NCBI GenBank assembly: GCA_949710005.1 | Contig: OX453276.1 | Location: 14,975,133-15,039,132, forward strand | DNA length: 64,000 bases | Direction of reading: 5' to 3' | Source of the DNA: Ricordea florida | Taxonomy: Eukaryota > Cnidaria > Anthozoa > Corallimorpharia > Ricordeidae | Shown here: piece after piece, positions 1 to 64,000 of the stretch | How the letters are laid out: each line of letters begins with the position of its first letter | How positions within the stretch are numbered: the first letter of the stretch is position 1 | Translations under genes and position numbers: made by a program | Notes under the pieces: model-generated | What the model saw: only the letters and a program-made list of their open reading frames with translations | Databases searched by the model: none | What the model was told of the DNA's origin: nothing

Positions 1-434
1 AGCAGAATTCTGTCCACTAAGCTATGCCCTTGATCCATGCGAGCAGTAATTTTGGCAGCGTTGATAAGTTGTGTGGAGCCAAGAAGACAGAATGGGGTAT
101 TCACAGTTATGATTCTGCTTTCCTCTGTCGAGTAGTGGTATGAGCACCTCTCCCCAGAGAAAAGTCTGCAGAGAAGCTGGATATCTCCGGTGGCATTGTC
201 CTCCTCTGACTTAAGCAGCCTGTTTATGATATGAAAGACCTCCAGGGACAGAATCATGGCCTTCTTTTTGGTCGCAAGATGTTTGATAAAGCCAGAGGAG
301 GTGCTTTTTCTTATTACGGATTCATTGAAAGCAAGATGTTCCAGTGGTTCCTGGGCGGTGTATTGAATGGCGTACGATTTACCTGTTTGATAGAAATGAA
401 ACCCTATTATTAAGATGGATGATTCAATATGCAC
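1..434 (-). CDS. Partial exon resembling DUF3987-type P-loop protein (runs off the left edge)
   Basis: The minus strand is open from a good acceptor (pyrimidine-rich stretch ending TTTAG, about 435) to base 1, about 144 codons with no stop. Near its start it reads GFHFYQTGKSYA, which looks like a Walker A (G-x-GKS) loop. Further on it reads TPFCLLGSTQ and then ARMDQGHSLVDRIL, a block I associate with DUF3987 proteins, predicted P-loop ATPases of unknown function carried by many mobile elements. No start codon lies in this exon and the in-frame TAG just upstream is inside the presumed intron, so 5' exons lie to the right and the 3' part lies outside the window. The short plus-strand ORF over the same bases is a shadow. 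Family assignment is from memory of the motif pattern and is moderate at best; coding status is more secure. Confidence 0.55.
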   Translation of the reverse strand, partial: MHIESSILIIGFHFYQTGKSYAIQYTAQEPLEHLAFNESVIRKSTSSGFIKHLATKKKAMILSLEVFHIINRLLKSEEDNATGDIQLLCRLFSGERCSYHYSTEESRIITVNTPFCLLGSTQLINAAKITARMDQGHSLVDRIL

Positions 435-530
435 CTAAAGCAAGTAAAACCGAAAGAGAATTATTGGAGTGTGTGGAGCAAAATGATGTTACAACTTATT
501 AACCTGTCCCGGGATATCCAACAAATATAG

Positions 531-1767
531 TCAAGAGGTTGGGTGGCTGCTTGTGGTTGTTAGCATCAACTCATACCTTCTTGCATGCCATCAGAAAGGC
601 AGTAGTTGTGAACAACAATGGAATGAAGTATCCCTTACAGCTCCCAAGGGAAACAGCGTTGACAGCCTTGATTTCATTGACACCTCAATCAGGTATAATT
701 AAACCATTACATACACAGTGTATGCTTTTGTTAATGAGATCCTTCCATGAAATTAAAATTGTGCTTATTGCCTTGTTATTGTAAAATGTGTTTCATATTT
801 TACGTAATGCAGGTAATAAAGAATCACACCAGGAATCCAACAGCCTGGAAGATATAACATCAACAATTTCATCGACACCTCAATCAGGTATATAAACCAT
901 TACATACACAGTGTATGCTTTTGTTAATGAGGTCTTTCATGAATTTAAAATTGTTCTCATTGCCTTGTTATTGTAAAATGTCTTTTATATTTTAGGTAAT
1001 GCAGGTAACAAAGAATCACACCAGGAATCCAACAGCCTGGAAGATATAACATCACCAATTTCATTGACACCTCAATCAGGTATATGATCCACTACATACT
1101 AAACAAAAATAATAAAGTGAGAGGTTGAGAGCAAATGAACAACCTCTTTGTGAATAGGAACCGATACGCGTCAACAAAAACAGCTGGGGAGCTCAAATAT
1201 TGAAATTCTTTTGGGCGTTTTTAATAAAACAATTATTCCTCTTGTGCTTGTTGGATATTAGATTGTTATAGGCAACTCGGCGCTTAACATGCCTTGTTGG
1301 CTATCTACCATCTCATATCCAACGCACACTCGTGGAAATATAACTGTTAGATATACACAGATGGTCTGTTCACAGCCATTTTTATTTCCTTTCTCTTTAG
1401 GTCTCAACACTGCTTCCCCTTATTCACATTAATTGCACTGATACAGATATGAATACTGATATGTGCACATATTTTTGTTGTAGGAGATATGGTGGTGTAT
1501 GTTCTTAATGGTACCATTGTTGCAGGAGGTCATGTTCAACCTGAAAGAGAAAACATTCATGGTTTTAGAATCCCCCCAGACCATCACTGTGTTATGATCA
1601 CAACCACCAAACCAAACCATGAGGCACCACTCATTCTTGGGGATGAGTCTGAAAACTCATTTCTGGAGAAGGGAAAGTATTTTGCATTACCTGCTAACTG
1701 TTTGATGACAGCTAGGCTGTTAGCCAATAAATCATTGGCATTGACACCCTATGTTTACAGGAAATAG
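531..1767 (+). CDS. 3' end of an unrecognised multi-exon gene with a tandemly duplicated exon
   Basis: Four exons can be drawn: 531-692, 813-887, 1005-1079 and 1484-1767 (TAG... stop at the end of the last). Every border is AG/GT and every intron is phase 1. Exons two and three are both 75 nt, symmetrical, and encode near-identical 25-residue peptides ending TPQSG, as does the end of the first exon. The last exon encodes about 94 residues starting GDMVVYVLNG and ending TPYVYRK, with an AATAAA about 105 nt downstream (1873). I do not recognise a domain. The 5' end is unclear: the first exon could be read in a second frame and no convincing start codon context was found. The gene overlaps the span of the minus-strand exon at 1-434 only if more 5' exons exist. 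Confidence 0.5.
692..1080 (+). repeat. Tandem duplication of exon plus intron (about 195 bp period)
   Basis: The segment ending CACCTCAATCAGG recurs at 681-693, 876-888 and 1068-1080. Between copies the intron sequence is also shared (CATTACATACACAGTGTATG at about 706, 898) together with the following exon. The unit is therefore an exon-intron cassette of 192-195 bp copied at least once in tandem, with a partial third copy at the left. Copy divergence is low, so the event looks recent. Confidence 0.8.
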
Positions 1768-2272
1768 TTGATGTACACTGTCATGTACACCTTTTTGATT
1801 TATTCTGATTTGCAAACCTTTTTCGATTCTGGATATTTTACATTAATTACTTGTGATATTTCTATCTATTGTAATAAACTTTCATGGTATGTCAAGTGAA
1901 AGCAAACTGATAAAAATGATATCACACATGATATAACCATGATATAACACAAGTGTATAACAGTGGGATAGCAGTTTTTATCAATTTCCTACCCTCTATA
2001 CATGCTTATAGTACTATTACTGTGTGGCCAAGTAATATACTCTGCTTATACAGAAATATTGGAGTTGTTTCATAATAAATACCTGAGTGAGGAGTCTGAC
2101 TTTTGTTTCTGTAATAAGCATACAGAGTAAATTACGAGTACAGATTTTGGAATGTTGAATAAAAATAGCAATAATAATAATATTAAATTATAAAATGTGT
2201 TGTTTGATTTGCACCATTGTTAATCTGTTGGTATGGCGGATGTCTTGTGGATGCTTTGTAGTCCTCATCACA

Positions 2273-3013
2273 TCATTTGCAGTGAAAAAAATCAAAACAA
2301 TGAGATGGTCTGTGATCAAAATAAATACATTTCTTACAATTTAAGTCACTTGAGCATTTTTGTCTACAAAAAATATAAAAAGACTTTGGAAGAACTGGAC
2401 ATGAACATTGTCCTTTCCCCACCACATCACAGGCCAAGCAACTGTTTATCATCTCTTTATCAGGATACGGGTAGAACCTAGCCAACCGATAAGAACTTGT
2501 CAGGTACTTTCAGTAGAGGTAAATTTCTTTCACTGTGGAAAAAGGCATCTTTCCAAGAGTGTCTGTACACAGGTTTGACCTATGAAAGTCTGTCAAACCT
2601 CCTTTTCTTTTTACATACACAAACAGGAAACGTACACCATCAGGTGATGTGTTGTGCACAAGGTATCTGAGTTTTTCCTTTGAATATGTATCAGCATTTA
2701 AATCTTCTAAAACCAGTTTACTTGGTTCGAAATGAACTGCATCCTTATCTTCACTTCTGAAGACATCTGGTCTTTCTTGTTCAGTGAAATCTATTACACT
2801 TGAATCACTTTCTGGAACTGCTTCAAAAACCATCCCAGTTGTCTCTGGATCCTTATCTTCAGTTCTGAAGACATCTGGACTGTCCTGCACAGTGAAAGTT
2901 TCACTCAAGTCACTTTTTGGAACAGGTTCAAAGCCCATCCCAGTTGTCTCTTTATCATGAACACTTTCGTCATTTTTAGCTCGTGGAGAGCTATCGGGAT
3001 GGTTGGGGAATCA
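2273..3013 (-). pseudogene. Unrecognised acidic and Cys-rich ORF interrupted by one TGA
   Basis: One minus-strand frame runs from about 3013 to 2273 with a single in-frame TGA at 2510-2512. The N-terminal half is acidic and holds two diverged copies of a repeat of about 35 residues (each with a PDVFR-EDKD core). The part after the stop is Cys-rich, with the spacing CLAC, then CSC, then CRQKCSS, then CKKC, which suggests a zinc-binding module. No start codon was found at the upstream end; the open frame begins after a TGA at about 3014, so it may be a terminal exon. I do not recognise the family. The TGA is compatible with a CGA-to-TGA transition, so this may be a decayed copy or a polymorphic allele. 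Confidence 0.4.
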
Positions 3014-4216
3014 GGATGTCAGGCGTAAACAATAGAAAATTTCCTATCGATTCTTGATCGTCTCGAATTCGGCAGGCGAATTCACGCAATCGTTAAAAGG
3101 TCGTTCAGAATGCTCTTATTCGGCTACCAATAAAATACGTTCAATCTGTCAGGTGATATTTCAGTGTTCGTCATATGTCTTCGGCAAATCGGCACATGTG
3201 GTAAACACGTAGTCATTTTGGCCTGACCTGCAGAGTAGAGGTGAGTTCGTTTTCATTTATTGTCTTTTATTGTGTCATTATTTCTTTGGAAACGACCTAT
3301 AGATTGACTTGGATTGAAAGACTCAATCCGAAATCACTGGTTTGTAAGACACAGCCAACAACCGTAAAGCCAAAAGACGTGGTTTAAAGAAAACATCAAA
3401 ACCAAAGCAGAAATCAAAGTTTTAAATTATTCGTGGTACCCATTTTGTTACTATAGGTCTTAAACCAAAAGAAAGCAGGAGAAAGATCAACGTCTCTTCT
3501 AAGGTGGGAAGCGAAATAAACATATCTTTGTATGAGGACACATCGCTTTGTTATACGCGCGACTGCCCGGTTACATTCCTTTGTCCTTATGCTCGCGTGA
3601 TTTGCTGTTCGTTGCAGCATTGTGACATTTGTTTTGATTACTATATTATTTTTGTACCATTTAGTCAAGATCTACCAGCAGATACAAACTTGGAGTATTG
3701 AAATACATGCGCACATGTTCGAATCGCCATGTCAATGCAAACTTGGCAAAGCGCCAGTCACAGATACACGTATTCGATCTCGATACAAGTTTATTACAAG
3801 TAAACCTAGAGTATGTGAGTATCGAATCCACTGTCGCACGTTCGACCGTGAGCCAAGCAGATCACCTTTGAATTTATCGGTTATTGAAATAGTCAAGAAA
3901 AACAAGACGAATTATTCGTAAACATATAGCGAAGGAATTCCCTAAATCGTCGAGAATCCATGAATGGACTGGAAAAAGCAAAAAGGAAGGCAACTCAAGT
4001 TATGCCAGGCAAACATTAAAAATAGATAGTTAAAGACTGCACGTGGCTCCTGTTTTTACAAAGTGGATGGTGTGGAAACATTTTACTCTGAGGGAGCCCA
4101 ATGTCTATAAGCCTCATGGTTTCATTTTGCGCTTCCTCGCCACTTTCATTTGCTCTTGTGTAACTGTCTTGTTTTATCGTTATTTGTAAACAGCTTCTTT
4201 TTTTTTTCTTTTGAAG
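3014..4216. other. No confident gene; AT-rich spacer
   Basis: Several short ORFs overlap here on both strands (for example 3414-3921) but none shows a recognisable domain or consistent splice borders. A 5' exon of the gene that starts being visible at 4217 may be hidden here. Confidence 0.4.
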
Positions 4217-7200
4217 GTGTTATCTGAAGATTCAGAATTTGAGGAGGTAAATTTCGTTTTTTGGAATTTGAACCATTTACAGTACACTACAGCAGTTTTC
4301 AAAATTAAGCCAGCACTGGAACTTGGTGACTGTAGATGAGATGATACATGTATGAAGAGAGCTTTTAATGTAAAAATGAATCCCTATGTCATTTTGATTT
4401 CAAATTTGTTTTACTATTAAGTAAACTTTAATTGTTATTGGGAAAGAAATTCCAAACTTTTGAGTCTGCCAGTCTCATTTACAACTAAGTTTATATAACT
4501 TTTTTTCACAACATTGCACCCTGTGGCTTAGTAGCTGATTTGTCTCAGTGTGATTATAGCCAAACACAAGAGAATATAAATGCAGTTTGGTGATTTTGAT
4601 TTACAGTTTCTCGTATTTGTAAACATTAAATGAACAATATGTTGAATTGTGGAGTGATTGAAAGATTTTTAAGAATACTAAGACTCACAGCAAAATAATC
4701 TTGTAGTTTTGCGAGAAGGAAAAGCTTAAATGAGTATTATTGTTTTGCCATATTTTTGCTTCTCTGCTCCACTATTTGTAATACATATAATTTTGACTGA
4801 GATAATCACTTTTTATTCAAGACTTCAGCACAGTCAGAGGGGTCATGTGACGATGCGAGTGAAACTGAAAATGAAGAAGAGGAAGAGGTACCACCCTGCC
4901 ATTTTTCACTTTACATGTTATTTAAAGAGCAAGACTGTTCAGGATGATTTGCCATACAAATGTCATGTACACCTGTATTTGTATTCAAAAATGTCTATCT
5001 TTTTAGTGTCTTAAACTACAGTCTGTCAGTTTGCTCTGGAAGAGCGTTAGGCATGCACTGAAATGTCAATACAAATAATACATGCAACTGTTCATGCTTA
5101 TAGTCTTACCAAATTGTCAGTTGAAGGAATGAGGTCATGTCTGAAAAGGTGGTATTTCATAGCTTTTTTATACTTTATTAGATAGCTTGAAAGATGTTTT
5201 TGTACCTAAGTGGTCAATTTTTGAGGAACTTGTGAATGTAAAATTTGAAATTCAACTGATTATGTTGCACTTAATATTATTCCTCCGTACAGGACTCAGA
5301 GTTCTCTGGGGCTATTGCTAGTCTGAGGGATATCCCCAGTATACTGGAGATTTTGAACAAAGATACCGTACCATCTGCATCCAGAATTGTGATAGATGCT
5401 GGAGATATAGGGAGTCGCCTTCACTCCCTGTCATTTAGTGCAAGTCTTCAAGATGTTGCTCCAAGTAATCTTGGAACAGATTGTCAAATTCTCCATGCTG
5501 TTCGCGACATTTCCACCCGTCTGGTGTCCTTATAATGCATCTTCAGCAAGTGGAACACACCCAAGCTCTGCATTTCATGCAGCAAGGCAGATTGCCTATT
5601 GGTCATCAGTGTTTGTGTCAATGATAAACAGTAGCACCTCAACCAACAGCTCACCTGTGGCCAGCAACGTTGCACAGAATGCTTCAGATGATTCTTATCA
5701 TCCATCTGTCATTCAGCCCTCTCCTTATTCACCTTCTGTCTGTCCTGCTCTTCAGCCATTGTCTGTACAGTCTTCTCATCCACCTTCTGCCCAGCTCACA
5801 TCTAACCAGCCACCTGTCCAGCCTGCTCTTCCGCCATTGTCTATCCAGTCTTCTCATCCACCTTCTGGCCAGCTCACACCTCAACAACCATCTGTCCAGC
5901 CTGCTCTTCAGCCATTGTCTGTCCAGTCTTTTCATCCACCTTCTGTGCAGCTCACACCTCAACAACCATCTGTCCAGCCTGCTCTTCAGCCATTGTCTGT
6001 CCAGTCTTTTCATCCACCTTCTGTGCAGCTCACACCTCAACAACCATCTGTCCAGCCTGCTCTTCTGCCATTGTCTGTTCAGTCTTCTCAACCACCATCT
6101 GTCCAGCCTGCTCTTCCGCCATTGTCTGTCCAGTCTTCTCATCCACCTTCTGCCCAGCTCACATCTCAACAACCATCTGTCCAGCCTGCTCTTCCGCCAT
6201 TCTCTGTTCAGTCTTCTCATCCACCTTCTGTGCAGCTCACACCTCAACAACCATCTGTCCAGCCTGCTCTTCCGCCATTGTCTGTCCAGTCTTCTCAACC
6301 ACCTTCTGCCCAGCTCACACCTCAACAACCATCTGTCCAGCCTGCTCTTCCACCATTGTCTGTCCAGTCTTCTCATCCACCTTCTGTGCAGCTCACACCT
6401 CAACAACCATCTGTCCAGCCTGCTCTTCAGCCATTGTCTGTCCCAGTTGTTCCTCAACCACTCTCTGTCCAGCCTGCTCCTCAATCACTGTCTGTCCAGC
6501 CTGCTCGTCATTCAACTTCTGTGCAGCCTGCTCCTCAATCACTGTTTATCCAGCCTGTTCCCCATCCAGTCTACTCCCCATCCAATTGCTGTCCATCCTG
6601 CTCCTCAATCGTTGTCTGTCCAGCCTTCTCCTCAACCACTGTCTATCCAGCCTGCTCCCCATCCAACTTCACCCCAACCTGCTCCTCAATCACCTTTTCT
6701 CCAGTCTGCTCCTTTATCACTGTCTGTCCAGCCTGCTCATCAATCACTGTCTGTCCAGCCTGCTTCTCATCTGTCATTTGTCCAGACTTCTCCTTATCCA
6801 GCTTATGCTCATCCTTCTTCGCATCCAGCATCTGTTCAACTCGCTCATCATCCACCATCTACCCAGCATCATCCTGTTCAGCAATCCCATCCTTCATCTG
6901 TCGAGTCTCTTATAACTGATTCCCCAACTTTGGGGATGTTTGAAAGGTATGGTTCAGATCACCATTCACCTTTACAGTGGCTTAGCTCATCACAAATCCC
7001 TCGAAAGGTGGAAACTTTGAAGCAAATTAAAGTGATTTGGGAGGTTGGTGGCCCATGCTGTCCACCCTTAAAAGACTGGACAGTGGTTACGCATAACCAC
7101 AAGTCCTTAAAGGGAAATAATGCTTCCATTTATAGCCAGAGAGAATTTATGTATAATTTTTTTTAAACGCCACAATTTTAATGTCGATCGTGTCTTTCTT

Positions 7201-7276
7201 GAGTATAAAGAAGTAAAACCTGGCAAATTATATAAGATTTTCAATAGTAGAGGAAAGGGCAGTCAAGCCTCAGCTG
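4217..7276 (+). pseudogene. Multi-exon gene with acidic mini-exons and Pro/Ser/Gln-rich repeat tract, frameshifted
   Basis: Phase-0 exons can be placed at 4217-4246 (10 codons, VLSEDSEFEE), 4834-4887 (18 codons, very acidic) and 5293 onward, each with AG/GT borders. The third exon gives about 80 residues (DSEFSGAIASL to RLVSL) and then TAA at 5533-5535. One base later a second frame takes over and runs through a Ser/Thr-rich segment into 26-residue repeats, then changes frame again near 6570, and once more in a run of T at 7158-7165, finally ending at a TAG near 7276. Each switch preserves sensible protein, so I read this as one original coding sequence with about three indels, either real or consensus errors at repeats and homopolymers. 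Unlike its surroundings the tract is C-rich on the plus strand. Function unknown; a 5' end was not found. Confidence 0.45.
5736..6920 (+). repeat. Coding minisatellite, 78-bp unit grading into about 30-bp units
   Basis: From about 5736 to 6450 a 78-bp unit (26 codons, with SVQPAL-PLSVQ, HPPS and QLTPQQP sub-blocks) is repeated around nine times with few differences; some copies are shorter (for example near 6085). From 6450 to 6920 it grades into shorter units built on SVQPAPQSL. Because the unit length is a multiple of three and stop-poor, long open frames exist on both strands; the Pro/Ser/Gln frame is the likely real one because it continues flanking protein sequence. Confidence 0.85.
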
Positions 7277-8108
7277 ATGGAAACCTGTCGTAGATCAAGA
7301 CCTCTTTTGAGCTGACACTTAGTTGTGGCCCCAGCCACATTCTTAACCTTTTTACCAATATCTACTGTGACCAAACACATAGCATTTGGCAGTACAATAT
7401 TGATAGAAAAATTATAAGTGAAAAAGTTTACTAAAATTAGGTTGCAAAATTGTTAATTCTCTTGATTGACTATCTTCAGGAATTGTTGAGAATGTCAAGT
7501 TGTTATTCAGTTGTACGGCCTGTTCACGTCGCATGAATGTTTGAAAAAAAAAAACATATGTAAAATGATGTCTCTCACCCCCAAACCAGGTTGACTTATT
7601 TCGTTTTTGAAGGCATTGTGTTGGTACAATAACTTTACGTACGTTAAAGCTTTTGAGGAAAACATTGTGCGTACGTTTTAACTTTCCAGACAGTAAAAAC
7701 CATTTACACTACAATAATTGAAAAAAGAATGTTTTTCTTTGAACTTCTTCTATTTTGTTTTGTTGATTTACTATTGTGTACTGTGAAAAGAAAGACAACT
7801 TGTTAAAGTCTTTTTTCCCGGAAAGACTGATTAAGCTCTCTTAACTGTATAACATTGCTTGGACTGTAATGATTAAAACTAACGACAGATTTTCATTGAG
7901 CCTATTGTTTGCTTTTGCGTATAATGACGTTCTGTCGTTGGTCTTCCTTTTACTTTCCCTCTTGGGATATTTTCCCGTTGTTTTTTTTTTAATAACATGA
8001 AAAAGAGCTTCCGACCGTGTTTTATCTAGACAGTACTAGTAATCACCACAACATTGTCGACAAATGTGTTAGTCACATCATTCTGAAATCTTCAATTCTA
8101 CTGACAAG
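7277..8108. other. Intergenic, nothing recognisable
   Basis: AT-rich sequence with poly-A and poly-T runs and no ORF of interest. It separates the repeat-protein gene from the left piggyBac terminus. Confidence 0.5.
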
Positions 8109-8112
8109 TTAA

Positions 8113-8126
8113 CCCTTAACATACCA
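8113..8126 (+). repeat. piggyBac left terminal inverted repeat
   Basis: CCCTTAACATACCA directly follows a TTAA target site and matches, inverted, the motif at 16445-16458. Beyond 14 bp the two ends diverge. Confidence 0.8.
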
Positions 8127-8614
8127 CGGGAATATTATTTTTTTGGCCAAAAATTAGTGATGTCTACAAAAACAGTTGTTGAGTAGTTTCTTTTTAATAT
8201 AGTCCCATATAACCATATATAATCTTAATCAGTATAAGATTATCTTTCAGTTGTTTTGTCTTATTATGGGATACATCTCATATGATGACGTCACGGCATG
8301 CATAAATTAGCATTATTATTAAATTTCAAGCAGAACTAACTTAAAAATCCTGCAGTAAATATATTTTTAGAATTATTGCTTTTTCTCAATCAATCATGAC
8401 CTTTACACATTAAACATTCATTTCAAGTGTCAAAAACAGTCCTTTTCACAGAAATATGAGCCCTTAAAGTAAAATAGAAAGGGCATAAATGATTTTGTAA
8501 GTAACAAAATCTTGGAGCATTGTCTTTTAGAAAGTCTTTCAATAAGTCATGTTCATTTTCTCATAAATGACTTTGCCTTAGTAATTGCACTTCCATCATC
8601 ATGGTAGTGTCTTG

Positions 8615-8877
8615 TTATGTTCTATTTTGAAGAATTCTTCCTCTTCCCCTGCCCTGTGGCCTCCCCCTTCGCTCTTTCAGGCGTCTGGGGCCTTCACGAT
8701 CTTCGTCATTGAAATGGTCTCTCAATGTGTGGTATCTCAGAAAACAGGGCTCCATGCACATATGTGCTCCACACACTGCACAGCTATAAAACGTATCTAC
8801 ACGCTGTAGGTGAACTTTGCATGTAGATCTTTTGTCATTCCTTACCAGGTGGTGAAAGTGTTCTTGGTTGAATCAGA
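8615..8877 (-). pseudogene. piggyBac transposase C-terminal cysteine-rich end
   Basis: Reading the minus strand from about 8865 to the TAA at 8615-8617 gives a block with CKVH, TFYSCAVCGAHMCMEPCF and RYHTL, followed by a basic Arg/Gly-rich tail. This is the C-x2-C ... C-x2-[CH] ... C-F ... YHT arrangement at the C terminus of piggyBac-family transposases, which binds zinc and terminal repeat DNA. An in-frame TGA marks the break at about 8874, close to where LINE sequence begins. The catalytic Asp residues that should precede it are absent. The short plus-strand ORFs in this stretch are shadows. Confidence 0.75.
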
Positions 8878-8928
8878 CATCAGGAGTGGGTGGCGGCCGC
8901 ACGTGAGTGTCCATCCTGAAGGAGTTTC

Positions 8929-9024
8929 TGTTATGTATGGCATACCGCTGGCCATTATGATTGTTGACATTAAACCACGCGGTCTGAGACTCAAATTCGT
9001 CGTTCATGTTGTGTATATATAACA
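8929..9024 (+). repeat. 5' LTR of Gypsy element 1
   Basis: Begins TG, ends CA, 96 bp, and matches 13292-13387. The probable primer-binding region starts directly after, at 9025 (TGGTGTCAATATAG). Confidence 0.88.
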
Positions 9025-9079
9025 TGGTGTCAATATAGTGGGATTTCGAGCGCCACCGACTAGAAGAAAGCCTTAAGAA

Positions 9080-12000
9080 ATGGCAGAAGGTTACACAAAT
9101 TCGTCGTTCAACTGGCCAAGAATGAACTGGGACGCTTCGGACCTGAGTAAAGAGTGGGAAAGGTTTTATCAACATTGCGAATTCACGTTCGGAGGACCGC
9201 TCAGCAAATGCACCGAAAAGGAGAAAGTATGCAACTTGATGAGCTTTGTCGGTGATAAAGGCCGGGAAATCTACCTCACCTTCCAGTGGGAAATTGTGCA
9301 AATTGGATCCGGAGAATCCGCTCAAAATGTAAGTGAAAAAGACATACTCGCGAGAGTCGTTGGAAAGTTCAAATCTCACCTCGAAGCCAAGAAGAACCCT
9401 ATTATGGCGGCAGTTAAATTTGATCGAAGACGCCAGTTGCAAGAAGAAACATTTGACTCTTTCGTCACTGATCTGAAACTGCTGGCCCGAGGCTTGGATA
9501 TGACAGAAACGAATAAATTAATTCGGAACGCCATTGTGTGCAAATCACTAGACGAACGAGTACGGCAACGCTGCTTGGAGAAAAGTAAAAACCTTACCTT
9601 GGAGATGGCAATTGACATCGGTCGGATGTTCGAAGCGACCAAAGATGGAATGCAAGTGATGTCTGGCGAAGACCCAAGAGTGGAGGTCAACAAACTTGCA
9701 TGGAAGGATAGCTCAACCAAGAGGTTCAAAACGCGCGGGAAACAGAAGACACCGAAAGAGAACAAGGAGCAAGTTCAAAAGTGCGGTAGATGTGGATACA
9801 ATGTTCACAAGCCACAAGACAAATGTCCAGCTAAAAATGAATCATGCAAGAGGTGCAAGAAAATTGGACATTTTGCCCAAGTATGCAGAAGCAAGACAAG
9901 AAATGTCAACCTGTTGAATGAAATGCACTATCCAAGCGAAGATTATTCCAGTGATGAAGAAGGCCCTGACAGTGATGTGCAGTTGTTACACGTAACAAGT
10001 CTGGAGATGAAAAGCATCAATGATAAGCAGAGCCCCCGTGAAAATGATGAATGGTGGGAGGTTGTAGAAGTAGGTAACAGTTCCCTACACTGTCAGCTTG
10101 ACACCGGTGCCTATGCGAGTGTAATTAACACAGCTCAGCTCAAGCAAGTAGCTCCAGGTGCCCAGATCAAGCAAACAAAGAAGACCCTAGTGTCGTACAG
10201 CCAACACCGAATCACACCAAAAGGCTATGTCACCCTTCCTGTAAGATTCAAAGGCAACGAGTTAAATGTGAACTTCTATGTCATAGAGAGTAAGCAGAAA
10301 CCAATATTGTCAGGCAAAGTTTGTCAAGGCCTTAACTTAGTCCATCGAGTACACAAAGTACATGTTGATCCAAACCTTAAGGAACTGCTTAACCAGCATC
10401 CGGATCTTCAAAGTGCATCTGGAGCTATGCCTGGAACCTACTCTATCAAGATTGACCCCACAGCAACACCTGTAGTTCATGGTCCTCGCAGACAACCGGC
10501 AGCACTCCTTCCAAAGATTGTAGCCAAGCTCAAGGAAATGGAATGAGAAGGACATCCAGCCAAAGTTACACAGTCCACTGACTGGGTTAACTCTATGGTA
10601 GTTTCAACTCGAGGTGAGAAGATCAGGATATGCCTGGACCCGGGTGACCTCAACAAAGCAGTGAAACGGGAACACTATCCAATCCCCATTGTGGAAGAAA
10701 TTGCAGCCAAGATACCGGACGCAAAAGTGTTTACAGTCCTTGATGCTAAGAGTGGCTATCTCCAAATGAAACTTGACTATGAGTCCAGTTTGCTGACAAC
10801 CATGAACACTCCAATAGGCAGATACAGATGGTTAAAACTGCCTTTTGGAATAAAATCGGCTCCAGAAATGTACCAAAGAGCAATGGATGAGATGCTGGAG
10901 GGCATTGACCATGCATACCCCATTATGGATGACATACTGATTGCAGGACGTGACATCGCCCACCATGATTCAGTCCTAGAGGCAGTGCTCCACCGTGCCA
11001 AACGCTACAACCTCAAACTAAACTTTGAAAAAGTCAAAGTGCGAAAGCAGCAAGTCCAATATGTAGGACACATCATCTCAGCAGCAGGGCTCAAACCAGA
11101 CCCAGAAAAAGTTAGAGCCATGAGGGATATGCCAGCTCCTGAAACCAAAGAAGATGTGCGTCGTTTCCTGGGATCTATTCAGTATCTAGCCAAGTTCCTT
11201 CCGATGTTAGCAGAGGTTGAAACACCACTAAGGGAGCTCACCAGCAAAGATGTACTCTTCCACTGGGACAAGCCCCAAGCAGATGCCTTCCAGAAGCTTA
11301 AGGATATGTGCTGTGAAGCTCCAGTGTTAGCTTACTACGATGTCAGAAAAGATGTGACAATACAATGTGATGCCAGCAAGAGTGCTGTGGGTGCTGTCCT
11401 ACTGCAAGAGGGAAGGCCGATAGCCTATGCGTCCCGTAAACTCTGAAAATCTGAGCTTTCCTGGGCACCAATAGAGAAGGAAATGCAAGCAATCGTGTTC
11501 AGTACACAGAAATTCCGAGAGTACATTCTGGGAAAAACAACTCTGGTCCAGACCGACCATAAGCCCCTAGAGACGATACTCCGCAAGCCCATGGCAACAG
11601 CGCCATTAAGATTGCAGGCAATGATGCTAAAAGTGAGTGGCTACGACCTTAAAGTTGATTATCTCCCAGGCAAGAAGCAAGTCCTCGCGGATACTCTCAG
11701 CCGGGCATGTCTAAATGAAGTGCCACCGGAAGAAGAGGAAGAGAACATGTTGGAAAGAATCTCAATCTCAGAACCAAAGTATGCAGAACTCCAACAGAAC
11801 ACAGCTAATGAGCTCAATGAGCTGTATACTATTATTCAAGCTGGGTGGCCAGAAACAAAGCAGCAAGTCCCGCATAGCATCAGACAGTACTGGGACACAC
11901 GGGATGAGCTTGCAGTACTTGATGGCGTGATCTATCGAGGAATGAGGATTGTAGTACCCCCATCTATGAGACCAGCCATGCTTGAGCTAATACATGGAAC

Positions 12001-13162
12001 GCACCTTGGAATCGTAAAGTGCAAACAAAGAGCCAGAGAAGCGCTTTACTGGCCTGCGATGAGCGCACAGATCGAAGAGAAAGTCAAGGATTGCAGCCTG
12101 TGCCATAATTATGCCCCTGCGCAGCCAAAGGAACCACTGATACCAAGTCCTGTCCCAGATCTACCTTGGGCAACAGCCGCATCTGACATATTCGCCTTTG
12201 AAGGTGGACATTACCTGGTACTAGTTGATTACTTCTCCAAATACATTGAGGTGACCAAGCTAAAAGACCTCACATCCCAGGAGACCATTGAAGCCCTGAA
12301 AGAACATTTCAGTCGACATGGCATTCCAGCTAAGCTAGTCACTGACTGCGGCGTCCAATACACAAGCAAAGAATTTGAAACCTTTGCCCAAAGCTACAGC
12401 TTTGAACATGTCTTAGTGAGTCCAAAGCACCCCCGTGCAAATGGAGAAGCTGAAGCAGCAGTAAAGACGGTCAAGTCGCTATGGAGAAAAAACAGAGACA
12501 AGAATAAAGCACTCCTGGAATACAGAGCCACTCCAATTCCTGGGATTGACCTGTCTCCATCTCAGCTGTCCATGGGACGCCGACTAAGAACAACACTACC
12601 AATAGCACGTGGTCTACTAGAACCTGAAACGTACAACATCAAAGAGGTAAAGGCAAGAATGAAGCATGGCAAGGAACAGCAAAAGTACTTTTATGACCGC
12701 CGTTGCAATAAAGACCTACCTCCGCTGAAACCTGGTGATCCTGTTAGAATAAAACCCGAGCCTGGGTCAAAGGAATGGAGAGCAGCGACAGTAGTGCAGA
12801 AACATGCCTTGCCGAGGTCATATGTGGTGGATGTAGGTGGTAGAAGGATCAGACGAAATAGAGTGGCCCTGAGAATTGACTCGGCAAAGTCTCATGCAGA
12901 ATATCAGAAGTGTCATCCAAACTCTGTCCAGCAGCCCGAACCTCACTCAGGCAACCCATGCACAGTACCTACATTCCAAGCAGATACACAAATGGAGCAC
13001 CCAGCACAAGATCACCACCCAGATCCTACAGCAGCTCCACCTCCATCTCCGCCTGTCATAGCTCTTCCACCTCCATCCGACATAGCAGAAAACAAGGATT
13101 CAACCCCGTACACAACTCGAAGTGGCAGACGAGTTAAAAAGCCAAGTAGACTAAACTTGTAA
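9080..13162 (+). pseudogene. Gypsy gag-pol polyprotein, two in-frame TGA codons
   Basis: The frame from ATG 9080 to TAA 13162 covers 1,361 codons, the usual size for a Mag-like gag-pol. Order: gag; two zinc knuckles (about residues 234-272, the second CKRCKKIGHFAQVC); aspartic protease with LDTGA near residue 340; reverse transcriptase with the active site read as IMDD near 615; RNase H (QCDAS, TDHKPLE); integrase HHCC domain (HGTHLGI to CSLCH) and a D-D-E core (SDIFAF, TDCGVQY, NGEAEA). TGA codons fall at 10544-10546 (between protease and RT) and 11444-11446 (inside RNase H). Both positions could be old CGA Arg codons. The frame is otherwise intact. Confidence 0.88.
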
Positions 13163-13291
13163 CGAAGTTGCTTTGGAACTGTGGACAGTTGTTCAAAATG
13201 AACAATAATAGACACTATTTGTTTAACATTAAGACATTTCTTTTATTTTGATTTTCTGTTATTTTGTTGTTATTGTATTGGAAAGGGGGGA

Positions 13292-13387
13292 TGTTATGTA
13301 TGGCATACCGCTGGCCATTATGATTGTTGACATTAAACCATGCGGTCTGAGACTCAAATTCGTCGTTCATGTTGTGTATATATAACA
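13292..13387 (+). repeat. 3' LTR of Gypsy element 1
   Basis: Second copy of the 96-bp LTR, preceded by the purine tract at 13280-13291 and followed by the GTTTC target duplication. Confidence 0.88.
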
Positions 13388-13480
13388 GTTTCCTTGAATC
13401 AAGTCACTCTCTCGTGTGACGCAATATTGGATACACGTGTATTTATTTGCTCTGCGAAATTTTGTGAAAATTGGACGAAA

Positions 13481-14916
13481 ATGTCTCACTTATCGTCTCC
13501 AGATGCTCTTAACATTTATCAACAGCACTTAGGCTATAACACTGCGAAAAACCAGCTAAAATGGTCTGGTTCGGGCGACGTTTTGAGTAACTTTATTTGA
13601 TTCATTCTGGATGAGATCGGCGAATGTTCAATAACAACTGCGGAAGATCATACAATCTTATATCCTACAAAGCCAAAGATGTGATAGTCAAATGGTATAC
13701 GGCTACTAAAACTCTCCTAATTCAAGGCGCTGGACATGCAAGTTTCAGAGAAAAGATGCTTCGAGTCGTCAACCTGAAACCTCAAATTGAATTACAAGAC
13801 AGCGTTAATTCCAACATGGCCGCCACTAATGGTGAAGCTTCACCTTCTTTTTCGATTCCATTTGCTACTTCTTCTGGTGAGGATACCTTCCCATCTTCAG
13901 TTTGTATCACTACTTTTGAGGAAAATGTTTCTCCTCTGCATAAATGCAGTTGTGACTCAGTTTTAAACGAGCTAAGCTCCATGAAGAATTCCATTGCTGA
14001 GCTGTCGAAGCGAGTTGCTCAATTTTCGAACTTCGACCCGTTGTCGTTGTCTTCATCGACTGACCAGGGCAGGGAGGATCCTTCATGATCTATCAGTGAT
14101 CTAAAGGAGGAAATTATTAGTTTAAAATCTGAACTAAGGGATCAAACTAAAGCCAACAAATTGCTTGAAATGGAAAGAGATAGCCTTTTAACAGCGCTTA
14201 AGCTTCTTCAAGAAGATCAATTAAAAGCAACACCTCATGTCAAAGGTCACATTAATGCTGGCACGACGTCGCCGCCTACCGAGAATATTCCTACTGAAAA
14301 TATTCCTTGGATCGAAGTTTCTTCTAATCCCAAGAAGAGAAAAGAGAAGAAGTCGTCGCCTACCGAGACTGCAGCTGCTAGAAACATGTCCCAAGATAAT
14401 CCGCCTGAATTGAAGCCTAAAAAATTAGTCATTATTCTTGGCGATTCGATGACTAAAAACTTACAAGGTTGGAAAATGTCGAAAGCCGCTCATGTGGTCT
14501 CCAAGTGTTTTCCTGGTAGTTCAGATGATGATATGTGGCATTATGTGATTCCAACTATCAAGAAGAAGCCAGACGAAGTCATCTTGCATGTTGGAACTAA
14601 TAACATCCCTGAGGTGGATTCTGCTAGGCACATCGCCGAAAAAATTGTAGATCTTGCCACGTTCATTGAAAAGGAATCGCCTCAGACAAAGGTAACCATA
14701 TCAAGCTTAATTACTAGGAAGGATAGTGAGGCTTTAAAACCCAAGATTGAAGAAACAAACAAGATCCTGAAGAGCTTTGCAACTCAACGAAGCTGGAACT
14801 TTATTGATCACAAAAATATTAATGATCCATGCCTTAACAATGGTGGTTTACACCTAAACAAGAAAGGTCATGGTTTTTTAATCAAAAACATGATTAATTA
14901 TCTTAAAGTCAATTGA
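13481..14916 (+). pseudogene. LINE ORF1 with coiled coil and SGNH esterase domain, decayed
   Basis: ORF1 appears to start at ATG 13481 (MSHLSSPDAL), is broken by TGA near 13598 and a frame change, and continues from 13624 with a further TGA at 14086-14088 before the long segment 14089-14916. A coiled coil (about 14095-14230) is followed by an esterase-like domain: nucleophile block ILGDSMTKN (about 14436), LHVGTNNIP (about 14584), and GGLHLNKKG (about 14843) with the D/H pair replaced only in part. SGNH or esterase ORF1 proteins are typical of CR1-group LINEs, where they are thought to aid RNP or membrane interactions. ORF2 follows 136 nt downstream. Confidence 0.75.
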
Positions 14917-15051
14917 TGTTCTTTGAGGGATGATCTATCTTGGGCTCCTAGTGAATTAAATCCTACAAATTCTGCTTTGCCAAAGTCTGCCTCCGTTGAA
15001 ACCAGACCCAAGGGGAGAAAGGGGTTTTAGGAAAGGAAAAGGGGTTTTAAA

Positions 15052-15510
15052 ATGGCTTCTCTCAATATAGCTAGTCTTGTTAAACATATTGATGAACTTA
15101 GGATCTTTATGCAAATTGAAGATCTTGACTTACTGGCCATTAATGAGAGTAGGCTCGACCAACTGGTACCAGATTCACTTGTGATGATTGAGGGCTATAA
15201 CATTATCAGGAGAGACAGAAAAAGGCATGCAGGGGGTGTTTGTATTTATATAAAGCATAGTATTGAATGTAATCTTCATTCTGTTGTTCATCCTAATAAC
15301 ATTGAGGCGTTATGCTTAGATATTAAGAAAGAAAATTGTAAGTCTTTCTCCGTTTTATGTTGCTACAGACCACCCAGCTCAGATAATACTTTCTTCACCT
15401 CACTAGAAGCTATTATTGCCAAATTAGATTCTTCTGGAAATGAAATTATTTTAATGGGTGATTTAAATTGTAATTTATTGGCTTCTAATCCTAATAGTAA
15501 CACCCTTTGA
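15052..15510 (+). pseudogene. LINE ORF2 endonuclease (EEP) domain, truncated
   Basis: The frame opens MASLNIASLVKHIDELRIF and contains the apurinic endonuclease signature: NESRLD, then GGVCIYIK, CCYRPPSS and LMGDLNCN. These are the N-terminal endonuclease blocks of CR1/L2-type LINE ORF2. Coding stops in the middle of the domain at the junction with piggyBac sequence (15502/15503); the last few codons and the stop come from the neighbour. No reverse transcriptase from this element remains. Confidence 0.82.
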
Positions 15511-16226
15511 ATTTGATCAAGGTTTCATCCACAGCAAGTTGCCTCTCAGGTTTGTATACATCCCTGAACCTTGGTATAATTAAATCCAGCAGAGGCTGAA
15601 TTTTGTATAATTTGGTGAATTAGGCTCGGGAGCAAGGGAATTATCAACAAAATGAAGGTAACACAGAATCTGAAGAAATCTTGTTCTTGACATACTGGCA
15701 CCAAAGAATGGGGTGGACAGGATGGGGTCAGTATTCCAGTAGGAAAGGATATTTGGCTTATTTATAATTCCCATACACAAATAAACAGCAACCCAACCTT
15801 TCATTTCTTCTACAGACACTGGATACCACACAGAATTTTCTGCAGCTCCTAGTTTCTGATTTGCATACAAATTAGTCTGTGTAACTAACAACTCCCATAC
15901 CTGGTCAGTGAAGAACAGATCAAAAAAACCTTTGCTTGATGTCAAAGATCTAAGGTTCACATCTGCTGACAAACCTACGAATTCATTGAAGTCAGTATCG
16001 TTCTTCTGTTTATTTCTTCGCTCCATGCCGACTGTTCTTCTTCCTCAAGGACTTCATCTTCTTCACTTTCCGATTCTTCTGACTTATCTCCACTAGAGTC
16101 AGCCAAATCATCTGAACTTATCTCTTCTTCTGACTCGGGGTGCTCCAAAACACTGATGCATAAATTGGATTTCGATATCATTTTCATCGCTTCTAGAGGC
16201 ACAGTTCGTTTCAGGAGATCGTGCAC
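15503..16226 (-). pseudogene. piggyBac transposase N-terminal part (DDE_Tnp_1_7 start), frameshifted
   Basis: The minus strand starts with an acidic Glu/Ser-rich leader (ATG near 16226), changes frame near 16020, and continues through FFDLFFTDQVWELLVTQTN, VSVEEMKGWVAVYLCMGI and RFLQILCYLHFVDN, a typical piggyBac domain opening. A second frame change near 15600 is followed by a segment ending AVDETLIKFKG, the conserved D-E block that precedes the catalytic core. Sequence then stops abruptly at 15502/15503, where a LINE endonuclease frame on the plus strand is also cut. About 300 residues of catalytic core are therefore deleted; the C terminus reappears at 8615-8877. Confidence 0.8.
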
Positions 16227-16444
16227 ACGCCGCCATTTTTAAAAAACCATACACAATATGCACTCGAAAAGTAAAATTTCAATATTTTTTATTACAAACC
16301 ATCGAACGGCCAGTTGCCCTCTCTGCCTCAAAATATAGTTCATGTAAACTAAATTAAAATGAAACACCAGTGCCCAAGCCCCAACAATTCCCCAAAATTG
16401 CTCGTTATAATGACGTTGTATATTTTTACGCATATATGCGTAGT

Positions 16445-16458
16445 TGGTATGTTAAGGG
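16445..16458 (-). repeat. piggyBac right terminal inverted repeat
   Basis: Reverse complement reads CCCTTAACATACCA and is followed on the plus strand by TTAA at 16459-16462. A small subterminal palindrome ACGCATATATGCGT lies just inside at about 16429-16442. Confidence 0.8.
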
Positions 16459-16462
16459 TTAA

Positions 16463-18571
16463 GGCAACTTTAGGTCCATCCCGCCCACCCACAGCCCCCC
16501 TCACAAAAAAAGAAAAAGAAAAGAAAACTGACCTCCACTTCATTGCGGCTTGATTCAAAAATGGGTGATCAATGTATCTTATTAAAAATGAGACGGGTTG
16601 AATTTCATAGCTTTATACTTCGTAGGTGTTTTAATCTAACACGATCACCACTACAACTACCATGTTTATCCAAATAAGGGCCCACCCTGAAATTCTTGTT
16701 TGCTCCATTGCCAGTCAAAGAATGAGTACATGATATGGTTTTTCAAACTATAAGTTACATGGTGCTGAGGCACATGACTATGTTCTAGCATGCAACTGTT
16801 TATGGGCTAATTTCATGTTGGTCTAGTAAGGCGTTTGAATTCCAGTTTGTGTGACATGTGCAACAAGTCCCCCCCCCCCCAAAAAAAAAAAAAAATAATT
16901 AGCACCCACCCTTGCTCCCCCTTACCACCCTGCTCCCCTAAACCTTTTTGTTGTAACCCATTTATCTCTATTGCAGTTACTGTTTATGCTTTCTTCATGT
17001 TCCTTTCTGTAGTTTGTTTTGTTTGGTTTAAGGAAAATTAACTTATCCTTTCTTTTGTTATTCTCTAGAGAGATGCCCACCCTTGAAGTCCCAAAATTAA
17101 AGCAGCACCCAGGCCACTTATTTGAATAAATATGATATCTTGGTACCTTTTGGGGTATTAGGTGGTGACAGGAAGTACAGCCTGATAAATATTTATCAAC
17201 CAACACCCACAAAACACAATGACATCCTTTAGGACTTTAAGCAGTTCTTTTCAAAAGTTTGGATGATAAGCCTTGACACTTTTATATAGGAGCTTAAGTG
17301 CTCAAATACTACAATTTGCAATTGCCCTTAAGAAAGACTATGTTACATGTAAATGGGGTAATTTTTCCTGCAACTTGCCTTGCAATTTTGTAGCAGCACA
17401 AGCTAAACAAGAAACTCCTGAATGCTACACCCCAATTTTTGCAACTGCAGAGCAGAAAAATGTATTGCAAGTTTCATAAAAGTAGAACTACTATATACTT
17501 TATGCGATGTTGTATAGAAGTTGCCACACAAGACTTAAAATACATTTTTGTTAAAATAGGTGTATCAGAGTGCATACTTCACTCATGGGGATTTCAGGAG
17601 GGTGGCAGGAGAAAATTTATTTGCGAGTTGCAAAAAAAGAAATGGCAGACATTTCAAATCCCCCCTGAAGTTAGCATTGTTTTTAAGTCAACATTATTGC
17701 ATTCTACCCTGCCAGAAAATTTGCCTTGTGTATCATGGGTCTTGAAGGCTTGGATAACTTTGTTGTCCTTTCCAAAATTATTGCAAATTCCACTCAAAAT
17801 CAGTAACAAGGTCAACATCAAATAACTAGAATGGTTTGCTTACAAAGAAACTGTATTAATAAACATGTTTTTGATTCCTATAAATTTCTCTTTTTAACAA
17901 ACTACATGAAGGAATTATGTGAGAAAAAACAATACATAAAAACTCAGTAAAATTCTTTTGTTGCAATCACACTTGTAGATATATCGATGTACAAAATGAT
18001 ATCGAACAACCAGGAAAGATGCAGATTAAATATTTGCTTGCAATTACTGTAGCTATACCTCAGAACATAACAGCAGATAGACTCAAACTGCAACTTTTCC
18101 CTGTAAGTCTTCCAACACAGATAACAGAAAATTCACACAAAACTATGGAGATGCTGTCTGTTTTAGAGTGTATATGGAACACCAAAAGCACATCATCAAA
18201 TTTCACTAGTAAATGGTAAATGTTTGCCAACCCTGCAATTATGTTCATCCAAGGAGAGACACTTGGTTTTGTATGAAGTGGGTTTATTGTACGTTTTCTT
18301 TCTTTGCTGTCTTTTCTTGTGCTGATTTTCTTCCTAAAATATCAAACTGAAAGAGTTGAAAAATTAAATTGAAATTGAAAAGCTCTTTTTGAATGAGTGC
18401 ACAAACGAAAACTGAGTGGTAGACAATAAAGATAATAGAGTGTCTCTGTGTCACGACTTGTTCTTAAGACTACCACATACGATTTTCACCACAGCTGATA
18501 GTTCCTTGACAGAGACACTGTCAAAATAATAGCTGAGAAAAGGAACACAAAATCTACTGAAGTAACTAAAT
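16463..18571. other. Intergenic, no supported gene
   Basis: Small ORFs occur on both strands but none has a domain, splice context or neighbour support. Poly-C/poly-A runs lie at about 16868-16895. No RNA gene was recognised. Confidence 0.5.
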
Positions 18572-18727
18572 TTATAATGGTAATTGAACTGAGTGGAGTG
18601 CACTTTGGTCTGCAATCATATGCATGATTTCAAATATCGAATGAGCGTGCAGTGCAAGGTCGATTTGAAATCACAAGTATGATTTCAGACCAAAATTGAA
18701 CGACACAAAGTTCAATTACCAATTTAT
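18572..18727. mobile_element. Foldback MITE-like inverted repeat
   Basis: The arm at 18572-18638 (TTATAATGGTAATTGAACT...) is the imperfect reverse complement of 18661-18727, with a spacer of about 22 bp. Shared blocks include GGTAATTGAACT, TTTGGTCTG and ATCAT...TGATTTCAAAT. The whole unit could form a long hairpin. No clear target duplication was identified, so the superfamily is unknown. Confidence 0.7.
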
Positions 18728-18906
18728 TACATCCAATTTTGAAATTGCACATATTAATAGACCTAATGCAGGTCTTTTTGTTAGTTAAGTGCCAATATTT
18801 GATTGAAAATATGATTGCTTGTTTACTTTTGTGTTTATTCTCATTGGCTGAAGAAAAGATGTGATGTATAGCCTAAGTTAGTGTGATGCATGAATAAATC
18901 ATACTG

Positions 18907-19287
18907 CTATGGACCAATCAAATTGCAGGAATCTCCTGTGATTTCAAAATGGATGTAATAAATAGTAGAAGTGGAAGGTTGACCTTCCACAAGCTTCAGC
19001 AGACATCCAGTCTTCTTCATCATCTTCAGAGAACCGTGAGTCGCTGTTCTCAACTTGCTGCTCCAGTTCTCCATCCTCATTACTTTCGTTAAGCATCTCT
19101 CTCTCTCTTCATCATCATCATCATCATCATCTTCAAATTGTTCCCCTGAAATACACTGTTGGTAGTCAGAGTCCGACACATCACTCTGTTCCCCTTCCCC
19201 GCTCTCCTCGATGTTCTCATCATCTAAATCCTCCTCATCTTTCAGTAATTCTTCGAGCACATCAAGGAAAGGTGAAACAATCCTTTA
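18907..19287 (-). pseudogene. Acidic exon with frameshift at a GAT/GA microsatellite
   Basis: After an acceptor at about 19288 (TTTCCTTTAAAG) the minus strand encodes IVSPFLDVLEELL followed by a very acidic stretch and a run of seven Asp. At the GAT-repeat/GA-repeat junction (about 19096-19130) the original frame turns into unlikely sequence, while the neighbouring frame continues acidic protein (MLNESNEDGELEQQ, DDEEDWMSAE) to a TGA near 18949. A slip in the microsatellite best explains this. No homologue is recognised; acidic leaders of this kind precede piggyBac-type and other transposase domains. Confidence 0.4.
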
Positions 19288-19289
19288 AA

Positions 19290-20283
19290 GGAAATTTACG
19301 GTAAGTATCAGAGACTGTGAATCAGTAACAAAATGCGCCAAGGATCCTTGCATCTAAGCCTTCTCTTACTATGAGCCAGCTTAAAGCATGGCTGTCATTT
19401 TATGAAAATGGCCGGTCACATGAGTTACATTAAATCACTATTTGTGCTTGCGTCGATACTGCACTGACAGCATTATGTGTATAAATGGTTGTCAGCAAAA
19501 ATGGTATTTCCCTGTCCATTTCCTCTAGAATGTAACATTTAAATCGCACCCGACCCCAAATGATCTCACCATGATATCGGTCGTTTACTGAATTGCATGT
19601 GTCGTTTACAGGAGTACACTAGGAGATTTAATAAGCTTTGGTATGTACATGAATGAATATGCAACTTACTCGGTTCTAAGATTTCAAAATTTTGGGAAAT
19701 TATGTTTCCTTCTCAAACAAAACCTGCATCGGCTTTGGCAACGCCAACATCTGGCCAATCTTGTTGTCCTTACTCTCTCCTCCTCCTCGTCAAATCGCTC
19801 TTTCTTCTTGACAAGTAGGGATGGTACGACCGGCTTGGTGTTTTCCCTGATCAGTCTTTTTGTCTTCAGTGTTTTTATCTGCAAGGACACTGTTACGGAC
19901 GTTCACCATATATTTTTTTCGTATTTTTTCGTAAGCGATCGTTGAGCGAGTATCGATTAGTTGTGTTATGTAATCAGATCAGTACACGTGAACGAAGAAC
20001 AGTCAACAATGATTTTGTAAGTACACTTTAAGCGTTTTCTTTTGGTATAGATTTTAGTTCAGAGTTTTAATCGAATTATATTTCCTTATTATTGTTGTAT
20101 TAGGAACCGCTGATAGCTCTGAAATTTGAATGTAATGTGAAAGGAGACAAGTTTTCGTCTACAGCTGTGCAGACTGTGTAAAAGTGAAGGTCGATTAGAA
20201 ATACTTGCGAAGTTTAGAGCATTAAAGTGCGTTGAAATTTATACAAGTTCTTCGGGTTTTATTTGTGGTGTCACTAGATTATG
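19290..20283. other. Intergenic, no supported gene
   Basis: No convincing coding sequence or repeat family. The ORF pair at 19643-19945 looks spurious. Confidence 0.4.
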
Positions 20284-20791
20284 TTACTGTGAAATTGACA
20301 GCCACATCAGACACCAACGTAAAAACTTGAGGCGATGGCGCCATGCCAGGTTGCCAACCGCCCAATCTTTCAGGAGGATGTCGTTCAGCTGTTTCTGCGT
20401 TTCTTCACTTGCAGTTTGAATCAGTTGGCCAAAGAAGGCACATACGCCTTCTAAGACCGGATTTCCTCTAAGCTTGTGACAGGTTCTTAGTCCTGCCTGG
20501 CACGCAAAGTTAAGTATTGCCACATCCAGTAAATCCATAATCCCTTCTGGCAGGCGCTTTTTCAAACCAGTAGTCGCAGATGAAGAAGACGACACCATTG
20601 TTGACTTTCCCACACAGTGATTGTATCGCTCTTTGTTGCTTTTCAATATTTCGCAGCTTGGGGAGTTCGGCTATTGATAAGTGCAGGAATACATCACCTC
20701 CAAATATGTAATGCAACCGGAAGTGCGCGTACACGCGAATCAAGTTCTCCAAGTCCTCCTTCGTATGACAGGTCTCAAAAACCGCTGATCG
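20284..20791 (-). CDS. Unrecognised exon(s), two overlapping frames
   Basis: One minus frame (about 20791-20510) follows a possible acceptor and reads FETCHTKEDLENLIRVYAHF and so on; a second (from ATG at about 20595 to TAA at 20284) reads MVSSSSSATTGLKKRL and then a hydrophilic-helical domain of about 85 residues ending RWCLMWLSISQ. They may be two exons with an intron near 20590-20640, or one frameshifted exon. Composition is protein-like in both. No family is recognised. A 21-bp stretch at the 5' end (20767-20787) recurs inverted at 53131-53151. Confidence 0.35.
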
Positions 20792-20978
20792 GTTAAAATA
20801 ATGCTCTTATAGCGCTTGCGCAGAAGCGTTACCGCTGGTTATTGCTTAGGTTATTGCGGGCTTTCGAATCGTGTTGAAGTTCGTGGCGGCCAATGTGGCG
20901 GCCAGGATGCCGTTGAAAGTTTTAATTTCTTTTCGTTCCAAGAAGCAGATTTTCATTTCATTGTTACTTTATCACTGG

Positions 20979-21194
20979 TTACTGATGGGTCTTGGCGTGG
21001 TTTTTTAGTCCGGAGGATGACTTGCATATTTTACTGCATTGTGGACATCGAAAACCAGGTTGCAAAGTTGCTGATGTTGCTGGCTGTTTGGCGGGCTTCT
21101 CTTTGGCGTTCAGCTTCTCGTTGGCGTTGGAGTACATCGGCAAAACGGTTGTTTTGATGTCCGTATTAAGCGGGGTAGATCGTTCTCTGAACAT
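20979..21194 (-). pseudogene. C2H2 zinc-finger tail, probably the C terminus of a LINE ORF2
   Basis: The last part reads CPQCSKICKSSSGLKNHAKTH, a C-x2-C-x12-H-x3-H finger followed by Gln and a stop. A single C2H2 finger with a GL-x-x-H core at the extreme C terminus is a feature of some LINE reverse transcriptases. The upstream 45 residues are basic and Ala/Lys-rich, and the frame closes about 5' of 21194, so only a fragment is present. It could also be a fragment of a host zinc-finger gene. Confidence 0.4.
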
Positions 21195-21252
21195 TCACGC
21201 TGGGGCCAGACCACCCCTCCAAGCAATCATCTGTGTGTGACAAAGAAAAATT

Positions 21253-21263
21253 CAAGATGGCGG
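21253..21263 (+). promoter_or_regulatory. YY1-like start-site motif
   Basis: CAAGATGGCGG, overlapping a potential ATG at 21257. The same core recurs at several probable start codons in the window. By analogy with animal YY1 sites this may mark a 5' end. Confidence 0.3.
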
Positions 21264-21923
21264 CTTTCATGCGTGCAAAGGCTTCTGGGTTGAAAATGGC
21301 TGCCCATTTCCCCTTCGGGTAGGTAAGAAAAAGCCGGCCGTGTGAACACTGGGTACCTACAATTGCATTATGGCGGGAAGTTTCTTTTTGTTGAAGGAAT
21401 ACGCTTTATATTGGTATATAACTTGCCTTTGTACGGAACAAAATGGCGGCACACACCGGTGAAAAAGAAGCTGTTGCAGACAACAATTTTCCTGTCGAAG
21501 AAGACCGCGAATGGTGAGTTTAAACTATCTTTTTTTGGCGAAATTGTAGCGTTGGGTAAAAATCTAAAATGATACGATTTTAGTACGATACTTCCTTTGT
21601 TGGAAAGTGCAGTGTTACTTGTCATAGGATGTTAAACGGAAAAAAAAATCATGTGTCTTTCAGCACACCGTCGCCATCAGGAAAGAGGCGATTTCCCAAT
21701 AGGAAAATATCAACATGCCAAAAAGATTCGCTTGGAATTACAACTTGATATGAAGGCTGAAAAGAACAAAGAGCTCAAAACTGTGACAGAGGAATTAGAA
21801 GAACTCACAAAGCAGCTAAATGCTAAGAAAAATAAAGTTCTGAGAAGGAAAAGGAAGGTAAGATATAGATAAACTTCTCAAATATACAAAGGCAGGACAA
21901 AACATGGACCCTGGTTCAAGCTA

Positions 21924-21942
21924 GGTGTGTGTGTGTGTGTGT
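21924..21942. repeat. GT microsatellite
   Basis: Short GTGTGTGT run inside an intron of the 21.4-25.3 kb gene. Confidence 0.8.
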
Positions 21943-23060
21943 ATGTTTGTGTCAATCTACTTGTCAATACTGTAGTGTGTGTATCCCTTTATGGGTAGAT
22001 CAGTAATGCTGCTTTTTGACTATTGTTATAGAAATGCAGGTAATTATAATGCCATGCATACAAATGGAAGTACCTTAAAATTGTTGTTGTTGTATCTTGA
22101 TCTGGACCGGGTCCATTGACCGGTTCCATAAAAGTGGTCCACTGGACTTGGAGTCCTGCATGTTTTGTCCGGATACTTTCATCCTTAGACCAAGTCGATG
22201 GGCCTGGTCCACAAAAAAAGACATGTACAGTCATGCATGACAATCATCACGGACATGCACAGTTAGACGCTTAAAATTCAAAATTATAATCTGATTCTTT
22301 TTACAGATTAAAGAACTTGATGTAACTACAGATCAGTTTGAAAGCACAAGTGTGTCCAGCAAGATAGCAAGAAAGCCAAGTGTGTCCAGCAAAATAATGC
22401 CGGGTAATAGTGAAAAATTAAATCTGTCATGTGTTCACTCCAGTGAGTGAAAAAAGAAAAGCAGTGAACGATGGCCTGTGGACAACTTTGGTCGGATCAG
22501 CAGAAAATGAAGAGATTAAAGAATATGTGTCCAATTCAAAACGATGCATGAATACAGTAATACCAAGCCTTTTGAAGTGCAAGGTCAAAGATTATGAAAA
22601 AAGCCAGGCAAACCAGATCAGAAATATGCGTGTGCTGTATGAGAGTGGACTGCTAGGAAAGAGGAACTACACAAGTGTTAGAAATAGTTCTGATTTAGTG
22701 AGTGAGCCAACTAAGAAAAGAGGGAAAAATGAGAAAGCAGAAATTCTCCCGGGGGTTGAAGTCCCAAAAATTTTGCCATATAAAACTCTGATGAACTATT
22801 TAAAAACAGTTGATATTGGAGAAGTAAAAGATTTACAAACATTGGCAACAGAACTGTCATTGGAATCTGTTTCTGGTGTGTACAGACCCCTGAAACAATT
22901 TCTACTAAAGCTCGCCGATCTATATTTTGATCTTCACAAACAAGCCCCCATGCTTCATTGGTTCAATGGCAAGGAAGGACTACTGTGGGTTGCTGTAGGA
23001 GCAGATGGTGCCCCATTCGGTAAAGACGACACCGCGACAGGTACACTAGTTTAGTTGAGC

Positions 23061-23221
23061 TACCGTCAAATCCCTGTTATAAGCCCTGGGCTTTTAAGTT
23101 GGGGGAGGGGGAAGGACGGGGGCAAATAAGCAGACTATAAATATTTTTTTCTGTTTATAGGTTGATGGGCCTATAACCGGGGGTGGGGGGAGAGGGAGCT
23201 ATTAACCAGGATTTTACGGTA
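23061..23221. mobile_element. Mariner-like MITE in intron
   Basis: Ends are inverted repeats: TACCGTCAAATCC at 23061 and the reverse complement of TACCGTAAAATCC at about 23209-23221. TA could be the target duplication. The body is G-rich. It lies in the intron 23041-23438 of the transposon-like gene. Similar termini occur at about 25347-25455 and 43757-44058. Confidence 0.6.
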
Positions 23222-23621
23222 TTATGTTAGAGAGCTAGTTTACCAAGTTAAGTTCATGAATAAGTTTAGCTAATGAGTTTTTCCATTAGGAGCTAATCTG
23301 CTCAGAGTTAGCCAGTTTAAGATATTTAGTGAGCTATAAAAGACGGCAAAAATCAATAAAGCAAATAACATAAATATATCTTGGCAAACATAATAATTAA
23401 TAATAATTATTCATTATTGTTGTTCATCTTTCTTTAAGCCTACTTGATCAGTATCCTCAATCTGCTTAACCGTGTACAGAGTTGCAATGATAACCATTTG
23501 CTTCTGGGGGAAAATTGCGCAGAGGATCACCCAGTTTTGAAAGCCTACACTCTGCAGCTCACCAAAGAAATGGAAGAGATGGAGGGAAAACTGTTGACCA
23601 CTGAGAAAGGCAAGGAGGTGA

Positions 23622-24055
23622 CAGGGTTCGCACAGTCTTGAAAAGTTCTTGAATTTTAAGGGGAGTCCTTGAAAAGTCCTTGAACTCAATTTATCCTTGA
23701 AAAGTCCTTGAATTTCTTTACAAGTCCTTGAAAAGTCCTTGAATTTTCTCAACCTTCGAACGCGGTGGAGTCGAAAGCAAAGTTGCTTTGCATTGTTATT
23801 CTTTTTCTGATGTCAAGGAACTCGCAACACAGCAAAATAAGCTAACTAAGGATAACAGCAAGTCAGACGGAGGTGGAGCAAAAACTTGTGGCCTTGAAAA
23901 CCTGTTAGTTTGGAATATGCGTACATGTATGTCTATTTGTATTTGCCATCCCTGAAATTAAATTCCTGTTTGGGGTCCTTGAAAATCACATTTGATGCTT
24001 GAAAAGTCCTTGAAAAGTCCTTGAAAAATGGTTGCAATTTTTTGTATGAACCCTG
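23622..24055. mobile_element. hAT-like MITE inserted in an exon
   Basis: Left end CAGGGTTCGCACA and right end TGTATGAACCCTG are inverted repeats with the CAGGG start common in hAT elements. The 5-bp sequence GGTGA is duplicated at 23617-23621 and 24056-24060. Removing 439 bp rejoins the host frame across LTTEKGKEV and RFTFKLIPCDMKW, so the insertion is exonic. The interior is made of many copies of a CTTGAAAAGTC motif. The 5-bp rather than 8-bp duplication is atypical for classical hAT but reported for hAT5-type elements. Confidence 0.75.
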
Positions 24056-25346
24056 GGTGAGATTCACATTCAAGTTGATTCCATGTGATATGAAGTGGGC
24101 GTCTATTCTCTTAGGAGAGCTATCCAATGCTCCCAGACCAACAAGAACAAACTTTTTGGCTTCATAGGAGGGCCAGAATCAACGTGGCAACCATGGGATT
24201 ATAAAAAGCGATTAGAAATGGCAGTCAAAGCTGACAATTTTAAGAAAAAACTACAGGACCCAAATGGAAAGCAGAGGGGTGATGTAACAAAGTTCATAGC
24301 ACATCGCAAGTCAAGACAAGAATTTTTGCCAGTCCTTGGAAAATATGTTGATCGAATCAAGCCTGATCCACTTCACAATGTCAACAATGGCTGGCAGCAC
24401 TGGTTCTCAATTTGCCTGAACGTTGCAATGCAGTACACAAATGCAAATCAGTTGAAGGTTGCAGTAGTTTTAACAGATCTCCCACATTCTTGTCCTTTAG
24501 TCAAATTTCTTAATTGCTTAAAAGAGGGTGCGAAGTGTGGACGCCTGTACAAAACCTTTTGTTGCTGGTTCTCCAAGAAAAGAAAGAAAGGCAACCAATT
24601 CTCGTATCGCTTTACAGGATTAGAGTCCAAACAGTTTTCATGGAACTTTGGGCCTCTGATTGACAATCTTTTAAAGATTACCAATCTTTCAGTCTCAACC
24701 AAAGTGAAACTCACCACCCTAGCATTTTCAGGTTTACAACTAAGGGACAGTGCATCACTGTTTTCCAGGGTGGAAATCAATGCAGAGCAGTTGACGGAAC
24801 TGAAAAGCATCTGTCAGAAATATTTCCATGTTTGCAGCCTATTGCTTGATGGCATAAGTCCCACAGTCTGGACTATTGGATACGCCATTCCGTACCACAC
24901 GAAGCAACTGTTCGAGGAATGCAGGTATGGTCTCGGGCTCAACTCGATGCAAGGCCGGGAAGCGAAACACATAAAGCTGGCCAGCTATGTGCAAAATACT
25001 TGCAATGTAAACAAAAATCAAAGATGGTGGGCGGTGTTCAGACACAAATTTGTTTCCTTGGTGTGGTTGCGAGAACTAGATCCCTACAGTATCACCTATC
25101 GCCGTGAAAAGAGGAAAGTTTGTGACTCTTACATCCCCAAGAGGGTTGTAGACAGTCATTCCATGTACTGCTACTGTGGAATGGAAAAGTCAAGTGTTGG
25201 TGATGAAGGATGCCATATCTGCACAAGCAGTAGCATGAAGCTAATAAAGAAAAGCATTGTAGAGGGCCAAATGTGCAGTGCTTTAAAGGAACTGCTATCT
25301 TAAAGAGGCCGAAAAAAGCTGGAGATGTTAATCCTTGTGAGGGATG

Positions 25347-25455
25347 CCGTAAATCAAATAATAGCTGGGGACGATTATTTTTTTCGCCTCAGAAAGGGGT
25401 GATTATTCGAGGGTGGCGATTAATCGAGTGACGACTATTATTCGAGGATTTAAGG
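25347..25455. mobile_element. Short MITE-like inverted repeat
   Basis: CCGTAAATCAAATAATAG at the left and the reverse complement of CCTTAAATCCTCGAATAATAG at the right form imperfect terminal repeats. Located just after the stop of the 21.4-25.3 kb gene. Confidence 0.5.
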
Positions 25456-26440
25456 TAACCCAATGCTTGAGTTAAACAAATGCGTACCCTTTTATTATGC
25501 ATATTCGAACAGCAGTGGTATTTCTCAGCACTAATGTATCTTTTTATTACTCTGTTAAATGTGTTCTTGTTGATATTTACGTGTATGCACTTCCAGAAAA
25601 TATTCATACTCCCCCCACAGAAGGTTTCTGGTTTTGCCCTCCCCCTTCCCCCAGGAAATTCCAGTTTATTTTCATATATTGCCTCTAACATCTTAGCTCT
25701 TTTAGTTCCCCCTCCCCCAGGAATTTCCAATGACCTTAAAGTTTTGTTAAGCTCACTGCTGTGGGAAATAAAATAAAGACATAATTGCTAGGCCACTGCA
25801 ACAATATGTACATAAATAAAAGTTGTTTAAACATCCCATTGAGTCCAAAAACGATCAACACTAGAACAATATTTTTATTCTTGCAATGTTATTGAGTCAC
25901 TGGCAAGGGGATAAGATTATTTTTCTACGTGTAGTGTCCATGATCACGGTTTGGGATTCCAAGAGTAATATAATATTCTGTAAGATGCCATATACTATGG
26001 TTGCCTGGCAACACCAGATAGTGTTGCAATCAAAATGGACACCAAAAAATTCATCCTTGTAAAAAGGTATTTGGCATGGCTGTGCTCCAGCAGCGCTCAG
26101 GTGCCACAGGTGATTTTTTTTTTTGGACCAACAAGAAAAACTTACTTTTCACATAAAGCTTAAGTATATCATTCAAATAGCTTTCAAGCATGATGTAAAA
26201 TACCTTTTGCGATCACGATTGCTAATTAAACCGTTTATGACCTTATTTTATGCTTAGAGTACTATTAAAGCTGTAACAAGTGTCATCAATTTGACCGCTG
26301 TTTTAGTGGAAGTAAAGTGACAAATTTTTCTTCCATTTTGGTGCAGTGTCTCTTTGTTAAGGCCTGAGTCAAATACACTACTTCACATGTGACTCATAAT
26401 AACTTATAAGTACCGGTAAGTTTGCCCATAGAATCAAACA
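25456..26440. other. Intergenic with dispersed repeat
   Basis: No supported gene. The stretch 25650-25735 (GGAAATTCCAG, then C-rich, then TTTCCAAT) resembles 35612-35685, so it is a dispersed repeat; the short minus ORFs starting MEIPGG or METPRG come from it. Confidence 0.45.
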
Positions 26441-26444
26441 TCAA

Positions 26445-26600
26445 AAATTAATAATAATACTAATATTTACTTACTTGTATAGCGCTATGTCCATAGAGTT
26501 CTATAGCGCTTTACAAAACAGAACTAGCCGCCTTACAATTCCCATGGCTTACAGAAATAAAGTGATATAAAAAGGCTAACTTACAAATACCGTACAAAAT
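26445..26600 (-). mobile_element. LINE 3' end fragment
   Basis: Reverse complement contains TTTTGTAAAGCGCTATA and ends in AT-rich short repeats (TTAGTATTATTATT). This is the style of 3' terminus seen on the CR1-type LINE at 47.0-48.0 kb, which ends in GCGCTATATAAATG plus tandem tetramers. No coding remains. Confidence 0.55.
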
Positions 26601-26731
26601 TCAGGGGTAATTCAGCCGAATTCAAATTTAGCCGTGAAGTTTGGCTTATGTGCAGTTGGGCGTTTGACCCAGGCCTTATATCAGTCTCAGGAAAAAAATA
26701 AATAAAAAGTTACATGCCAAGTCAAGTTTGT

Positions 26732-27385
26732 TCAGTGCTGTGGGACACCACTTTGATTCCAGTACCCGTAATGAAACTTTACTTCAAACAATTCTTTTGC
26801 CTTGTTGAATTTCAACTCCATGGGCTTGTCATTTGAAACCAATACTTCACACCTCTCAAGGCTATTTTCTGAGGGTGCCATACACCTTTTTAAGGTGACA
26901 GCAGGGTCGACTTCAGAGCCATCCAAATCCATCCTCCCAAATAAATACTTTGCCTTTCGCAGATCTGTTATCTCATAGACAATTAGATTATTTGTTTCCC
27001 TGTATCGTTGGCCAAAGCTTGTACGTTGCATGATGTCTTGAGAAATGCAATCAAACAACTCCTGCGGCATATCCATTTTAAATTCCCCACGCGATGGATT
27101 GGCAAGTCTAGGCCTTGTGTGTAACCGACGAACGATTTTGCCATGCATCTTCCTAAGGGATCTTGCAACCATTCCTTGCGATGGCATTAATCTTTGAACG
27201 GTCGAGAATCTTCCACCGCCATGATTGTATTTCTCATCTAACACGGCCACAGCATCTTCAAGTTCATTGAAAAACTTGTTAACCCGTCGTATATCATTGC
27301 CAGGTTCAGTGGTGGTAAACAGATCGCGTTTGCAACCCTGAATTGGCTTTCGAAGGACTTCACCGAACTTTAAATTAGCCGCCAT
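26732..27385 (-). CDS. Unrecognised 217-residue protein
   Basis: ATG at 27383-27385 sits in a CAAAGATGGCGGC context like other probable starts here. The protein is mixed alpha/beta in character with basic patches (RRLHTRPRLANPSRGEF) and no transmembrane segment. No motif I can name. It may continue by splicing past the stop near 26732. The frame is undamaged, which is unusual for this window. The neighbouring ORF at 27394-27572 ends only 8 nt upstream and in another phase. Confidence 0.45.
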   Translation of the reverse strand: MAANLKFGEVLRKPIQGCKRDLFTTTEPGNDIRRVNKFFNELEDAVAVLDEKYNHGGGRFSTVQRLMPSQGMVARSLRKMHGKIVRRLHTRPRLANPSRGEFKMDMPQELFDCISQDIMQRTSFGQRYRETNNLIVYEITDLRKAKYLFGRMDLDGSEVDPAVTLKRCMAPSENSLERCEVLVSNDKPMELKFNKAKELFEVKFHYGYWNQSGVPQH

Positions 27386-27393
27386 CTTTGATT

Positions 27394-27572
27394 TTACCCG
27401 TTACTCACCGCGGCCTCTAATGAAACATTGAGGGGGTGGTCTGGCCCCGGTGTGATTACTTGGAGGTTTTCAGCTCTTTTCCGGTACACGGCCTCGTTGC
27501 TTTCTTCGTTCTTCGTGTATTTGTCTTCTGGATCATTTTGGTCATCGGCGTCATCATCTTCGCTTTTGTCTT
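27394..27572 (-). CDS. Acidic exon, unrecognised
   Basis: Follows a strong acceptor (TTCTTTTTCTCCTTGTGTCAG at about 27573-27593). Encodes an acidic stretch (SEDKSEDDDADDQND), then AVYRKRAENLQVITPGPDHP. A consensus donor (GCG/GTGAGTAA) lies at 27408; without splicing the frame ends at 27394. Upstream exons were not found. It might be the 3' part of a gene whose remaining exons skip over the ORF at 26732-27385. Confidence 0.35.
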
Positions 27573-27599
27573 CTGACACAAGGAGAAAAAGAACATTTA

Positions 27600-27850
27600 A
27601 GCAGTCTTAAACTGAAATTAATCTTGGCTTAAAGTTATGTTTACTACATTTAATTAGAGGTTTAAGAACTTAAAAATATGTCTAATTTCAACTTAAACCT
27701 GCCTTAAACACCCTTAAGGCTAAAGCTTAATGTATGTTTAAGTGACCATTAAATACAACCAAAATATCTTCTGACTTTTACATTATGTTTAATTAGAACC
27801 TTAAACACATTCTAAATGTGTGTAAAAGTCATGTTTAAGGGTAATTAAAT
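27600..27850. repeat. TTTAAG/CTTAAA-rich low-complexity block
   Basis: The hexamer recurs many times in both orientations, as in 32,650-32,880. No genes. Confidence 0.4.
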
Positions 27851-27954
27851 GATCATAATTATATTGTAATTTTAAAATCTTTCGGCCATATTCATTTCAT
27901 AAGCATCTTTTAATTCACCCACCAAATTTATTCCTTCATAGACACTGGTGTTTT

Positions 27955-28329
27955 TTACTTGGTCATTACATGTACAGTGTATATTTCATTTGTTGTTGTA
28001 TTGTTTGTTGCTTTGTAGCAAACCCACCCAGGCTTGCAGTAAACTTGTTTGATTATTTCAATAGTAGAACTCCGTCGTGAATTTCTCAAACCACATAGGT
28101 TGCCCTGCTTCTCCTTCTTTTGCAATTCGTTTCTTAATCTTTCATTCCCCTGTCGCAGGCTTGCATTGGCATCCTCGAGTCTCTTTTGACTGTCACAAAT
28201 CTCATCCATTCTTCCGCTCATCCTTTCAATAATAAGAAGCTGTCGTTCCTGTTGAGCACCTAGTAAAGTCATCATTACCGAAAACAGTGAACTGTAACCA
28301 AATGTAAAAAACGATCGAGCACACGGCAA
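27955..28329 (-). CDS. Small coiled-coil protein, unrecognised
   Basis: Likely start at one of two ATGs near 28275 (MMTLLGAQQERQL). A heptad-rich helix of about 50 residues (RQLLIIERMSGRMDEICDS and onward) is followed by a basic Arg/Ser-rich segment and a less ordered tail. Coiled-coil partners of this size accompany Myb/SANT-like proteins in some DNA transposons, but that is only a possibility here. Confidence 0.35.
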   Translation of the reverse strand: MPCARSFFTFGYSSLFSVMMTLLGAQQERQLLIIERMSGRMDEICDSQKRLEDANASLRQGNERLRNELQKKEKQGNLCGLRNSRRSSTIEIIKQVYCKPGWVCYKATNNTTTNEIYTVHVMTK

Positions 28330-29130
28330 GAAACGAAGCTAGAATGCGAACTTCCAAATGACACTAACTACACGAAACATACATCCCGCGATCGACACTC
28401 TCGCCTTCTGATTGGCTTACTATCGAAAACCAACCAATTGCAATGAAGCAGAAAAACCAAATGCAAATTGCACTTGGGATAACAATAGGGCCATTCATTG
28501 CTCTTGCCGCAAATCAGCCGTTACCGATTGCGGTTTTTGTCTTTGATAATCAACAAAATGGCCGAAGATTATCCTGAAACAAGTTTCGTCGAAAACACTC
28601 CAAGCCCTTTCTTCTGTGATAAGTGGAAACTTGCGGAAAGTCCTTTGCACATTCATCTTCGTATCGTCGTCACACAAGAACGAAATGTTCTTCTCAATCG
28701 CTAAAGCGTCGCCGTCGGCGATTGTGGATTTCCGATGAATGTGATGAACAAGATATATTTTGAGTAGCACCAGTATCAAAATTTTGATGCATAAGCTAAT
28801 AAAAGTACATGACTATATTAGATTGTATGGACCTGGAGACCACATATACGGATAAAATTAAAGTTTCTTTATTCACTTGTCTTAGTGCGATTAGTGAAAT
28901 GTGGTCATTTTTCTTGCCCTGTAGGTTGCAGATGATATATTTTCTTAACTGATTATATTCCTTTCTTATTGAACTGAGTTCAAAATGTCAAGACACCTTT
29001 ATATTTCTTTCATGTTTTGGTGATATGATTCTGTTATGGAGAAGAGACAATTTGAAAATACTTAAGCAATGAAGTGCATAGTGATGTTACACACTGGACA
29101 ATTTTAATTAATAATAATCGAATATTTTCT
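28330..29130. other. Intergenic, nothing certain
   Basis: A short plus ORF (ATG 28558, context CAAAATGGCCG) and an overlapping minus ORF have no domain. No repeats recognised. Confidence 0.4.
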
Positions 29131-29245
29131 CAGGATAACCCTTCAGTACATAGTACTGTTATCAACGGGGTCCTGCTAAGAATTAAAAATATTAAGATAT
29201 ATAAAATAAGATACATATTAAAAACCGTTGAAAATAGAATATAAT

Positions 29246-32200
29246 TTACAAGTAATAATCGTGTAAGGCTTTCCTAAATAAGACTCTAGAATTAATGTTT
29301 CTTAAACTTAAAGGCAATAAATTAAAAATCGAGGCACCTAAAAAATAAAAGCTACGGCGTGCAAAATCCAGTCTGACTTTTGGTAGTTTTGCAGTTTTCC
29401 CATTGGTGCGGGTGTTTAAAGCGTTATGATGTAATCGGTGAAAATAGTCTTTAAATGGAAAGCATGCAGTTCCATTAAGGCAGTCAAATACAAAGCAGCA
29501 CGCTCTCTTTTGTAAAAAGTTATCAACAGTTAGAATTCGAAGATCACAGTTCTGCGAACTGCATTTTGGAGAAATAATTTCAAGGCTTCGGGTCTCAATG
29601 GAGCGGATCATGCGTTTGCGGGACTCTGACCATCCAAGACTAGTATAGCCGCAATACGTAAATATTGGCATAATCATCGATTGGTAAATTCGTTGGGCAG
29701 TGAAAGTATCAATACTGGAACGGATGCGCCGTAAGAGGTTCACTCTTCCTGCTGCCTTCTTGTAAATTTTTTGAAAATGAGTTTCAAAATTAAGTGTCGG
29801 GTCCAGATGCACGCCGAGGTACTTATAACATGTAGTGATGTTGATGGGAAAACCGTTGACTGAGAGCTTGACTTGACAGCCTTGAAACAGGTTCAACCGC
29901 TTACCGGTACCAAACAGCATCACCTCAGATTTTCCTTTCTTTAGATTAAAAATAAGTTCATTATCACGAAACCAGTTAGATAGATTATCTAAGTCCTGTG
30001 AAAGACTGCTTTGTATCGCATCAATATCACTTGAGGATGTAAAAATCACCGTATCGTCAGCGTAAGTGATAATCTTACAATGACGAAGCGGACTATGCAC
30101 ATCATTAAAGAAGATGAGAAAAAGGAGGGGCCCAAGAATACTCCCTTGAGGAACTCCAGTGTTAATTGGATTTGGTTCAGAAAGCACACCGTGAAATTGA
30201 ACGATCTGCTTATGATGGAATAAATAATCAGTAAACCACTGAAGTTCCATATCATATACACCAAAACGGGACAGTTTACTCAATAAAATGCAATGACTAA
30301 TGGTATCGAATGCCTTTGATAAGTCAATAAAAACTGCTCCTGTCGCCTTTCCACTATCGGCCTCCTTTCTGATGAGATCAGTGAAGTAAGTAACAGCTAG
30401 TTCCGTTGAGCGGTTCGGACGGAAACCAAATTGGTACTCAAAAAGTAGATTATGACGCTCTAAATGAGCCATCAGCTGCTTATAGACTATCCTTTCCAAG
30501 ATCTTTGACAAAGTAGGGAGAATTGAGATAGGCCTGTAATTGTCAACCTCAGCCAGAGACCCTGATTTGTATAGAGGGATCACCTTTGCCACTTTCCACT
30601 CACTAGGCACAACTCCAGTTTTTAGAGATAAATTGATGATAAATGTCAAAGGCGTGGTTAAAACATAGGCAGCGTCTTTGAGCAGTCCCGGGGGGAAATT
30701 ATCCAGTCCAGACGCTTTTTTCCGCTTAAGATTTTTTAGCTCCTTAAGAATGTCTGATTCTTTCACAGCTTTAAAAGTAAACTGACTTCCCGTGAATTGC
30801 TTGGGAAGATTTTCTTCAGCAGGTTTGCTCCAGACAAAGTCACGGAGTAAGATTGATTTCCCTTTCAGACATCTGGCAATGGAACTGAAATATTCGCAGA
30901 AGCTATTTGCAATGAAGCTTTTGTCAGTTGACTTCGATCCATTTGTCACAAACGCCGAACCTTGATCAGAAGGCGACTTGGTAGGATAGAGTTTCTTGAT
31001 GGCTGCCCAAAATTTATCCGGAGAGTCAGCACAATCTTTAAGAAGATCGCGATGATATCTGCTTTTGCTTTTTTTAACAAGGCCAGAAACTCTGTTGCGT
31101 TGCCATTTATAAGAAGACCAATCGTTTTCTTGATTAGTACGACGGGCTTTCCTGAGCAAACCATCCCTGAGATTCATCTCTTTTTTGACATCCGGAGTCA
31201 GCCAAGGACATAGTCGGCCTTTGACCTTCTTTAAGATTAGAGGAGCGTGCTTGTCGATACACTGTTGCAGTATGTCACGAAAAGAGGCCCATGCCTCGCT
31301 TATGCTGACAGATGAATAAACTTCTTCAAAATTCGCAGAATTTAGCTCTTCGCAAAATGGCTTGGGGTCATAGTTAGCAAAATTCCAGCAAGTAATGATT
31401 CGCGGATTGAACTTAGCATTGTTTAGCTTGCGAGCACATCCAATGAGCTCATGATCACTCAGGCTAGCTGGAATTACTTTCACCGAAGAGATGTTATGTG
31501 GTACGTTACTGCAAATAACATCAATTAGGGTCTTGGACTCACGCGTAATTCTCGTGGGGGTAGTAATGAGTTGTTTCAGACCAAAATAGGTGAGAATGGA
31601 TTTCATTTCTTTGTGATCCGAGGACACCAAAAAATTACAGTTAATGTCGCCTAAGAGAATACATTCCTTGTTTTCAGCTGATATTGTCGAAAGCATTGAT
31701 TCAAATTTGCAATTAAAATTTGCGCAGAGATGTTTAGAAGAATCCGGAGGGCGGTAAATAATTCCAACTAGAAAACTTTTGGTTTTAGGAAATAAAATTT
31801 CAATCCAAATGCATTCAATATCCTCTTGCTCGAGATCCATTCGTCTTTGAAAGGGAATAGATAAAGAAATATAAACACCAACACCTCCACCTTGACCAGA
31901 AGCCCTTGACTTTGCAATAAACGTATAACCTTCAATTTGAACCTCGGCTTCGCTTTTGGTGGATAAATGTGTTTCACTGACCGAAAAGATGTGTATGTTC
32001 CTAGAGCCATCCAGGATTTGACAGATGATAGTTTTGTTTGCCAATAAACCTCTAATATTTTGATGCAGAATTTTAAGGCCCTTTTTAGAGAGAAGCTCGC
32101 TAAGTTCGGGGATGACATATCGTTGAGCATCTTCTTGTTGATCTTGGTCAGCTCCATCTTGGGTGTTGTTGTTAAACAGACAAGAATTGCAGATGACTCC

Positions 32201-32458
32201 GCTATCATCGGAGCAGAAGCATTTCAGGTGAAACTTTAAATGACATTGCGAACAAGCCATCCTGCTTTGTCTTTTCTTCAAAGCCTTTAAGCACGAACCA
32301 CACCTATCAATCGGTCCAGGACAAGTTTCGATATCGCCTGATAGGAGAAGCAGGAGCTGAATTAGCGAAGTTCTCGATGTTCGATGCCCAATTCCATTTA
32401 TCTGGCGGTAGGACCAAAGCGAAGAGTAGATAAAGGTTTCTTGTAAACCCTGGCATTG
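29246..32458 (-). CDS. LINE endonuclease-reverse transcriptase with PHD-like and 2A-like N terminus
   Basis: The frame opens after TAG at 32459-32461; no ATG is seen before a hydrophobic LLLLLSGDIETCPGP block (32312-32353), so an upstream start may be spliced or lost. Next is a Cys/His cluster (CGSC, CSQCHLKFHLKCF, CNSC), PHD-finger-like. Then an endonuclease (LHQNIRGL, SETHLS, GGGVGVYI, IIYRPPDSS, LGDINCNF, SDHELI), and a reverse transcriptase (KVIPLYKSG, NYRPISILP, FIDLSKAFD, GVPQGSILGPLLF, active site YADD at 30053-30064) with a C-terminal thumb and connection region ending LHDYYL. This is the CR1/L2/Jockey layout. Catalytic residues are present, so activity is plausible. Confidence 0.88.
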   Translation of the reverse strand, partial: QCQGLQETFIYSSLWSYRQINGIGHRTSRTSLIQLLLLLSGDIETCPGPIDRCGSCLKALKKRQSRMACSQCHLKFHLKCFCSDDSGVICNSCLFNNNTQDGADQDQQEDAQRYVIPELSELLSKKGLKILHQNIRGLLANKTIICQILDGSRNIHIFSVSETHLSTKSEAEVQIEGYTFIAKSRASGQGGGVGVYISLSIPFQRRMDLEQEDIECIWIEILFPKTKSFLVGIIYRPPDSSKHLCANFNCKFESMLSTISAENKECILLGDINCNFLVSSDHKEMKSILTYFGLKQLITTPTRITRESKTLIDVICSNVPHNISSVKVIPASLSDHELIGCARKLNNAKFNPRIITCWNFANYDPKPFCEELNSANFEEVYSSVSISEAWASFRDILQQCIDKHAPLILKKVKGRLCPWLTPDVKKEMNLRDGLLRKARRTNQENDWSSYKWQRNRVSGLVKKSKSRYHRDLLKDCADSPDKFWAAIKKLYPTKSPSDQGSAFVTNGSKSTDKSFIANSFCEYFSSIARCLKGKSILLRDFVWSKPAEENLPKQFTGSQFTFKAVKESDILKELKNLKRKKASGLDNFPPGLLKDAAYVLTTPLTFIINLSLKTGVVPSEWKVAKVIPLYKSGSLAEVDNYRPISILPTLSKILERIVYKQLMAHLERHNLLFEYQFGFRPNRSTELAVTYFTDLIRKEADSGKATGAVFIDLSKAFDTISHCILLSKLSRFGVYDMELQWFTDYLFHHKQIVQFHGVLSEPNPINTGVPQGSILGPLLFLIFFNDVHSPLRHCKIITYADDTVIFTSSSDIDAIQSSLSQDLDNLSNWFRDNELIFNLKKGKSEVMLFGTGKRLNLFQGCQVKLSVNGFPINITTCYKYLGVHLDPTLNFETHFQKIYKKAAGRVNLLRRIRSSIDTFTAQRIYQSMIMPIFTYCGYTSLGWSESRKRMIRSIETRSLEIISPKCSSQNCDLRILTVDNFLQKRACCFVFDCLNGTACFPFKDYFHRLHHNALNTRTNGKTAKLPKVRLDFARRSFYFLGASIFNLLPLSLRNINSRVLFRKALHDYYL

Positions 32459-32560
32459 CTATATCGTATAGTACGTTTAAACTGCAGAAGGCTTGCTTTT
32501 TTATGTAGAAAATAGCAAAAGTGAACAGAGCGAAATAGCACACAACCGCTCGTAACGACG

Positions 32561-32585
32561 CCATACTGCAAAAGATGCAGTATGG
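32561..32585. other. Perfect 10-bp hairpin upstream of LINE ORF
   Basis: CCATACTGCA pairs with TGCAGTATGG across a 5-nt loop. Lies in the presumed 5' leader of the LINE. Confidence 0.7.
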
Positions 32586-32590
32586 CATCG

Positions 32591-32622
32591 TAGTAAGAAT
32601 TCTAAGAATAGAATTCTTACTA
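32591..32622. other. Perfect 13-bp hairpin upstream of LINE ORF
   Basis: TAGTAAGAATTCT pairs with AGAATTCTTACTA across a 6-nt loop, only 5 nt from the previous hairpin. Confidence 0.75.
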
Positions 32623-32649
32623 TTCCTGTTATATAATAATAAATAGTCA

Positions 32650-32880
32650 TTTATGGGAACCAAAACACAACCATTAATTTAGAGAATGTTTAATCTCCAT
32701 TTCAGGAACTTAAATGGCTTCAGGTGTATAATGTATGTTTCAGGGGCACTTAAACCCCACTATGACAATAGCATTGATTTAAGTGATGTTTTAAACAATT
32801 AAACTAGACTTAAATGTAGACCCAAGTTCTAGGGTTGTTTAATGCAACTTAAATGTGATTAAAATGTGGCTTTGGGTCTA
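32650..32880. repeat. TTTAAG/CTTAAA-rich low-complexity block
   Basis: Same hexamer style as 27600-27850; the two blocks bracket the LINE and the coiled-coil ORF. Confidence 0.35.
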
Positions 32881-32988
32881 GTGTGAGTCACTGTCAATTT
32901 CTTTGCCGGCGGGATACCTGGACAGAAGACAGGATTATATCAGTGGACATAAAGAATGGGCAGAATCGAAGACAAGAAACGACATAAT

Positions 32989-34570
32989 TTATAAACTTAT
33001 ATTTTGAAAGCTTGCTGATTCGCGGTTATAAGAAAACATGCCTTTTGCAGGCCTTTTTAGATAGAAATTGTACCTGTTCATCGTTGTCGACAGCTGTTCA
33101 ATTTTTCTTAGCAGAGGATGGCATATTGAACAGAGTACATGGGAGGTCGATCGGCGCTGCAAGCAATCTTCGTGGAACGAATGCCCACAGTTCAACCTCA
33201 CATATTCTTCAAGATTGTCCTGCACCAAACACGTTTTCAAGTCACAAGCAACCAAAGGGTCTGGTTCACTACCAGCAAAAGAGTATCCCATAGGCAAACA
33301 TCTTTGGTCCATGGTTGCGTCAAGGCCAGGGAAATAATATGGCTGTAAAAAGGTAAATTTGAATTTAGCTTGTAAAGTTTTAAAAGCTTATATCTTAGAA
33401 TGTTTGTTAGTCTTCTCAAGTTCCCCCTTTATTTAATTTTAAACAGATTGCCTACTATTGTGGGGGACTTTATATCAGCATTGTTTGTTCAAATTAATTA
33501 TTTTGGCATATAATACCGATGCCACCAGCTTATCTCCCAAATGGTAATAGGTATAGTGATATAGAGATAGTGAAGGTGTAAAGTTAAATAAAGTGGAAAT
33601 TTTTGCTCTGAACTGAAGGTTTACCCTGGTATTTTCGTGATCCGTTTGAATCTTTCATGGTTTGTCCCATAGTGGACCAGACACGTGCAAATAGGTCAAT
33701 AAGAAACTGTGCGGCTTTCAGGGCTAGCTCTGTTTGGTCTGCTTGTCCTTTACCATGCTGATATGCTGGCAAAAACCACTCTTCAAACTCAATTTCGAAT
33801 CTTCTTCCACTGAGGGCATGGGCAGTTGTACTTATTAGCTTTGGAGGAGCTGTCATAGGTACACACCAGTAATATAATGATTAATAACCAAAAATTTATC
33901 ACAAAACATACAACTTTACTAGTTCTCATTTTTCACAACAATTTGCATTGACACCAAATGACAGAGGATAAATATGTGTCTTCGTGGATTTGCTCTTTCA
34001 AACAAATCAGCAGTGTTAGTGTGATATCTTTTCTAAACTTGTGATATGTAGTTTCAGCCTTGATATGATGTGATGAAAAATACATTTTTACCTTCTTAAT
34101 ACAGAGTGAAGAATCTCAATCTTCTTTTCAGTGAGAACCTGTTAATAGGTCTGGAACCTGTCTGCCAATTCTGGATTATCTGATAGGTGGAACAACAGAT
34201 CACTTAGCTGGCAGAGGGTTCCTTTGTTATAATTTCTGCGGTTGAAATTTATGAAAAGCATTGCAACTCGCATCATTGCATGTAACCACATGTTGAAATT
34301 TCCACCACGAAAAATGGCAGGGTAGAAAAAAAAATTGAGACAACAGAGTTCATCAAGAAGGTAAAACAGCATGATGTACTGTGGGTCTTTGCACTGGCCA
34401 AACAGTTCAAGCACCATGTCTCTTACTAGAAGCCAGCCACCAAACGCTGCTGTTGTCACACTTGAAATTTTTTCTGCTCGTGGTTTTTTGGGAACTTTTT
34501 GCCGTGGCCAAAAATCCCCTTGAATAATTTTCAAAGAATGGCCGTGGACTCTTCTGCATCTTAGCCCTTC
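32989..34570 (-). pseudogene. Multi-exon RING-like gene, divergent partner of the ULP1-type gene
   Basis: Three coding blocks on the minus strand. (1) About 34570-34092: a hydrophobic-helical region (GGWLLVRDMVLELFGQ, FRGGNFNMWLHAMMRVA), with an in-frame TAA at 34142-34144 and a donor at 34091. (2) About 33849-33628: APPKLISTTAHALSGRRFE to DSNGSRKYQ, with AG/GT borders. (3) About 33342-32989: PGLDATMDQRC to a RING-like cluster CDLKTC, LNCGHSFHEDC, CSIC. RING fingers bind two zinc ions and usually act as ubiquitin or SUMO ligases; the first pair here is spaced C-x4-C, so it may be degenerate. Phases at the two junctions do not match perfectly, which with the TAA suggests decay. The start lies about 270 nt from the plus-strand gene at 34839. 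Confidence 0.5.
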
Positions 34571-34838
34571 TCAGGAATTCACCGCCGGACGTCTATGACG
34601 TCACGCAAGTAATTACATTAGCGACACATTGGTCTGTCAACAATAGCGCTAAGCTCGTTATAAGAAAGTGTTAAAATGTAACAGTATCAACAACCTCAAT
34701 ATCAGCGATCTCTGCGGTGAAATTTGCCATCCGGACACACCAAAGACGCTTTGAATCGCTCTGCTAGAGAAACAACTTGAGGATTACCGTGCTAAAGTAC
34801 GGGAAATTGAGAGTTAAATTGTAGCAGCTACTTTGGAG
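34571..34838. promoter_or_regulatory. Putative bidirectional promoter region
   Basis: This gap of about 270 bp separates the 5' ends of the minus-strand RING-like gene and the plus-strand ULP1-type gene. It contains TGACGTCA-like sequence (TATGACGTCACGC at about 34597). No TATA box is clear. Promoter function is inferred from gene layout. Confidence 0.35.
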
Positions 34839-35611
34839 ATGCCCCCAAACACACCCGTGCAAAACGAAGTCCAGTTGCACAAGATCGCGTCTTGTACTTC
34901 GCTTGGACCGATCTCCAAAAAGAGACAGATGAAAGCAGCATGTAGTGCTGCATTTCATGAAATAAATAGTACGTTTCACTGCAGTCGCGGAAGTTTGGGG
35001 GCCGTCCTGGGCTATGGATTTATTTACGGCAATCAAGAGAAACAGATGATGGTGAGAGCAACGATTTCCGAAGCTGTTGAGATAGTTTTGGAAAGCAAGG
35101 GATTGGCAAGCGCGTTAGATCTAGCGTTGACAACCGAACTAAAGCAGAAGCGAGAAGCTGTCACGCGAATCCCCGATTGGGTCCAGCTGTACATCAAACT
35201 GGAAACGAAATTACCAGATGACGGCTGGCAGACTATTCTAAACTTTCTAAATCTCGGTAGAAGTGGGGTGAGTATTGTAATCTTGTTCCATAAGCTAGTG
35301 CCTTTTTTAATATTTAATGTTATAAAGTTTTAAAATTTTTTTAACGTGAAAACTTAGGCTTTCACCATATAATGGTCACAGTGACAGTCTATAGTCTCCC
35401 ACCCAGTCTTTATTTTGGTGGTCATGCATCGCCTCATCACACAAAAAGTTACTCCTGAATCATTCTGTTACTGGGACTGAGCCAGTCGCAGGTAACCCTG
35501 AGACAGTTGAGCTAAATCCACTTGTTGAATCTGTGACAGCTTGACATGCATAATGTTATTTTTATGGTGCAGATGGAGAATAGGTCGAAGTGACAGGTCG
35601 AACATGACTAC

Positions 35612-35685
35612 CGCAGGAAATTCCAGCTTATGTTCATACATTACTGCTAACCCCCTCCCCCTAGGAGTTTCCAATACCTAATGTA
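35612..35685. repeat. Dispersed repeat copy
   Basis: Shares GGAAATTCCAG-C-TAT-TTCATA and a C-rich/TTTCCAAT core with 25650-25735. In the first intron of the ULP1-type gene. Confidence 0.5.
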
Positions 35686-36205
35686 CTCTCCAGGGGGTGG
35701 GTACAGATTTTTTCTAGAACTACACATTGCAACATTGCGGTGATCTGTTTGTGCTTTGAAACCTACGTTGTTCAGTGAAACGAAATTATTTACGGTGTTG
35801 CGACACCAGCAGCATTGCCACAGTTTATATGCGCCCCAATGTTGCCTTCAGCAATACAAGCTAGTTGACTGCCATTTTGTCACCACCTACAGATTGCTGG
35901 AAGTATTCAGGTCATCAGAAAATTTAAGTTGTAAGTCCTTTGGTGATATTCAACAGTCTTAGGTAAACTTTGGAAGTCTTTGGGTTATCTTTGGAAATTT
36001 CTGCACTATCTCCTGTGACCTTTGCACTTTTTACGCTGATGTACATTGCACACGAAATGAGCTGAAAAATGGACTGCTATTAGTCAACCAGAATCAATTT
36101 TTCATGTGTATTATTACATCAGCCTAGACTGTTTCACCCCCACTAGGGGACTTAAGTTTATTTAAAGGCTGTTTACTTCTGTATCTCATAACGTCTGTAT
36201 AGCTA

Positions 36206-36708
36206 CAGCAGAATCCCGATTTCTCGAACCTCCACGGGAAACAAAAATTGGTTTGAGAAATCGGGAGTTCAAAAAATTGAAGGTGACATCAATTGAAGCT
36301 AAATTGCTGAGGTATTGTTTTATAAGGGGCAATCAGGCACATTTTCATAGTAACAGATGGTAGATGACAGATCTGTCACTTGCTGTGTAATAAAAATACA
36401 AAATGAGCTAAAATACAACTTTTTCGGAAGGGTTTCTTTGCTTCGAGTCGCTACTGTAACTGGAATCAGCACTAATTGGTTTGAAAATTTTCAAGGTTCG
36501 AGTTATGGAGGGTAACTTTTGTGGGAATTTTTCCCACGGGAGTCGAGAATTGGTTCGAGTTTGTGGGAGTTTCAAATAATTGAGGGTTCGAGAAATCGGG
36601 GGTAAAATTACATTGTTAGAGTTCAGGCAAATCCAAGGGAAACGACAACTGGTTCGAGTTATCAGGAGGTTCGAGAAACCGAGGGCTCGAGAAATTGGGA
36701 TTCCACTG
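36206..36708. mobile_element. Tigger/pogo-like MITE, about 503 bp
   Basis: Left end CAGCAGAATCCCGATTTCTC and right end, reversed, CAGTGGAATCCCAATTTCTC are terminal repeats, flanked by TA on each side (36204-36205, 36709-36710). The interior repeats TTCGAGAAATCGGG-type motifs. TA targets and CAGTGGAATCCC-style ends fit pogo/Tigger-derived non-autonomous elements. It lies in the first intron of the ULP1-type gene. Confidence 0.75.
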
Positions 36709-39700
36709 TACATGTACAGCCTCTTTGGGCCTTCTTTGTGGTAAATGTATAGGCAAATATTCAGTTTATGATATTATGGTAATATATCTTGAGTTAATTT
36801 ATTAAGAGACATGTTATACAATGTTTTCATATTTCTGTTTGTCAAAAAAGAGAGATGGTGATCTGCAATGCCTCCTCACAAAGAACATGGTAAAGGCCTG
36901 TAAGACAATGGTATTTTCCTTAATCCAGTCGGTGGTTAAAATCAGGGCTCTGGAACCTGAAAGTGGAATCACAGGATATTCTGTTGGTCTGACTGCAGCT
37001 CTAATTTGGGCAATCCGTGAAGCCAGGCTACATAATTCCACAAGACCAACAATGGTGTTTAATGTTAAGCTAGATGGACGCCCTTTTGCAGGTACTGAGA
37101 TGGCCATTACAACTGTAAATTAAGTGTATGCTATATTTTGGTGTTAATTTTGGGTTATATGCTTTTGAGACCACATGTTGTCAGTTTTTCATAATAATTT
37201 ATTAAATTGTGGCAATCAAAAACGATGCTCTTGAAAATTACAACTAGTCAGTGGTTGATTTTGGCCAGAAAGTTAATGCAAAGATTCATTCTGGCCAAAC
37301 TGAGTTTTTAAAATAATGAGCACCTCCCATTCACCTTACGGTGGTATAACTTACTTAATCAACTCGTTTGATTTATCCAATTTCTTGAGTTTTTAAAATA
37401 ATGGCCTACCTAGTGCCTTGTTTGTGAAACTTGCACCTTTGTACTTCCTCAGTAATTCAGAATATAGCATTGTCTTTACTACAATGTGATGAAACTGACT
37501 GCATGTGGTTCAGTGGATGATGCATAAAGAGATCGACAATAGAAATGCGAAGATTGCCTCTAATAGTGGTGGAATTTGTGTCAGAATTTTACTTAGTTTT
37601 GAACAATGGCAGCATTTATTTGCGTGGCGCCTGGTATGGACAGGCAAAATGATTACAAAATATAACAATTTTTTATGGCCAATTTGAAATGAAATAATGT
37701 ACTGTGTTATGATTTTCAGCTTGTTCTGCCTAGTTTTCAGGAGATGTTATATAATTAATTAATATGAATTCATAATGTTGTCTCAAAAACAAGCCTCTGA
37801 TGCGAAATATATTTTCTTCCAACTAGCTGTCAATGTAATGCTGTACTGGCATCTCAAAATCTCAATTTATAGTATTTGCTATAAACAAAAATCCCACTAT
37901 CTCTTTTGTGACTAAAAATGACATACATCTAGTTCTTTTTTTATTAACTACTTACTATGTAACAGGTAAAGATCAAGTTTCTGTGGGAGTCGTTGCAGTT
38001 AATTTTGAACATGCCAGTTCTGAGAGTTCCAGTTCAGTATATCCATTGGCCATTGGAAACTGCAAAGAGAATAGGTGAGTAACTGAGTTGAAAATAAATA
38101 TCCTTGATAATATTATCAGCTAAGCTTCTTTTAACTTTCAACAAGATGCACTATAAATCATTCATTAGGAGAATTCAGGTAAACAGCCCATTCTTTTGTT
38201 GAAAATATATCAAGTTAATAGATTTTTTTAATTTTTGTACAGTATTATTCAGTAAGAGTTGTGATTTGCGAAGGAAATAGTCAGCTCTTTATGAGGCAAA
38301 CATTAAGTGGTGAGGGTATTGCTTTCTAATATTAGTTTTGTTATGTAGGCTACCACTTATGAAATTTGTCAATGCTAATAAAATTGAATGATAAGTTTCA
38401 ATGATGGTTTTATCTTGACAGGGAAGAATTGCCAAAGCTCATTAGGAGATTGAATGAGGAAAAGAATGTCGTCAAAGAGAGGGGTATATCAGTAGATGGT
38501 CAATACTACAAGGCCAAGTTTGTTGGTATGTTTTCAGTGCTGTTTCTTAACAGTAAAATAATTTTACAATTATTGTACTTTTGCTAACTGTTCAGGCTGT
38601 ATTGGAGAATTAGGGTACAATTTTTTTACTGAGTTTACGGACTGAGCCAAACCATATGCTTTTCAAATAATTTCATATCATATATATATTAAGACTTTTA
38701 AAACTCTTAAATTACCTGTTTTAGTCACACTGGATTACAAAGCACTGTTATTGTTGATACGAAAGAATTTGACAGACAATGGAGAAGATGTCAAAGTGGA
38801 GATGTTGGGAGGAAAAGGGTTTAATGTGGAAGGCTGTGTTTTCTGCACAGCTTTGAGGGTATAAGTTGGAGCCAAGTTTGTCCATCTCTAGTTCCCACCT
38901 GTCTTAAAGCACAAGCACAAAATGCCAATTCCCACTTGAATAGTGAAATAAATACAAGTACATTAGAATAGAAAAAATGGTTTTTTATGTGTACTTAATG
39001 CTTGTGCTTATCTTTTGCTTATCACACAAACAGGAACCCTGAAATGTTCATTTATTATAACATTTGGCTAAGTGCTTAGAGCAGCTTGTATTGTGGCCTG
39101 AGTTGAATGCTGGGGCTGATTATACCATATGTGGGGTCCATTGTGTTACATGTTCAAGTGTTGTAGGCTTCAGTTTCGTGTGGTCACTTTATGGTCTCAT
39201 CTCAGAAAACAGACAGTGCAGACATTTGTACATGCTTTCCATAGTTACGATTACCTTATGCATATTTTCAGTCATTGTCCATACTCCGTCAACATTTCGG
39301 CTTAGCACTGACCAAGCATCACCCTTGAGAAGCATTGGCAAAATTTTATTTCTCCAAAGGCCTGTTTCACAAAATTTGTTCCCCATTTAATGGGCTAAAT
39401 AAATTTTCATGAAGTCAACTTGGCTACTTCTGCTCTCTGTTGTGACTCAATCTATTATATAAATGTTTTTGTCCAAAACATTCTAATCGAGCATGGCAGA
39501 TTTGTACAAACCATGCATACATGAGGCCACTGCTAAGCACAGTCAGTTGCTGGTAGCTCTAAAAAATTCACAATATTGTTACCCCAGCAGTTTTGAATGA
39601 AGCATTAACTTTAATATGCTTTAATGTGCTTTTCCTGCAGGCTTGCAAAGAGCATTTGTCTGGGAGATTTGATGAAGCCTGTCTTACCTGCTTGCAATCG

Positions 39701-40879
39701 AAAGCCAACATTGGAAAGTGAGCAGAAAATACATATTTCATAGATATCATCATCATCATTATTATTTAGTTAGATATGTATGACAAATGTCTATTGCTGT
39801 CTTGGCTTTTTGTGATTGAGTTAATTCTTTTCTTAGAAGCTTTGAAAATCATGTGTTCTCAAGTTTCAGTGTTCAGTCCTTATATTGTTTCCCAGCCTTG
39901 TCCGTCCTACACTGTACAGCTGTACAGATGAATGTATAGGTACCAAAGGGACACACAAAGTGTCCATATCATCTGAGTGGGTGTTTTTAATAATTGCAGT
40001 GTAAACATCACAGACCCATGTTTTATGGACACAAATACTTAAAGCAATCCATACAAGTTAATGGCAACAGAATGATTTTTAATGTGTAATTTGAGTTCAA
40101 ACTGAAGATCTCCTCATGGGTGTCTTGAAAATTAAGACGCTACGGCCTAAGACCTCGAAAATTAAGACCATGAAAAAAAAAGACCTCGTAGGTGCCGAGT
40201 ATATATTGACCGGTCACAACTACAAAATGGAAGTCCTCACCATAACATTTTTAAATAGATGCTGTATGATAAGAAGAAAACCACTCGATCACAGAAAAAA
40301 GTGCACAATGATCACATGCACAGCATTCATTTGTAAATCTGGCCATAGTTATGATCGAGGCAACTCAAGTGCAAAAATTGATCATTTGTAACTGACTGCT
40401 TTCTGAAAGCTGGTGTAAGATGGAATACAGAATACAGACATTACTATTGCCAGTTTGCAAGATGATGGCTGCGATCGCTGTGCACTTTCTTCATGATTGA
40501 GCAGTCTTTTGCAAATCTTGCTGTGTCGATATTAATGAGGGGGAAATGGTATATTTGTAGTATTATGGTCATTGATTTTTATTATCATAAGAGTTTTTAC
40601 TTGATGAAGAGCTGTGTCATATACAGCTCTGCTCCCTTCACCAGGAAATGAGAAACACTGAGCAGCTGCCTGGCTCTCTTGGGTTGTTTGCACACCGTGT
40701 TGGTACTCTCAAGACTTGCAGTGAAGCTGTTGCAATGTATGGCCCTGAAAATACCAGATATTTTGATCGCATCCAAGTGAAATTGCGCACAGGTCAACAA
40801 ACTGCAGTCACAAAGAGTAATATTCGAGTGAGCTCTATGTCCGGTAAGAGAAAATCATAGTTATATACTGACACCCTGG

Positions 40880-40905
40880 GGTATGGAGGGGGGGGGGGGG
40901 GGGGC
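40880..40905. repeat. Long G homopolymer
   Basis: A run of about 18 G in an intron; a likely sequencing and replication trouble spot. Confidence 0.8.
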
Positions 40906-43754
40906 TCCATATTATGGACTATACAGGGAGACTCTGCGCTATAGTGGTACCTTTCTCAGTCTGGAGGTATATAAAAGGGTAGGGATTTCATGAGTTGAAG
41001 TATAGAAAAAGGCTCTGAAAACTTTCATTTATCTATTTAAAAAGGCGCTTCAACATTGCTCTGAGCACCTACAGTGTAGCTGGTAGATGTGTGTAACTGG
41101 TGCCATTTTCTCAGGAAGTTAGAGGGAAGGGGTACCTTTTCCTGTGTAAGGTATCCTTTTCTGTCGAAACTAGTATATAAAAGGGTCAGGGTTTAGACCT
41201 CGGGACAGATTATCCCCATCTAAAAATTTTTTGGGTCCCCCTGGAGCTACATACATGTTGGTTTTGTTGTGAATATAACTACATTGACATTATTTTCTAG
41301 CTAAATTACCTCTATTAATTGGTACTGATAGACCCATTGTTATCTGAATCTTTGAATCTATAGGGTCTACAGAAAGAGCAATTCTTGCAAACTGTGACAA
41401 AATTGTTCAAGATTCCTTGCCTCTTGAACAAGTGCAAGAACACTATGCACAGATTCCTGCTAGTTGCAGAGAAGTTGTTCTTGGGTTTGTTTCCCATTAT
41501 GAGGACATTATACTGGTAAGAATTTAGTAAGAATGTATCAAATGTAACTTAAAAAAGAAAACAAAGAACAAAGCCAATGCAAACAAGGCTCAAAGATTCA
41601 AACAATGCAACTTGAATAAATGATGACCAAAATCAGTGGGCGATACCCATCCTTTCTCCAAAAATCTCGGTATATAACAAACATATCATAGATCTCACTT
41701 GTTCATTGCAGTCACACATTCGATTTCTGATACATCACCAACTCCTGCATAAATACTGTAAACTCACATTTAAATATTAAATAAGTAGCATCTTAAAAGT
41801 GTTATATTTTAAAGGTAAAGTTTATTGTGTAGGAACTTAATTATTTCATTTCAGGATTGGACTAATAATTGTTATTAGTCTCAAATCCTGCTCACATTTC
41901 AGGAACAAAACTGGTGGGTGACCATGCATGTATGCTCAAAGGTCAGGTTGGCTTTGGGCTTACATTACATTGCAATAATTCTTAGGCATAATTTCTTGGT
42001 TAAGGGGTATCCTATTGGCTCCAGTCTTGAGGTTGAGGTTGGAATAAAGTGCACATATCATTATTTGACCGGCCTATTAACGTGCTTCTCTACAAATATA
42101 TCTTCCCTGTAGTATTTGAAGAAAATATTGGATAGTGGTGTTTTCACAAGAGACTTTGGCTCAAAACAGGAAACTGTTCATTTGGATGGTGCAAAAGGTG
42201 AGAACTTAATTTATTGAAAGTTAACAACTGTTGTAAACACTAAAGATGAGCTATTGTAGCATTGCGATTTAAAACATTAGTTGGATGAACGTACATGACA
42301 AATTCCCCCAAAATAGCAAAAGCATGAACAATAAGATAGACAAACAGCCCAAAATGAACTAGTTAATGGAGTGATCAATGACTGATAAAAGAGCTAACCA
42401 TTAAGCTTGAGTAACCATTAAGCCATGAATAAACAAACTAATAGGCCCACGTCAGCCCTTTGGGTGTCTGCTACTAGTTTCCAACCTTATTATCAAATAA
42501 AAATATGAACAAACAAACAAATGAATTTTTGCCCTTTTATAGAGCTTAAGACGTTCCTTGTTGGGCATTATGACACAACAATTCGAGCTCAGAAGGAAAT
42601 TGAAAAGACATTTTTAGAAAGTGAGCAGAGTTTGTCCTGTCCTAAACCTCCTAAAAAGAAGAGAAAACTGACTGCTACCAAGAAGAAAGATGTGGCCCAA
42701 AATGCCATGACAACCCTGGCTGCTCAGTTACAGGTGGATCATTACAGAAAGGTTAGTCATTCAGCTCTGATGCCATAGGAACAATTAATTTTGTTTGATT
42801 ATGCTAACAGAATTTACAGTGCATGTGACTGTCAATTGGTCAGTGTTGTTCCAAAGTTTTGAAGTAGGAGGCTTAATTGTTAGAGTAGGCTGCCGATTTT
42901 GATAAAAATCTTACTAAAGATTCATTATCAGTCAGTCCAGCAGAGTAGCCCGCTGAGATTATGAAGTAGGTGGTAATTTTTGCATACAGCCGGCTACATT
43001 TGATAATCCTGATTGGTTGAGGTGCATCTACAACAGCTGAGTTTAATAATTAATTATTATTGTGAAATGAGACAAATTAAAGCATTAATTTGAGAAAAAT
43101 AATTTTGAAATGGTGTCCTTTCTATTTGTTAGGAATCTTTTCAATGAGTCAGACATTAGTTAGGTTGGCAGGTACTGCAATGCAAGCTGGTAATATAAAC
43201 CTACTGACTCCTGATTAAAATGGGGAACTTTGGCCAGATTTGAACATTGTATATATAACTTTATTAATGACCAGTCTCAAATAATAATAATTGTGATAAT
43301 TATTCTTATTTATTGAGACTGGTGATAATGTCTTGACCAAATAGCCAACCTTGGCAGGAATAAGAACGAGCTGGAGGGAGCTTTCAGCTGCCTGCACTCC
43401 ATGATGAAAATCATGTTAAACAGACAAAAAACAAAAGGATTTCTCTGATACAGCTGAACTCTAATATTCAGAGAAGTATAACACTCAGCTCAAAAACCGC
43501 TACTGTATGCAGTACATATTTCTTTTTCTTTTTATTGCCTTTTGACCTTAGGTTTTTCAGGAGTGGAAGGACATCAGTCATGTGATTAGAAACAGAGTCT
43601 TTGAAGAGAGTGAAGAAGAACAAATCGACATTCATGATGTCAAGGTAAGATGCAAAATAATAATTAATGGACTGTTTATGATTATCTAAAACCCAGTTAA
43701 CACTATAAGCCAAATATACAAGTTAACAAAGGCTTCTCCCTCTGTCTGTAAGCA

Positions 43755-44058
43755 TACTGTAAAATTCCGATAATAAGCCCCCTCCCCCCCCAAAAAACCC
43801 CCCCCCCCCCGAGTTTCAGGTGCAAATATCCTCGTGATAATAAGCCCTCCTGAATATGAAGCCATGGACTGTTACTGTTTGCTGTTTTGAGCTGTGTCAG
43901 GCTGTTATCTAAGTGTTTTGAGCTGTTTTTATCGACAAGCCAAATCCATTTTGAAATGCAAAATTCCTTCCGATAACAAGCTCCTCTGAAAAAAAGCCCA
44001 GCAAATAAGGCTTTTGAACAAAAATAAGCCCAGGGCTGATATTATCAGAATTTAACGA
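43755..44058. mobile_element. MITE-like inverted repeat in intron
   Basis: TGTAAAATTCCGATAATAAG at the left and the reverse complement of a TTAAATTCTGATAATATC block at the right. Contains C-rich runs. Same style as 23061-23221. It lies 5' of exon 12 of the ULP1-type gene. Confidence 0.55.
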
Positions 44059-45402
44059 GATATCGTTTTTCTTTTGCAGTGCAAGTTGTGGGGTTTCCTT
44101 CTGCGCCATCTTTTTGGAGTGACTCTTGGAATGGGGGATTATGTGCACCTCACAGTGGATCACAGCGCATTGTTGTTTCGACTACATCGATCCTTTCGTC
44201 ATTACTCAAACCAAGGCTTTGAGGCATCACATTAAGACCAGAGGATGCTTTACTCTCGAGCAACAAATCACGATTCCTCGGCAGAAGGCCAGTCCAGTAA
44301 GCTCACCCCCTTTTCATGTGTACTGTGCTGTTACTACTTTACAATGTATTCTGTTACCGTTTCCAGCAAACATTTCACGATGCTATGTTTCTTTGGTTCA
44401 TGGACCTATTAAGTTTTGCAGTCACTTCAATATGCCCCTTATGCTTTCTAGCAAACAAGAGCTTACATGGTGGTACATGTACATGTATACCTCTAAACTA
44501 CTACACAAAATAATAATAAATAATTAAACACTAATATTTTACCTACATTAAAACATTACAGTGACCAACCATTCCCAAAACTAAATTGCTTTGCTCCATC
44601 GCAAGTTCTTAAGACCCCCCCACCTCCCAAGGAACATCTGTAAGTCTGACCTGAGGAGCTGCTGTAAGCAGTAAAAAGTATGAGCAGAACTAGCTTAGAG
44701 GTGGCTCTTCCACAACATCCCGAAAAAGGATGGCATATTGCCCAAAAGAAGGCATCAAAACTGGAGCATAAATTAAGCCGCTAATGAATCCGATCCATGA
44801 GAGATGAGGTGATGTGAAGTTTCTGGGTGGGTGGTTGACCTTTGACCTGCTTAATGTTAAGCTGTCACTGTTGCTTGTGCTGACACTGGCATGAAATGCA
44901 ACCTAGCATATTAAGCAGATGAATGTAGTGCCACAAAAAGTATAAATTAAACCCTCAGTGTAGTAAAATTATGGCCCAGTAAAACAACTATATAAAGTAA
45001 GCGAACGTCTGGTGATGTAGTGAAATTGTCTTGTTGATGCAACTAAACTGGTGTCCAAAAAATTACACTTAAGCCTACAAGTCCTGCATTTCACATCTGG
45101 CCTTCATCTCATAAATTAGAACAGCATCAGTCTGTCTAACTGTAAATCATGTCGATTCCAGTCAACCTGTAATGATCATTTGTACAACTCTGTCAATTTG
45201 TTTTAGTCCAGCAAATCCTCACACACTGGTATGCCGAAAGGCTGCTTTGGATCAGGTATCAATTTGTCCAAGCTCAGCAGCGCTTGGTAAAAGGTAAGAG
45301 CAGCTATCATAATATGGTGTTGGCTTAGAAACCTCTGTTATAAAAGCTATCTGCCTCTAAAAAATATCAATAACCACTTTAAGTACAATGGTTCCCCAGT
45401 AC

Positions 45403-45500
45403 AGTCAACTCTCGTAAGCGGACGTCCTTGGGGAATGTGAAAAAAAAGTGTCCGTTAGTAGAGCCGTCTACTTATGAGAATTATTCCCACAAGCGGACAC
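45403..45500. mobile_element. Fragment of a pogo-like terminal repeat
   Basis: Starts CAGTCAACTCTCGTAAGCGG and contains the partly inverted AAGCGGAC/GTCCG motif, as in short CAGT-ended pogo-type repeats. A matching right end was not found, so it is called a fragment. Confidence 0.4.
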
Positions 45501-47004
45501 CAAAGAAAAATAGGGTGGATGTAACTATATAACAATATTATTTCTCTTGGTGGTGCTATATATTTCCAGTCTATCATTATTTAAAGTATTATACTGGCAT
45601 TTCATTACTTTGGCAACTGGCACTAGTACATAACTCTAGTGAATTGCAATCTTTTTAAAATTACTAAAAAGTTTCTGTTGTTTCTAACTGCTTGCTTGCA
45701 GTAACTTTACTTTTTGTTTTATTCAAGGAAAACCATTTGCATTCCGAGGTTGTGGCTGGAAAGGTAAGGCAGTCTGTAGATCTAAGGAGGATGAAGTCTG
45801 GATCAATGTAATTGTGGATCTCTTTGTCAAGCTGTTTGGCAAAGACTATCTTGACTACGTTTACACTAGAGACCATGGCACACAAATTGCAGTATCTTCA
45901 GATCCAAGAGAGACCTATACGTATGATCATGACAAGTGGGAAGCTTCCTTTGAGGAAACCTTCCAAGAAAGAGCTGTTGAGCCAATGCCAGGGTCAGCAG
46001 TTTTATTGAAAGAACTTTCCAACAATGCAAGAACCGTCCAAGAACCGTCGACTGATCTTGATGGTATTACCCCACTTGATACAAGTGCAATGTCTGATGT
46101 TTCAGATGACCCAAGTGAGATTAGCGGAAACACTTCAGAAGCTGACCATGATGACGCTGTGTTAGCAGAGTCTCTTGTTTCCCTGCAGGCAGTGGCCAGT
46201 GTAAGTGATGCCCAAGTTAAAAGAGACGCCACAGCAACATTCTCAGCAATCCACTTACATTATGGACTACCCCTGGAAAGTTGCACCCAATTCCAGCAGT
46301 CATTGACCTTAGTTTTACCAGACCATAAGTCTGCCCTTGTAAACAGCTTGGTTGAGGGAAGAGTAGGTTTTAAAGGAAACAGTCTTATCGACATGGGGGA
46401 TCTTGTTGCTTTGAGAGGCTGTCAACCAACATCACAAGAAAATTATCTAACCAATTTTGTAATTGAAGGATATCTAAGTTTGATTGCAAAAGAAGGCTCC
46501 CTCCAAGGCAAGGAGGTAGAATGGCTTGGATGGGAATGTTTTGAGAAAGCAGTGGGGAGACAGCCAGCTGCAGAAATTCTTAAAAGAAAGGCCCCTCTCT
46601 TGGCACAAGACATCATTCTTGTGCCCTGCAATCCAGGACAAAGTAAGCACTGGTTCCTGATTGCTGTACTTCCAAAGCAGCATCAAATTTTGGTGCTTGA
46701 TAGCTTGGCAGGAGCTTTCATCAAGCCATCTGCTAAGAAGGCTGCTATCAAGATGTGGAATTTGCTGACAGAGATAGACAGCACAATTGAAGCCAGAGAG
46801 TGGAATTTCTTCGGAAACAAACCATCAGACATTCCACAACAGTGCAATGACTATGACTGTGGAGTTTTCCTTTGTGCTTACGCAAAGAATTTGGTACTAG
46901 GATGTCCTATTGCTGGTGACATTCTCACATTCCGAAAATCCATGGTTTTGGAGCTACACGAAGGAAGCCTGCGTTAAGCATACCATCACAACCATTTGCT
47001 ATGA

Positions 47005-48015
47005 AAATAAATAAATAAATAAATAAATATACATTTATATAGCGCCATTTTCCACTAATTGTCCATGGCGCTTTACAATGCTTTAAAATTAAAATCCTAA
47101 TTCTTTAAAAACCTAAAATCCTAAATCCTAAAAGTTAAAATCCTAAGAATTAAATACGCTACATAATACAATTAGGCTACAAATAAAAAGTAAAAACTAC
47201 AAATCAAATGCACGCTTAAAAAGATAAGTCTTAAGATGAGCCTTAAAAACTGCCTCTGATGATGAAAGTCTGATCTGGAGGGGTAGTTTATTCCAGAGCC
47301 TTGGTGCCGCCACGGAAAAAGCCCTTTCACCATACGTTTTAAGATTTGCTCTAGGCTCATCAAGCAACCTCTTGTTTGAAGATCGTAGTATCCGACCAGA
47401 AATGTTAAATCGCAGTAGGTCTCTAATGTAATCAGGGGCCAGTCCATTCAGAGCTTTGTAAGTTAACAACAATATTTTGAAAATAATCCTAAAATGAACT
47501 GGCAACCAATGTAAGCTCCTTAGTATTGGTGTGATGTGTTCATGCCTTCTAGTCAAGGTAACAAGGCGAGCTGCTGAGTTCTGTACAAGCTGAAGTCTAT
47601 TAATCAGATACTTTGGGAGACCGTACAGTAGGGCGTTACAATAGTCCAAACGCGATGTTATGTGAGCGTGAACAATGGTCTCAGTAGTACTCTGGGATAG
47701 GTATCGCCTAATTTTAGCTATACTACGAATGCGGAAAAATGCGCTCTTGCAGATTATTTTAACGTGTTCTTTGAAATCCAAACATTGATCGAATGCAACT
47801 CCTAAATTCCTGGCCTGTTTACTAGACCTGATTACTTCATCACCAACTCGTATATAGTCGAGGGGTGGTCGTGGACGATATTTAGAACTAATAACCAAAA
47901 GTTCAGTCTTATCCCGATTTAACTTAAGTTTGTTGCGCAGCATCCAGTCCCCAATGTCCTTAACACATAATTCTACTGCCATCTTTGAGCTTGATAGATG
48001 ATTAGGGCAATTGGG
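47005..48015 (-). mobile_element. 5'-truncated CR1/L2-type LINE
   Basis: Coding remnant 47197-48015 on the minus strand, then a 3' UTR with AAAATGGCGCTATATAAATG and an (AAAT)n tail on the plus strand at 47005-47029. Tandem tetramer tails without poly-A are typical of CR1/L2 LINEs. 5' truncation is the normal result of incomplete reverse transcription. Confidence 0.8.
47197..48015 (-). pseudogene. LINE reverse transcriptase C-terminal portion
   Basis: The frame reads WMLRNKLKLNRDKTELLVI just after where the YADD box should be, then ARNLGVAFDQCLDFKEHV, SRLDYCNALLYGLPK, LQLVQNSAARLV, LHWLPVHFRI, LTYKALNGLAP and ends in YLFKRAFDL. These are the post-catalytic blocks of CR1-type LINE ORF2. There is no internal stop, but the catalytic palm and endonuclease are missing, so it is inactive. 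Confidence 0.85.
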
Positions 48016-48851
48016 CACCAAATGACCTCAAATTCTCTTGTAGCTCGTCCCTCTCCTTCGCCAACTACCAAAGATGCCATACATGTGGGTTGCTGGCTGC
48101 TCTGGCCTAAACCTCCTCTAGCCCTTGCCTTTGCAAGGGCAATGGCTGAAATTCCACTGAGACGTGTCCCAGCGTCATTACGGGTAGCTACCTCTTGCTC
48201 TCCATTGAAAGATTTGCTTAGTACTAATGGTGTAGCACTGTCATTAAATGCTGCTCTCACCTCTTCCAGGTCATAGCACTTCCATGAAATATGCGTGGCC
48301 ATCCGTTTCCATACCTGTGGTTTCCAGTGGGGTCGTTCAGCGATTCTGTTGACAAATGCGCTTGGCAAACGGGCTAAAAGCAGTTGTAGGTACTGGACGG
48401 AGCAGTCTTATCTTTCCACTCTCGACCATTTTCCTGCGAATACATGAATACGGTAAATACGTGGACGGCAGATGAAATCGATTTCAATGCACAAGTTTCG
48501 AAAAAGCATCCCGTCATAATTTAATACTTCAATGCTACTTATGGATAGGATGTTCAATTGACGATTTAAAAAATATTGTGCACTATGTAAATATAGTTCT
48601 CTATTACCTGATACTTTAGGATGTAATGTCGAGTTGATACTTTCGGTTACACCACTGAGCCACATTTTATAGTCGCGAAGAAAAGAAGGACTTGATGATC
48701 CTCTGTGTGGAAGAGAAACTGGTATCATTCCCTTGTCATCATAGAAATACAGTTGCCTGACTGACCTCACGTTACGGTGCTTCAATGCTCTGTGTTTGAG
48801 CAAGGCTTTCGTGGTGGTGTATTTCGAATCACAGATGTCACAGTGCGTCAT
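48016..48851 (-). pseudogene. C2H2-bearing ORF with a single internal TAA, cut by the LINE
   Basis: ATG at 48849-48851 starts MTHCDICDSKYTTTKALLKH, a C2H2 finger (C-x2-C ... H-x4-H). The same frame continues after TAA at 48408-48410 with LQLLLARLPSAFVNRIAERP, MATHISWKCYDLEEV and a low-complexity Ala/Arg/Gly region until LINE sequence takes over near 48015. I do not recognise the family. The frame over 270 codons with only one stop suggests recent decay or a real stop with a downstream reading artefact. Confidence 0.45.
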
Positions 48852-49035
48852 AAAAGGGGCCTTTTTGCAGTTTGGAAACCTGAACTATCAAAGGCACTAT
48901 CCGTAGAATGTTCTCTTTAAAAAAACAGCCAATCAGAGTATGAGGTTAGGTTGTAACACCCAAGTGCTATAATTGGTGCAATTATGGTGATCATATCGAG
49001 TATCGCCGTTTCTCCAATACACGTAGTGTGGAGAG
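48852..49035. promoter_or_regulatory. Intergenic gap between divergent ORFs
   Basis: About 180 bp between the minus C2H2 ORF and the plus basic ORF at 49036. Could hold a shared promoter; contains ATTGG-type boxes (CAAT-like, about 48930 and 48973). Confidence 0.3.
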
Positions 49036-49299
49036 ATGGATGCAAACGAGGACCAGAGAAATGGTCGAAGGCTTTACTTTAAAGCCCTTCGCAAACGACA
49101 AAAGAGGAAGCGAAAGGAGAGGAAGCGAGAGGAAGAGCGGAGGGCAAGAGAGAAACTACGACGCGAACGATACCAAGCTCTTGTTCAGAACATAAGAAGG
49201 AACATTATTGCAGGGCAGGAACCACGAATCAGTGAAGCGAAAGGTGTGTGTCTTGAAGACGAGGACGCGGTCCCGGAAAAAATTCTGTCGAAAAAGTAG
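49036..49299 (+). CDS. Small highly basic helical protein, unrecognised
   Basis: 87 residues from ATG at 49036: MDANEDQRNGRRLYFKALRK, then a long Lys/Arg/Glu-rich single helix, ending VPEKILSKK. Charge-rich helices of this kind are not diagnostic. It may be a first exon. Downstream to 50,500 only AT-rich sequence was seen. Confidence 0.35.
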   Translation: MDANEDQRNGRRLYFKALRKRQKRKRKERKREEERRAREKLRRERYQALVQNIRRNIIAGQEPRISEAKGVCLEDEDAVPEKILSKK

Positions 49300-50500
49300 T
49301 GAAAGGGGTGGCAACGCAGAATCAAGCGAAAAACGACAGTAAAGGCCACAGCTTTCTGCGCTTATTTCCAAATGAGTAGCAGTAATGATCGCCCTCGAAA
49401 GGGTAATCGGCCAATTCACTAACGATTCATTTCGTTAATGATAAGGAAACATTCTATTTCTCGTTGTAAATCTGCACTACCCGTTAGGAAAACAAGGAAT
49501 ATATCTAAAAATCGTTCTAAAAGCGTGTTTATGCAAACGATAACAAGGATGCATGAATATTCCTCGGTCTAAAAGTGCAATTCTCTGGTAGTTAGCGAAA
49601 CGACCCGTTAGCGAAATGACCGGTAAGCAAGCCGTGAAGGATTTTGACTCAAAGTGTGTTTATACGCAAATGATACACTCGGTTTAATAGCAATTTTTAT
49701 CTTTTTATTAGTTGTAAAGAGTTTGGTAACGGGGCGAGTTCAATCAGTAGTTTTTCGCGATTTCAAATTGCATGTGGCATTTGAGAGTGCAAGAATTTAA
49801 ATACTGCCTTAACATGCTAAAACGCACAAGCTGTCACTTAACTTGGGTTAATTTCAATCACGATGAGGCATTTGTGCATGTAAACGGCGATTTTTGTCTT
49901 TTCTTTAAATTTAGAATCAAGCTGCTGATGCTTGATTCCGGTTTGTTCAAAATTTCACATCTCGAATTTGTGGGCGATAGTGCGTGTTAAGCGTTTTCGA
50001 AAATAAAGTTCTGTTTCATATTGCATGCGTTACAGTTAAATGAAGAAGTTTTTATCCATCTTTATAGTTTAAATATCTTTTTTCAATTAGGAAATAGCGT
50101 GCAGCTTGCTCCAAAAATTCACATTGTGAGGATCAAAGCAACAAGGTTCTCATTCCATCCTTGGAATAATCGTTTCTAGCGCGCAATATTTCGTTTGCTG
50201 AAACAGTCTAATTATCTTATTATCTCGATGATCTTGTCTCACCGAGGTAAGAACTGACCTTATTTTGTTGTAATCACTGTTGAATAAAATGATGTGTGTT
50301 GGATATTTTGACCTTATATAAATCCTCACTCAGTGGTTTGTTACTGCAGCAGCCTATGTTTTTTATCTTGTTGGTTACAAGACCTCAGAAATGTTTGGCG
50401 AGAAAGGCCGCCGAATTGAAAACGTTGTTTAATATGAGCCGAAACAACGGGCCGAAAATCGCAATATGTAAATGGCGGTTCCAGGAAAAAATATTCATGC
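49300..50500. other. Intergenic, no supported gene
   Basis: AT-rich, short ORFs without features. Confidence 0.4.
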
Positions 50501-50519
50501 ACATTTGCAAAGTTAGTCT

Positions 50520-51310
50520 TTCAAGGGAAACTTACGGCAGCGATCAAATTACTGGATAAAGAGAACTCGTCTGGACTGTTCAATCTGTCTGACCAAGTAT
50601 TAGTCCAATTGAAAGAGAAACACCCTGCTCCCGCTGAAATCGAAGAGGAGTGCCTTCTGCATGGTCCTGTAGACCTTGTTCCACCCGGAATATTTGATCT
50701 AATCAATGAGCAGCGAATTTTCGATTCCGCCCTGAAAACAAAAGGCTCTGCGGGCCCTTCAGGGATGGATGCAGAACTGTACCGTCGAATTCTCTGCTCA
50801 AAGAACTTTATGGCAGAGGGGAAAACACTAAGGGAAGAGATCGCTACTCTGACGAGAAACCTGCTTACGTTCAATTACCACCCTTCCCTACTGGAAGGCT
50901 ACACCGCGTGTAGATTGATACCGCTGGACAAAAATCCGGGAGTTAGACCAATTGGTGTAGGAGAGGTCTTGCGTTGCTTAATCGGCAAAACCATCTCGGC
51001 AATGTTTAAGGAGGAGGTAAAGGAGGCCGCTGGACCTCTGCAAGTCTGTGCAGGTCACAGTGCTGGATCAGAAGCAGCCATACACGCCATGAATCAGGTG
51101 TTTAATGAGGAAGGGGCGGACGGAGTTCTATTGATCGACGCAACCAACGCGTTCAATCAGATGAACAGGGCGGTGGCTATGCATAATATTAGGATCACTT
51201 GTAAGGAAATCGCCTTATATATCATTAACACGCATAGAAGCCCCTCTAGGCTGCTCATTAGTGGAGGAAGCGAGATCTCTTCCCAAGAGGGTACTACCCA
51301 AGGTGACATC
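50520..51310 (+). pseudogene. Truncated reverse transcriptase of an unassigned retroelement
   Basis: The coding block reads GPSGMDAELYRRILCSKNF, TACRLIPLDKNPGVRPIGVG, VLRCLIGKTISAMF, QVCAGHSAGSEAAIHAM, VLLIDATNAFNQMNR and EGTTQGD. These are RT fingers and palm motifs, with the first catalytic Asp in LLIDATNAFN. The sequence is lost right after TQGD at about 51,308, so the YADD-type box is missing. The variant is common in invertebrate genomes, but I cannot place it in a clade. No stop interrupts the remaining part. Confidence 0.7.
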
Positions 51311-51732
51311 TGTATTCATAATTTTTGGCATAGATTTTTAATAGTTTTTTTTTTCCTCCTTTTTCAAGCGAATTAATTGTAAATAGGATTTTAATAGTTA
51401 GCATTGTTGTCTATAGTTATTCAAATAAAGTTGCCATTGTCCTTCTAAAAAGTAAATAAATTCTGATGTTCACAGTCTTGGCTATCCTTCAGTTATTTTA
51501 TTGAATTATTTTTAACTAGTATGAGTGTTTTGACAAGTTCAGATATTTTTATTTAGTGTGGAAATCTCTTGATTGTGTGTGAATAACTACTAGTAACTTG
51601 TATTTTTCAACTAAAGAAAGAAATTCACATGGAAAACTTTTCAAGCACTGGTATATTTAATATCAGGCCTTACATGTTTTAGATGTTTTTAATTTATTAT
51701 TGCTTATTCTTTGTTATTATTTATTCTTTGTT
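51311..51732. other. AT-rich spacer
   Basis: No gene or repeat recognised. Confidence 0.4.
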
Positions 51733-51893
51733 ATCATTCAGGATGGCTTTATATATTTCACCAAAGAGACCTGGAGCACACTCATCACTGAAAACTTTCA
51801 TTGCAGCAGTGTCATACAGAGGTTTCCCCCCTTTTGCGTAGTGCAGAGTTAGTGCCTTATGAAACTTGTGGAATGAAGCACTGGAAGATTGTT
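51733..51893 (-). CDS. Probable exon of an unnamed multi-copy cnidarian family
   Basis: Minus strand after an acceptor (AATCTTCCAG) reads SASFHKFHKALTLHYAKGG, PLYDTAAMKVFSDECAPGL and FGEIYKAIL before a stop. The pattern is strongly protein-like and I associate it with an expanded cnidarian family of unknown role. Possible upstream pieces on the same strand are a block near 52,680-52,790 (RREPSFRWDLRPFTELPR) and a start MADDKSDF at about 53,095 in a YY1-like context. Linkage of these blocks is a guess. Confidence 0.4.
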
Positions 51894-53130
51894 TCCTCTA
51901 ACAACATTTAGAACAATTTACATCTGATGTTTTCTTTTTTTGTTTTTGGTTATGCAGGGCTGTCATTGAGGGCAGGGGCTGGGGAACTCCCCAGCTGCTA
52001 TGAGTTTGAGTACCAGCTACTTTGAAAGAAAACCACCCAGCCCAACACCAGAATGAATTTTGTTTCCCATCTGATTTTTTTTATTTTCACCACCAACTTG
52101 AAAAATAAGTGACAGCCCTGGTAATAACTGGAATGTTTTGAGAAGCCCTTTAAATTAATGAAAACTATTTAAAAAGCAGTAGATGAGTGTCTTGGGTAAA
52201 CTACATTCAGCATTGAAAAGTAAAGGACAAAAAGTGGGGATCCTCCGCAGGATGTTGGGTTATGACTAAAGTAAAAGATAAGATAAAGAGGTCAAGATAC
52301 ATGTATTGTGAAACCAGTTTATTGCTAAATTCAAATTTTCCAAGGTATGTAGACCACTGGCAGGCAAAGCTGGCTGAGCTGATGCTTATTTTTGTCCCAA
52401 AATAAATCCATGGGCCACTGGTTATTTTAACACTAAATCTTCACAATGTCCATTACTTTGGAATAAAATTTATATCTGCAATTTTCCTCAACTATAAAGA
52501 ATGAATGAAGTTGGAGATAACTCCATCTAATCCATGTTTGCTTAGATGAAATCTTACTGCATACAATGACTAAAACAGCAGAAAATAAGTCAAAATGATT
52601 AGAAATTACAATCTTATATGATCTCTAGTATCAAACGAATTGAAAATTAAGGCAAAGAACCTAACAGTACCTTGTCAGCTGAAGCTTGCACTGTTAAAAT
52701 TACAAAGGTACTCACGCGGCAGTTCTGTGAACGGTCGTAGATCCCATCTGAAAGAAGGCTCCCTTCGGCCGATAGTGGTAATCAATCTTCATGACGGATT
52801 ATCTCAAATTCATTTGATTGAGAAAAAAATCATTTTTGATATTTTCTCACCAAAGAAACGACAAAAACCAAGTCCTCTTCGTGTTCTTACAGCAGCATAC
52901 ATTTACAATGGTTGGGAACAGAAACTGCGAAAAAATATGATAAGAACGGCGGACGATTTCACATAAACCTTAGCCAAAACGATCTGTAAGAATTATACTC
53001 GTCACTGAGCTTCAACTGAACAGCATAAAAGAAGCACAAGCGGCTTGGTGACCAGCTAAGTTACGTGTCAAAATCTGATTTGTCGTCCGCCATTTTGAAA
53101 CATTTAGAGCGGGAAACGAATGCGCATGCT

Positions 53131-53151
53131 CAGCGGTTTTTGAGACCTGTC
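53131..53151. repeat. 21-bp motif shared with 20,767-20,787 (inverted)
   Basis: CAGCGGTTTTTGAGACCTG and two further bases match exactly. May be a shared coding or promoter fragment of one element family. Confidence 0.5.
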
Positions 53152-53234
53152 CCTTTGTATGTGGTTTTGCCATAACGGCAAATTAGCCAATCAGATTGCG
53201 AGATTAGTTGCAATTTGGTGAAATATGGTAATCA

Positions 53235-53993
53235 GTCAGGAAGGCGGAAATTGGTCAGAAGGTGACAAGTTTTCCTATAGGTAAGTTGCCGGGTCAGTTC
53301 TACAAATCTTTGGTCCACAATATGCCTGCCACCAACCCACTGTCATTTCTGCGTCCTCTGTACGATATCGCTGTGTGGCAATTTATTTTGATGTGCAGCT
53401 ACACTCGTAATCCAACTGCAGATGGACAATCAGCTCAAAACCTGCGCATAAGGTTCACATGGAAAATGTACGAGGTAGTGGCCAATTTTTTATGTAAGCT
53501 GCTGAAGGTGCGTGCCTTTTAACATTTACAATCACAGCTACGCTGTGAAGAGGTGCAATCGGCAACTGGGAATTGGGAAGTTGGGCAAAAGGCATCAAGA
53601 AAATTGGTGGAATGGTGTCAGGATCAGTGGCGGAGAAAGGATCCCGTTCTTCCTCAGAGCAATGCAGCTTACTTCGAAAACAAGCCGTGAACTGTACCCT
53701 GGTTTGATAACATTCCAGTATGTCATCGGTGTGGTGTGCCGTGCCCAAACTGTAGAAACAAACTAGTTTCAGAATTACCTGGTGAAATGTCCACAGCCCG
53801 CGCTATTTTAAGCTTTGATGATATACACGAGAACAACAAAAATCTAGGCTATGATGAAGATGATGCTGTCAATGATGGCAACGCATCCAAGGAGCCTGAG
53901 GAGCGCGCTACTGGTCCACAGATGCGAATGCAACTGAGATCAAGGAAAAGAAAGCATACTGATCCCAACCAAGGTTGTTCGAACAGTGCTTAA
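53235..53993 (+). pseudogene. Zinc-motif ORF with two in-frame stops
   Basis: One frame spans 53235-53993 with only TAA at 53520-53522 and TGA at 53688-53690. Readable parts: FYKSLVHNMPATNPLSFL, RKLVEWCQDQWRRKDPVL, PWFDNIPVCHRCGVPCPNC (a compact zinc-binding C-x2-C-x3-C-x2-C), then an acidic segment and a basic RSRKRKH tail. I do not recognise the family. The stop pair indicates a decaying copy. The 21-bp motif at 53131 lies just upstream. Confidence 0.45.
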
Positions 53994-54998
53994 GATAACT
54001 GATGAAAAAAAGTACAAACGTTTCATTGCTTATCCTGATCTGCACAAGGATCCAGCTACATGTTACGAGTAACTGTTTGTTCAAGTGGTCCTTGCATTGT
54101 CGCAGAAGTTGATGTTTTTTAACGTGTTATCGAAAAATTGTTGTTTTGTTGTTACAATTTTTAGTAAATGATATTTGAATTGAAGATACATTTATGTCAT
54201 GTGCTTTGGGAATTCAACAAAAAACCCATTGAGGTAGATCTTCTAACACCCCAAGTGGGGATTACTACCCTTTTGTTCCGGGGAGGGGTACTCCCAGAAA
54301 AATTGGGAAGGATTGTGCATCCGTTTCCCAAAACCCCTACCCTATTTGACAAATAACTGCGAATTTTACTACGCTATTTATGATCTGACCAAAAAATTAG
54401 ATACCGTAGTTATGACCTGATCCATAAATCAATACCCTGTTTCCAACCTCGTTCCCAGGGCTTTTCCCTAGAAAGAGAAATGGCGGACGGGAAAAGGCCC
54501 TGGCATCAGCTGGTCACGTGTTCATCTTACACCCTGAAATCCTGGGTGTAATAAATTAGCGCTTTGCATATTTAAAAAGGCTAAAGCAAGATGGCGGAGA
54601 AGCGTGAAACTACGCCTCATGAAATATCTGTGCTGAAACGACTTGGATCTGCTTTAAATCATTGTAGCTTTCCTTCGTTTTGTTTGAAGCCACTTCAAGT
54701 GACGTGGTTTGAACATTTACTTAAAGGGCAAGATGTTGTTGCCATTCTACCCACTGGTTTCGTCAAGGCGGATAAGAATATAGTGATAGTTGTTTGTCCT
54801 TTAAACTCCATCATAGAGGACCAACTTAACATGTTGCAGGATAGAGTAATCACTGCCGATGTTCTTCAGCTATTCAATGACGAGCAGAAAACGACGGACA
54901 GTTTATTTCATTCAGACAAAAGCAAGGCTGACGGATCGTTAAAAAATCCTAGTGCGAAACTACTGAATGGAGATATCCAGATTATGTTCACACATCCC

Positions 54999-55152
54999 TG
55001 TAGTGTTTCTATTGTGACGTGTGAGTCACATGATCCCTAGTGCATTATGGGATGCAGAACGGGAGCATGTGCTCGGAGACAGAGAAAATAAAAATTGTTA
55101 TCGTTGTTTAAGTGCCGGAATCTTTTATTCTACTTGGGCCCGAAACACCACA
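54999..55152 (+). repeat. 5' LTR of Gypsy element 2
   Basis: 154 bp, identical by eye to 59435-59588. Contains AATAAAAA and CGTTGTTTAAG signals consistent with an R-region polyadenylation site. Confidence 0.92.
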
Positions 55153-55226
55153 TTTGGCGACGAGGATAAAGACGAAAAGCGGATAAAAAGTGGTTAACGA
55201 GTTTAAACGGTGGAAAACTCGCACAG

Positions 55227-58200
55227 ATGGCCGTATCCTTGAGCGGACTGCCAGGTTTACAAGCGTTCGACGCTGTGGGCGAGCCAGCTACACTCGCACA
55301 ACGATGGTTAACTTGGAAAGACGAATTCGAATTGTACGTGACTGCCTCGGGAATCAGCGACCCAACACAGAAGAGGGCGCTTCTACTTCACCTCGCCGGG
55401 CCCCAAGTCAGAGACGTTTTTAATAACTCAATTCCTGCCGACAAACGAGGCGAAGCGAAGGATTACAAGAAAGCTATGGACAGCCTATCCGAACATTTCA
55501 AACCGAGAAAAAACGCGCCGATGGCAAGACAGGCGTTTCTCGCAGCTCAACCAACCGCTGGAGAAACCATTAACAATTTCATCACACGCTTGCAGAAATT
55601 AGCCGAACATTGTGAATACGAAAGTGAAAGGGATAACCAGGTGAGAGATCGTGCGATTTCTTTCATTCACGACAAAAACCTCAAGGCCAAGTTGTATCGC
55701 GAAGAAACATTAACATTGAGCAAACTAATGGAAATCGTTAGCCAATACCATGACAAAGAAGCACTCGTTCTTAACCGTAATGGCCAAGTAAATAACATAT
55801 CTCCAAGCGTCAAAAAAGAGGGAAAATGTTGGCGGTGCGATAAAGCGGGACACTTCGCGAGGGAATGCTTTCGTTCACGTGACCACAAATGCGGGAAATG
55901 TGGCAACGTGGGTCATTTCGAAGTGTGCTGTCACTCCAAACAGAGTAAAGGGCGAGATTCTAGTCGGAGTTCGAGTCGCGGTCGTGGAAACTCTGGCAGA
56001 AAACAAAGTCGTGGAGGAAGTTCACAGTGCCAACGTGATGTACGCCAAGTAACGGAGGACGAGACTGCTGGGAACTCTGCAAGAAAGGATGATTTCTACG
56101 TGTTTTACACTGGGGAGACAGATGACAGGAACACTCTAAAGCTGGAGATTGCAGATAAGACTATTAATGTCATTATAGACTCTGGTGCTAGTTGTAATTT
56201 GATGTCCGAGGAAGTATTTAACCTTATAACGGGGGGTAATGTTAAATTGTTGGAGTGCAACAAAAGAGTTTTTGCTTATGCATCTGAAGAGCCACTCCAA
56301 ATCAAAGGAAAATGTAATCTTGATGTACGTGTACCGCAAACCCAAAAGTCCCTGAGCGTTGAGTTTTATGTTACGCATAGTAAAGCTGCCACGCTATTAG
56401 GCCGCGATGCATCTGAATTGCTTGGTGTTTTAAGGGTTGGTATCCCTGTTAACAGCTGTGATGTTGAATCTGATGGTGCTAGTAACAATCCAAAACAAGC
56501 AGATAGAAAGGCCTCCCTAAGGGCAAAGTTTCCCAAAGTCTTCCAAGGCCTGGGGAAGCTCAAAGGATACCAACTCAAGTTACACATTGACGAAAAGGTG
56601 CAGCCAGTTGCTCAACCCCCACGCAGAATTCCTTTTAGTAGACGAAAGAAAGTCACAGAGAAATTGGAGGAGTTACTGAAGCTTGATGCTATTGAGAAAG
56701 TAGAGGGACCTACCAGCTGGGTCAACCCCTTGGTAGTGGTCGAGAAACCTAACGGGGACATTAGAATCTGTCTGGATATGAGACAAGCGAACCAGGCCAT
56801 TGTGCGGGAGAAACACCCAGTCCCCACCGTAGAAGAAACACTCCAAGAAGTCTCAAATGCCAAAGTTTTCTCTAAATTAGATTTAAATATGGCTTTCCAT
56901 CAAATTGAGTTACACCCAGACTCAAGGGACATTACAACCTTTGCTGCCCCTAATGGCCTTTACAGATACAAGCGCCTGCTTTTCGGTGTAAACATGGCCA
57001 CGGAAAAATTCCAGCAAATTGTGTGGCAGATCATCCAAGACTGCCCAGGGGCATACAACCTCCATGATGACCTGCGAGTTGTTGGCACAAATGATGAAGA
57101 GCATGATAAAAACTTACAGAGGGTCATGCGCAAGCTTAACGAAAGTGGGCTTACACTTAACTATGAAAAATGTGAAATTGGTGTCGGCAGCATGATCTAC
57201 ATGGGTGATGTGCTCTCTGGGGAAGGGCTGAAAGTGTCTAGTGAACGTGTGAAAGCTATTGTTGAGGCACCAGCACCCCAAAACCCATCAGAAGTAAGAA
57301 GTTTTCTTGGCTCCGTGCAGTTCTGTTCAAAGTTCATTCCTAACTTTGCAACAATATCGAGTCCATTGTGGGACCTCACTACGAAACATGGAAAGTGGAA
57401 GTGGGGAGTAAAGGAAGCAAAGTCAGTCCAAGAGATAAAAGACCGGTTGACTCATGCACCAGTGATGGCATATTTCAGACAGGGCGCAGAAACTCGTCTG
57501 ACAACTGACGCTTCACCCGTGGGAGTTGGGGCGATTCTGGAACAGGAGCAAGAAGATGGAAGCTACAGGCCAATATATTATGCCAGCAGGAAGCTGAGTA
57601 AGGTTGAAATGAGGTACTCCCAATTTGAAAGAGAAGCCCTGGCTGTAAGGTGGGCTTGTGAAAAATTCTACTTGTACCTCTATGGCATTAGCTTTGAAAT
57701 CTGCACTGATCACAAGCCTCTTCTCATCGTACTCGGAGCAAAGTCAAAGCCCCCATCTGCAAGAATAGAAAGATGGCTTCTCTATTTACAGCAGTTCCAA
57801 TACAAGCTGACACATATCCGGGGCAAGGACAATGCTGCAGATGTCCTCAGCCGCCTACCGGTTGGTTCTACCCATGATCACGAAACTCAAGCTACAGAAG
57901 AGTTTGCGTACAGCGTAGTAAGTGAGGCTGTACCAGCTGCGTTGGTACCAAAGGAAGTTGAAATCGCTTCTGAAAAAGACCCAACACTAAAGATGCTACG
58001 TCAGGCTGTAATGACAGATGATTGGAGCCAGTTACAAGGCACAATTTACAAAGCAGTTAAAGATGAACTGTGGGTGATAGGGCAGGTGGTGATGAGAGGA
58101 AGCCGCATCATCATCCCACAGAACCTTCAAAAGCGCACCATAATGCTGGCTCACGAAGGACACCAAGGTATGGTCCGAACTAAAGCCAGGTTACGAGAAA

Positions 58201-59306
58201 AAGTATGGTGGCCGCGAATGGACAAGCAAGTAGAGCAAGTAGTACGAACATGTCACCCCTGCCAGCTTGTCGGACCCCGATCCAAACCAGAGCCAGTGAG
58301 ATCAACCAGACTACCAGACTCCCCATGGCAAGAAATCTCGGTTGATCTTCTAGAGATTACAGGTGGAGATCACCTCCTGGTAGTTGTAGACTACTATTCT
58401 CGCTGGATCGAAGCTGTCCTTCTCAAGACAACAGATGCAAAACATGTAATCAAGTCCATGGAGGCTATTTTTAGAACACATGGTCTACCAGAGACTGTCC
58501 GTAGTGACAACGGACCTCCATTTGCATCCAAGGAATTTGAGGGATTCCTAGAATATCTAGCAATCGAGCACAAAAAGGGCGTGCCCTTTTGGCCCCAAAG
58601 CAATGGCGAAGTAGAGCGTTGCAATGAGACCTTACTGAAAATCGTGAGAATCGCACGTCTAGAGGGTAAAGATTGGCGAAAAGCACTTGCAGACTTTCTC
58701 TTCCAGTACAGAGTTACCCCTCACACTGTTACCGGGATATCACCTGCAGAACTACTGATGGGGAGGAAGCTGCGTGACAAACTTCCAAAAGTTCAAATCC
58801 CCAAGGATCGAGCCACTGAAGCACAATGGCAACTGCTCTTAAAAGACAGGGATGCTCGTGCTAAACTTAGACAGAAGGAGTATGCAGACAGAACACGCGC
58901 TGCCAAATTCAGCGACATTGAAGAGGGTGATCAAGTCCTACTGAAACAGGCTCGAGAGAACAAACTTTCACCCAATTATGAACCTGAGCGATACAAAGTT
59001 ATTCACAAGGATGGAAATGCTGTCATACTGGAAGATACAAATGGAAACAATAAAATGCGAAACATAGCCCACATGAAGAAATTTGTTGCACCTGAAACCA
59101 CTGAAAGGGAAGACCAAGTACAGCCAACACAACAACCCCAAGAACCAGACCAGGTGAAACAAGCGCATCCAATGACAGTCGCAAGCCAGCCAGCAGCAGA
59201 GGTGCAAGAGACTCCACCCAACCCTTTGCCAGGCGATTCAGTTGTTTTGCGACCTGCGCGCTCTAGACAACACCCCGCCTATTTGAAAGACTACGTATGC
59301 ACTTAG
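55227..59306 (+). CDS. Gypsy gag-pol polyprotein, intact
   Basis: 1,359 residues from ATG 55227 with no stop. Order: gag; zinc knuckles CWRCDKAGHFAREC and CGKCGNVGHFEVCC (about residues 201-235); aspartic protease IIDSGAS (about 315); reverse transcriptase with KLDLNMAFHQI and active site LHDD (about 612); RNase H TTDASPVGVGA and TDHKPL; integrase zinc domain HEGHQGMV to CHPCQLV (975-1012) and D-D-E core at SVDLLEI, RSDNGPP and NGEVER (about 1038, 1092, 1127); a Pro/Gln-rich tail. Length and order fit Mag-like elements with gag and pol in one frame. All catalytic residues I could check are present, though the RT box is LHDD instead of YxDD. Confidence 0.93.
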   Translation: MAVSLSGLPGLQAFDAVGEPATLAQRWLTWKDEFELYVTASGISDPTQKRALLLHLAGPQVRDVFNNSIPADKRGEAKDYKKAMDSLSEHFKPRKNAPMARQAFLAAQPTAGETINNFITRLQKLAEHCEYESERDNQVRDRAISFIHDKNLKAKLYREETLTLSKLMEIVSQYHDKEALVLNRNGQVNNISPSVKKEGKCWRCDKAGHFARECFRSRDHKCGKCGNVGHFEVCCHSKQSKGRDSSRSSSRGRGNSGRKQSRGGSSQCQRDVRQVTEDETAGNSARKDDFYVFYTGETDDRNTLKLEIADKTINVIIDSGASCNLMSEEVFNLITGGNVKLLECNKRVFAYASEEPLQIKGKCNLDVRVPQTQKSLSVEFYVTHSKAATLLGRDASELLGVLRVGIPVNSCDVESDGASNNPKQADRKASLRAKFPKVFQGLGKLKGYQLKLHIDEKVQPVAQPPRRIPFSRRKKVTEKLEELLKLDAIEKVEGPTSWVNPLVVVEKPNGDIRICLDMRQANQAIVREKHPVPTVEETLQEVSNAKVFSKLDLNMAFHQIELHPDSRDITTFAAPNGLYRYKRLLFGVNMATEKFQQIVWQIIQDCPGAYNLHDDLRVVGTNDEEHDKNLQRVMRKLNESGLTLNYEKCEIGVGSMIYMGDVLSGEGLKVSSERVKAIVEAPAPQNPSEVRSFLGSVQFCSKFIPNFATISSPLWDLTTKHGKWKWGVKEAKSVQEIKDRLTHAPVMAYFRQGAETRLTTDASPVGVGAILEQEQEDGSYRPIYYASRKLSKVEMRYSQFEREALAVRWACEKFYLYLYGISFEICTDHKPLLIVLGAKSKPPSARIERWLLYLQQFQYKLTHIRGKDNAADVLSRLPVGSTHDHETQATEEFAYSVVSEAVPAALVPKEVEIASEKDPTLKMLRQAVMTDDWSQLQGTIYKAVKDELWVIGQVVMRGSRIIIPQNLQKRTIMLAHEGHQGMVRTKARLREKVWWPRMDKQVEQVVRTCHPCQLVGPRSKPEPVRSTRLPDSPWQEISVDLLEITGGDHLLVVVDYYSRWIEAVLLKTTDAKHVIKSMEAIFRTHGLPETVRSDNGPPFASKEFEGFLEYLAIEHKKGVPFWPQSNGEVERCNETLLKIVRIARLEGKDWRKALADFLFQYRVTPHTVTGISPAELLMGRKLRDKLPKVQIPKDRATEAQWQLLLKDRDARAKLRQKEYADRTRAAKFSDIEEGDQVLLKQARENKLSPNYEPERYKVIHKDGNAVILEDTNGNNKMRNIAHMKKFVAPETTEREDQVQPTQQPQEPDQVKQAHPMTVASQPAAEVQETPPNPLPGDSVVLRPARSRQHPAYLKDYVCT

Positions 59307-59434
59307 TTTTTTAGATTGTGCAAGAGACATTAAGAGAGAGACTGTATGTTTGTTTTAAAGACTTCAATTAGGTTCGTAATACCTTTCATTTAGCTTTTCT
59401 CTAGTACTAACATTTGTAATAACTTAGGGGGAGA

Positions 59435-59588
59435 TGTAGTGTTTCTATTGTGACGTGTGAGTCACATGATCCCTAGTGCATTATGGGATGCAGAACGGGA
59501 GCATGTGCTCGGAGACAGAGAAAATAAAAATTGTTATCGTTGTTTAAGTGCCGGAATCTTTTATTCTACTTGGGCCCGAAACACCACA
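59435..59588 (+). repeat. 3' LTR of Gypsy element 2
   Basis: Second 154-bp LTR, followed by the ATCCC duplication and the continuing helicase exon. Confidence 0.92.
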
Positions 59589-61037
59589 ATCCCGAGGCTC
59601 TTTTGAGTAAAGAGGGGCACGAACTGATGAAAAACGAGGTGTTTCAACGAAATGCGGTTGCATGTGTGGTCAATGAAGCTCATTGCGTAGAAATATGGTA
59701 AGGGTTAAAATTGTATCACTGTCTGAAGCTTTAATTAGTCCCAAATTATGACTTTCCATCATAATGTTTATTTAACTTCAGTTCATAACGTAGGTTTGCA
59801 AATGAGGTGAGCTCTGCTCGTATAATCAGCCCTAAGAACATATGCGATGCCTATATTGATGGACTGGAGTAGATAACAGCTGTTTTGTGTTTCAGATGAA
59901 GTTGATGAAAAGTATTTAGAAACTGTCCCTTATTTATAAATAACAATTACTTTTTTCTTCACAAGAATACACCAAACTACATGTATAGACAACATCAGTG
60001 CAAGCCTGATAGAAACTTTAAGTCCAATTTAACTTATTTTTCTTTAGGGGTAAGGAATTTAGGAAGGATTTCAGAGACCTGTCAAAGCGTTTTTCCCCAC
60101 TGCTCCACAGCCACAGCACCACCCCATTTGTTAACAAACCTTAAACAACACTTGTCATTGAAATCAGATTGTAAGGTTATTGCAGCAAACCCCAATCGGA
60201 GTAATATTTATTTTGACAAGAAGCTGAGGATGAGCAACCACCATGTCTTTGAAAGCTATGATCAGATACTGTTTCCCATTGCAAGTGACCTGGCCCTGCA
60301 AAGAGAGAATTATCCCAGGACAATTATATATTTGAAACTCAAGTACTGTGGCTATGCTTATGCTTTGTTTGAGAGGATCCTGAAGGATGAGCAGTTTGTG
60401 GGTAAAACAAAAGATCCAGCTGGAAGGCTATTTGCTTAGTTTCATGCACCACAAACAAAGCGCATGAAGTATAATTTCAGAGATAATGGAGAAGAAATCA
60501 AGGATACGTGTTTTGTTTGCAACATCAGCTCTTGGTATGGGAGTCAATGCTCCCTATGTGGAGCACATTATTCACATCTCCCCTCCAAGTAACTTAGAAG
60601 AATACATGCAGGAGACTGGACGTGCTGGCAGGACTGGAATACCTGCTACAGCTCCCCTATACTACAACAATGCTGACATTGCTAATAACATGGGACACAT
60701 AGAAGAATTAATGAAAGCTTACTGCAGATCTGAGGAGTCCTGTCTCCGGACTCTAATATTGCAATACCTAGGATTTCCTTGTGCACCTCAGGAAAGATGT
60801 TACTGCATTTGTGATGGTAAATGTAATGATGCTGTTGAGAAAGTGCCTGAGACAGTTGAACCACGAGTCAGAGTATTACCAGCTGATAAGACTGTCCTTG
60901 AAGAACTCACTCATTTTGTGCTGCTAGACTTTGAGGCTAAGGCAAATTCAACTGGTATGATGCTCTTTAGTTTCTCCAATCAAGAAAGTCTTCTTCAGAG
61001 GATCATAAAGTTCTTTCAAAGATCTTTTCTTTTATAA

Positions 61038-62362
61038 GTCATTATGCCCCTCTAATTCAATATGAAACAAGTGATCGGGACATGTGGCTTAAAAACAATG
61101 TACATTGAGAGATGTTAATATTGTTTAATGTTGATTGCACAGGTGATGAATATCACAGGTAGAGGGTTTGAAACAGAACTCACCAAATCTACCTTTTTGT
61201 TTGAGGCAATATGGCAAATCTAATTGTTGACATTGTAAATTTCATACATATTTTCATTAATATTTACAGCTATTTCAAAGCGATGTAGTAGTACATATAT
61301 ATCTATGCAAAGAAGTTTCATTAAATGCACCTTATTCCAAAATGGCAACAATTGACTTTATTATTTTATATTTATGTGATACCTTGTTTCAGGTAACAAA
61401 TTCTCTTGAAAGGCAAACAGGGCTAATTAACACAAATATAAAAAAAATAAATATTTTGCCATTTTGGAATAGGGCATATTGTCTTTATTCATATCAATAA
61501 CCGCTTAATGATACATTAAGAAATTCGATGACTTGTTGCTCTAAATAGTCAAAAAGTCCCTCAAGTGTGCTGACACTGCTTACAAAGAAACCTGCTTCAC
61601 CATGTATTGCACACATACACCACGATGAGATTCAACATTAAAACATTATGAACTTCTTTTTATGACATTTTAAGTCTGCTGTTGTGTCCAATAAAATGTA
61701 ACTTGTTTCTGTCTCCTTCAATGAATGACATGTCTGAGCAACTAGGGCATTTTCTTTTATCCTTATAAAAGGGCTACCCAAATCTTATTGTGAATTGAGA
61801 AAAAAATGTTAATCAAACAAACCAGCAAAAGCATTACCCAGGCCATCATTAGATCAGCAGTAGTCTGGTTAATTTTGATTCAACCTTGATTTAACCTGAG
61901 ATGATTCTCAATTGCCTAGTAATCCAGTCATCAGCACTCCAAGTTGCAACTACTTGGGTCACCATGGCAAGTGCAAAAATAAATTGGTGACTAAAATTGC
62001 AAGTGAAAGACACCAATTCAAAGCAGCCATTGGTATAACCAATTGTACTTCATGTATGGTGTCCACTAGATAAGTCTAGGTACATGTAGCTAAAAGTTGA
62101 CTTTCAAAGAACCTGGGCTTGGAGCACTGATAATGGGAAGCAAAGGAGATTAATAAACAACTTGATTTGTGAAAACTGTTACCTGAAATTAAAAAAAGCA
62201 ACTATAATATAATATACCCTGGTTCAGCCAAATCAGTCACTGGGAAAGAGACCAAATAATTCATACAGTCTCCAACTCAAGGTCACTCCAGGACCAAGAT
62301 CATAAGCATATCATGCTTGTTTATATTATAAAATAGGCTCACTAACTTTGTTCTCACAAAAT
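61038..62362. other. Intergenic with a small MITE-like repeat
   Basis: No coding sequence. An 18-bp inverted pair (CCTTATTCCAAAATGGCA at about 61331 and its near complement at about 61460-61477) brackets about 110 bp of AT-rich sequence. Confidence 0.5.
61331..61477. mobile_element. MITE-like inverted repeat
   Basis: Termini are 17/18 identical in inverted orientation. No obvious target duplication. Size about 147 bp. Confidence 0.55.
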
Positions 62363-62639
62363 TCAAAAGAATATCTTATATGAAGCAAGCCTAGTTGGGC
62401 CGAATATACTATAAAGAAGAGATATTACATTGTGACTGCTGTTACTGGGGTCAGTTAAACAAAATTGACCAATCAAATTACAGAATGTGATTTCCATCTT
62501 CGCATAAACAACATTGCTATCTTTGAAGGTTTGGTTGCAAGCAATCATTGGTTGAAATGACTTGTTGGAATTCATTGTCTGTATCCTGTCATTTGATAGG
62601 TTAATTTTAAGTGACCTCAGTAACAGTAGTGACACTGTA

Positions 62640-62845
62640 AATAACTGACCATTTACTGGGTATATGTGCTTTCGATCTCCTACACGCACAATCTTAGCTT
62701 CAGTCAGTTCAGTGGATTTTTGCGACTTTGGAACGTTCTTTGCCATGTCAGACAATTTTTCGCGCAATTCTCGGTAAGTAATTTTCATTTTTTTTTTGTG
62801 AAGTACAACTATAATTTCGTGAAGAATAAGAATGAATCTGTTCAT
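62640..62845 (-). CDS. Small exon, unrecognised, divergent from the SANT-like gene
   Basis: Minus-strand ATG near 62790 begins MKITYRELREKLSDMAKN and continues VRVGDRKHIYPVNG. The beginning looks like genuine protein; the longer frame to 62363 degenerates. A donor near 62,605 is possible. No family recognised. Confidence 0.3.
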
Positions 62846-62974
62846 TCAGAAATTGATGAACGCTAATTAAAAAACAACGATTTTCTGCATTTAAGCTACG
62901 ACAAAATATGCGAATGACTCTTGCCCTCAAAACGTGTTTTTAAAATCTGATATGTCATTTCACTTGTATTTTAG

Positions 62975-64000
62975 AGCTCCCCCATCCTGCAGTTTTATTA
63001 TACCTCCCGGTGGCTATCCAGACGAGATGGATCAAAGGCCTCAGGGACCATATCTGTTTGGGAGAGAAAACTCACATTTCCCAGAAGCGAATTTCAGGTA
63101 TGTGCAGCAATATCCCATGAATGTGGTGGCTACGCCGATGATAATTGAACACCCCCGCCAGTACGACTTTTTTCCGAGAGAAAACTTGCCTACCGGGCAA
63201 AAAGCTGACTCCAGTAAATTGGCAAAATCTAGCGGCGCAGAGCAGTCACGTAATCGCTGGACCGAAGGAGAGGTGAAGCTCCTAATCACCATCTATGGCA
63301 AGGAATGGCAAAACAGAGACAGTAGAAGGAGCCTTGAACCAATGTGGGAATGAATAGCGGAAAGGCTTGTTGCCAAGTGCAAGGAAATGGACATTTCCTG
63401 TGACAAGTCAGCAAAGAAATGCCATGACAAGATTAACAACTTAAACAAGAAGTACAAAGCTTTGAAGGACAAGAGCAAAATGACTGGAGAGGGCAGTGAG
63501 GACATCAAGTCTTTCCCTCAATTTGACGACCTGGATCAGATTTGGGGAACAAGGGATTCCGTGAGCCCAAAGTACGTTGTAGAGGCCGGAACCTCACAGC
63601 CGGTTACGTCCACTCCAGTTCCCAGTCCAAACTCCTCCACGGTGCCTCAGGAAGTAGCGCTAGCGTTTCTGTTCCATCGGTCGAACCAGACGAAAGTATC
63701 GATGAGTCCATCCTCGGCGAGGAATCAAGCCTGTCATTTGCCATCTCTAGGTGCAAGAATTGAAGAAAAAAGGGAAACGCTCCAGGGCAGCAAAAAGGCA
63801 AACGAAGTAAGCCAGTTGATGACCAGGATGACAAAACTGACGAAGAGTTAGAAAAGGCAGAAAGCCTATTTTTCAAGAAAAAGGGCGGGGGACAGTCAAA
63901 TTCCAAAAACAAGAACAAATCCAAACAGTCACGAAAGCGCGAGAAGAGAGCGAAATTAGACAGAGAGCAAGAAGATGATGATGTGTATGCAGAGCTTATT
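62975..64000 (+). pseudogene. Myb/SANT-like DNA-binding gene, broken, runs off the right edge
   Basis: After an acceptor (TGTATTTTAG at 62965-62974) comes a Pro-rich segment, then RNRWTEGEVKLLITIYG, with TGA at 63351-63353 in the middle of the helix-turn-helix, and KKCHDKINNLNKKYKALKDK. This is the trihelix/Myb_DNA-bind layout (W-x-E-E ... W ... W replaced). Two further frame changes (about 63650 and 63755) separate acidic (EPDESIDESILG) and basic (KSKQSRKREKRAKL) segments. Such proteins bind DNA and often accompany Harbinger-type transposases. The end is outside the window. Confidence 0.65.

Follow-up and report, generated by a model that had tools for sequence, protein, structure and literature searches.

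In the 64,000-nucleotide stretch of Ricordea florida DNA analysed here (contig OX453276.1; hereafter the window), a minus-strand reading frame resembling a RING protein faces a long plus-strand gene that combines a transposase-like core with a C48 protease tail. An earlier note, made from the sequence alone, had taken the two as partners, in a large DNA transposon or in a domesticated module. The question that the locus raises is whether they form a functional pair or lie side by side by accident. The features that bear on it are listed in the table.

Features of the window that bear on the origin of the RING/transposase pair
Feature	Positions	Strand	Basis
RING repeat end (GACAGGTCTCAAAAACCGC)	20767..21195	-	same end, different flanks in L035-L038
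RING repeat piece	27455..27576	-	contiguous with 32884 in other copies
RING repeat gene, 3' part, cut off at transposon	32884..34559	-	similarity to six other loci
DNA transposon with transposase-C48 gene	34560..50499	+	left end against L043/L044; right end against C12 sibling
Transposase-C48 gene	34839..46977	+	GT-AG sites, consistent phase; spliced relatives in families B and C
Transposase-C48 exons 1-7	34839-35267, 36851-37091, 37966-38074, 38422-38525, 38725-38858, 39641-39717, 40653-40843	+	
Transposase-C48 exons 8-14	41364-41515, 42113-42197, 42543-42751, 43552-43644, 44080-44296, 45207-45293, 45728-46977	+	
Candidate catalytic/zinc residues D218, D298, C332, C335, H631, H636, E656	37073..44223	+	invariant in 3/3 families
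In-frame stop TAA, exon 12	44233..44235	+	spliced reading frame
C48 (Ulp1/SENP-like) domain with His, Asp, Gln, Cys	46423..46956	+	Pfam; PDB alignment to SENP2; residues
Repeat inserted in transposon	47004..48014	-	99-100% identity to 38 other places among matches listed
Second transposon gene, C2H2-type finger at start	48012..48860	-	40-41% identity to family C
87-aa basic ORF at kinase gene's place in families B and C	49036..49299	+	
RING repeat 5' continuation past transposon	51447..52400	-	12 other loci match; 52400 is the query end

The transposon and its transposase-protease gene

The plus-strand gene encodes the transposase of a DNA transposon of 15.9 kb whose ends read CATGA..TCATG. 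As present in the window the element measures 15,940 bp and lacks its first 9 bp, CATGACGAG; its left end is common to two other loci (L043 and L044), both of which retain CATGACGAG in front, and the full left end so obtained is that of a second family, C, over 17 bp. The right end, ..AAAATATTCATG, was placed within 2 bp at the point of divergence from a 97-98% identical sibling on C12, and has CATGA alone in common with the left end. A target duplication of the window element itself is not visible. The earlier note was thus right about the large DNA transposon and the C48 fusion, but its limits (32989-46977, about 14 kb) were not those of the element.

The 14 exons, joined at GT-AG sites in consistent phase, encode 1126 codons including the final stop, so that the exon structure proposed before stands; the frame, however, is not open, a TAA in exon 12 directly following a motif that is also conserved in two other families, B and C, and because of this stop the window copy of the gene is probably not functional. 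In the Pfam search the last exon matched Peptidase_C48 (PF02902; E 1.1e-13, 52 bits, cut-off 20.7), and in the PDB search SENP2/SENP1 (PDB 1tgz; E 1.1e-11). These matches, together with the catalytic His1017, Asp1034, Gln1080 and Cys1087, place the tail in the C48 family and bear out the complete His-Asp-Gln-Cys set and the C48 profile match anticipated from the sequence. Three near-identical regions of the genome (set A) carry a C48-like stretch alone.

Besides that of the window, two families of the same genome were read, B (3 copies) and C (4 copies). Both have the same transposase-C48 fusion with a nearly identical exon structure, and a C-terminal Ulp1/SENP-like domain with its catalytic residues is found in three families of one genome. 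Both also carry a minus-strand C2H2-type gene and an ordinary protein-kinase gene (PF00069), the latter oriented like the transposase, and their ends start with CATGACGAG or nearly so, the exceptions at the left end being B2 (CGTGA) and C1 (TATGA). The four copies of family C lie on four contigs with unrelated flanks, are 99.1-99.99% identical in the main alignments and are bounded by terminal repeats of 14 bp, CATGACGAGCTTAG, one copy having the outermost base changed at one end. Throughout the genome, transposase relatives were counted at 97 loci. The search for further copies and common termini that the earlier note had proposed yielded relatives with terminal inverted repeats, and the many dispersed relatives do not fit a single-copy gene without transposon ends. 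An open frame of 2096 aa at C12:9440292 was dropped, since the fetched stretch starts with a run of N that had been read as open, and a search for relatives in viral contigs led nowhere.

In the window, the C2H2-type finger of the second gene is a weak call, under the cut-offs, as is the reverse-transcriptase similarity of the repeat inserted in the transposon. No kinase similarity was found in the 87-aa ORF, and no kinase gene was found in the window. With a stop codon, a damaged left end, a repeat inserted in the second gene and no kinase, this copy would be dead or nearly so. The element represents a recently mobile transposon lineage for which there is no Pfam model and which retains a Ulp1-type protease fused to the transposase and, in two families (B and C) out of the three, also a kinase.

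The RING repeat and the divergent arrangement

The RING-like ORF (32989-33387) has as its best Pfam model zf-RING_2, a weak match that at 22.5 bits stays under the cut-off of 27.3. The ORF corresponds to the 3' portion of a longer gene that is truncated in the window on its 5' side. The minus-strand RING-like gene of the earlier note exists, then, as an open frame, but as a 3' fragment with a match below the cut-off; the gap of about 270 bp between the facing ends was correctly read (ORF limit 34570, ATG 34839). A look-alike of the terminal repeat within this gap, at 34649 (2/14 mismatches), was rejected, as it lies inside the element in the opposite orientation.

The DNA that carries the RING frame is 93.6-96.3% identical, as far as 34543, to six other loci, and by eye the similarity runs to the transposon boundary. 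Beyond the transposon the similarity resumes: of the 12 loci that match the continuation, 11 have a RING copy on the expected side at a distance of up to 20 kb (read by eye). The RING repeat is hence present on both sides of the window transposon. At the junction about 1.9 kb of the repeat is missing, including the 5' part of the RING gene, as are the first 9 bp of the transposon, and it is because of this loss that the two reading frames face each other.

Within 30 kb of the 97 transposase loci, a RING copy was found at two, the window and C5:18601243-18621795. At the latter a RING coding exon is interrupted by the transposase element, the pre-insertion site being given by three uninterrupted copies; the inserted element has CATGA..TCATG ends and is flanked by a duplicated CCC, that is, a 3-bp target duplication. 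Three RING-transposase pairs were observed within 30 kb (at the 2 transposase loci), more than the 0.84 expected under uniform scatter, which counts against an accidental neighbourhood. Searched against the seven regions of families B and C (E 1e-3), the RING protein of the window gave no match. A single element carrying both RING and transposase was rejected on the low linkage, the presence of the repeat on both flanks and the split RING exon.

These comparisons bear on three readings of the locus. A joint module, in which a RING ligase and a transposase-protease would be expressed from one promoter region and be mobile or active as a pair, agrees with the divergent frames about 270 bp apart and with the second transposase locus that also adjoins RING sequence; but that locus is an insertion into a RING exon with a target duplication, the pair is linked at only those 2 of 97 loci, families B and C show no match to the window RING, and the RING gene of the window has lost its 5' part while its repeat goes on past the transposon (51447-52400). 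The partnership proposed in the earlier note is thereby largely refuted, and such a module must be considered extremely improbable. Takeover of the transposase-C48 gene by the host, which would keep it by selection, could account for the intact C48 residues and the complete exon structure; set against the in-frame stop, the damaged left end, the fresh repeat in the second gene and the many dispersed relatives in the same genome, it is very unlikely. We favour, with a probability of about 0.87, the reading in which the transposase-C48 gene belongs to a damaged copy of a DNA transposon that would have inserted into a RING-carrying repeat, the stretches missing at the junction having been lost by deletion. 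As judged from the sequence, the divergent pair is an accident of nested repeats and not a module, and it should not be annotated as regulatory.

Superfamily of the transposase

The transposase core has no convincing relative in Pfam or the PDB. None of the three spliced proteins (0/3) matched a Pfam transposase model, and in the PDB neither the profile nor the H-H-E stretch led anywhere, with no match to RAG1 or Transib. No match was obtained to rve, the Gypsy-integrase-like core of Ginger1, although the window also contains an LTR-element ORF that does match it. The KDZ profile (PF18758), the check suggested in the earlier note, likewise matched 0/3 proteins, and none of its 35 matches in the genome falls within 30 kb of 159 transposase match positions; KDZ membership was rejected on both counts. 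The 8-bp target duplication reported for Zisupton (PMC12730594) differs as well from the 3 bp or none observed here.

A set of residues that is invariant in 3/3 families (D, D, C-x2-C, H-x4-H, E) fits what has been reported as the signature of the RAG1/Transib/EnSpm (CMCT) group (PMC12730594). Only three histidines are invariant between D298 and E656, and two of them make up the H(4)H, which precedes the E by exactly 20 residues, a spacing equal to that of H937/H942/E962 in mouse RAG1 (PMC4914335). The motif is suggestive but not decisive, since 271 of the 766 ungapped columns are invariant in an alignment of only three sequences. The CA..TG termini of the CMCT group are present (CATGA..TCATG). 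Against the 2 to 5 bp of target duplication of this group, one insertion shows 3 bp, and the three insertions into satellite arrays (B2, C2 and C4) show none, 2 bp of the target being lost instead.

Assignment to the CMCT type is thus suggestive. It can also be the case that the transposon belongs to another superfamily, the C and H residues being coincidental, or forms a class of its own, as the lack of a match to any Pfam transposase model and the three satellite insertions without duplication might indicate; the exact RAG1-like placing of H(4)H before the E, the CA..TG ends and the one 3-bp duplication make this rather unlikely. If it is of the CMCT type, the transposase would be a DDE enzyme, binding to the ends of the element and moving it by cut and paste, with a target duplication of 3 bp in one family at least. 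A possible role of the C48 tail is to remove SUMO or a similar modifier from the transposase or from repair proteins at the cut sites, and the kinase and C2H2 genes that complete relatives carry may act as accessory factors.

Comparison with known transposons

C48 domains occur in some Zisupton/KDZ elements. Like the element described here, those of the Kyakuja-Dileera-Zisupton group are large DNA transposons present in this genome, but the PF18758 matches fall at other loci. Ulp1 or C48 proteases are also carried by Ginger1, at the C-terminus of its transposase, by Mutator (Ulp1 domains) and by Cryptons (C48 peptidase) (PMC2836005, PMC3212892); in our case the transposase has no integrase, MULE or tyrosine-recombinase match. 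The IS3EU transposons of rust fungi have been reported with an alpha-kinase gene beside the transposase (PMC12730594); families B and C likewise have a kinase gene there, but one that encodes an ordinary protein kinase. Within the CMCT group, PlavakaB has been reported with CATCA..TGATG ends and duplications of 2 or 3 bp (PMC12730594). From this group the element differs by its CATGA..TCATG ends, the satellite insertions without duplication, the fused C48 domain, the kinase and C2H2 genes and the lack of a Pfam match.

Among the papers listed in searches of an open-access library there was no description of such an element. This unclassified combination of transposase-C48, C2H2 and kinase genes may be new, or may equal a known Repbase family. 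More tentatively, at somewhat less than even odds, it would represent an undescribed RAG1/EnSpm-like lineage of about 16 kb with a fixed set of genes (transposase-SUMO-type protease, C2H2 and kinase), whose modification machinery would steer cutting, repair or silencing, and some families of which would lose 2 bp of target on insertion, repeatedly in satellite arrays. The lineage may extend, by a divergent relative, the group that gave rise to RAG1, and offers a handle on why unrelated transposons gain SUMO/ubiquitin proteases.

Relatives of the transposase-C48 gene and their insertion sites

The plus-strand gene, reconstructed by GT-AG splice sites, has 14 exons whose phases agree and 1126 codons counting the final stop. 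The end of its last exon encodes a C48 domain (PF02902, E 1.1e-13 in Pfam; SENP2, E 1.1e-11 in PDB) in which His, Asp, Gln and Cys are all present. The gene described in the earlier note is borne out, though with a TAA in frame; taken as a whole, that observation was largely real. Outside this domain, Pfam and PDB searches rendered no convincing match, the best being an immunoglobulin model (E 0.019-0.025) and a chloroplast ATP synthase chain (E 0.06).

A search of the genome (537.8 Mb, 48 contigs; window at C5:14975133-15039132) rendered at least 86 matches with the last transposase exon and 73 with exons one to twelve; for the RING-like gene there were at least 138. All three are lower bounds in which one gene gives separate matches per exon. 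Merging the matches listed at 20 kb gave 97 transposase and 62 RING loci. The transposase-C48 gene is repetitive. Ten 20-kb regions were examined: three of set A (holding just a C48-like stretch akin to the tail of the transposase), three of family B and four of family C.

The four family C copies, on contigs C6, C10, C11 and C12, measure 15,699 to 16,264 bp, with 99.1-99.99% identity in their main alignments, unrelated flanks and sharp termini, CATGACGAGCTTAG../..CTAAGCTCGTCATG (the outermost base is altered at one end of copy C1). In family B, both ends were found in copy B2 (CGTGACGAGATTCATG../..ATGAATCTCGTCATG, 15,606 bp), and an exact search for them found one end only in B3 and neither in B1. 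Transposase genes were recovered from C2 and B2 through spliced alignment, with 14 exons for B2 against C2 and 16 blocks, two apparently alignment artefacts, for C2 against the window; exon by exon, the family C and window proteins are 36-69% identical within matched stretches. At the C-terminus, both encode a C48-like domain. In C2, queried with an incomplete stretch, it scored 16.2 bits where the Pfam cut-off is 20.7, but contains NHW, FDD, PSQ and SCG (SHW, FDD, PSQ and SCG in B2). The earlier interpretation was right as to a transposon, and dispersed relatives with termini exist in the same genome.

Both families carry additional genes, arranged alike: a C2H2-type gene on the minus strand and, beside it, a plus-strand protein kinase (PF00069, E 2e-25 in C2; B2 and C2 37% identical across 331 positions). 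The window has a counterpart of the minus-strand gene (40-41% identity) and no kinase match at E 1e-3. Element C2 also holds, at region positions ~10457-12044, a tandem array with a unit of roughly 112 bp; the length of the array is apparently different in C4.

The C2, C4 and B2 insertions lie in satellite arrays, where neighbouring units supply the empty site; no target duplication was seen at these three, and each lacks two bases of the target. This misfits a simple picture: either the families cut their target differently or the satellite units are misleading. Of the seven B and C copies examined, at least three sit within arrays of a roughly 600-bp satellite.

Coordinates of features (window positions unless a contig is given)
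Feature	Position	Strand	Loci or detail
Window transposon	34560-50499	+	
Transposase-C48 gene	34839-46977	+	
In-frame TAA	44233-44235		
Inserted repeat copy	47004-48014		
Minus-strand gene counterpart	48012-48860	-	
RING-like ORF	32989-33387	-	
RING repeat, successive pieces	34543-32884, 27576-27455, 21195-20767	-	
RING repeat, far piece	51447-52400		
Other repeated sequence	50499-51447		
Insertion of ~6.3 kb	21196-27454		CACGCTGGGGCCAGACCACCCC../..GGGGTGGTCTGGCCCCGGTGTG; ATT both sides
Insertion of ~5.3 kb	27577-32883		CACAAG..CTAGTG; TGA both sides
Reverse-transcriptase ORF	29246-32458		
LTR-retrotransposon-like ORFs	9077-13162, 55170-59306		
Copy C2	C10:15697491-15713190		L023/L024; satellite array
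Copy B2			L017/L018; satellite array
Copy C4			L027/L028; satellite array
Element splitting a RING exon	C5:18601243-18621795		CATGACAGGCTTTGAGGC../..CTTCTCATG, read at both termini only

The window element within the RING repeat

Two other loci match the window element from its first base onward and show nine bases missing from it; the left end so completed, CATGACGAGCTTAGCCC, equals family C over 17 bp. A sibling on contig C12, 96-98% identical, retains exon 1, the region of the minus-strand gene and the right end, with no match to 35880-48016 (most of the transposase gene). Window and sibling part directly after ..AAAATATTCATG, at 50499-50501. The left and right ends of the window element have only CATGA in common. 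The repeat copy inside the element occurs in at least 38 other places at 99-100% identity.

The RING-like ORF belongs to something other than the transposon. Its copies at six other loci (93.6-96.3% DNA identity across the gene) are uninterrupted where the window is broken, joining its three successive pieces. Position 20767 is an end of this repeat, because there the window and four other copies switch into differing flanks. On the 5' side, copies elsewhere run on with conserved sequence absent from the window, and a direct search for the missing piece beside the transposon found none among the matches scored. The next piece lies past the transposon and matches 12 other loci, 11 of them having a RING copy no more than 20 kb away on the side expected (matches compared by eye); the RING repeat therefore flanks the transposon on both sides, with ~1.9 kb of this repeat missing (spacing taken from C3:31.13 Mb).

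Elsewhere, 2 of the 97 transposase and 3 of the 62 RING loci, from the matches listed, are linked within 30 kb, and 7 and 8, respectively, within 60 kb. The corresponding pairs number 3 and 8, against 0.84 and 1.5 expected under uniform scatter, and therefore both kinds of repeat share neighbourhoods beyond such scatter. At the one other closely linked locus, also on contig C5, an element matching the first and last transposase exons splits a RING coding exon and duplicated three bases, CCC (empty site from three uninterrupted RING copies). The two-gene module proposed before is an accident of nesting and deletion, given the RING repeat on both sides and the 2 of 97 loci linked.

Two transposase/RING pairs on contig C12 (9440292 with 9479157, 11568331 with 11607345), each ~39 kb apart, possibly derive from segmental duplication. 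Copies L032, L033 and L041 show the RING-like protein to be the C-terminal portion of a larger protein encoded in several exons, which may be a separate transposase-like protein; two upstream pieces gave no Pfam match. As for the insertions in the RING repeat, that of ~6.3 kb resembles a second DNA transposon, of CACTA-like type, and that of ~5.3 kb holds the reverse-transcriptase ORF, which also matches an endonuclease weakly.

Class of the transposase and possible mechanism

An alignment of three sequences only (window, C2 and B2; pairwise identity 46-50%) has D218, D298, C332, C335, H631, H636 and E656 invariant. Mouse RAG1 has D600, D708, C727/C730, H937/H942 and E962 (PMC4914335). Compared with these residues, the histidines stand equally far apart and the second lies 20 residues before E in both proteins, whereas D-to-D is 80 here versus 108, and second D to first C 34 versus 19. 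The motif fits a RAG1-like pattern suggestively, not decisively, because the comparison comprises just three sequences, in which 271 of 766 ungapped columns are invariant. Membership in the KDZ (Kyakuja-Dileera-Zisupton) group found no support: the profile matches none of the three spliced proteins, and none of its 35 places in the genome lies within 30 kb of the 159 transposase match positions, which rules KDZ out as far as the profile can.

Transposition would proceed by cut and paste, through a DDE enzyme recognising the CATGA ends; the C48 tail might take SUMO-like modifiers off proteins at the breaks, with the kinase and C2H2 proteins as presumed helpers. The Ginger1 authors proposed that Ulp1 and OTU domains take an active part in transposition (PMC2836005). 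The lineage is a variant of known transposons with Ulp1 proteases; what may be new is an unclassified transposon lineage with a three-gene set. Among the LTR-retrotransposon-like ORFs also present in the window, one, of 1378 aa, matches reverse transcriptase, RNase H and integrase, whereas another set is split over several ORFs.
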